Source of the DNA: Deltaproteobacteria bacterium
Lineage (GTDB): Bacteria > Desulfobacterota > DSM-4660 > Desulfatiglandales > HGW-15
Direction of reading: 5' to 3'
DNA: 34,204 bases
Assembly (NCBI GenBank): GCA_016930835.1
Contig: JAFGGA010000064.1
Span: 1-34,204 of the forward strand
The notes beneath the pieces were generated by a model. The model was not told the origin of the DNA, did no database searches, and saw nothing but the letters and a program-made list of their open reading frames with translations. The translations under genes were made by a program, and so were the position numbers. Shown here piece after piece: positions 1 through 34,204 of this stretch (position 1 is its first letter; the number at the start of each line of letters is the position of its first letter).

Positions 1-137
1 CCGCGATCAAGTCGCGGAATGACCAATATGGTTCTCGGTTACAGAACAGTAGCTTTTCATTTCTGTTTTTTGCCCGTCATTCCGCGACTTGATCGCGGAA
101 TCCAATGTGTGGGTTTTGAAAAGATCTAAGTTGTTAC
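1..137. repeat. Partial copy of IS66-like MITE (inverted orientation)
   Basis: This copy starts outside the window. It contains the two convergent palindromes seen in the other copies, CCGCGATCAAGTCGCGG at 1-17 and its partner around 80-102, and ends at 137 in ..GTTGTTAC, the reverse of the GTAACAA.. terminus. Its flanking duplication cannot be checked because the left end is missing. The family is described at 23900-24082. Confidence 0.7.
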
Positions 138-359
138 CTTCTTTTTGCCTTTCAAAAATCTATCCACAGGTGCCGGTCGGATTTCGTTTCCGCATCTCCC
201 CCGGAACCTTTCCCCTTCACGGATGGATTGCAGCTTGCCCTTTTTGATGTGAATATCAATGCCTCTTCGGACCAAATCAATGAGATTAGGGGGAAGTTCA
301 GTTCCGTGTTGAGAAAGGACATTTTCAAGATCGGCCAGGCCGCAACCTTTCCGGAGCAC
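126..359 (-). pseudogene. Small ORF of unknown function, 3' end inside a MITE
   Basis: A 77-codon minus-strand reading frame with a GTG start and no visible ribosome binding site. The product is basic, with a Lys/Arg-rich second half containing GERFRGRCGNEIRPAPVDRF. I do not recognise a family. Its last codons (VTT-stop) are contributed by the terminal bases of the miniature element that ends at 137, so any original gene would have been cut there. It lies downstream of marR on the same strand with 178 bp between. It could be a decayed gene fragment or a chance frame. Confidence 0.25.
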
Positions 360-537
360 ATACTATACCAAATTTGGTTTTGTCATATATTGTCTTTATA
401 TATGCATTTTATATGTCATTATTTTAGATAATAATGAAAATATGTGTGGATATGTATAAAGCTAAGGAATGCTGTGTGTAATTTAGCATACAGGTTGGAA
501 TGATAGATCTATTTGGTTGAATATCGAGGCTGAATCT
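360..537. other. AT-rich intergenic stretch
   Basis: The stretch downstream of marR is rich in TATAT and TTATTT runs. I see no convincing gene and no classical GC-stem terminator for marR. Confidence 0.5.
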
Positions 538-1014
538 CTACTCTTTTCTCATTTTTTCAATAAGCCGTTTCCGTAATCGTTTTATGAGCTCAATGAGCTG
601 ATCCCATTCATCATCGCTCATACAAGACATGATTTCTTTCATATGCTTATTCCCTAAAAGCAGATGTTTTTGAAAGTGTGCCACCCCTTCGGAGGTTATT
701 TTAACATGGATGCTCCTGCGGTCTTTTTTATCCTGAATCCGGGTTACGTAATTCAGGTTTTCCAGTCCGTCAATAATCTTTGTGATGCTGTGTTTGGACC
801 GAAACATCAATTTAGCCAATTCAGTGGGTGTTAGGCTGCCGCCTCGGGTTGTCAGGAAACTCAAGGCCGTGAACCGGAGGGGGTCCATGAAATGGGTTTC
901 TCCAAAACGGTTCATGATATCCGCAAAGCTGGTGACATATAGTATCTTTTGCTTTCGTAATAAATCAGATATACCACCCAACTCCGCGTTTTCCGGCAAT
1001 GTGGTCTTTTTCAT
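538..1014 (-). CDS. MarR-family transcriptional regulator
   Basis: The 158-residue product has the winged helix-turn-helix layout of MarR proteins. The recognition region is around residues 62-95 (LTPTELAKLMFRSKHSITKI, then DGLENLNYV), followed by the wing motif DKKDRRSIHVKITSEG near 97-112. Helical segments at both ends would form the dimer interface. Length is typical. The ATG at 1014 is preceded by AAGGGGTG at good spacing on the minus strand. It is the only clear minus-strand gene and faces away from the CoA-transferase run. MarR proteins in anaerobic aromatic or acyl-CoA clusters often repress a divergent operon and release DNA on binding an acid or its CoA thioester, so local control is a reasonable inference. 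A MITE begins 26 bp upstream of its start. The ligand cannot be told from sequence. Confidence 0.9.
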   Translation of the reverse strand: MKKTTLPENAELGGISDLLRKQKILYVTSFADIMNRFGETHFMDPLRFTALSFLTTRGGSLTPTELAKLMFRSKHSITKIIDGLENLNYVTRIQDKKDRRSIHVKITSEGVAHFQKHLLLGNKHMKEIMSCMSDDEWDQLIELIKRLRKRLIEKMRKE

Positions 1015-1039
1015 TTTACACCCCTTGTTGATGGTTTTA

Positions 1040-1352
1040 GAATATTAGTAACAGTTTAGCCTTTTGAGAATTATGAGATGCAAGGCTTGGATTCCGCGAT
1101 CAAGTCGCGGAATGACGTTTGATCTAACTATCGCTATATTTTTTTGAAGCACACATTTTATTCTTCCTTATGATTTCCCCTTTTCCGCCTGCCTGCGCCG
1201 CACCCGACGCGGTAGACAGGTATCTGCAATAGTTCCCGCTTACACGACACTTCTGCGCCGCACCCGACGCGGTAGACAGGTCATTCCGCGACCTGATCGC
1301 GGAATCCAATTGTTTAGTTTTTTTGAAAATAGTTAAAGTGTTATGAATATTA
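1040..1352. repeat. IS66-like MITE copy with perfect 8-bp target duplication
   Basis: The element spans 1048-1344 (297 bp). It starts GTAACAGTTTAG and ends GTTAAAGTGTTAT, and is flanked by the exact direct repeat GAATATTA at 1040-1047 and 1345-1352. It contains the family palindromes (1092-1114 and 1285-1307) and is longer than the other copies. The extra length includes two copies of a CTGCGCCGCACCCGACGCGG unit near 1192 and 1254. It lies between marR and the first CoA-transferase gene. Confidence 0.85.
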
Positions 1353-1425
1353 TATGCAATATCAATTAGTTATATTATTTCACATTTTGTAGCATTTAAA
1401 AAAAGAAGATTTGTGATATTATTTA

Positions 1426-1474
1426 TTGCTTGACATATAAACAGATTAATATAATACCCTAATTAGATATTATA
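1426..1474 (+). promoter_or_regulatory. Candidate promoter and AT-rich operator for the catabolic run
   Basis: TTGACA is at 1430-1435 and TATAAT at 1450-1455. Their 14-bp spacing is short, but an overlapping TTGCTT at 1426 gives 18 bp to the same -10. The -10 lies within an inverted repeat, TATAATA (1450-1456) and TATTATA (1468-1474), centred on TAATTA. Size and AT content suit a MarR-type operator. This is the only good promoter-like region before the gene at 1553. No ribosome binding site is seen at 1553. Confidence 0.45.
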
Positions 1475-1552
1475 ACAGATACACTAATTCGGCAACGACA
1501 TAATACAATAGATGTTGAATTTGTGAAACTTATTTTTTTACTCGGTTTCTAA

Positions 1553-2785
1553 ATGGATAAAGACCTTTCCCAATCAATAAGTTCTGCTCTAGAGGGCCTT
1601 AAGGTGGCTGATTTTAGCTGGGTCGGCGCCGGACCCAGGGCCACCAGGGACCTCGCTGATCATGGGGCCTTGGTGGTTAAGATTGAGTCCTCCAAACGCA
1701 TTGATCTCACCAGGCTCAGCCCGCCGTTCAAAGACGGCATCATGGACCCGAATCGGAGCGGTTTTTTCGCCCACTCCAATACCAGTAAATACAGTGCAAC
1801 ACTCAATCTGAAACACCCCAAAGGTATTGAATTAGCCAAACGTTTTGTTCAATGGGCGGATGTGGTGGTTGAAAACTTCGGCCAAGGGGCCATGGATCGG
1901 ATGGGTTTGGGGTATGATGATCTTAAAAAAATAAAGGATGACATCATCATGGTGAGCGTGAGTATAACCGGTAGAAGCGGACCCCTCGCCGATTTTGTGG
2001 GATATGGTAATTCGGCGGCGGCCCTGTCCGGGCATGCCCATCTGACGGGTTGGCCTGATCGCGGGCCTTTGATCCCGCCCATTGCATTTGGTGACGTGAT
2101 AACGCCTTTATTCGCAGTGATTGCTATCATGGCGGCCTTGGAGCATAAAAGAAAAACAGGGAAGGGACAACATATTGATTTGTCTCAATTTGAGACCATG
2201 TGTCAGTTTATAACACCGGCCTTTTTGGATTATTCCGCGAACGGGACGGTTCAGATGCGGATGGGAAACCGGCATGCTTGGGCTTCACCGCATGGCGCTT
2301 TTCCGTGTAAAGGAGAGGATTCATGGTGTACCATAGCTGTATTTAATGAGGATCAGTGGGTGAGCCTCTGTAATACAATTGAGAGGACGGATCTTATCAA
2401 TGATTCAAGGTTCAGGACCCTGCAAGACAGAAAAAACAATGAAGAGGCATTAGAGTCCATTTTAGCCGATTGGACAAGCACGCGACCAAAAGAAAAGGTT
2501 ATGGAAAGGATGCTGGATGCGGGCGTTCCTGCCGGTGCCGTCCGTGATGCACGGGAAGTAATGGAATGCCCCCAGATTCGTGAAAGGGAGCTTTATATCA
2601 AGAGAGAGCATCCGGTCATCGGCCTTTGCACCCATCCTACACCTCCCATGAAGCTGTCGGATACACCGCCCCGGGTACGTCCCGCACCGTGCTTGGGAGA
2701 GCATAATCATTATGTCTATACGGAGTTATTGGGGATGTCGGATGAAGAATTTGTGGGTCTTATGAATGAAGGTATCTTTGAATAG
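1553..2785 (+). CDS. Class III CoA-transferase (CaiB/BaiF), type A, copy 1
   Basis: The 410-residue protein has the family length and layout. Near the N-terminus is LEGLKVADFSWVGAGP; the NTSKYSATLNLKHPKG segment follows at about 76-91. The nucleophile region PPIAFGDVITP puts the likely catalytic aspartate at Asp181, and KTGKGQHIDLSQFE comes after it. Near the C-terminus are AGVPAGAV and the CLGEHN motif. Class III enzymes move CoA between carboxylic acids through an aspartyl-CoA anhydride intermediate in the cytoplasm. The protein closely resembles the product at 7006 and only distantly those at 2797 and 5164. It is 11 bp upstream of the type B gene, so the two may form a heteromer, as in BbsEF (inference). 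No Shine-Dalgarno is visible before the ATG. Substrates are unknown. Confidence 0.93.
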   Translation: MDKDLSQSISSALEGLKVADFSWVGAGPRATRDLADHGALVVKIESSKRIDLTRLSPPFKDGIMDPNRSGFFAHSNTSKYSATLNLKHPKGIELAKRFVQWADVVVENFGQGAMDRMGLGYDDLKKIKDDIIMVSVSITGRSGPLADFVGYGNSAAALSGHAHLTGWPDRGPLIPPIAFGDVITPLFAVIAIMAALEHKRKTGKGQHIDLSQFETMCQFITPAFLDYSANGTVQMRMGNRHAWASPHGAFPCKGEDSWCTIAVFNEDQWVSLCNTIERTDLINDSRFRTLQDRKNNEEALESILADWTSTRPKEKVMERMLDAGVPAGAVRDAREVMECPQIRERELYIKREHPVIGLCTHPTPPMKLSDTPPRVRPAPCLGEHNHYVYTELLGMSDEEFVGLMNEGIFE

Positions 2786-2796
2786 GAGTTTATACC

Positions 2797-3999
2797 TTGT
2801 TAAACGACTTACGAGTCCTGGATCTAACAGATGAAAAAGGCTGGTTTTGCGGCAAGATCCTGGCCGACCTGGGTGCTGATGTCATCAAGGTGGAAAGGCC
2901 GGGCGGAGATCCTGGAAGACGCCTTGGACCGTTTTATGGCGATGAACCCCATCCTGAAAAAAGTTTATTATGGTGTGCTTATAACGGCGGCAAAAAAGGT
3001 ATCACCCTGGACTTGGAAAATGAAAAAGGGGCTCAGACACTTAGCCAGTTGGTTCTAAATACGGATTTCTTTTTGGAGTCCTTTTCTCCAGGATATTTAA
3101 CAACCTTCGGTCTGGGATATGATGATCTCTCTCAGATCAACCCGAAGATGATTTATACCTCCATCTCCCCTTACGGACACACAGGCCCTTTTAAGGATTA
3201 TCCGGCATCGGATATCACCTCCATGGCTATGAGCGGGCTCATGAAGATCACCGGTTATCAGGATCGCGCCCCTTTGCTACTTGGACTGGATCAATCCTAT
3301 GGACTAGCATGCACTTATGCGGCCATCGGCACCTTGGTTGCCCATTATGCCCGCCATCGAACGGGACGGGGACAGCATGTGGATGTGTCCATTTTTGAGT
3401 GTACCGTACTGGCAAACTACCTGGAGCCGGTCCGTTGGGAATACGAGCAACGCATGGTGGATCGGATGGGTGACCGGTTTTCCAGAGGAAAGGGCAGCAC
3501 CACACAGGTCTGGCGTTGCCGCGACGGTTATGTCACTTGGACCATGATGGGGGGAGAAGTGGAGATCCAACGCCTCAAGGCCATTGTCGAGCGGATGGAT
3601 CAGGAAGGGATGGCGGGATATCTCAAGAACAAGGATCTGGAGGCCGTGCATCTATCCCAACTTTCCGAGGAGGAATTAAGACGATGGGAAGAGCCCATTC
3701 AAAATTTTTTTCTGAAACATACCAAGAAGGAATTGGAATCGTTTTCCAATGAAAAAAATCTTAGATTATGCGTAATTAATGAACTGGACGCCGTGGCGGA
3801 AAGTGAACATCTGAAGGCAAGAGGATTTTGGCAGGATGTTGAATATCCGGAGTTTGGACGGTCTATTCAATGTCCGGGCTATCTGTTTAACGCCCCTGAG
3901 ATGAATCCTCGTTTACGCTTTAAGGCCCCGCGTATCGGTGAGCATAATGAAGAGATTTTAGGGAAAGAGTTGGAGATGTTAAAATATGAACCCGTTTGA
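2797..3999 (+). CDS. Class III CoA-transferase (CaiB/BaiF), type B, copy 1
   Basis: The 400-residue product starts at a TTG. That start is supported by AGGAG at 2784-2788, overlapping the stop of the preceding gene. Visible family marks are LRVLDLTDEKGWFCGKILADLGADVIKVE-type N-terminal Rossmann sequence, the LGLDQSYG nucleophile region with likely catalytic Asp165, RTGRGQHVDVS after it, and a C-terminal RIGEHN. The closest relative here is the product at 5164, which shares the DMTDEKGF/DLTDEKGW opening and FFLKHTKKEL/FFLRHTKKEL segment. The gene overlaps the next one by 14 bp, so the three genes from 1553 are very likely co-transcribed and possibly translationally coupled. Acid and CoA donor are not deducible. 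Confidence 0.92.
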   Translation: MLNDLRVLDLTDEKGWFCGKILADLGADVIKVERPGGDPGRRLGPFYGDEPHPEKSLLWCAYNGGKKGITLDLENEKGAQTLSQLVLNTDFFLESFSPGYLTTFGLGYDDLSQINPKMIYTSISPYGHTGPFKDYPASDITSMAMSGLMKITGYQDRAPLLLGLDQSYGLACTYAAIGTLVAHYARHRTGRGQHVDVSIFECTVLANYLEPVRWEYEQRMVDRMGDRFSRGKGSTTQVWRCRDGYVTWTMMGGEVEIQRLKAIVERMDQEGMAGYLKNKDLEAVHLSQLSEEELRRWEEPIQNFFLKHTKKELESFSNEKNLRLCVINELDAVAESEHLKARGFWQDVEYPEFGRSIQCPGYLFNAPEMNPRLRFKAPRIGEHNEEILGKELEMLKYEPV

Positions 4000-5113
4000 G
4001 ACAATGAAAAAGCACTACCATGAACGTTCCCTGGCTGCCAAGGCATGGAAGGAAAACGGCGGAAAGGTGGTCGGGTATATCTCGGATGCGGTTCCCGTGG
4101 AGATGATCATCGCCGCCGGTCTTTTCCCTTTAAGGCTGAGTGGTGATCCTTTGGCATCGACGGATAAGGGTGATGAGACAATGGAATTTTTTTTCGAACC
4201 GTCGGTCCGGTCCATCTATGATCAACTTTTGACAGGGGCTCTTGATTTTCTCGATCTCTTGGTTATCCCTCATTACAATGACTCGGTTTTTAAGCTTTAT
4301 TATTATTTGATGGAAATCCAGCGAATGGATCCTTCCCTGAAATTGCCGGATTTTTATCTGTTCGACATGCTTTATACCAAGTGGTTTGCAACCAACCTGT
4401 ACAATCGCCAAATGATCCATGAATTCAAAAAGAAACTGGAAGATGTATCCGGCAAAGAAATCACCCCGGGTGCCTTATCCAATGCCATAGATATTGTTAA
4501 CGAAAACCGATCCCTGCTGAAGAAGATCTCCGGTTTCAGAAAGCTTGATCCGCCTCTTATTTCAGGGACGGAGGCCCTCCAAATCATAGGGTCATCCATG
4601 TTTATGGATAAAAAGGAACACAATAGGCTCTTAATGAATTTCCTGGTAGGAGCAGAACATAATTCTCCGAAAAAAGGTGTAAGGGTCTCTGTTGAAGGTA
4701 GTCAGATCGATCATCTGCGGTTTTATGAACTGGTTGAATCCTACGGTGCCGTGATTGTTACAGAGAGCCATTCCTGGGGAGATGGGATCTCGGATCACCC
4801 TGTAGACAATTCTTTTGAGCCGCTAGGGGCCATAACCGATAGATACCACCTTTATTCATCCAGTCCACGCCTTTATCCTAAGAGAGAGGAATTGCAGCAT
4901 TGTCTTGCCACGGCCAAAGAATTGAATGTTAGAGGGACCCTATTTTATTTCATGGAATGGGATGATATGCCCGCATGGGAATACCCTGAACAAAAAAAGA
5001 TTTTGGATGATAATCATATCCCATCTATATGTTTTCGGATGCAGAAATATCATCTAACGGAAACGGAAGAGGTAAAGTCGAAGCTAAAGGCGTTTATTGA
5101 AGCGGTTAGTTAG
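3986..5113 (+). CDS. HgdB/BcrC-like dehydratase/reductase subunit lacking cluster cysteines
   Basis: At 375 residues this matches the length and fold pattern of the small subunit of 2-hydroxyacyl-CoA dehydratases and class I benzoyl-CoA reductases (HgdB, FldC, BcrC). Recognisable are GGKVVGYISDAVPVEMIIAAG at 25-45, the DFLDLLVIP segment at 87-95, the VEGSQIDH region at 236-243 and the LKAFIE C-terminus. In canonical subunits three cysteines bind a [4Fe-4S] cluster. My alignment by eye places Glu71 (EPSVRS), Asn98 (PHYNDS) and Asp326 or Asp327 (EWDDMP) at those positions. The only cysteines are Cys306 and Cys349, neither in a ligand context. The gene overlaps the upstream CoA-transferase gene. 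It may be a structural partner of the 8476 product or a repurposed enzyme. Confidence 0.85.
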   Translation: MNPFETMKKHYHERSLAAKAWKENGGKVVGYISDAVPVEMIIAAGLFPLRLSGDPLASTDKGDETMEFFFEPSVRSIYDQLLTGALDFLDLLVIPHYNDSVFKLYYYLMEIQRMDPSLKLPDFYLFDMLYTKWFATNLYNRQMIHEFKKKLEDVSGKEITPGALSNAIDIVNENRSLLKKISGFRKLDPPLISGTEALQIIGSSMFMDKKEHNRLLMNFLVGAEHNSPKKGVRVSVEGSQIDHLRFYELVESYGAVIVTESHSWGDGISDHPVDNSFEPLGAITDRYHLYSSSPRLYPKREELQHCLATAKELNVRGTLFYFMEWDDMPAWEYPEQKKILDDNHIPSICFRMQKYHLTETEEVKSKLKAFIEAVS

Positions 5114-5142
5114 TCATCCAGAAACAAACGTTTCTGGATGGG
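5113..5142. repeat. Hairpin remnant of a miniature element inside the operon
   Basis: CATCCAGAAAC (5115-5125) and GTTTCTGGATG (5130-5140) form a perfect 11-bp stem with an AAAC loop, starting just after the stop codon at 5113. Nearly the same hairpin is at one end of the 186-bp element at 20744-20929, so this is probably a solo or internally deleted copy. No T-run follows, so a terminator is unlikely. Confidence 0.6.
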
Positions 5143-5163
5143 CTCATAATTAAGGAGATAACA

Positions 5164-6405
5164 ATGACAAATAGACTATTACAAGGCTTCCGGGCCTTGG
5201 ATATGACGGATGAGAAGGGATTTGTTTGCGGCAAGGTGTTAGCGGCCATGGGTGTTGATGTCATTAAGGTTGAAAGACCGGGTGGAGACTCTTCCCGGAA
5301 CATCCCGCCTTTTGTGGATAATGATCCCGATCCCGAAAAATGCCTACTCTGGTTGATTTATAACACGGACAAAAGGGGGATTACGCTTAACCTGGAAACC
5401 GCCAAAGGACAGGACTTGTTTAAGGAACTTGTGAAGGTATCCGATTTTATCATTGAATCATTTACTCCCGGATATTTGGAAAGCATTGGCCTTGATTACG
5501 ATGCATTGAGCCGATTAAACAGGAGAATCATCATGACGTCTCTCACGCCTTTCGGACAGAAAGGGCCGTATAGTCGATTTAAGGGCGGTGAACTTATTGC
5601 GTCCGCCATGAGCGGTGTACTTTTAAGTAATGGTTACGCGGACCGCGCACCGGTGAAAGAGGCCCTGGATGCCAATTATTTTCATGCCAATGGTGCGGCC
5701 GTACTGGGTTCGGTCATGGCACATTATCATCGTGAGGCAACCGGCGAGGGTCAACAGGTGGACGTATCCGCTCAAGAAGTAAGCGCCAGCAGAAATACGA
5801 ACAATATATTGCCCTATCTTTTTGATAAACGAATGCTCAAGAGAAGCGGCGATTGCCAATGGTTGGGCCTCAACCCGGCCCGTTGGATCTGGGAATGTAA
5901 GGACGGTTATGTTTGGCATAACCTGATGGGCGGTAAGGTGGGCGCCCCCGCTAATCGAGCCTTATCACAGTGGATGGATGAAGACGGGATCGAAAATCCT
6001 CTCAGAGAAATAAAAGATTGGAATACATTTGATCGATCAACCGTGACCATGGAGGAAAAGACGGTTCGGGAAAAGGCTATCGCGGAATTTTTCTTAAGGC
6101 ACACCAAGAAGGAACTGGATACGGAAGGGAGACGGAGAGGGATCAACGCGGCCGTGGCCAATACCCCGGATGAGGTGGTTGAACACCCCCAGCTCAAGGC
6201 CAGAAATTATTGGGTCGAGTTGGAACATGCCGAATTGGGCCGGTCCATGCAATACCCCGGGCATTTCTTTTTATCCACCGAGACGACCACAAAGATTCAA
6301 CGTCGAGCGCCCCTCGTGGGTGAACATAATAAAGCGGTCTATCAGGAGTTGCTTGGTCTATCGGATTCGGAAGTGGAAGAATTGAAGGATAATGGTGTGA
6401 TTTGA
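5164..6405 (+). CDS. Class III CoA-transferase (CaiB/BaiF), type B, copy 2
   Basis: The 413-residue product begins at an ATG preceded by AAGGAGAT. Family marks are FRALDMTDEKGFVCGKVL at the N-terminus, the VIKVERPGGD segment at 34-42, EALDANYF with likely catalytic Asp169, ATGEGQQVDVSAQE after it, and LVGEHNKAVYQELLG at the C-terminus. It is a paralogue of the product at 2797 and belongs with it rather than with the type A enzymes. The 50-bp gap to the preceding gene holds only the hairpin remnant and the ribosome binding site, so it is probably the last gene of the 1553-6405 transcript. A 600-bp repeat-rich gap follows. The acid it handles is unknown; two A/B pairs would suit two successive CoA-transfer steps or two substrates. 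Confidence 0.92.
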   Translation: MTNRLLQGFRALDMTDEKGFVCGKVLAAMGVDVIKVERPGGDSSRNIPPFVDNDPDPEKCLLWLIYNTDKRGITLNLETAKGQDLFKELVKVSDFIIESFTPGYLESIGLDYDALSRLNRRIIMTSLTPFGQKGPYSRFKGGELIASAMSGVLLSNGYADRAPVKEALDANYFHANGAAVLGSVMAHYHREATGEGQQVDVSAQEVSASRNTNNILPYLFDKRMLKRSGDCQWLGLNPARWIWECKDGYVWHNLMGGKVGAPANRALSQWMDEDGIENPLREIKDWNTFDRSTVTMEEKTVREKAIAEFFLRHTKKELDTEGRRRGINAAVANTPDEVVEHPQLKARNYWVELEHAELGRSMQYPGHFFLSTETTTKIQRRAPLVGEHNKAVYQELLGLSDSEVEELKDNGVI

Positions 6406-7005
6406 ACAGAGAAAGGCGCAAGGCCCATCCGTCGTCTCTGAAATTTCCGCCGCCGTCTTCGACTATGGCGGGATAAAATGGCGAGACAGGTGGCGCAAAG
6501 GGAAAGAAAAAATTATTATTATATGCATTTTTTTGTGCCGGAGATTACATCCAGCCATAGTAGATTGGGATTTTGTTTCCGGTTGTCATTTCATCACAAC
6601 CATGGTTTTCGGCGGCATATAAAATGCCGCCCTACAAAAGACAATGACCGCACGAGTGTTTTTTGTAGGGCCGGGTTTTACACCCGGCCGTAGCGGATCG
6701 GATTTTGTGCGCGTTGGTCAATTCATTGTAGCCATGGTTTTCGGGGGCATGGAAAATGCTGTCCCACGAAAATAATACCTCCATGGGGTTTTTCGTAGGG
6801 ACAGCGACCCCGCCGCCCTAAATCCCCCTCCCCTGGCGGGAGGGGTTAGGGGAGGGGGTTCAGGAAAGACGAGGCGGCCTGAGACCCGCCCTCCATCACG
6901 CCAGAGCGTGACTGCGAGGGTGCAGCCCTTCGAAAGACAAAATGCGAACGGGATTATTCATAGGGCCGGCATTTGTGAGTGATTAACATAGCAGGAGAAG
7001 CAAAC
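6406..7005. repeat. Repeat-filled intergenic region with REP-like palindromes
   Basis: There is no convincing gene. The stretch has several GTAGGGCGGCAT/ATGCCGCCCTAC-type palindromes: GGCGGCATATAAAATGCCGCC at about 6613-6633, GGGCCGGGTTTTACACCCGGCC at about 6669-6690, and a GGCATGGAAAATGCT variant near 6745. A CCCCTCCCCTGGCGGGAGGGG hairpin follows near 6825-6846. Similar palindromes recur at 13300-13500. The ribosome binding site of the next gene (AGGAGAAG, 6993-7000) closes the region. Confidence 0.6.
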
Positions 7006-8226
7006 ATGGCAAAACAAGTCCTTGAGGGCGTGAAGATACTGGATTTTTCATGGGCCCTGGTGGGTTCAATCACCGCTAAGCAGTTGGGTGATCATGGCGC
7101 TCAGATCGTCAAGATCGAGACGTCAAAGCGGGTGGATCTGGCCAGGACAGATCGGCAGGTCTCCATATCCAAACCCAACAGCTTTGACGACAAACCGTGG
7201 TTTACCCATTTAAACACATCTAAATACAGTATGGCCCTTAATCTCAAACATCCACGATCCAGGGAGGTTGTGGATAAGCTCATTCAGTGGGCGGATGTGG
7301 TGTTGGAAAATTTTACGCCCGGGACCATGACAAAATTGGGTCTAGACTATGAGTCCATTAAGAAACAAAGGCCAGACATCATTATGGCCAGTGGGAGCGT
7401 TTATGGACAAACCGGCCCCATGGCCCAGGAATGGGGCGTGGATGGAACAGGAAATGCCCTATCCAGCAGGCTTTATCTTACCGGATGGCCGGACAGGGGA
7501 CCTGTGGTTCCCACGTCGGTACCCTATGGGGACGTGGTCCTGCCTACGTTTATCGCATCGGCAATTATCGCGGCCCTGGACTACAGACGGCGCACCGGGA
7601 AGGGCCAACATATTGATGCCGGCATGTTTGAGGCCATTGTTCATCAAACATCACCGGCAATCATGGATTGGGTCGCTAACCGGAATCTTCAAGGCCGTAC
7701 GGGAAATCGCAGTCTATACGCGTCGCCCCATGGGATTTTTCCGTGTGCAGGCGAAGATCGATGGGTTGCCATTACCGTATTTACCGAAGATGAGTGGCGG
7801 GCATTATGTCGGGTGATGGGAAATCCCGCATGGTCCCAAGAAGATCGCTTTTCCACCCTCAGCGCACGGAAAGAAAATGAAGATGATCTGGAAGCATACA
7901 TCTCTAAGTGGACCCGTCAATCCACGCCACATGAGATTATGGAGGAATGTCAGGCGGCCGGCGTGCCGGCAGGGGCGGTCCAAAACGCCGAAGATCTCAT
8001 CGAGCATGATCCGCAGTTAAAGGAAAGGGAATTTTTGACACCCATTGAACACCCGGTCCTGGGGACCTTCGGGCACCCCACACCGCCCTATAAATTACTC
8101 AGGAACAAGGCAGGTGTCCGGACCTCTCCTTGTTTGGGGGAACATACCTTTATGGTTTGTACGGAATTTTTGAATATGCCCGTCGAGGATTTTTTGGAAT
8201 TGGAAAATGAGGGGGTGTTTGTGTGA
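7006..8226 (+). CDS. Class III CoA-transferase (CaiB/BaiF), type A, copy 2
   Basis: I chose the ATG at 7006 because AGGAGAAG sits five bases upstream; a GTG at 6979 in frame has no such support. The resulting 406-residue protein aligns over its whole length with the product of 1553: LEGVKILDFSWALVGS at the start, NTSKYSMALNLKHPRS at 70-85, VPYGDVVLP with likely catalytic Asp176, RTGKGQHIDAGMFE, then AGVPAGAV and CLGEHT near the end. It should catalyse acyl-CoA:carboxylate CoA transfer in the cytoplasm. Its neighbours on both sides are repeat blocks, so it may be transcribed alone or by read-through. The type A pair probably arose by duplication and divergence, since similarity is clear but far from identity. 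Confidence 0.92.
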   Translation: MAKQVLEGVKILDFSWALVGSITAKQLGDHGAQIVKIETSKRVDLARTDRQVSISKPNSFDDKPWFTHLNTSKYSMALNLKHPRSREVVDKLIQWADVVLENFTPGTMTKLGLDYESIKKQRPDIIMASGSVYGQTGPMAQEWGVDGTGNALSSRLYLTGWPDRGPVVPTSVPYGDVVLPTFIASAIIAALDYRRRTGKGQHIDAGMFEAIVHQTSPAIMDWVANRNLQGRTGNRSLYASPHGIFPCAGEDRWVAITVFTEDEWRALCRVMGNPAWSQEDRFSTLSARKENEDDLEAYISKWTRQSTPHEIMEECQAAGVPAGAVQNAEDLIEHDPQLKEREFLTPIEHPVLGTFGHPTPPYKLLRNKAGVRTSPCLGEHTFMVCTEFLNMPVEDFLELENEGVFV

Positions 8227-8288
8227 TCCTGTTTGGAAAAATCGATCGGGAAGCGGCCAGTAATCAGGTGTGGGCATTCAGCAAGCTG

Positions 8289-8485
8289 GTTAAAACGTAA
8301 CAATTTAGGTTTTTCTAAATCCGAACAATTGGATTCCGCGATCAAGTCGCGGAATGACCAGCCTAGTTTTTGGGTACGAAACTGAAAATGATCACCTCGG
8401 GTTTTTGCCTGTCATTCCGCGACTTGATCGCGGAATCCATAGGTCCAAGTCAAATTTTCGAAAATAAAAAATGATATGTCAAAGC
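8289..8485. repeat. IS66-like MITE copy abutting a dehydratase gene
   Basis: The element runs 8297-8477 (181 bp), starting GTAACAATTTAGG and ending AAAATGATAT, with the two family palindromes at about 8335-8355 and 8413-8435. The flanking 8-mers GTTAAAAC (8289-8296) and GTCAAAGC (8478-8485) match at six of eight positions, as expected of an aged target duplication. Its right end overlaps the first two bases of the ATG at 8476. Confidence 0.75.
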
Positions 8486-9789
8486 AAACTTGTAAAGATA
8501 CTTTAATGGAAAAAGATAAGAATCAACAACAAAAAAGCATTAAACGGCTGCAATCATCAATCGATGCCAATGCGTATCAAAAGGCATGGTTCAAAGATCT
8601 TCGGGAAAAGATCAATAATGGCGAGTCCTATGCCATTGTAAGCGCCGACGCCCCGCATGAGATATTCCATGCCATGGATATCCCCATTGTCACCACCCAA
8701 TGGTGGTCGGCCGTGATCGCGGCCAAACAGCTCTCCTCTTATTATTTTGATCTCCTGAATGAGCGGGGGTATGGTAAGGATCTTTGCCGGTATTGCAGTC
8801 TTCCTTTGGCTTCCGCCATGGATCATAATCCCGAAATGGCCCCCTGGGGCGGGTTGCCCAAACCCACGGTGATTGTGGCGCGTTTGACCTGTGATGCCAT
8901 GCAAAAGGTCTATGACCTATGGGCCAAAGAAATGGGAGCCCCGTTTTTTCCATTTGAAAATCCTGGCTCGACCGTCATGTATCCGCGATGGTGGGAAAAA
9001 TGCCGTTATGACTGGGAAGCGCTTTATGAGACCCGTCGCCTGGATGTCATGGTAGAGGATCTGAAGGCGTTGATTCGGTTTTTGGAGATCCAGACGGGGA
9101 AGACATTCAGTTATTCAAAATTCGTCCGCATCATGGATCGTATTAATGAGCAGGAGGAGATCTACGACAAGATTCACGACCTGGTCGCCAAAACTGTTCC
9201 ATGCCCCATTAGTATCACGGATTCCATCCCCAGTGTGATGAATCCCCAGTGGCATCGCGGATCACAATGGGCACTGGATATGACCAAGCAGTTTTATGAG
9301 GAGGTCAAGGCGTGTGTTGATCAAGGACAAGCCGCCTGCGAGAATGAAAAGATCCGTCTCATGTGGATCGGTGCTGGCCTATGGTTTAATACGGGATTTT
9401 ATAATGCCTTTGAGGAGAAGTACGGTGCCGTCTTTGTCTGGTCCATGTACTTGGCCCTGGCCGCGGATGGTTATATCCGATATCCCACCAGCGATCCTTT
9501 AAGGGCCTTGGCAAGCCGTTTTGTGAGTATGAACGAGCAACTTCATATGCCGCCCTGGATGAACGAATGGCTTGTGAAAGAGGCCAAGTTACATAAGATC
9601 AATGGTGCCCTCATCCTAACCCCGACCAATTGCAAGCATTCCGGCGGTGGGACCTATTTTACCAAAAAGGCCCTGGAAAAGGCCGGTATTCCCACCATTG
9701 ACATCTGGGCCGATATGGTGGATGCCAGGGAATGGGATAATGATCAGATGATTGATTTGGTTTCCGAATTTATCGAAGGTATTATTTAG
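8476..9789 (+). CDS. 2-hydroxyacyl-CoA dehydratase/benzoyl-CoA reductase large subunit (BcrB/HgdA-like)
   Basis: The 437-residue product has the length and layout of BcrB and HgdA/FldB. Candidate [4Fe-4S] ligands are present: Cys104 or Cys107 (LCRYCSLPLA), Cys139 (LTCDAM) and Cys386 (TNCKHSGGG). The end has the usual GIPTIDIWADMVDAREW segment and SEFIE tail. Such enzymes, once reduced by an ATP-dependent activator, make ketyl or aryl radical intermediates to eliminate water from 2-hydroxyacyl-CoA or reduce aromatic thioesters. No activator gene is in the window. The likely partner, at 3986, lacks the matching cysteines. The start is uncertain: ATG 8476 straddles the end of a MITE, ATG 8506 is an alternative, and neither has a clear ribosome binding site. 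The stop codon lies in the left end of another small repeat. Confidence 0.9.
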   Translation: MSKQTCKDTLMEKDKNQQQKSIKRLQSSIDANAYQKAWFKDLREKINNGESYAIVSADAPHEIFHAMDIPIVTTQWWSAVIAAKQLSSYYFDLLNERGYGKDLCRYCSLPLASAMDHNPEMAPWGGLPKPTVIVARLTCDAMQKVYDLWAKEMGAPFFPFENPGSTVMYPRWWEKCRYDWEALYETRRLDVMVEDLKALIRFLEIQTGKTFSYSKFVRIMDRINEQEEIYDKIHDLVAKTVPCPISITDSIPSVMNPQWHRGSQWALDMTKQFYEEVKACVDQGQAACENEKIRLMWIGAGLWFNTGFYNAFEEKYGAVFVWSMYLALAADGYIRYPTSDPLRALASRFVSMNEQLHMPPWMNEWLVKEAKLHKINGALILTPTNCKHSGGGTYFTKKALEKAGIPTIDIWADMVDAREWDNDQMIDLVSEFIEGII

Positions 9790-9853
9790 TGTCTATCCAT
9801 TCATATCCTCTCCCCTTGCGGGAGGGAATTTGAAGCCATTTTGGATGATCACT
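9788..9853. repeat. Short copy of the GTG..CATCC miniature-element family
   Basis: AGTGTCTATCCA at the left and TGGATGATCACT at the right form imperfect terminal inverted repeats (9 of 12 positions) around a CTCCCCTTGCGGGAG hairpin. The left end overlaps the stop codon of the preceding gene. Similar ends occur at 13748, 25111, 29443, 31892 and 20744. Confidence 0.45.
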
Positions 9854-10120
9854 ATGTAAGTCATGCCGTCGAAAAATGGAACGATAGAGCATTGAATTCA
9901 ACGAGAAAAAAAAGGTTGACATTATTCGCGGAATTTGGTTTTAGTGAAATTCTTGGATAATCAAAGCTTTTAACTAATCCTCGCTTTTTTAATGATTTTA
10001 ACCCAGTAACCTATAAACTACCCCCTTGCTTTCGGAGAGGGACTCCAGGGATTCACCCAATTGAACGGACAGGGTAGCGAGGGGTATTTATAAACATCAA
10101 ATCGCAAAAGGAGGAGAGAA
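9854..10120. promoter_or_regulatory. Intergenic region before the TRAP genes with a weak promoter candidate
   Basis: TTGACA at 9916-9921 is followed after 18 bp by TTTAGT at 9940-9945, a four-of-six match to a -10. The plus strand from about 9823 to 9960 also reads as an open frame ending FAEFGFSEILG-stop, without a start codon, so the same bases may be a coding remnant. AAGGAGGAGAGA just before 10121 is a strong ribosome binding site for dctP. Confidence 0.3.
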
Positions 10121-11170
10121 ATGGGAAAATTGGTTAAACGTCTATCTTTGGTTGTTTTTGGGGCCTTGATTGTTGCGGGATTGATATTTAGCGCCAATAC
10201 AAATGTCGTCCAGGCAGCGGAGATCAACTTGACCTATGGTGGTAACTGGCCGCCGAACCATCCCATGTCGGTTGCCACACAAGAGTGGATCAATAAAATA
10301 GCAAAGGAAACAAACGGTCGGGTAAATATCAAGCCCTTCTGGGCCAGCGCGCTTTACAAGCCGAGAGAATCCGCCATGGAATTGGGTAAGGGTGTGGCTG
10401 ATATCGGAGATCTCTCCGGCGCCTATGCACCGGTAGGATATGCTTTTGAAAAATCCATGCGCATGGCCTTCTGGGGTGTGGATGACAGGATACTGGCCCG
10501 CAAGGTCTATTATGCGGCCAGGGAAAAATATCCTCAGCTTGACAAGGAGTTTACAGATGGTAATGTCAAGGTCATGGCTTATGCCTCCATCCCGCCTTAT
10601 CAGTTGCTGGTCGCCAAGAAGAAGATCGCCAGCACCGCTGATTTTAAGGGCATGACCATAAAGGCCACCGGTGATATCGCCAAACTGATAAACGAACTCG
10701 GCGGCAGCGGTATCAACATGCCCATGGGCGAAACCTACACCGCCCTTCAAAAGACCACCATTGACGGAGCCGTTGCACCCTATGAGACCCTGAAGTCCTT
10801 TCGTTTCGCCGAGGTGGTGAAATATGCCCTCGAACTCAATATCGGAGCGGCTCCGGCCGGGCACTGGGCATTCAACCTCGATTCCTGGAAAAAGTTGCCC
10901 AAGGACATCCAAAAGGTAATCGAGGACAATATCGAATGGTTCAGCAACAGAATCGAAGAGCTGGTTTACGCCGGTGAAGAATTGGGCATTAATCTGGCCA
11001 AAGAACATAAAGTAGAATTTCTGAAACTGCCGGCCTCGGAACTGGATAAAGTATATGCCATTGTTGAAAAAACGATCCTTCAAGAGATGAAGGCGGTTGA
11101 TGACCAAGGATTACCGGGCACAGAGGTCTATCAGTACATGAGAAGCCTCATCAAACAGCACAGCAAATAG
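10121..11170 (+). CDS. dctP: TRAP transporter substrate-binding protein (DctP family)
   Basis: The 349-residue protein has a Sec signal peptide (basic start, hydrophobic core at 8-24, likely cleavage after QAA near 33) and the DctP-family body starting EINLTYGGNWPPNHP. Segments such as ELGKGVADIGDLSGAY and TALQKTTIDGAVAPYETL are typical of the fold. It binds an organic acid in the periplasm and delivers it to DctQM. In most members an arginine in a G-x-K-I-R segment pairs with the ligand carboxylate; here the segment reads KGMTIKATG, with Lys181 at that place by my alignment. The start is well supported by AAGGAGGAGAGA. A strong hairpin separates it from dctQ, which would favour excess binding protein. 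The ligand is unknown. Confidence 0.93.
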   Translation: MGKLVKRLSLVVFGALIVAGLIFSANTNVVQAAEINLTYGGNWPPNHPMSVATQEWINKIAKETNGRVNIKPFWASALYKPRESAMELGKGVADIGDLSGAYAPVGYAFEKSMRMAFWGVDDRILARKVYYAAREKYPQLDKEFTDGNVKVMAYASIPPYQLLVAKKKIASTADFKGMTIKATGDIAKLINELGGSGINMPMGETYTALQKTTIDGAVAPYETLKSFRFAEVVKYALELNIGAAPAGHWAFNLDSWKKLPKDIQKVIEDNIEWFSNRIEELVYAGEELGINLAKEHKVEFLKLPASELDKVYAIVEKTILQEMKAVDDQGLPGTEVYQYMRSLIKQHSK

Positions 11171-11179
11171 TCAAACCTA

Positions 11180-11193
11180 GAGCTATATAGCTC
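11180..11193. promoter_or_regulatory. Perfect 14-bp palindrome after dctP
   Basis: GAGCTATATAGCTC begins nine bases after the dctP stop codon, 16 bp before the intergenic hairpin. It could extend the RNA structure or be a protein site; no further evidence. Confidence 0.3.
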
Positions 11194-11209
11194 AGCGTAC
11201 CGGGGGATA

Positions 11210-11244
11210 AAAATAGTGGGCTTCTTAGGAGAGCCCACTATTTT
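11210..11244 (+). terminator. Hairpin between dctP and dctQM
   Basis: AAAATAGTGGGCT (11210-11222) pairs perfectly with AGCCCACTATTTT (11232-11244), with a 9-base loop. The stem ends in four T residues, so it can act as a partial intrinsic terminator or as a stabiliser of the dctP message 3' end. Either would give more DctP than membrane subunits. Confidence 0.7.
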
Positions 11245-11285
11245 CGTGTTCAATCTCAAAACCATCAAAGCCAAAAGGGGGAATC

Positions 11286-11768
11286 ATGGGTGTCTTGGCT
11301 GCATGGCTTGAGCGCATCACCAAATGGGGTGTGCTTGGAGGCGGTGTTTTTTTGTTGGGAGCCATGATGCTTTTAATAAGCAATATCGTGGGCAGGCTTG
11401 TTAACTTCGTTATTCCAGGGAGTTATGAGATATTCGAACTCATTATGGTGGTTCCCGTGTCCTTTGCACTGGTTCACGCCGCCCTGAAAAAGTATCATGT
11501 TGTGGTGGAGCTTATCATCAAGCGATTTCCACCCAGGCTGGGCGCCGTGGCTGAAATGTTCGCGTCCCTCCTTATGATTGTTACATGGGGATGGATGGCC
11601 TATGCAGGTACGAGCTATGCCATAGAAAACGGTTTTCAGGAACTCTCTGAGACACTGGAAATCCCTTATCTGCCCTTTCGCATGCTGTTTCTATTCTGTT
11701 TACTTCTTTTTTGCCTGACCTATGTTGTTGATTTCGCCCAGGCGTTCAGGAGGTTTTCAAACAAATGA
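11286..11768 (+). CDS. dctQ: TRAP transporter small membrane subunit (DctQ family)
   Basis: The 160-residue protein has the four hydrophobic segments of DctQ proteins, at roughly 14-37, 50-68, 90-110 and 128-150. The ATG is preceded by AAGGGGGAATC. DctQ binds the large DctM subunit in the inner membrane and is required for sodium-driven uptake of the ligand delivered by DctP. It overlaps dctM by four bases (ATGA), so the two are translationally coupled. Order and sizes are those of a standard DctPQM operon. Confidence 0.92.
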   Translation: MGVLAAWLERITKWGVLGGGVFLLGAMMLLISNIVGRLVNFVIPGSYEIFELIMVVPVSFALVHAALKKYHVVVELIIKRFPPRLGAVAEMFASLLMIVTWGWMAYAGTSYAIENGFQELSETLEIPYLPFRMLFLFCLLLFCLTYVVDFAQAFRRFSNK

Positions 11769-13072
11769 GTGGCATAACTCTCGGCATTCTGGGTTTTATC
11801 ATCCTTTTTGCGCTGCTGGCAGTCGGGGTGCCCATCGGAGGTGGTATGGCCTTGATGGGTTTTTTGGGGTTGTGGTTGCTCATCTCCGATGTGGCCGCTT
11901 TTACCAAGCTGGCCCTGGTGCCTTTCCAGACCGCCACGGAGTATTCCCTGGCCGTCATACCTCTCTTTATCCTCATGGCCCAGGTGGTTTTCGTGAGCGG
12001 TATGGGCCGGGATCTCTTTACCCTTGCCTCCAAGTGGCTGGGTCATAAAAGAGGCGGTGTAGCCATGGCTGCAGTAGCCGGTTCAGCCGTGTTCGCGGCC
12101 CTTTCGGCCTCCAGTATTGCCACGGCAACCACCATCGGACTGGTTGCCATCCCGGAGATGAAACGGCTCAAGTACGATCCGGCCTTGGCCACCGGTTCTG
12201 TGGCCGCGGGCGGAACCATGGGGGTTTTGATACCGCCCAGCGGTGCGCTCATCATCTATGGCATCCTGACCGAAACATCCATTGGGAAGCTTTTTGCTGC
12301 GGGTATTATCCCGGGGATCCTTGAAGCGATCTTTTATATCATTGTTATTGGCATTTTATGTTATTGGAAGCCCACCTACGGCCCACGCGCGGAAAAGACC
12401 ACCTTTAAGGAAAAGATCAAGGCCTTGGGTATGTGCGGTGAGATCGTGGCGCTCATCATATTTGTATTGGCCGGGTTGATCCTGGGGTTTTTCACGCCCA
12501 CGGAGGCCGGAGCGGTAGGCGCATTCGGTGCCATCGTCATCACTACCCTCAGAAAAAGGCTTACATGGGTCGGTTTTAAAAACGCCATTATTGACACATT
12601 CAAGACCACGGGCATGATCTATGGGATATTGATCGGCGCCTTGATCTTTAATTATTTTGTAGCGATCACCACCATTCCTTATGTGCTCTCGGATTTTATC
12701 GGTGCTTTGCCATTGCCGCCCATGGTCATTCTGATCATGATACTGATCCTTTATTTTTTCTTGGGTTGTTTCCTGGATGTGGCGGCCATGACGGTGCTGA
12801 CCGTCCCCATCTTTTTCCCTCTAGTGATCAGCCTGGGATTCGACGGCATTTGGTTCGGTATCATCTTCATGAGGATGGCGGAGATCGCCATGATCACACC
12901 ACCCATTGGGATGAACACCTTTGTGATTGCCGGTGTGGCCAAGGACATGGGCATCGAGATGGGAACGGTATGGAAAGGTATTTTCCCATTTCTTATCGCC
13001 GACTTTTTCCATGTGGCCTTGCTCATCGCGTTCCCCATCCTTTCTTTGTTCCTGGCCAATATGCTGATGTAA
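11765..13072 (+). CDS. dctM: TRAP transporter large permease subunit (DctM family)
   Basis: The 435-residue, strongly hydrophobic protein has about a dozen membrane segments. DctM features are visible: SASSIATATTIGLVAIPEM at about 115-133, GGTMGVLIPPSGALIIYGIL near 149-168, FFTPTEAGAVGAFGAI around 240-255 and ITPPIGMNTFVIAG near 378-391. It forms the elevator-type sodium:substrate symport channel with DctQ. AGGAGG lies 11 bp before the ATG within the end of dctQ. Two strong terminators follow, so the TRAP operon ends here. It is the natural entry route for the acid handled by the flanking CoA-transferases (inference from context). Confidence 0.95.
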   Translation: MSGITLGILGFIILFALLAVGVPIGGGMALMGFLGLWLLISDVAAFTKLALVPFQTATEYSLAVIPLFILMAQVVFVSGMGRDLFTLASKWLGHKRGGVAMAAVAGSAVFAALSASSIATATTIGLVAIPEMKRLKYDPALATGSVAAGGTMGVLIPPSGALIIYGILTETSIGKLFAAGIIPGILEAIFYIIVIGILCYWKPTYGPRAEKTTFKEKIKALGMCGEIVALIIFVLAGLILGFFTPTEAGAVGAFGAIVITTLRKRLTWVGFKNAIIDTFKTTGMIYGILIGALIFNYFVAITTIPYVLSDFIGALPLPPMVILIMILILYFFLGCFLDVAAMTVLTVPIFFPLVISLGFDGIWFGIIFMRMAEIAMITPPIGMNTFVIAGVAKDMGIEMGTVWKGIFPFLIADFFHVALLIAFPILSLFLANMLM

Positions 13073-13126
13073 TATGACATCGGGGACGAGAGGATCAGGA
13101 TGATGACTTGCCTTTTCATCTGCTCA

Positions 13127-13164
13127 GGAAGCGGGGGGATTCACACGTCCCGCTTCCTTTTCTT
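13127..13164 (+). terminator. Intrinsic terminator after dctM
   Basis: GGAAGCGGG (13127-13135) pairs with CCCGCTTCC (13149-13157), followed by TTTTCTTCT. It is 55 bp after the dctM stop codon. Confidence 0.8.
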
Positions 13165-13204
13165 CTGAGGTTCTTTGAAAAAATCCGGTTGAATATCGAA
13201 ACTC

Positions 13205-13239
13205 AAGCAACCCATCTCGATGGGTTGCTTGTTTTGTTT
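13205..13239 (+). terminator. Second intrinsic terminator after dctM
   Basis: AAGCAACCCAT (13205-13215) and ATGGGTTGCTT (13220-13230) form a perfect 11-bp stem with a CTCG loop, followed by GTTTTGTTT. The stem is also nearly A/T-balanced for termination in the opposite direction. Tandem with the preceding hairpin, it isolates the TRAP operon. Confidence 0.85.
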
Positions 13240-13299
13240 GGTGCACGATTGTCTCGTTTTTATTTTACCCCCTCCCACGAGGGGAGGAAAGGCAAATGG

Positions 13300-13747
13300 A
13301 TGGACATTCGTAGGGCGGCATTTCATATGCCGCCGTAAAGATAATTGTTGCGAGGAATGACGACCTAAGATAAAGATTCTTATTCATTACGGCCGGATGT
13401 AAAATCCGGCCCTACGAAAAACAATCTTCGCATAACGTCCGTTTTTATCCTTCGTGTTGAAGTATTTTATGGGGCGGCATTTTATATGCCGCCGTAAAAA
13501 ATTTCGAAATTCGATCTTCCTTGTTCTGTATTCTACGGTTCAAAAAGCCTCATCAGGTCGTCCGGCCCAGCATCAAGCATCTATTGTCCATTATCCAGTA
13601 ACCGAGATGTGATTCCAGAAAGTTTTTTATTGGGGTTTTTTGGTGGTATTATTTTGTGCATTTTGGTATGAACAACAGATGAGGATTTTGCGATCGGATG
13701 ATCAATGTAGAACAAAATGAACATTGAAACGTCTTTTTTACTAACTT
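13300..13747. repeat. REP-like palindromes and otherwise empty intergenic DNA
   Basis: Three palindromes related to those at 6406-7005 lie here: GGCGGCATTTCATATGCCGCC at about 13314-13334, GGCCGGATGTAAAATCCGGCC near 13391-13411 and GGCGGCATTTTATATGCCGCC near 13473-13493. A segment at 13520-13554 (CCTTGTTCTGTATTC, then CGGTTCAAAAAG) recurs in diverged form at 21050-21084. From 13555 to 13747 I see no gene. Confidence 0.55.
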
Positions 13748-13820
13748 GTACTCATCCAGAAATGCCCCAAATTCCCTCCCCCTAACCCCCTTCCACGTGG
13801 GGACTAATGGGGATGGTTAC
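13748..13820. repeat. Diverged GTG..CATCC miniature element
   Basis: It starts GTACTCATCCAGAAATG, carries a CCCTCCCCCTAACCCC core and ends GGGGATGGTTAC. The ends are imperfect inverses and resemble those at 20744-20929. It ends 28 bp before the CapA-like gene. Confidence 0.4.
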
Positions 13821-13847
13821 TAACGATTTCCCAAGGACGAAAGGTGC

Positions 13848-14969
13848 ATGAATATGAACGTAGTATTATTAGCCGTCGGTGATGTGGCACCGAATCGGGA
13901 AAACCCCCATTCCATGTTCCAGTATGTTAAAGATTTTCTCAATCATGGTGATATAGGATTTTGTCAACTGGAGGCCAATCTTTCATCGCGGGGAACCCCG
14001 CTGCCACAGGCCCGGTTGCCCATGCGGGTCCACCCCAATAACGCGGAAGCCATTAAAGACGCTGGTTTTCACGTGGTTTCATTCGCCGGGAACCATTGCC
14101 TGGATTGGGGGCAGGACGCCTTATTCGACACCATTGATGTGATCAAAGAACAGGGTTTGCATATCATCGGTGTCGGGGCTAATATAGAGGAGGCCCGGAG
14201 ACCGGCTATTATTGAAAAAAATGGCACAAGGATCGCCTTTTTGGCCTACAATTCGGTTTTACCCATGGGGTATTGGGCGGAAGAAGATAGGCCGGGTTGT
14301 GCACCCATAAGGGCATTCACGGTCTATGAGCCGGTTGAACACGACCAACCCGGCACACCATGCCGAATCCATACCTTCACAAAAAAAGATGATCTTCAAG
14401 CCATGGTTGATGATATCCAAAATACCAGGGACAAGGCTGATATCATTGTCTTATCCATGCACTGGGGGATCCATTTTGTGCCGGCCCAGATAGCGGATTA
14501 TCAGCGGGAGATAGCCCATACGGCCATTGATTGCGGTGTTGACATGATTATTGGTCATCATCCCCATATCCTGAAGGGGATAGAGGTCTACAAAGGGAAA
14601 GTGGTGATGTACAGCCTGGGCAATTTCGCCATTGAACAGCCGGGCGCCTTTATGACGGACTTATATAACAGCCGACGTCACAAAGAAATCGAGACCCTTA
14701 ATCCTGAATGGGACAGCCATGATGATTATCCCTTGCCGCCGGAGACCCGGAATTCCTTTGTGGCGAAGTGCATGATTTCCGGTGGACATATCAGTCGTGT
14801 TTCTCTTTTCCCGGTTTACCTCACCACGCGGTCCGAACCGGAGATCATGAAGGTATCGGATAAACAATTTGAGAATGTTGTTCAATACATAGAAGATATT
14901 ACAAAGAGTCAAGGCTTCGGAACGAAGTTCTTACGTGAGGGGGATGAGGTGGTCATCAAGACGGATTAA
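13848..14969 (+). CDS. CapA-family (PgsA-like) metallophosphatase-fold protein
   Basis: The 373-residue product shows the CapA signature set: LLAVGDVAPNR at 6-16, LEANLSSRGTPLP near 41-53, the SFAGNHCLDWG motif around 78-88, LSMHWGIHF near 202-210, IIGHHPHILKG near 235-245 and YSLGNF after it. These are the metal-binding blocks of the calcineurin-like phosphoesterase fold. Classical CapA/PgsA proteins are membrane-anchored and serve poly-gamma-glutamate export, but this one has no signal peptide or membrane segment, so it is probably cytoplasmic with another role, perhaps a phosphoesterase or amide-type reaction linked to catabolism. ATG 13854 is an equally possible start. It stands alone, between repeats. 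Confidence 0.85.
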   Translation: MNMNVVLLAVGDVAPNRENPHSMFQYVKDFLNHGDIGFCQLEANLSSRGTPLPQARLPMRVHPNNAEAIKDAGFHVVSFAGNHCLDWGQDALFDTIDVIKEQGLHIIGVGANIEEARRPAIIEKNGTRIAFLAYNSVLPMGYWAEEDRPGCAPIRAFTVYEPVEHDQPGTPCRIHTFTKKDDLQAMVDDIQNTRDKADIIVLSMHWGIHFVPAQIADYQREIAHTAIDCGVDMIIGHHPHILKGIEVYKGKVVMYSLGNFAIEQPGAFMTDLYNSRRHKEIETLNPEWDSHDDYPLPPETRNSFVAKCMISGGHISRVSLFPVYLTTRSEPEIMKVSDKQFENVVQYIEDITKSQGFGTKFLREGDEVVIKTD

Positions 14970-15120
14970 TAAGGCGCAAGGCGCAAGGTGTTATAGCGTA
15001 AAGATACAAGGTATAAGGTATGCGATATAGGAGGGTATACGGTTTAAGGTTTCAATTTCTTTTCCTTATAAATTTGAATGGCTCTATGTAAATCTTAAAC
15101 TCTAAACCTTACCCATTCCT
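14970..15120. other. Intergenic DNA without a gene
   Basis: Short AAGGCGCAAGGCGCAAGG and AAGGTATAAGGTATGCG repeats are the only structure seen. Confidence 0.4.
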
Positions 15121-15310
15121 TGACGATCTCGTAAAAAGTCGGAAAATACGCATTTTTGTCATTCCGGCCTGCCTGCGCGTGTCCGCACGCAGACAGGCGA
15201 AGGCCGGAATCCAGTCTTTTCAGATAGTTACATGAACTCTGGACCCCCCGGCCGCAGTCTGTCCCGCACTTGATACGGGACCGGGGTGACGGCTTTCTAC
15301 GAGTATGTCA
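15121..15310. repeat. Miniature element with CTCGTAAAAAGTCG ends, copy 1
   Basis: The left end is TGACGATCTCGTAAAAAGTC and the right end CGGCTTTCTACGAGTATGTC; the two are imperfect inverted repeats. Inside are a large palindrome beginning ATTCCGGCCTGCCTGCG (about 15161-15212) and a CCCGCACTTGATACGGGACC segment. An inverted copy of the whole unit is at 26821-26979; the two differ mainly by extra stem sequence inside the palindrome here. It ends 46 bp before the MmgE/PrpD gene. No clear target duplication. Confidence 0.75.
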
Positions 15311-15356
15311 TTTTTGGGTCATTTAAATGAATAAATTTGATAAATGAGAGGGCGTT

Positions 15357-16736
15357 ATGAACGAATCTACAATACTCGCCAAATATGCGGTTGAGACCCG
15401 TTATGAGGATCTTCCGGATCGGGCCAGGGAAATGGCCAAGATGTCCTTCCTGGATGCACTGGGCGTCACCCTTGCCGCGAGCAGCCTGGGCAAAGGATGC
15501 CAGGCATTCGTGGATATCGCCGGACAAGGGGAAGGAAAAAAAGAAAGCACCATCCTGGGCTTTCAGAAAAAGGTGCCTGCACCCATGGCCGCCTTTGCCA
15601 ATGGTTCCATGGCCCATGCCCTTGATTTTGAGGATGCCCATGATCAGGCCCTGGTCCATCCCAATGCCGTTGCCGTCCCCGTGACCCTGGCACTGGCTGA
15701 ATCCATGGGAGATGTGGATGGAAAGGCGTTTATTACGGCCCTGGCCGTGGGTTGTGATCTGGTATGCCGATTGGGTCTGGCATTTAAAGAGAATCCTGCC
15801 GAATATGGTTGGTATATCCCCCCCATCCTGGGGGCCTTCGGAGCCACGGCCGCGGCCGGCAGGTTATTGGGTTTAAGTGAGACGGAAATGGTGGACGCCT
15901 TCTCTCTCACGCTCTGCCAGGCCACGTGCAGCGCGGAACTTAGGTACAGCCCTGAATCCGATATCCGGGCGGTTCGCGATGCTTTCGCGGCCAAGGCCGC
16001 TCTCTTGTCGGCCTTACTGGCGAAGAAAGGCATAAAAGGGTTTGATCATCCTTTTGAAGGAAAGGCCGGGCTTTTCAGCCTTTATTCAAAAGGGCATTAT
16101 GACTCCGACACATTGCTGAAAGATTTGGGCAAGGTATTTGAAGGGGCCAATGTCAGCTTTAAACCATGGCCCACATGCAGAGGGACCCATACCTTTATCG
16201 AAGCAGCCTTTAATATCATCGATGAAGAAAATGTCCGTCCTGAGGATATTTCGGATATTCGAGTGATTGTCAGCTCTTTCAATCAAATGCTTTGTGAACC
16301 GCTGGAGGTTAAAAGAAACCCCCAGGCCGTCATCGATGCCAAATTCAGCATTCCCTTTGTCCTGGCCACAGCCTTGGTTTATGGGAATGTCACGTTAGAT
16401 CATTTTGTTCCTGAGAGCCTGAAGGACGATAAAGTCCTAAGACTGGCACAAAAAATAAGGTATGAATTGGATGCCAGCCTGGGTCTCCGGGAAGCCACTC
16501 GGGCATTCCTGGAAATCAAGACCCGGGATAATATGATTTTGACAAAACAGATTGACCAGGCCTATGGGCACCCTGATCATCCTATCTCCAAAGAGGCCCT
16601 TGTGAAAAAGTTCATGGATTGTGCGGCAAAGGCCGTGAAAAAAATCCCCGAGAATCATCTGGAAAAGGTAGTGGAACTTATATTGGGTTTGGAGGAGTTG
16701 AAGGATATTCGTAAGGTTGTCGATTATTTGAGGTAG
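15357..16736 (+). CDS. MmgE/PrpD family protein
   Basis: The 459-residue protein has the length and sequence style of the MmgE/PrpD fold (2-methylcitrate dehydratase, cis-aconitate decarboxylase and relatives). Visible blocks are the N-terminal DRAREMAKMSFLDALGVTLAAS region, AFANGSMAHALDFEDAHDQALVHP at about 79-102 (the conserved active-site stretch), the ILGAFGATAAAGRLLGLSE helix pair near 157-175, and FKPWPTCRGTHTFIEAAFNI around 268-287. Members dehydrate or decarboxylate tricarboxylic-type acids, or are of unknown function. In a carboxylate-degrading setting it may act on a polycarboxylate intermediate, but no 2-methylcitrate cycle partner (prpB, prpC) is present, so I do not call it PrpD. 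GAGAGGG precedes the ATG. Confidence 0.9.
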   Translation: MNESTILAKYAVETRYEDLPDRAREMAKMSFLDALGVTLAASSLGKGCQAFVDIAGQGEGKKESTILGFQKKVPAPMAAFANGSMAHALDFEDAHDQALVHPNAVAVPVTLALAESMGDVDGKAFITALAVGCDLVCRLGLAFKENPAEYGWYIPPILGAFGATAAAGRLLGLSETEMVDAFSLTLCQATCSAELRYSPESDIRAVRDAFAAKAALLSALLAKKGIKGFDHPFEGKAGLFSLYSKGHYDSDTLLKDLGKVFEGANVSFKPWPTCRGTHTFIEAAFNIIDEENVRPEDISDIRVIVSSFNQMLCEPLEVKRNPQAVIDAKFSIPFVLATALVYGNVTLDHFVPESLKDDKVLRLAQKIRYELDASLGLREATRAFLEIKTRDNMILTKQIDQAYGHPDHPISKEALVKKFMDCAAKAVKKIPENHLEKVVELILGLEELKDIRKVVDYLR

Positions 16737-17193
16737 AGATTATTCTGGATTTCAATCAGTAATTTCTGGTTAGGATTTTGCACTAACATTGGGTTACTGG
16801 ATCCGTGGTGATTTCTTTTTAGATGCGAATCCCGCAGGGCGGGATTAGAAGCAAGATAGGGGCATATATTGCTCCTCAGGCGGGCGGCATGAACCTCTCC
16901 GTTTCGGTCCGATTTCGATCCCGTGGAAATTCAATCTCAAACGGATACACCGGACGATCATTCTTCGCACCAGTGATTCTTGGCGTTGGCAATACGCTTA
17001 TATCCTGCGGTTGATGCCCTTCGCCGTTTGAAAAGAGACCCCCAAGGACCAATCGGTGATACGATAATGTTAAATCTTAACCGGACACAACTGATCTTAT
17101 AAGATATCTGTTAATAAACCCTTGATTGACTCATCAAAGGTGGTTAGATTATTATGTTTGGAGGCGAAACCTTTAAAAAACAGGAGACGCTCT
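16737..17193. other. Intergenic region with palindromes before the glycyl radical genes
   Basis: Besides a minus-strand coding remnant (16876-17052) it holds the palindrome ATCTTATAAGAT at 17094-17105, a possible regulatory site, and the TTGAT..ATCAA pair at 17122-17138. CAGGAGACGC at 17181-17190 supplies the ribosome binding site for the next gene. An in-frame TTG at 17122 would extend that gene by 24 codons but has no ribosome binding site. Confidence 0.4.
16876..17052 (-). pseudogene. C-terminal coding remnant of unknown family
   Basis: The minus strand is open from 17076 to a TGA at 16876-16878, with no ATG; a TTG at 17052 is the only start candidate. The end of the product, DRPVYPFEIEFPRDRNRTET then ERFMPPA, has a protein-like composition. 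I do not recognise the family. With no start, ribosome binding site or partner, it is best read as the tail of a gene lost by rearrangement, or a chance frame. Confidence 0.25.
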
Positions 17194-19590
17194 ATGAGTG
17201 CGAGGATGAAAAGGCTTTTAAAAAGCATTGAGGTGGAGAAATATCCCCTCTGTATTGAAAAGAGCCGTCTGATAACGGAATCTTTTAAAAGGACCGAAGG
17301 TGAACCCATGATCATGAGACGGGCCAAGGCATTGGCCAATATCCTCGATCATATTCATATTTTTATCGAGAATGATCAGATGATCGTGGGAAATGCCGCC
17401 AGTAAACCCATGGGATTGGAGTTTGATTTTTACGCGGGACTGTGGTCAAAGGAAGAGATTGAAGGGCTGAAAGAGGTCGGTTATGTCATCTCCGATGATG
17501 AGGAAAAGGAACTCTTGGAGATGCGAGAATATTGGAAGTCCTATAATCCCATCAGCCGGGTCGGGCAGATGCTGGATGATCGGCTATGGCCGTTTTTTCA
17601 GTCCGGCATGGTACTCCCTCCATGGAAAGATAAGGAAGAGGGTCCCGGCGGCGGGTATGCTGAAAGCGGGATGGGTTTAGGGCCGGGATTTTATATCCTC
17701 ACCGTGGATTTTCAAAGACTCCTCCAAGGGGGCTTGAACCGGATTATTGAGGAAGCGGAAGAAGAACTCAAGAAATTGGACCTAACCGATCCTGACTCCA
17801 TGAACCGGATCGCTTTTTTAAAGGCCGTCATCATCTCCCAACAGGCCATCATTCGTTTTGCCGAACGGTTCGCGAATCTGGCCGATGAAATGGCGGCAAA
17901 GGAATCCGATCCAAAGCGGAAAGAGGAATTGGAACGGATCGCCGTCACTTGTCGACATATACCGGCCGATCCGCCTCGGACATTTTATGAGGCCATGCAA
18001 TTCTTCTGGTTGGCATTTCTCATGACCACCCCTTCTCCGACGGCTTCCATCGGCCGGTTTGATCAATATATGTATCCTTTTTACAAGAAAGATATTGAAA
18101 ACGGGACGACCACCGATGAAGAGGTCCTGGAGCTTCTCCAGTGTCTTCGCATCAAGGATATGCACATCAACAGAACATCAGGGAAATTGGCCAGACAAAA
18201 AAACGCGGGTATGGCCAAATGGCACAACATGACCATAGGCGGGGTGATCCCTGAAACCGGCGAAGACGCCACCAATGAATTGTCTTATTTGGTCCTGGAC
18301 GCCGTTAAGCTTTGTCCGGTCCCTCATCATACGGTAACCGTTCGCGTCAATGAAAACACGCCCGAAGATCTCATGTTGAAGGCCCTGGAGGTCGTAAAGA
18401 CGGGAATCGGAATGCCGGCCTTTGTTGGAGACCGTTCCTATATCGAATATCTCCTCAGCGAAAAAGTATCCTTGGAAGATGCGCGAGACTACGCTTTGGG
18501 AGGTTGTATTGATGCCACCATCGTCGGAAAGTCGCGTATAGCCTCATATGGTATGTTCATCATCTCAAAAATCTTTGAGATTACCATGAACAATGGATTG
18601 GATCCCCGGATGAACATACGGATGGGGCCAAAGACCGGAGAATTCGAAAGCTTTGCGACTTTTGATGAGTTTCTCGACGCCTTTAAAAAACAGCTCAAGT
18701 ATTTCATGGGCCTGCACGCGGAACGAAACAATATCGAATTGCAGATTTTTCGGGATTTATACCCTGATCCGGTTCGGTCGGCCTGGATGTATCGCGGGGT
18801 CCAAGAAGGCAAGGCCCTTTTGGAGCGCAAATTTCCATTTGAAAACGCGGCGGTATTAAATCCCGTAGGCTTGATCAATGTCGTTGATTCCCTGGCCGCG
18901 GTGAAAAAGGTCGTGTTTGACGATAGAAAAGTCGGGCAAAAAGAGTTGTTCGAGACATTACAATCCGACTGGAAAGGGGCACGGGGCCAAGAGATCCGGA
19001 AATTATTTTTGGCCGCGCCCAAGTACGGAAACAATGACGATTACGTGGATTCCATAGCCCGGGATATTTACCATTATTACGCAAAAACAGCGACTCAGTT
19101 TAAGACCTATATCGGCGGGACCCATAAACCTACGGGTGTTTCCATCTCGGCCCAGTGGCCGGGCGGGGCCTTGACTGGCGCCACGCCGGATGGGCGATAC
19201 GCGGGGGACTGCCTGGCCGATGGGACCGTATCCGCCATGCGCGGGATGGATACCCATGGACCCACGGCCGTTATCCTGAGCGCCTCTAAAATCGATCAAG
19301 TTCCTTTTCAAGCGTCATTAATGAACATGAAATTTCATCCATCATCCTTGAAAACTACCGATGATCTTAGAAAACTATCATTCCTGATTCGGACCTACTT
19401 TAGTCGCAACGGAAAACACATCCAGTTTAACGTGGTGAATAAAGAAACTCTTGTGAATGCACAGAAAGAACCGGAGAAGCATAAAGACCTGATTGTCCGG
19501 ATAGCCGGTTACAGCGCCTATTTTGTACAACTCGGCGAGCCCATGCAGAACGAGATCATAGGACGAACAGAGCACGAGGAGGCAGCATGA
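17194..19590 (+). CDS. Glycyl radical enzyme (PFL-like family), copy 1
   Basis: I place the start at ATG 17194, with GGAGA six bases upstream, giving 798 residues and an N-terminus matching the product of 21169. The PFL-like domain carries the active-site cysteine Cys438 in LGGCIDATIVGKS; the C-terminal glycine-radical loop is RIAGYSAYFV with radical Gly772. TGATPDGR near 671-678 is another family mark. Once its glycine is activated, the enzyme makes a thiyl radical at Cys438 for C-C, C-O or C-N cleavage. Characterised eliminases carry Cys-X-Glu; here it is Cys-X-Asp (Asp440). The exact reaction is not deducible. The activase gene overlaps by four bases. The enzyme is oxygen-sensitive and cytoplasmic. 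Confidence 0.93.
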   Translation: MSARMKRLLKSIEVEKYPLCIEKSRLITESFKRTEGEPMIMRRAKALANILDHIHIFIENDQMIVGNAASKPMGLEFDFYAGLWSKEEIEGLKEVGYVISDDEEKELLEMREYWKSYNPISRVGQMLDDRLWPFFQSGMVLPPWKDKEEGPGGGYAESGMGLGPGFYILTVDFQRLLQGGLNRIIEEAEEELKKLDLTDPDSMNRIAFLKAVIISQQAIIRFAERFANLADEMAAKESDPKRKEELERIAVTCRHIPADPPRTFYEAMQFFWLAFLMTTPSPTASIGRFDQYMYPFYKKDIENGTTTDEEVLELLQCLRIKDMHINRTSGKLARQKNAGMAKWHNMTIGGVIPETGEDATNELSYLVLDAVKLCPVPHHTVTVRVNENTPEDLMLKALEVVKTGIGMPAFVGDRSYIEYLLSEKVSLEDARDYALGGCIDATIVGKSRIASYGMFIISKIFEITMNNGLDPRMNIRMGPKTGEFESFATFDEFLDAFKKQLKYFMGLHAERNNIELQIFRDLYPDPVRSAWMYRGVQEGKALLERKFPFENAAVLNPVGLINVVDSLAAVKKVVFDDRKVGQKELFETLQSDWKGARGQEIRKLFLAAPKYGNNDDYVDSIARDIYHYYAKTATQFKTYIGGTHKPTGVSISAQWPGGALTGATPDGRYAGDCLADGTVSAMRGMDTHGPTAVILSASKIDQVPFQASLMNMKFHPSSLKTTDDLRKLSFLIRTYFSRNGKHIQFNVVNKETLVNAQKEPEKHKDLIVRIAGYSAYFVQLGEPMQNEIIGRTEHEEAA

Positions 19591-20513
19591 CAAATATTGA
19601 AGAAGTAAGAGGCGTAACATTCAATCTCCAACATTATTCCATCCACGATGGACCTGGCATACGAACCACCGTATTTTTAAAGGGTTGTCCTTTAAGGTGT
19701 GTATGGTGTCAGAATCCCGAATCACAGGATTTCAAACCCGTTATATTTTTGAATCTTGAAAGGTGTACGGGGTGCGGTACTTGCGTAAATGCATGCCCTG
19801 AGGCCGCTATTCAGATCATTGACGGTAAGTCCAAAACAGACCGCAAGCTTTGTAAAGGCCATGGTCAATGTGCCGAGGTCTGCCCCAACGAGGCGCGAAG
19901 CCTTATGGGAAAATACATGACCGCTCGGGAGGTCTTCGATGATGTCAACGCGGATGCCATTTTTTATCAGAATTCAGGGGGTGGAGTGACTCTGTCCGGC
20001 GGTGATCCGGTGGCCCAGCCGGAGTTTTCAAGGGCTATCCTGAAATTATGCCATGATGCCGGTATTCATACAGCCATTGAGACCAGTGGTTTCGCCAAAT
20101 GGGATATCTTTAAGGGTATTCTGGAATACACGGATCTGGTCCTGTATGACATCAAGCACATGGATTCAGCCAAACACAAGGAATACACGGGTGTTCCCAA
20201 TGAAATGATTTTAGAGAACGCCGTAAGGATACGCAAGGAACTGGATCTTTCCATGCTTGGGCGATTGCCCATTATGCCGGGTTATAATGATTCTCCCGAA
20301 AACATGGAGAGAACGGCCCAATTCATCGCAAACGATCTCGGCGGCGGGTTCAAGGTCCATCTCCTACCGTACCACCGATTGGGCGAGACAAAATATGCAA
20401 GAATGGAGGAGCCCGATAAGGCTGTTTCCATTACCCCTCCCACCGAGGAACATATGGCGGAACTGGTCAAGATATTTGAATCAAAAGGCTTGGAGACAGT
20501 GGTTGGGGGATGA
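19587..20513 (+). CDS. Glycyl radical enzyme activase (radical SAM)
   Basis: The 308-residue protein has the radical-SAM motif CPLRCVWC (Cys34, Cys38, Cys41) after HDGPGIRTTVFLKG, and a ferredoxin-like insert, which marks it as a glycyl radical enzyme activase longer than PflA. The first insert motif is complete (Cys60, Cys63, Cys66, Cys70). The second reads C89-KGH-GQ-C95-AEV-C99, with His92 where the second cysteine normally sits. The usual SGGEP loop is LSGGDP (residues 137-141). It abstracts hydrogen from the radical glycine of its partner using 5'-deoxyadenosyl radical. ATGA overlap with the upstream gene and GAGGAGG before its ATG show coupled expression. It probably serves the enzyme at 21169 as well, since no second activase is present. 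Confidence 0.95.
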   Translation: MTNIEEVRGVTFNLQHYSIHDGPGIRTTVFLKGCPLRCVWCQNPESQDFKPVIFLNLERCTGCGTCVNACPEAAIQIIDGKSKTDRKLCKGHGQCAEVCPNEARSLMGKYMTAREVFDDVNADAIFYQNSGGGVTLSGGDPVAQPEFSRAILKLCHDAGIHTAIETSGFAKWDIFKGILEYTDLVLYDIKHMDSAKHKEYTGVPNEMILENAVRIRKELDLSMLGRLPIMPGYNDSPENMERTAQFIANDLGGGFKVHLLPYHRLGETKYARMEEPDKAVSITPPTEEHMAELVKIFESKGLETVVGG

Positions 20514-20669
20514 TGTTGCGGATGCTGGATACGGGATGCCGGATAACATTTTCGTTTCCCCTCCCTTGACGGGAGGGGATTAAGGGGAGGGTGGTCAGGT
20601 ACCCACCACAAGCGGATCGAATATGGAACATTAGAATGATAAAGGATTCACCTGGAAATTAGATGTTTC
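20514..20669. other. Intergenic DNA with a GC-rich hairpin
   Basis: CCCCTCCCTTGACGGGAGGGG at about 20559-20579 forms a strong hairpin followed by ATTAAGG rather than a T-run. It belongs to the GGGAGGGG repeat class seen throughout the window. No gene. Confidence 0.45.
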
Positions 20670-21051
20670 GTATCATTTTAGATTTTTGAAAAACTTGGCG
20701 CGAACCTATGGATTCCGCGATCAAGTCGCGGAATGACCAGCCTGGTGTTCATCCAGAAACTAACGTTTCTGGATTCAAGCGGTCGGCCGTCAGCTCTCAG
20801 CGGTCAGCCAAAGCATTTTTAAAACACGTGGTTAACTGATGGCCAAATGCTGACCGCCTCTCGGCCCAGAGCTCAAGGCCGATGGGCTGAAGGCTTCATC
20901 CGGAAATGTCTTATTTCCGGATGCACACGAGCCTAGTATTTGGTTACGCGACTGTAAATGATCACCTCTGGTTTTTGCACGGTCATTCCGCGACTTGATC
21001 GCGGAATCCAATCGTTTGGATTTAGAAAGTCCTAAGTTGCTACGATATTCC
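20662..21051. repeat. IS66-like MITE copy interrupted by a second element
   Basis: The element runs 20670-21043 in inverted orientation (GTATCATTTTAG at the left, CCTAAGTTGCTAC at the right). Flanking 8-mers GATGTTTC and GATATTCC match at six of eight positions. It is split by a 186-bp insert at 20744-20929. Removing the insert and one copy of its 5-bp duplication leaves 183 bp, the same length as the intact copy at 23900-24082. Confidence 0.85.
20744..20929. mobile_element. 186-bp miniature element nested in a MITE, with AGCCT duplication
   Basis: The ends GGTGTTCATCCAGAAAC and ATTTCCGGATGCACACG are imperfect inverted repeats. The insert is flanked by AGCCT at 20739-20743 and 20930-20934, and the uninterrupted MITE copies at 8297 and 23900 have a single AGCCT at this place. 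Inside are hairpins CATCCAGAAAC/GTTTCTGGAT, GCGGTCAGC/GCTGACCGC (20800-20857) and CCGGAAAT/ATTTCCGG. It encodes no protein. Confidence 0.85.
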
Positions 21052-21168
21052 TTGTTCGATATTCAGCGGTTCATAAAGTGTCATAATTGGGGTTGCTTAA
21101 CCTGGCATCCAGAATCCAGTATCTGAACCCTAAGCCCCGAACCCTAAACCTTATTTAGGAGAAGCACC
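21052..21168. other. Leader region of the second glycyl radical enzyme gene
   Basis: It holds a diverged copy (to 21084) of the repeat at 13520-13554 and the sequence ACCCTAAGCCCCGAACCCTA around 21126. TTTAGGAGAAGCACC directly before 21169 is the ribosome binding site. No clear promoter. Confidence 0.35.
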
Positions 21169-23568
21169 ATGAATGAAAGAGTCCAAAGATTAAAAAAACG
21201 ACTTGAGATGGATCGATATCCCATCTGCGTGGAAAAGGCCCAATTGGTTATGGCGTCATATAAACAGACCGAGGGTGAGCCCACGATCCTGAGAAGGGCA
21301 AAGGCCACGGCCCATTACCTGGATAACAAGACCATATTTATCGAAGATGACGAACTGATCGTCGGCAATGTGGCCAGCAAGCCCATGGGCCTTGAGGCCG
21401 GATCCCTTGGACCCACATGGCCTGAAGACGATATGGAGAGCCTGAGGAAAGGAGGGCTCGATATATCCAAAGAAGATGAGGCCGTTTTGCGATCCATGGA
21501 CGATTATTGGAAAGGCAAGGGACGTACCATGGATGAGCGGCAGGGGATATTTTATGACGATGAGCGCCTTTGGCCGTTCATCCAGTCGGGAATCCTTTCC
21601 CCGCCTTGGAAAAAAAGAGATGAAGGACGCGGGACCGGCGCCGCTGGCGTGGGCTGGGGTTTGGGTCTTGGGCTGGCCCTTATCGTGGTGGATTATGAAA
21701 AAGTGCTCAAAGAGGGGCTGAATAAGATCATTCAAGATGCGGAGGAAGAACTGCGTCAGGTCCGGTACATGGATGCGGATGCCATTAAAAAGGCCAATTT
21801 CCTTAAATCCGTTATCATCTCTTTATCGGCCATTGTTCGTATCGCCAATCGATTCGGTGACCTGGCCGCCAAGATGGCCGCCGAAGAAAAAGATCCTTCT
21901 CGGAAGAAGGAATTGGAGAGGATTGCGGAAATCTGTCATTGGGTTCCGGGAAATCCCGCTAGGACCTTTTATGAAGCCATGCAGTCCTTCTGGTTTATCT
22001 GGATCATGATCGCCGGTGGCACCACACCCGGCGGCCGGTTTGATCAATTCATGTACCCCTTTTATCAGAAGGATAAGGAAGAAGGACGATTAACGGATGA
22101 CGATGTCCTGGAATGGTTGGAATGCCTTCGCATCAAGGTGATGCAGTATAATTTCGTAGGGGGAGGCAAACTGCAGCGGGAAAAATGGGCAGGCATGGCC
22201 AGGTGGAATAATTGGATGATCGGTGGGGTTACCCCGGAAGGTGAAGATGCCACCAATGAGCTGTCCTACCTGATTCTGGAGGCAGCCAAGGACTGTCAAA
22301 CCCCGCATCATACCATAACGGTCCGGGTCCATGAGGGTACCCCTGAACCCTTGATGCTCAAGGCCATCGAAGTGGTGAAAACCGGGATCGGCATGCCGGC
22401 GTTTATCGGGGATAAATCCTATATCGGTTACCTGGTCGGCCAAGGCGTACCCATAGAGGATGCCCGGAATTATGCCCTGGCAGGATGCCTGGATGTCAAT
22501 ATACCGGGCAAATCACGCATACAGGCCTTTGGCATGTTCATCGTGCCGCGGGTTTTTGAGATTACCATGAACAACGGGTTTGATCCAAGACTGGGTATAC
22601 AATTGGGCCCCAAAACCGGCGAGTTTGAAAGCTTTCAGACATTTGATGACTTCATGAATGCCTTTAAGGAACAACTCAAGTATTTCATGGGACTGACGGT
22701 GGAAGAGCATAACATTCTCTTAATGGCCCAAAGAGACCTTTTCCCGGATGCGGTTCATTCAGCCCTTATGGTGGATGCCATCAAGGTGGGTCGAGACGCC
22801 TTGGATCGAACATTACCCTTTGAAAACGGTTCGGCCCTCAATCTGGTGGGCATGATCAATGTGGCGGATTCCATGGCTGCCGTGAAGCAGCTGGTTTTTG
22901 ATGAAAAGAAGATCACCCAAAAGGAACTGAAGGCCGCTCTTGATGCCAACTGGCAGGGTGACGGCTATGACAGAATCCGGCAGATGTGTCTGGAGGCACC
23001 CAAATATGGGAACGGTGACCCCTATGTGGATACCATTGCCAAAGAACTCTATCAATACTGGGCGGATACGACATTAACATTTCCAACAGCGTTCGGCGGG
23101 ACCACCAAGCCCACGGGGATCTCCATTACGGCCCATGCCCCGGGCGGCGCCATGACCGGCGCGACCCCGGATGGACGACTCGCGGGTGAAACCCTTGCGG
23201 ATGGAACCATCTCGCCCGCTCAGGGCAAAGATACGAACGGCCCCACCGCTGTGATGCGAAGCGCCATGACCATTGATCAAATACCTTTCCAAGCGACCTT
23301 GCTGAATATGAAATTTCATCCTTCGGCTCTAAAAACCGAAGAGGATATGAGAAAGCTATCCATGCTCATAAGGACCTATTTCAGCCAGGGAGGAAAGCAT
23401 GTACAATTTAATGTAGTCAACAAAGAGACGCTCTTGGATGGACAACAACATCCTGAAAAACATAAAGACCTCATCGTGCGGGTAGCGGGGTATAGCGCCT
23501 ATTTCGTCACCTTGGGAAAACCGGTGCAAGATGAGATTATTTGCCGTACGGAAATTGCTGCGATGTGA
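21169..23568 (+). CDS. Glycyl radical enzyme (PFL-like family), copy 2
   Basis: The 799-residue product is a full-length paralogue of the one at 17194. Shared blocks include the TEGEP N-terminal region, GEDATNELSYL, HHTITVRV, VKTGIGMPAF, TMNNG and the C-terminal third. The active-site cysteine is Cys440 in LAGCLDVNIPGKSR, the radical glycine Gly774 in RVAGYSAYFV. As in the other copy, aspartate (Asp442) stands two residues after the cysteine where known eliminases have glutamate. The substrate-side segments differ (GAGVGWGLGLG-like region at about 157-169 here, GGGYAESGMGLGPG there), so the two may act on different substrates or in different steps. No activase follows; the one at 19587 probably serves both. 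AGGAGAAG precedes the ATG. Confidence 0.93.
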   Translation: MNERVQRLKKRLEMDRYPICVEKAQLVMASYKQTEGEPTILRRAKATAHYLDNKTIFIEDDELIVGNVASKPMGLEAGSLGPTWPEDDMESLRKGGLDISKEDEAVLRSMDDYWKGKGRTMDERQGIFYDDERLWPFIQSGILSPPWKKRDEGRGTGAAGVGWGLGLGLALIVVDYEKVLKEGLNKIIQDAEEELRQVRYMDADAIKKANFLKSVIISLSAIVRIANRFGDLAAKMAAEEKDPSRKKELERIAEICHWVPGNPARTFYEAMQSFWFIWIMIAGGTTPGGRFDQFMYPFYQKDKEEGRLTDDDVLEWLECLRIKVMQYNFVGGGKLQREKWAGMARWNNWMIGGVTPEGEDATNELSYLILEAAKDCQTPHHTITVRVHEGTPEPLMLKAIEVVKTGIGMPAFIGDKSYIGYLVGQGVPIEDARNYALAGCLDVNIPGKSRIQAFGMFIVPRVFEITMNNGFDPRLGIQLGPKTGEFESFQTFDDFMNAFKEQLKYFMGLTVEEHNILLMAQRDLFPDAVHSALMVDAIKVGRDALDRTLPFENGSALNLVGMINVADSMAAVKQLVFDEKKITQKELKAALDANWQGDGYDRIRQMCLEAPKYGNGDPYVDTIAKELYQYWADTTLTFPTAFGGTTKPTGISITAHAPGGAMTGATPDGRLAGETLADGTISPAQGKDTNGPTAVMRSAMTIDQIPFQATLLNMKFHPSALKTEEDMRKLSMLIRTYFSQGGKHVQFNVVNKETLLDGQQHPEKHKDLIVRVAGYSAYFVTLGKPVQDEIICRTEIAAM

Positions 23569-23646
23569 TATTATTTTTTAAGGTTAAAGATTAGCAAAAT
23601 CCCCCCTCACCCTCGAATCAAGTACGGGGCAGGTTCGACCCGATAT

Positions 23647-23801
23647 TGTTGACTTAAGCCCCTAACGTAGACACAGAAGTCTATGATGTCATTCCGGCCT
23701 GCCTGTGCGTGTCCGCACGCAGACAGGCGAAGGCCGGAATCCAGTGGCTTTTCAGCGTGACGAACCATTAATACTATTTTGAGACCGTTAATAAGTCAAC
23801 A
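23647..23801. repeat. Miniature element with TGTTGACTTA ends
   Basis: TGTTGACTTA at 23647-23656 is inverted at the right end (AAGTCAACA, ending 23801). Inside lies the long palindrome at about 23694-23744 (ATTCCGGCCTGCCTGTGCG and its inverse), nearly identical to that in the element at 15121-15310. No clear target duplication. Confidence 0.55.
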
Positions 23802-23891
23802 GCATTGAGGCTTTGCCCTCTCCCAAATTGGGAGGGTGTGTCGTAATGTCATTTCGAGCCCGCGACATGCTCGGTCGAGTCGGCGCTAGCC

Positions 23892-24090
23892 GAGAAATCG
23901 TAACAATTTAGGTCTTTCTAAATCCAAACGATTGGATTCCGCGATCAAGTCGCGGAATGACCAGCCTAGTTTTTGGTTACGTGACTGTAAATGATCACCT
24001 CTGGTTTTTGCACGATCATTCCGCGACTTGATCGCGGAATCCATAGGTTCGCGCCAAGTTTTTCAAAAATCTAAAATGATACGAGAAATC
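23892..24090. repeat. Intact IS66-like MITE with perfect 8-bp duplication (reference copy)
   Basis: The element at 23900-24082 is 183 bp. It starts GTAACAATTTAGGTCTTTC and ends in CTAAAATGATAC, whose inverse GTATCATTTTAG matches at 10 of 12 positions. The direct repeat GAGAAATC flanks it exactly (23892-23899, 24083-24090). Two palindromes containing CCGCGATCAAGTCGCGG and its partner lie at about 23936-23958 and 24019-24041. From memory, GTAA-type ends and 8-bp duplications are features of the IS66 family. No transposase is encoded. Confidence 0.9.
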
Positions 24091-24367
24091 TTGTTTTGTT
24101 ACCTGTTGAAGCTTAAAGATTTCTCCCGGAGTTTATCCCGCAAGGCGGGGGTCGAAATGACAAATTCTAAGAAAGCCCTATTATGAAACAATCTTTGGGG
24201 GGAGGGGACTCTCAGACTAAACACAGCCGATAAGCGCCTCCCTTTTTCTGGTGGGAGGGGGCAATAACCCCTTTTTTAATCTTGACTCATACCTATTATC
24301 CATCATAGAAAGACATAGAAATTTGCCCTGATCAAACACAAAAAAATCCAAAATTGGAGAAAAAAAG

Positions 24368-25090
24368 ATGAAAAATTTCATATTACTGTTGATTGGTGTT
24401 CTGGCCATAACCGCCTGTGGAAAATCGGATTCAACAACCAGAAAAGAGATCACTCGCGAAGACCTGCTTTCCCAAACCGATAAGGCCAGTTATGGCATGG
24501 GATTTGACATGGGAAAACGCTTTCATGAGATCGGGTTGGAGATCAATACCGATGTCTATTTCAAGGGCTTACGGGATGGCTTGGCGGAGTCGTCTTCCCC
24601 GCTCATGACGGAAGAAGAGATTCAGACAACCATGGTGGCACTCCAACAGGATTTCATAAAAAAACAACAAGAAAAGCGGGAAAAATTGGCTTTGGACAAC
24701 AAGGCTAAGGGAGACGCATTTTTAGCGGAAAATAAAAACAAAGAGGGTGTGGTATCCCTTGAAAGCGGACTGCAATATAAGGTCATTCAAGAAGGAACCG
24801 GCGCCACCCCTCAGTTGAAAGACCGGGTTAAATGCAACTATCGTGGTACCACCATCGATGGTGTGGAGTTTGATAGTTCGTTTAAGCGAAACGCACCTGC
24901 TGTCTTTGGTGTGAATAGGGTCATCCAGGGGTGGACCGAGGCCCTGCAATTGATGAAGGCCGGTTCTAAATGGGAACTATACATCCCCGCTGAACTCGCA
25001 TATGGTGAACAGGGATCAGGGAACAATATCGGCCCCAATGAAACGCTTATTTTTGAGGTTGAACTCCTGGAGATCGAACCATCCAAATAA
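24368..25090 (+). CDS. FKBP-type peptidyl-prolyl isomerase, lipoprotein (FkpA/Mip-like)
   Basis: The 240-residue protein has a lipoprotein signal (MKNFILLLIGVLAITAC) with lipidated Cys17. A helical N-terminal domain typical of FkpA/Mip dimers occupies about 30-110 (KASYGMGFDMGKRF, then KKQQEKREKLALDNKAKGDAF). The FKBP domain follows at about 130-236: GLQYKVIQEGTG, VKCNYRGTTIDGVEFDSSF, VIQGWTEALQLMKAGSKWELYIPAELAYGEQG and NETLIFEVELLEI. It catalyses proline cis-trans isomerisation and assists folding of exported proteins. Residue +2 after the lipid cysteine is Gly, so outer-membrane sorting is possible. GGAGAA precedes the start. It is probably a general housekeeping chaperone rather than part of the catabolic set. 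Confidence 0.95.
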   Translation: MKNFILLLIGVLAITACGKSDSTTRKEITREDLLSQTDKASYGMGFDMGKRFHEIGLEINTDVYFKGLRDGLAESSSPLMTEEEIQTTMVALQQDFIKKQQEKREKLALDNKAKGDAFLAENKNKEGVVSLESGLQYKVIQEGTGATPQLKDRVKCNYRGTTIDGVEFDSSFKRNAPAVFGVNRVIQGWTEALQLMKAGSKWELYIPAELAYGEQGSGNNIGPNETLIFEVELLEIEPSK

Positions 25091-25110
25091 TATCATTTAT
25101 CACCTTAGTT

Positions 25111-25250
25111 AGTGTTCATCCATTAATCTCCCCTCCTCTGGCAGGAGGGGTGATGGCGCTTATATCTCCTGTAAAGCGTGAAAGCGACTCCCCTCTCCTG
25201 GCGGGAGGGGTTAGGGGGAGGGGGATTTGAGGAATTTCTGGATGGGTACT
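25111..25250. repeat. GTG..CATCC miniature element with GGGAGGGG hairpins
   Basis: The left end is AGTGTTCATCCATTAATC; the right end TTTCTGGATGGGTACT is its imperfect inverse. The interior has two CCCCTC..GGGAGGGG hairpins. No convincing direct repeat flanks it. Confidence 0.5.
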
Positions 25251-25266
25251 ATTTAGGTTTTACTGA

Positions 25267-25407
25267 TCATATTATCTTGTCCTTCCTCTTGAGAATGTTA
25301 TGCCGTAATTCATCTGTTTCCGCTAAAGACGTGATCTTTACCAGTACATGCTTTCTGAAATGGGGCATGATCCAGATCTGTAGCAAGCGTCTCAAGCTCA
25401 TTGTCAT
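25267..25407 (-). pseudogene. Short minus-strand coding remnant
   Basis: A 46-codon frame from ATG 25407 to TGA 25267-25269. The product contains FRKHVLVKITSLAETDELRH, and has protein-like composition. Upstream the frame runs straight into a dispersed repeat (IPAFAG), so the N-terminus is probably not original. I do not recognise a family. It could be a gene tail or chance. Confidence 0.25.
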
Positions 25408-25744
25408 ACCAGCAAAAGCCGGTATCCAGTCTAATCTCGCCCGTTCGGGGTGGATTTCAGTCTATCATGCATTATTTCACCCATGGATCTTTGACGATCT
25501 TCGCAGGTATCGATCTGCTGCTGTACATTATTCTAACTACGAGCTTTTATTCATCACGCAACATTTTAAAAACCTGAAAACCGCATCAGTATTTAATTCG
25601 CGAATCGATACTAAAAAATATTGACAGGTCCGTGATTATAGATAATAACATTTGTAGATATTATCAATCGGCAACTAATCATTTCCGATGTTTTGGAAAT
25701 GGAGCCAATCCAAGGTCTTTGATTCCAAGTCTTGAGGTGCTGAA

Positions 25745-26425
25745 TTGAATAATCCCATTATTGTTGTTATCGCCACTCAACAAAAGCTTTTCCGGGAAGC
25801 CGTGTGTAGAACCATTCATGATGAGAAGAGCATCCAAATTGCTGGAGAAACGGACAATATCCATGATGTCGTGGATTTGATCCGGCAATATCATGCAGAC
25901 ATTTTTCTGCTTGATAGCGCATTGATCACTACCGATATCGCTGAATTGACTCATTTCATCAAAGAACAAAATCCTTCCACCCGAACGCTCGTTCTAGCGG
26001 ATCATCCGGATGAAGACATGATTTTCCATTTTTTGCGAGCCGGCGTCAAAGGTTATATTTCAAAAGATACCGGTATTGCCAGCTTGGTAAAGGCCATTGA
26101 TCGCGTCCATCAAGGGGAGCTCTGGGTCGAACGAAAATTTCTTTTTAGGTATATTGAGCATGAATCCGATAAAGGGTCCGGGAATGACCGATCAAGGCAT
26201 AGAACGTATCCGGCTCTCACAGCCCGGGAAGAAGAAGTGCTTCGTTGTTTGACGCTCGGTCATACCAACAAAGAAATCGCGGAAAAACTTTTTATTGCCG
26301 AAAAGACCGTCAAGACACACCTTAATAATATCTTCAAAAAGCTGAATGTGACACATCGTATTCAGGCGATCTTGTATGCCATCGGCCAAGGTCTGAATAA
26401 CCAGCAAAATCCAACCAAAGGCTGA
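25745..26425 (+). CDS. LuxR/NarL-type response regulator with degenerate receiver
   Basis: The 226-residue protein has an N-terminal receiver-like domain (about 4-122) and a C-terminal GerE/LuxR helix-turn-helix (about 155-218: LTAREEEVLRCLTLGHTNKEIA, KTVKTHLNNIFKKL). The phospho-acceptor position is kept (Asp57 in FLLDS), as is Lys107 (GYISKDT). The acidic pair that binds magnesium is replaced by Thr11-Gln12, and the conserved Ser/Thr by Ala85 (LVLADH). Phosphorylation is therefore doubtful. TTG 25745 has GAGGTG five bases upstream, so I accept it. No sensor kinase is adjacent. It may regulate the small gene at 26514 or the secreted hydrolase genes; neither is shown. Confidence 0.9.
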   Translation: MNNPIIVVIATQQKLFREAVCRTIHDEKSIQIAGETDNIHDVVDLIRQYHADIFLLDSALITTDIAELTHFIKEQNPSTRTLVLADHPDEDMIFHFLRAGVKGYISKDTGIASLVKAIDRVHQGELWVERKFLFRYIEHESDKGSGNDRSRHRTYPALTAREEEVLRCLTLGHTNKEIAEKLFIAEKTVKTHLNNIFKKLNVTHRIQAILYAIGQGLNNQQNPTKG

Positions 26426-26513
26426 TTGACAGTCTCTTTTTTTTGTATATTAATGAGTACGTTCTTCTACCCTCTTTTTTCTTTCCATTCTTTCATTTCC
26501 ATAGGAGGCTTTT

Positions 26514-26789
26514 ATGTCTTCAACCACCGATTTGTTACTGACCTTTACAAAACTCGCCAGACCGATCAACAAAGGAATAGGGATCCTCAACATCATCATT
26601 AAACAGCCTTATGCCGGCCTTGAAAATGAAATGAGAAGTGTTTTTGAGAAAGAAGAAAACGTTAATATTTTTGTGGATAGACGCAACAGCGAACGCCGTC
26701 TGGATAAAAAACCCGCACCGTTTGAACGCCGTGTGTCAGACAGGCGAAGGCCGAAAGAGGTAATGGTTGAGGCCTCCATTACGCTCTAG
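26514..26789 (+). CDS. Small protein with Arg-rich DRR/ERR repeats, unknown function
   Basis: The 91-residue product has a strong ribosome binding site (TAGGAGG, 8 bases before ATG). The first half is mildly hydrophobic (TDLLLTFTKLARPINKGIGI); the second has spaced arginine pairs: VDRRNSERRLDKK, then FERRVSDRRRPKE. Similar RR-x-x-x-RR patterns occur in linkers of PilZ and signalling proteins, but no PilZ domain is visible. It lies 88 bp after the LuxR-type regulator and could be its target or partner (inference). A 17-base stretch at 26737-26753, coding for the SDRRRP part, is identical to part of the palindromic repeat at 15190-15206 and 23720-23736. Confidence 0.65.
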   Translation: MSSTTDLLLTFTKLARPINKGIGILNIIIKQPYAGLENEMRSVFEKEENVNIFVDRRNSERRLDKKPAPFERRVSDRRRPKEVMVEASITL

Positions 26790-26820
26790 GCGATAAGTCT
26801 TAGATCTTTGGTTTGAATCT

Positions 26821-26979
26821 TGATGGTCTCGTAAAAAGTCGTCACCCCGGTCCCGTATCAAGTACGGGATAGACTACGGCCCGGGGTCCAGGATCCATGC
26901 AACTATCTAAAAAGACTGGATTCCGGCCTTCGCCGGAATGACAAAAATGCGTACTTTCCGACTTTTTACGAGATCATCA
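26821..26979. repeat. Miniature element with CTCGTAAAAAGTCG ends, copy 2 (inverted)
   Basis: TGATGGTCTCGTAAAAAGTC at the left and GACTTTTTACGAGATCATCA at the right are near-perfect inverted repeats (19 of 20). Read on the minus strand the 159 bp follows the element at 15121-15310 end to end, with a shorter central palindrome (ATTCCGGCCTTCGCCGGAAT). It sits between two + strand genes and could fold in RNA into one long hairpin. No clear target duplication. Confidence 0.8.
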
Positions 26980-27017
26980 AACCCACAGCCCACAAACTTT
27001 CGAAAGGAGGGGACAAT

Positions 27018-29069
27018 ATGAAGAAACCAGGTGTAGTTTTATTGGTTATGGCCGTTTTATTAATGGTTCCGCTGACGATCCAGGCCCGTGTAACCGAGAT
27101 GGTGATCACCAACACGGTATCACCAACATTTGGAGGCATGGAATTCGGCAAGGTCGGGCAATATGAGCGATTGGAGGGGATCATGTATTGCGAAGTCGAT
27201 CCCGGTGATCCCTTAAATGCCGTGATCGTGAACATTGACAAGGCCCCTTTAAATGAGAACGGGAAGGTGGAATTTGATGTGGATTTTGTGATCATCAAAC
27301 CCGTCAACCTGAAAAAGGGCAACCGGCACATCCTCTATGACACGGTCAATCGCGGTGGCATGATTACCCTGGGCACATATAATAATGCGCCCAGAGTGAA
27401 TGATCCCAACAGCGCGGAGGCCGCGGGGAACGGATTTCTGATGGAAAAGGGTTATACGATCGTAGCGAGTGGATGGCAGGCCCCTTATCCCATCGCCGGA
27501 ATACCAAGCTTTTTCGTCGGTCTGGGAAGCCGGATTCCACCCGCCCCGGGCGCCCTGACAGCCCGTCTACCCATTGCCCTTAATGAAGACGGTTCTTCCA
27601 TAGTGGCCATGAGCCGGGAAGAATATTTTGATCCACCCTTCAATATGCCCGGCCCGGGTGGCGTTTACACCAAGTACCTTACCTACCCGGCCGCTGTCCT
27701 GGATGAAAGCCAGGCCACGCTAACGGTGCGCTATCATGAAAACGACCCCAACAAGGTCCCGGTGACCGGATGGAGTTATCTGGACGAATATCGAATCACC
27801 TTCCCCATGCCGGCCGGATATGATGCCGGGTCCCTTTATGAATTTATATTCCCGGCCAAAGATCCCATTGTTTATGGTCTGGGTTACGCCGGCATCCGCG
27901 ATGTGGTTTCCTTCCTGAGATACCGAGAAAAGGACGACATGGGAAATCGGAATCCCTTGAGACCCGAACGCGGGGCACCGATCAAAAAAGCACTGGCTTA
28001 CGGCGCGTCTCAGACCGGACGGATTATCAAGACCTTTGTTTATGAAGGATTTAACGAAGACGAGAAGGGCAAGATCGTGTTTGACGGAATCAACAGCCAT
28101 ATCGGCGCCTCCCGGAAGAATTGGTTGAACGGTGAGTTCTCCCATCCGGGGGATATCTTCGGGGCCGATCAGTTTCCTTTTACCTACACAGAGCTGACGG
28201 ATCACTTTACCGGGATATCCGGCAGTATGCTGGAAAGATGTGAGGCGTCTCATACCTGCCCAAAAATCATGCATACGGATACCGAGAGTGAGATATGGTC
28301 CAGCGCCGCTAATCTTGTTATTGGAGACACCGAGGCCTTGAGTGATATCCAATTACCTGCAAACGTCCGTGCATATATGTTCACGGGAGCCAAACACGGT
28401 TCCGGCGGTGTAATTGGGCCTCCTTCCGCCATGTGCCAGCAGATTACCAATCCCCTGGACTACTCCCCTCTTTCAAGGGCTGTTTTGGTGGCCCTGGATA
28501 AATGGGTGACTTGTAATATCAAACCGCCCGCAAGCCAATATCCGAGCATCTCGGAGGGCACCTTTGTGTTTCCGGAGGAACTGGATTTTCCGGATATTCC
28601 AGCCCTTACATATTACGGGTATAACCTGCCGGCGGTGAATTATAACGCCTTGTACCTCAGGGGCTATTGGTTGGATTACAGTGTCCAGCCACCCGAGATC
28701 CTGGGCGAGTATCCGGTCCTAGCCATGGATGTGGATGAGGATGGGAACGGTGTGGCCGGTGTCCGCCTGCCGGATATCCAGGTGCCCGTTGGAACCTATA
28801 CGGGATGGAATCGCACGAATCCCGGATTCGGAGGGGATTATCGACTCTGCACGGCCAGCGGGTCTTTTATCCCCTTTGCGCCGACAGAGGCCGAGCGGTT
28901 GGCCAATGGTGATCCGCGTTTATCCCTTGAGGAACGCTACCCCAGTCATAAGGCCTATGTGAAAGAGGTGGCTCGTGCGGCCCTTAAATTGGTCCATCAA
29001 CGGCTCTTGCTGTGGGATGATGCGGTAGAGATCGTAAAGAAGGCGTATGAAAGTGATATCGGGAATTGA
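27018..29069 (+). CDS. Exported alpha/beta-hydrolase domain protein (PF20091-like)
   Basis: The 683-residue protein begins with a Sec signal peptide (cleavage probably after IQA, residue 23). The N-terminal half (about 25-260) is beta-rich. The hydrolase core shows the nucleophile motif YGASQTGR with Ser331 and a likely catalytic His460 in GAKHGSGG. The C-terminal part has the LAMDVDEDGNGVAGVRLPDIQVPVG segment (about 570-594), typical of this large, poorly characterised family. It probably hydrolyses an ester or amide outside the cytoplasm; the substrate is unknown. AAAGGAGG precedes the ATG. The gene follows a miniature element and is followed by 566 bp without a gene, so it is likely its own unit. 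Confidence 0.88.
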   Translation: MKKPGVVLLVMAVLLMVPLTIQARVTEMVITNTVSPTFGGMEFGKVGQYERLEGIMYCEVDPGDPLNAVIVNIDKAPLNENGKVEFDVDFVIIKPVNLKKGNRHILYDTVNRGGMITLGTYNNAPRVNDPNSAEAAGNGFLMEKGYTIVASGWQAPYPIAGIPSFFVGLGSRIPPAPGALTARLPIALNEDGSSIVAMSREEYFDPPFNMPGPGGVYTKYLTYPAAVLDESQATLTVRYHENDPNKVPVTGWSYLDEYRITFPMPAGYDAGSLYEFIFPAKDPIVYGLGYAGIRDVVSFLRYREKDDMGNRNPLRPERGAPIKKALAYGASQTGRIIKTFVYEGFNEDEKGKIVFDGINSHIGASRKNWLNGEFSHPGDIFGADQFPFTYTELTDHFTGISGSMLERCEASHTCPKIMHTDTESEIWSSAANLVIGDTEALSDIQLPANVRAYMFTGAKHGSGGVIGPPSAMCQQITNPLDYSPLSRAVLVALDKWVTCNIKPPASQYPSISEGTFVFPEELDFPDIPALTYYGYNLPAVNYNALYLRGYWLDYSVQPPEILGEYPVLAMDVDEDGNGVAGVRLPDIQVPVGTYTGWNRTNPGFGGDYRLCTASGSFIPFAPTEAERLANGDPRLSLEERYPSHKAYVKEVARAALKLVHQRLLLWDDAVEIVKKAYESDIGN

Positions 29070-29635
29070 TGAGCTTCAAGGTTCAACGTTCAGCGTTCGG
29101 GCTTCAGTGTTCGAAGCAGCTCTAAACCCTGAAAAATAAGGGAATATTATTTAAACGGAAAATCTTTTTTTTATCATAAAAGCAGAAGATGGCACACATT
29201 TTAAAAGCAGTGCCGTTTAAAAATCAGTTTAACTTCCAATCCAACCCTGTTTTACCGATGATCTCCTGTTTTTCCGGAGGTCATCGGCTCATGACATAAA
29301 CTTTTAATCCCATTTGAAAAATATAATGGGCTTCCACATTCTAACCCCTCCCGTGGGGAGGGGTATATTTCCGGTTTGACAGAAAAAAGCCAATAAATAT
29401 CGAATCCTGAATGTTTTATTTCAAAAGTGCGTTTGTTTTTTTAGCGCCCATCCATTAATCCCCCCTCCCCTCGCGGGAGGGGGCTAGGGGGAGGGGACTT
29501 AGGGTATCTCCGGATGGACGCCAATTAAAGAAATTCCTCCAGATAATGGCCATAGATCTTCGTAGGATAGAGTGTGGGAAGGAAACAAATAAGGTAGAGA
29601 ACCAAAATACGAACTATTTTTTAAGGAGGGGAAAC
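29070..29635. other. Gap with inverted repeats between two hydrolase genes
   Basis: TTTAAACGG (29150-29158) and CCGTTTAAA (29213-29221) are exact inverses 54 bp apart, perhaps ends of a small element. CCGATGATCTCC (about 29255-29266) pairs with GGAGGTCATCGG (29276-29287), a strong hairpin without a T-run. A GTG..CATCC-type miniature element lies at 29443-29523. No gene seen. TTAAGGAGGGGAAAC precedes the next start. Confidence 0.5.
29443..29523. repeat. GTG..CATCC-type miniature element
   Basis: AGCGCCCATCCATTAATC at the left and CTCCGGATGGACGCC at the right are imperfect inverses around CCCCTCCCCTCGCGGGAGGG. It resembles the copies at 25111 and 31892. Confidence 0.5.
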
Positions 29636-31765
29636 ATGAAACATAAAAGATCGATATTCTATTTTTTGTTGGTGGTTGGTCTCATTCTTAACTTGAATCT
29701 TATTCCCGCGGCTGCCGATGACCTGATCTCCAGGCCCGGTGAATACAGCGGGTATTCCGAGGTTCTTTACGATGAATGGGTCCGCAGTTCCCAGTATGTA
29801 GAGGCTCAGGATGGGACCAAGCTGGCGGTGGACATCTATCGACCTGCCGTGGACGGTGTAGCGGTAGACACGCCCTATCCGGCGCTCTTTAACTTTACCC
29901 CGTATCGCCGGGCGTATTACGCGGGCGGCAGTTTGAGACTGTCGGACCAAGGGATGTCCGCATTGACCAAATACGGCTACGTGATCATCGTCGCGGATGT
30001 CAGGGGCAAAGGGGCATCCTATGGTACGCGGGTATCCATGGCCCATATCAGTGAAGGGTGGGATGCCCATGATATTATCGAGTGGGCCGCGGCCCAGGAA
30101 TGGTGCAGCGGTGTTGTCGGCATGTTCGGCGGTTCCGCAAACGGTCATACCATGCTGGCTGCCGCAGCCACGGCGCCTCCGTCCCTGAAAGCGATTTATC
30201 CCCGAATCACCGAGTTTGACCTGTATGACGGTTGGATGCGGGGAGGCATGCACAGGACGACCGGGGGCGGCGGTGAAGGCCAGGATGATCTGGCGACCGC
30301 TCCGGTGGATGAAGATACAGAGGACGAAAACGGGAACGGTATCCCGGACATGCTGGAAGAGGCCGTGTCCCAACATCCCGATAATACGCCGTATCTTCCG
30401 ATGCTTGCGGAGTTGCCCTACCGGGACAGCACCAGCACAACCTATCCGGAAGTGGGCCAGTTCTGGCTTGAGAGTTCTTTCAGCCAATACATAGATGTGA
30501 TTAACGAGTCGGATATCGCTATCTATCATTCATGCGGGTGGAATGACCTGTTCACAAGAGATCCCATAATGGGCTTCATCAATGGACCCGAAAACCGCGT
30601 TAAACTGGTCATGGGTCCCGGAGGCCATTTTGGCGGAGGTAGCGGCGGATTGGATGAGTTGGTTGAGCAGCACCGGTTTTTTGATTACTGGTTAAAGGGC
30701 ATTGATAACGGGATCATGGATGAACCGCCTATTTACTATTATACCATGGGAGGTCCGGCTGGTCAGGAGTGGCGGTTTGCGTGGCAGTGGCCGTTGCCCA
30801 ACGAGAAAAAGATCAAATTCTACCTCCAGGCCGGTCCGTCCGGAAGTGATCCGGTGTCCGCTTATGACGGTTCGCTGAGCACAAAACGGCCCAAGACCAT
30901 GACGGGCCAGGACGATTACACGGCCGATTATTCCGTTACCTGCAATCAATTGATGGGTAATTGTGTGTATGACCAATGGGGACTGACCTACACAACGGAC
31001 CCGCTTCCCGAAGATGTGGAATTGACCGGACACCCGGTTCTCCATCTCTGGATCTCATCTCCCGTGGAAGACGGGGATTTTTTCGCGGACTTGGAAGAGG
31101 TGGATGAAAACGGAAACGCCAAGTATGTGGCGGTTCAGGGCAGGCTCAGGGCATCTCACCGCTCCCTGAATACCCCCTATTACGATTTTCTGGGACTGCC
31201 CTGGCACCGGAGCTTTGAAGAGGATTTGGAGCCCCTTCCCATAGGTGAACCGGTTGAATTGACGTTTGATATCCTGCCCACCTCCAATGTGTTTGAGGCG
31301 GGACACCGCATCCGGCTGACCATCAACTGCGCCAGCAAACAGGTATTGAGCTTCCTCCAGTTCGATCCGCCGCCTGTTGTGAGTATCTATCGTAACAAGA
31401 TCCATAAATCTTATATCAGCCTACCTATCACCACGGATCCCTTAAAAGTCCGGGTTGATGTTAAGCCGGGGATTTTTAACCTGAAGAGCAAGGGGCTTTT
31501 CACCGTATTCATTACACCACCAAAGCACCTTCCCAGAGGGTATAGAGCCGAAGACATTGATATCAGTACCGTTACATGCGGCGGCGCGCCGGCCGTCTGG
31601 GGAAAGGTCGTCAAGAATACCCTCATCGCGAAATTCGATCGGAAGGACCTGACGGATGTTCCAACGGGTCACAAGGCAAGGTTGAGCGTACAAGGCGAGT
31701 TCAATTATGAAATCCCCTTTGAGGGGAGTGACACGATCCGCGTGATCAGGTGGGGGAAGGAATAA
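29636..31765 (+). CDS. Exported CocE/NonD family hydrolase
   Basis: I use ATG 29636, after AAGGAGGGGAAAC; the in-frame ATG at 29546 has no such site. The 709-residue protein has a signal peptide (cleavage near PAAA, 25-28). The hydrolase domain carries VADVRGKGAS at 119-128 and nucleophile Ser167 in FGGSANG, with likely Asp304 (GWNDLF) and His331 (GPGGHFGG). A PepX_C-type beta domain follows (about 380-590). An insert at 226-238 (DEDTEDENGNGIPD) resembles a calcium-binding loop. The last 110 residues (VRVDVKPGIFNLKSKG onward) look like an extra beta-sandwich domain. Relatives hydrolyse esters, amides or acyl-peptides. The substrate is unknown. The nucleophile elbow GGSANG departs from the usual GxSYxG. 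Confidence 0.9.
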   Translation: MKHKRSIFYFLLVVGLILNLNLIPAAADDLISRPGEYSGYSEVLYDEWVRSSQYVEAQDGTKLAVDIYRPAVDGVAVDTPYPALFNFTPYRRAYYAGGSLRLSDQGMSALTKYGYVIIVADVRGKGASYGTRVSMAHISEGWDAHDIIEWAAAQEWCSGVVGMFGGSANGHTMLAAAATAPPSLKAIYPRITEFDLYDGWMRGGMHRTTGGGGEGQDDLATAPVDEDTEDENGNGIPDMLEEAVSQHPDNTPYLPMLAELPYRDSTSTTYPEVGQFWLESSFSQYIDVINESDIAIYHSCGWNDLFTRDPIMGFINGPENRVKLVMGPGGHFGGGSGGLDELVEQHRFFDYWLKGIDNGIMDEPPIYYYTMGGPAGQEWRFAWQWPLPNEKKIKFYLQAGPSGSDPVSAYDGSLSTKRPKTMTGQDDYTADYSVTCNQLMGNCVYDQWGLTYTTDPLPEDVELTGHPVLHLWISSPVEDGDFFADLEEVDENGNAKYVAVQGRLRASHRSLNTPYYDFLGLPWHRSFEEDLEPLPIGEPVELTFDILPTSNVFEAGHRIRLTINCASKQVLSFLQFDPPPVVSIYRNKIHKSYISLPITTDPLKVRVDVKPGIFNLKSKGLFTVFITPPKHLPRGYRAEDIDISTVTCGGAPAVWGKVVKNTLIAKFDRKDLTDVPTGHKARLSVQGEFNYEIPFEGSDTIRVIRWGKE

Positions 31766-31779
31766 ACAGGAAATCGTTT

Positions 31780-32212
31780 GGGTTCATTCATAAACCAACG
31801 TTTATGAAGTTTCATCCTCCGTAGCAGGCTACTGAGGATGAGCAAGCCATTGGCAATTAGTTTTCAGCTAAGGCTTTGAAAAGCACCAGCTAGTGCCCCT
31901 TCATTAATCCCCCCTCCCCTCGGTGGGAGGGGGGATCGAGTTTGCCCCCTTCCCCTCGTGGGCATGAGCGCTAACTTAACGAGGAAAGGAAGTTGATTTT
32001 GTGCTACGTCATTCCGGCGAAGGCCGGAATCCAGCTGTTTTTCACCTTTTGGCCCCGCTTTCCCTTGAGGCAAAAACTTAAGTTAGCGCTTATGCCCCTC
32101 GTTGGAGGGGGTTAGGGGGAGGAGATTTCGGGTATTTCCGGATAGGCACTTGTTAACCGATGCTGATGGCTGAAGGCTTCATAGAGAAATGACCTATTTA
32201 TGGGTGGGTACC
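31780..32212. mobile_element. Apparent three-layer nest of miniature elements
   Basis: The outer layer begins GGGTTCATTCATAAACCAAC (hairpin TTCATAAAC/GTTTATGAA, 31787-31808) and ends with GGCTGAAGGCTTCATAGAG then ATTTATGGGTGGG, both resembling the ends of the 186-bp element at 20744. Inside is a GTG..CATCC element (31892-32150), which is itself split by a 138-bp element (31960-32097). The inner boundary is clear; the outer boundaries are inferred from similarity. CATCCTC/GAGGATG near 31813-31840 adds another hairpin. Confidence 0.5.
31955..32102. mobile_element. 138-bp element with 20-bp ends and CTCGT duplication
   Basis: GGGCATGAGCGCTAACTTAA (31960-31979) and TTAAGTTAGCGCTTATGCCC (32078-32097) are inverted repeats matching at 19 of 20 positions, flanked by the exact direct repeat CTCGT (31955-31959, 32098-32102). 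Its interior has the ATTCCGGCGAAGGCCGGAAT palindrome. There is no coding capacity. It interrupts a GGGAGGGG-type repeat. I do not assign a transposon family. Confidence 0.85.
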
Positions 32213-32251
32213 ACTCATGAAATGATAAATAATCTTTTTAAGGAGGGGAAC

Positions 32252-33679
32252 ATGAAAGAAAAACAAAACTTTATTTTTAAGAAATTCGCAAGGGTCATCA
32301 CCGTCCTGGCCGTGTGCTTTTTCATGGCCATGGCCGTGCCATTCACCAGTGCCGCGGATGTTATTTCAGGGAACCTGGCCGACGGCACACCTTATCGGGT
32401 CCATAAACCAGAGCCCTGGAACGGGACCATTATACTGGATCTGGACGGATATAGTGTGAGCGGGGCGAAACTGGACTGGATGATGAAATACGGCTATGCC
32501 ATCGGGGGCACCATCAGGACCGGCTATGATTTCAGACAGGCCGTTGACAGATTGGTCGAGGTGCGGAGCATCTTCACTGATGAGTTCGGGTTACCAACGC
32601 GGACCATCGCCTGGGGAGGATCGCGAGGCGGATTCGTAGGCCGTCTGTCCATGGAATTTGAGCCGGATATCTTTGACGGCGCCCTTGTCACCGCGGGTGG
32701 CGGGTCCGGTGAGATCGCGGTCTTGAATTCAAAGCTTGACAGTCTCTTTGTACTGAAAATCCTCGTGAATCCGGACTCCCCCATGCAAATCGTCGGGGTT
32801 CCCAATAACCCTGCGGCCACAGGTGCCGAGACGTCGGCGTTAAACGATCTGGTCATGCTAGCCGATTCCACTCCCTTGGGCCAAGCGCGTCTTGCCCTTG
32901 CCGCAGCGGTGGAGCAGTTTGCACCGTGGACGGTTCGTGGTACAGAGGAGCCGGCCCCGGATGATTATGACGCACAATATGAGCAGCTTATAATGAGCAT
33001 AGGCTTTGCCATCAACTATGTTTTCGCAAATCCCATCGTAGTTCGTGCCCCCATCGAGGAACTTGCGGGGGGTGTGGTTTCCTGGAATCATGGTATCAAC
33101 TACACCAGCATGTTGGCGCGATCGGGAAGGAAGGATTTTGTAAAGGCCATGTATAAAAAGGCCGGCGCAAGCTTAATGGCGGACCTTCGGACTTTGGCCA
33201 AGGCACCGAGAATCTATGCGGATCCGGATGCTGTTGCAATAGCGGAAAAGTTGATGTCATACACCGGAGAGATTGAAGGCCCGGTCATGAATGTCAAAAA
33301 TACCGGCGATGTGGTAGATCCCCCATCGTGTGACACGGCCTATGCCAAAACCATCCGTCGAGCCGGCAATCAAAAACTATTGCGTAATGCTTGGGTTCAT
33401 TCACCCGCCCATGGTGGGGTGAATGCATTGGAGTTGATTACGGGGTTCGTCATGCTCATGGACCGCCTGGATACCGGTAAATGGGGTTTAACCTCTCCCT
33501 GTAGAATGAATAAATTGGCGGAGGAATTGGCGGCCGAGTCTCCTGAAATTTTTGCCGATGATGAATACAGGTTTGTCGTGCAAGTCCCGATTCAGCCTTT
33601 ACGCACCTGGGATGTGAATGATTGGGATACGTATGATCCGGAAATGGATAATCAGAAGTGTAAGAAGTATCATGACTAG
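32252..33679 (+). CDS. Exported alpha/beta-hydrolase of unknown specificity
   Basis: I use ATG 32252, preceded by AAGGAGGGGAAC; the in-frame ATG at 32189 lies in repeat sequence. The 475-residue product has a signal peptide (hydrophobic 16-30, cleavage near TSA, 32-34). A catalytic set is visible: Ser124 in IAWGGSRGG, Asp353 or Asp356 in NTGDVVDPP and His387 in SPAHGG, the order of an alpha/beta-hydrolase. An inserted lid region, about 150-300, separates strands. It most resembles secreted esterase or tannase-like hydrolases in general form, but I do not recognise a named family. With the genes at 27018 and 29636 it makes three exported hydrolases in a row. The C-terminus ends Lys-Tyr-His-Asp without an anchor. 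Confidence 0.85.
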   Translation: MKEKQNFIFKKFARVITVLAVCFFMAMAVPFTSAADVISGNLADGTPYRVHKPEPWNGTIILDLDGYSVSGAKLDWMMKYGYAIGGTIRTGYDFRQAVDRLVEVRSIFTDEFGLPTRTIAWGGSRGGFVGRLSMEFEPDIFDGALVTAGGGSGEIAVLNSKLDSLFVLKILVNPDSPMQIVGVPNNPAATGAETSALNDLVMLADSTPLGQARLALAAAVEQFAPWTVRGTEEPAPDDYDAQYEQLIMSIGFAINYVFANPIVVRAPIEELAGGVVSWNHGINYTSMLARSGRKDFVKAMYKKAGASLMADLRTLAKAPRIYADPDAVAIAEKLMSYTGEIEGPVMNVKNTGDVVDPPSCDTAYAKTIRRAGNQKLLRNAWVHSPAHGGVNALELITGFVMLMDRLDTGKWGLTSPCRMNKLAEELAAESPEIFADDEYRFVVQVPIQPLRTWDVNDWDTYDPEMDNQKCKKYHD

Positions 33680-33824
33680 CCGTCTCTATGGGCTAAGATT
33701 TTAATCTTCATATTATGCTGTGATTTATTAGGGATTATATGTGGTCATCATGTGACGCTGGATTCTGGTCACTGGATACTTGATTAGTCTGAGTGGAAAT
33801 CTCGTCTTTAAATTCCCTCCCCCT

Positions 33825-34030
33825 CCCCTAACCCCTCCCGCGAGGGGAGGGGAAGGTCAAGGCGAGTTGGAAGGGTTTTGAAAAAACCCTAACTTCTGCT
33901 GCACGGGGAGGGGAGGTCAAGGCGAGTTGGAAGGGTTTTGAAAAAACCCTAACCCCTCCCGCGAGGGGAGGGGAGGTCAAGGCGAGTTGGAAGGGTTTTG
34001 AAAAAACCCTAACCCCTCCCGCGAGGGGAG
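33825..34030. repeat. 60-bp tandem repeat array, about 3.4 units
   Basis: The unit contains GGTCAAGGCGAGTTGGAAGG, the perfect hairpin AGGGTTTTGAAAAAACCCT and CCCCTCCCGCGAGGGGAGG. Copies start 60 bp apart, the second having a diverged TTCTGCTGCACGG stretch and the first one extra base. Because 60 is a multiple of three, one minus-strand frame stays open across it; that frame has no gene-like content. The array lies downstream of the last hydrolase gene. Confidence 0.85.
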
Positions 34031-34136
34031 GATGACCATATCCCATAAGTCATTTGCTGGGTAGAGGGGGTCGACTATTTTGTCAGACATCCTATGATGC
34101 ATCAATATTTAAAAGGTTAAAAAACTTGGCCAGTTC

Positions 34137-34204
34137 ATTTCCCCTCCCTTGATGGGAGGGGATCTGGAGTTTGAACATTTTAATTCCCCTCCCTTGATGG
34201 GAGG
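34137..34204. repeat. Direct repeat of a GGGAGGGG hairpin at the window end
   Basis: CCCCTCCCTTGATGGGAGG occurs at 34141-34159 and again at 34186-34204, 45 bp apart. The second copy is cut by the window edge, so more may follow. Confidence 0.6.

Follow-up and report, generated by a model that had tools for sequence, protein, structure and literature searches.

The gene at 3986–5113 of the window, by which we mean the whole stretch of 34,204 nucleotides analysed here, encodes a small subunit of the BzdN/HadC type in which none of the six cluster cysteines is left. It is accompanied by the gene of a large subunit of the BzdO/HadB type (8476–9789) with a complete set of cysteines. We call such a combination, a small subunit with triple cysteine loss beside a cysteine-complete large subunit, type A. 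Judged from sequence, it is a conserved variant of the enzyme rather than a broken gene, because the same arrangement occurs in bacteria of three phyla. The fold and the family are already known; the loss of the cluster ligands from the small subunit is new and undescribed. Our literature search found no paper on HGD-D subunits without these cysteines; a publication about a gene cluster for benzene activation concerns other proteins. All window features given below lie on the + strand.

Cluster-ligand sites of the two subunits

The open reading frame 3986–5113 is intact, starts with ATG and encodes 375 amino acids with a Pfam HGD-D match (PF06050, 1.2e-50). Its nearest NCBIfam relative is BzdN of class I benzoyl-CoA reductase (BCR), and a phmmer comparison with PDB sequences gave BzdN (8s02_B, 1.1e-36) and HadC (3o3m_B, 1.2e-14). 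The AlphaFold2 (AF2) monomer model had a pLDDT of 93.1 and a pTM of 0.92, and Foldseek aligned it with HadC (TM 0.90) and BzdN (TM 0.89). The product of 8476–9789 (437 amino acids; HGD-D, 1.4e-56; AF2 monomer pLDDT 88.6) is nearest to BzdO (TM 0.82–0.83) and HadB (TM 0.82–0.83 by query, 0.90 by target). Both proteins have the profile and the fold of the BCR I/HAD superfamily; the bzd-type NCBIfam models scored 124 and 72 bits on the pair, against a cut-off of about 450.

The initial annotation had assumed that both subunits of such enzymes bind a [4Fe-4S] cluster through three cysteines. This is outdated for BzdN. Fuchs et al. (2025, PMC11971306) reported that BzdN carries an [8Fe-9S] double cubane held by Cys36, Cys73, Cys100, Cys263, Cys293 and Cys327, and that helices 74:85, 103:113 and 327–343 have the cluster at their N-terminal ends. 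By homology to HadC, we infer that the 73/100/327 triad holds the proximal cubane and the 36/263/293 triad the distal one. In our alignment, the six places are taken in the window protein by Ser33 (4082–4084), Glu71 (GAA, 4196–4198), Asn98 (AAT, 4277–4279), Ser263 (4772–4774), Ser293 (4862–4864) and Asp326 (GAT, 4961–4963), respectively. A residue-by-residue phmmer alignment with 3o3m_B, with conserved flanks, placed Glu71, Asn98 and Asp326 in the columns of the first, second and third HadC ligands. An alignment with paralogues of the window's own genome and with relatives of the same order placed them in these columns as well, and relatives have invariant cysteines there. In the AF2 model, each of these three residues immediately precedes a helix (first residues 72, 99 and 327), as in BzdN. 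Thus, the positions that the initial annotation had assigned by eye are confirmed, and the triple loss that it described is really sextuple when compared with BzdN.

Cys306 and Cys349 had been named as residues that might serve as ligands instead. Cys306 lies in helix 299–312 and Cys349 in strand 347–353 of the model, and the two were rejected as shifted ligands because neither is kept in orthologues: Cys306 is Leu in the three Coriobacteriia orthologues, and Cys349 is Ser, Ala, His or Tyr among the orthologues. Ordinary variability of HAD small subunits was ruled out by a control set from 27 Negativicutes genomes, in which the triad is kept in all HadC/HgdB-like subunits (29/29).

The large subunit keeps its cysteines, as had been noticed before. 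The predicted cluster ligands are Cys104 (8785–8787), Cys139 (8890–8892) and Cys386 (9631–9633), and the alignment showed these cysteines throughout the type A set (6/6) and in 16/16 other large subunits. The acid/base residue Glu65 of BzdO is replaced by Gln75 (8698–8700), which is part of a QWW motif; this column reads Gln in every type A sequence (6/6) and Glu in 15 of the 16 others. The place of His131 of BzdO is taken by Met142, and the residue at Cys139+3 is Met, His or Gln across type A. Neither of the two catalytic residues of a bzd-type class I BCR is therefore found in the window large subunit. A further cysteine, Cys107 (8794–8796), forms a CxxC with the ligand Cys104 in 6/6 type A large subunits and in about 2/16 elsewhere. 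On alignment grounds, it is a possible fourth ligand, which would close the iron site; the corresponding place in BzdN is Cys76, which is absent from the BzdN ligand list.

The pair resembles known systems in part. It shares with BzdN/BzdO (PDB 8s02) both subunit folds, the heterodimer partnership, the three-cysteine site of the large subunit and a CoA-ester context, but the [8Fe-9S] cluster on six BzdN cysteines, which is characteristic of the N subunit of bzd-type class I BCR, has no cysteine ligand left. With HadB/HadC, the (R)-2-hydroxyisocaproyl-CoA dehydratase (PDB 3o3m, 3o3n), it shares the small-subunit fold, the large-subunit [4Fe-4S] ligands and the involvement of CoA-transferases. 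However, the three-cysteine cluster of HadC is absent, the active-site Glu of HAD is Gln, and no activase gene lies near the window pair. HAD component D has one three-cysteine cluster per subunit; the window large subunit agrees with this and the small subunit does not, so that the pair lacks the two-cluster feature that defines HAD. The double-cubane cluster protein DCCP (PDB 6eno, 7yyl), which has been proposed as the ancestor of the family (PMC11971306), is alike in fold but has [8Fe-9S] in both subunits, whereas at most one [4Fe-4S] is predicted per window heterodimer. The desulfidase TudS, likened here by description only, is a precedent in the superfamily for non-redox use of a cluster (PMC11971306) and, unlike the window heterodimer, is a single-domain protein.

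Distribution of the variant and graded cysteine loss

Type A pairs were found in six genomes of three phyla: the window, L081 (genome G131, a Deltaproteobacteria MAG), L079 (Dehalococcoidia), L082 (Candidatus Aphodovivens avistercoris, Coriobacteriia), and L140 and L141, two genomes from an order-level search around L082. The initial annotation had called for a search for homologues that combine this triple loss with a cysteine-complete partner gene, and five further genomes hold them. Small-subunit identity to the window protein is 51% for L081, 53% for L079 and 31% for L082. The two subunit genes are adjacent in L081, L082, L140 and L141; in the window and in L079, two CoA-transferase genes lie between them in the same order. 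The small subunits without the cysteines form one clade in the tree (support 100/100), and their large partners also form one clade (support 100/100). In the small-subunit clade, a motif [DE]xxx[ASV]W[DE] begins at the place of Asp326. Decay or sequencing error as the cause of the loss was ruled out by this pairing, which is conserved over the six genomes and three phyla.

All six ligands are lost in the small subunits of the window, L081, L082, L140, L141, L046 and C17, a contig of the window's own genome. Alignment with the BzdN ligands showed that the small subunit of L079 (L079:10001–11179) and both small subunits of L080 (Desulfobacteraceae; L080:6298–7431 and 10001–11131) have lost the proximal triad and kept Cys36, Cys263 and Cys293 (BzdN numbering). 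In the literature consulted, we found no description of small subunits with the distal double-cubane cysteines only. Because these three clade members have the distal-cubane cysteines, some of the clade may still hold a cluster at that site. A small-subunit fragment on C206 keeps both distal cysteines within its span, and a truncated copy on C60 keeps the sole distal cysteine within its span. The distribution of the cysteine sets places a single loss of the proximal triad at the base of the clade. Judging from the alignment, the distal triad was probably lost later, more than once.

In other pairs, which we call type B, the large subunit also has no cysteine at the three sites. Type B was identified by alignment in C17, C206 and two pairs of L080. 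Both subunits lack the three proximal or catalytic cysteines in L051:9873–12426 (C17), L053:10849–12651 (C206, where the small subunit is partial), and L080:6298–8646 and 10001–12433. The type B pairs of C17 and L080 adjoin CoA-transferases. The C17 pair has no cluster cysteine in either subunit at the aligned sites, which indicates that this branch tolerates total loss of Fe-S clusters.

The 2025 work on BzdNO proposed that functions were acquired in the superfamily through the loss of Fe-S sub-clusters, as in DCCP, BCR, HAD and TudS (PMC11971306). The present clade would lengthen this series, with a cluster-free relay subunit and then fully cluster-free pairs. Engineered Cys-to-Ala variants of BzdNO were reported to be unstable (PMC11971306). 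Unlike these, the clade would offer natural one-cluster enzymes, and therefore the role of the second cluster, a long-standing question, would become directly testable. The Acidaminococcus fermentans enzyme is said to have been reported once with a single cluster. One cluster in each subunit of the dehydratase is described in PMC8473912.

Further altered sites were observed. The small subunits of L002, L003 and L005 (C215 and C129 of the own genome) have CxxC at site 1 and Asp at the second ligand; the distal three cysteines are lost and the third cysteine is kept. The third cysteine is changed to His in the large subunits of L084, L086, L091, L099 and L102 (GHMGH, CHIGH or AHIAH). Close to the end of contig C60 (L069:1501–2154), a small-subunit paralogue of 47% identity is cut short at 217 residues by a TGA; it is either a broken gene or an assembly edge.

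Possible chemistry of the pair

The products of 3986–5113 and 8476–9789 would pair as a heterodimer of the BCR/HAD fold. Ligand loss in the first and the cysteine-complete second subunit support the one-cluster variant that the initial annotation had raised, and on alignments and models the one cluster is very probably held by the large subunit. We also consider a fuller reading likely on balance, in which the heterodimer has a single [4Fe-4S] in the large subunit only, no relay, and non-redox Lewis-acid chemistry. The cluster would be bound through Cys104, Cys139 and Cys386, and the small subunit would be a cluster-free structural partner, whereas its counterpart in relatives carries an electron-relay or storage cluster. 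In HAD, the activase gives an electron to the small-subunit cluster, which is 12 angstroms from the catalytic cluster and stores the electron between turnovers (PMC11574389; PMC8473912). In the window system, the CoA-transferases encoded alongside would produce a CoA thioester, which may bind the single cluster at its open iron. The cluster would then act as a Lewis acid in a non-redox elimination or hydration, as in aconitase or TudS, and no recycled low-potential electron would be stored. Loss of the relay and replacement of the catalytic Glu by Gln make the Lewis-acid role seem the most likely one; the sister pairs without catalytic ligands also favour a non-redox reaction. Taken as a separate claim, the non-redox chemistry predicted from alignments and models is evenly balanced.

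A less probable explanation is that the pair is a one-cluster radical enzyme similar to HAD or BCR, in which an activase encoded at a distance feeds the large-subunit cluster directly, with no storage in the small subunit. It would fit with the three cysteines and the HadB/BzdO fold kept in the large subunit, and with the channel that connects the BzdO cluster to solvent and is closed off by binding of the activase module (PMC11971306). Component D of HAD is activated by an ATP-dependent activase (PF01869); no stand-alone one was found on the window contig, which counts in favour of the non-redox reading. Stand-alone activases are encoded elsewhere in the own genome (C199, C132 and C123) and in several type A genomes, which also speaks for a radical enzyme, and the cysteine-complete HGD-D pairs of the own genome have no adjacent activase either, so the absence nearby is weak evidence. 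However, a radical mechanism has to face the loss of all relay ligands and of the conserved Glu65. Moreover, no stand-alone activase was found in G463 (Dehalococcoidia), a possibly incomplete assembly whose only HGD-D genes are the type A pair.

The initial annotation had also suggested that the small-subunit site holds a different metal through Glu71, Asn98 and Asp326. Sites 1 and 3 are indeed acidic in all six type A small subunits (E/D and D/E). However, site 2 is N, R, S, S, S and T in the six; it is Arg in L079 and three more clade members, and two cluster-free relatives have Asp there. Three sister proteins carry Val, Ser or Ala at site 1. No His has been recruited at the three sites in the type A alignment, and the combination Glu-Arg-Asp resembles the filling of a vacated pocket by salt bridges. 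With sites 1 and 2 variable and no conserved metal triad, another metal is very improbable. Hardly credible, too, is a degenerating pseudo-subunit, or a subunit that pairs with a cluster-bearing partner from another locus: the 20 HGD-D matches in the own genome would make an exchange of partners possible, but the reading frame is intact, the protein is 51–53% identical to its orthologues from a different class and a different phylum, linkage to the cysteine-complete large subunit is conserved in six genomes, and G463 has no further HGD-D gene.

A wider reading can be put forward tentatively, which we hold to be possible but somewhat doubtful. The clade may have left Fe-S redox chemistry stepwise, from a double cubane to the distal cubane only, then to a cluster-free small subunit, and finally to two cluster-free subunits. 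It may now catalyse non-redox conversions of CoA esters as part of a new catabolic pathway of the glycyl-radical/CoA-transferase kind, which would be common to Desulfobacterota-type bacteria, Dehalococcoidia and gut Coriobacteriia.

Gene neighbourhood

The pair points to an anaerobic catabolic gene cluster, so far uncharacterised, that includes unassigned glycyl radical enzymes. Two pairs of genes for class III CoA-transferases were found by Pfam. The first pair is at 1553–2785 (CaiB-type, CoA_transf_3, 1.1e-107) and 2797–3999 (4.6e-79), and the latter gene shares 14 bases with the start of the small-subunit gene. The second pair is at 5164–6405 (7.5e-72) and 6979–8226 (2.8e-101), with 58% and 65% identity to the L079 orthologues, respectively. 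Downstream of the large subunit are a TRAP transporter (DctP, DctQ and DctM by Pfam, 10121–13072), a CapA-like PGA_cap protein, which is a recurrent neighbour (13848–14969, 1.5e-70; 61% in L079), and a protein of the MmgE/PrpD family (15357–16736, PrpD-type NCBIfam matches; 59% in L079).

The first glycyl radical enzyme (17122–19590) has a GCID motif and matched TIGR01774 (9e-181) below the curated cut-off. It is followed by a glycyl radical enzyme activase of the radical SAM type (19587–20513, TIGR02494 above cut-off). The second enzyme, with a GCLD motif, was found by NCBIfam profile search at 21169–23568. No named equivalog matched the glycyl radical enzymes of the window above its cut-off. 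The usual motif of glycyl radical enzymes is C-x-E (GCxE); those of the window and of L166 (L166:2726–7829) have GC[IL]D, that is, C-x-D. Nearly all of the window gene set has orthologues on the Dehalococcoidia contig, with identities of 79% and 66% for the glycyl radical enzymes, 65% for the activase, 60% for the large subunit and 53% for the small subunit. Glycyl radical enzymes near an HGD-D pair were also found in L082 and L162.

A module of a CoA-transferase pair, an HGD-D pair and a transporter occurs in several copies in the own genome, on the window contig, C17, C199 and C215. Most of these copies are accompanied by PGA_cap, MmgE/PrpD or both.
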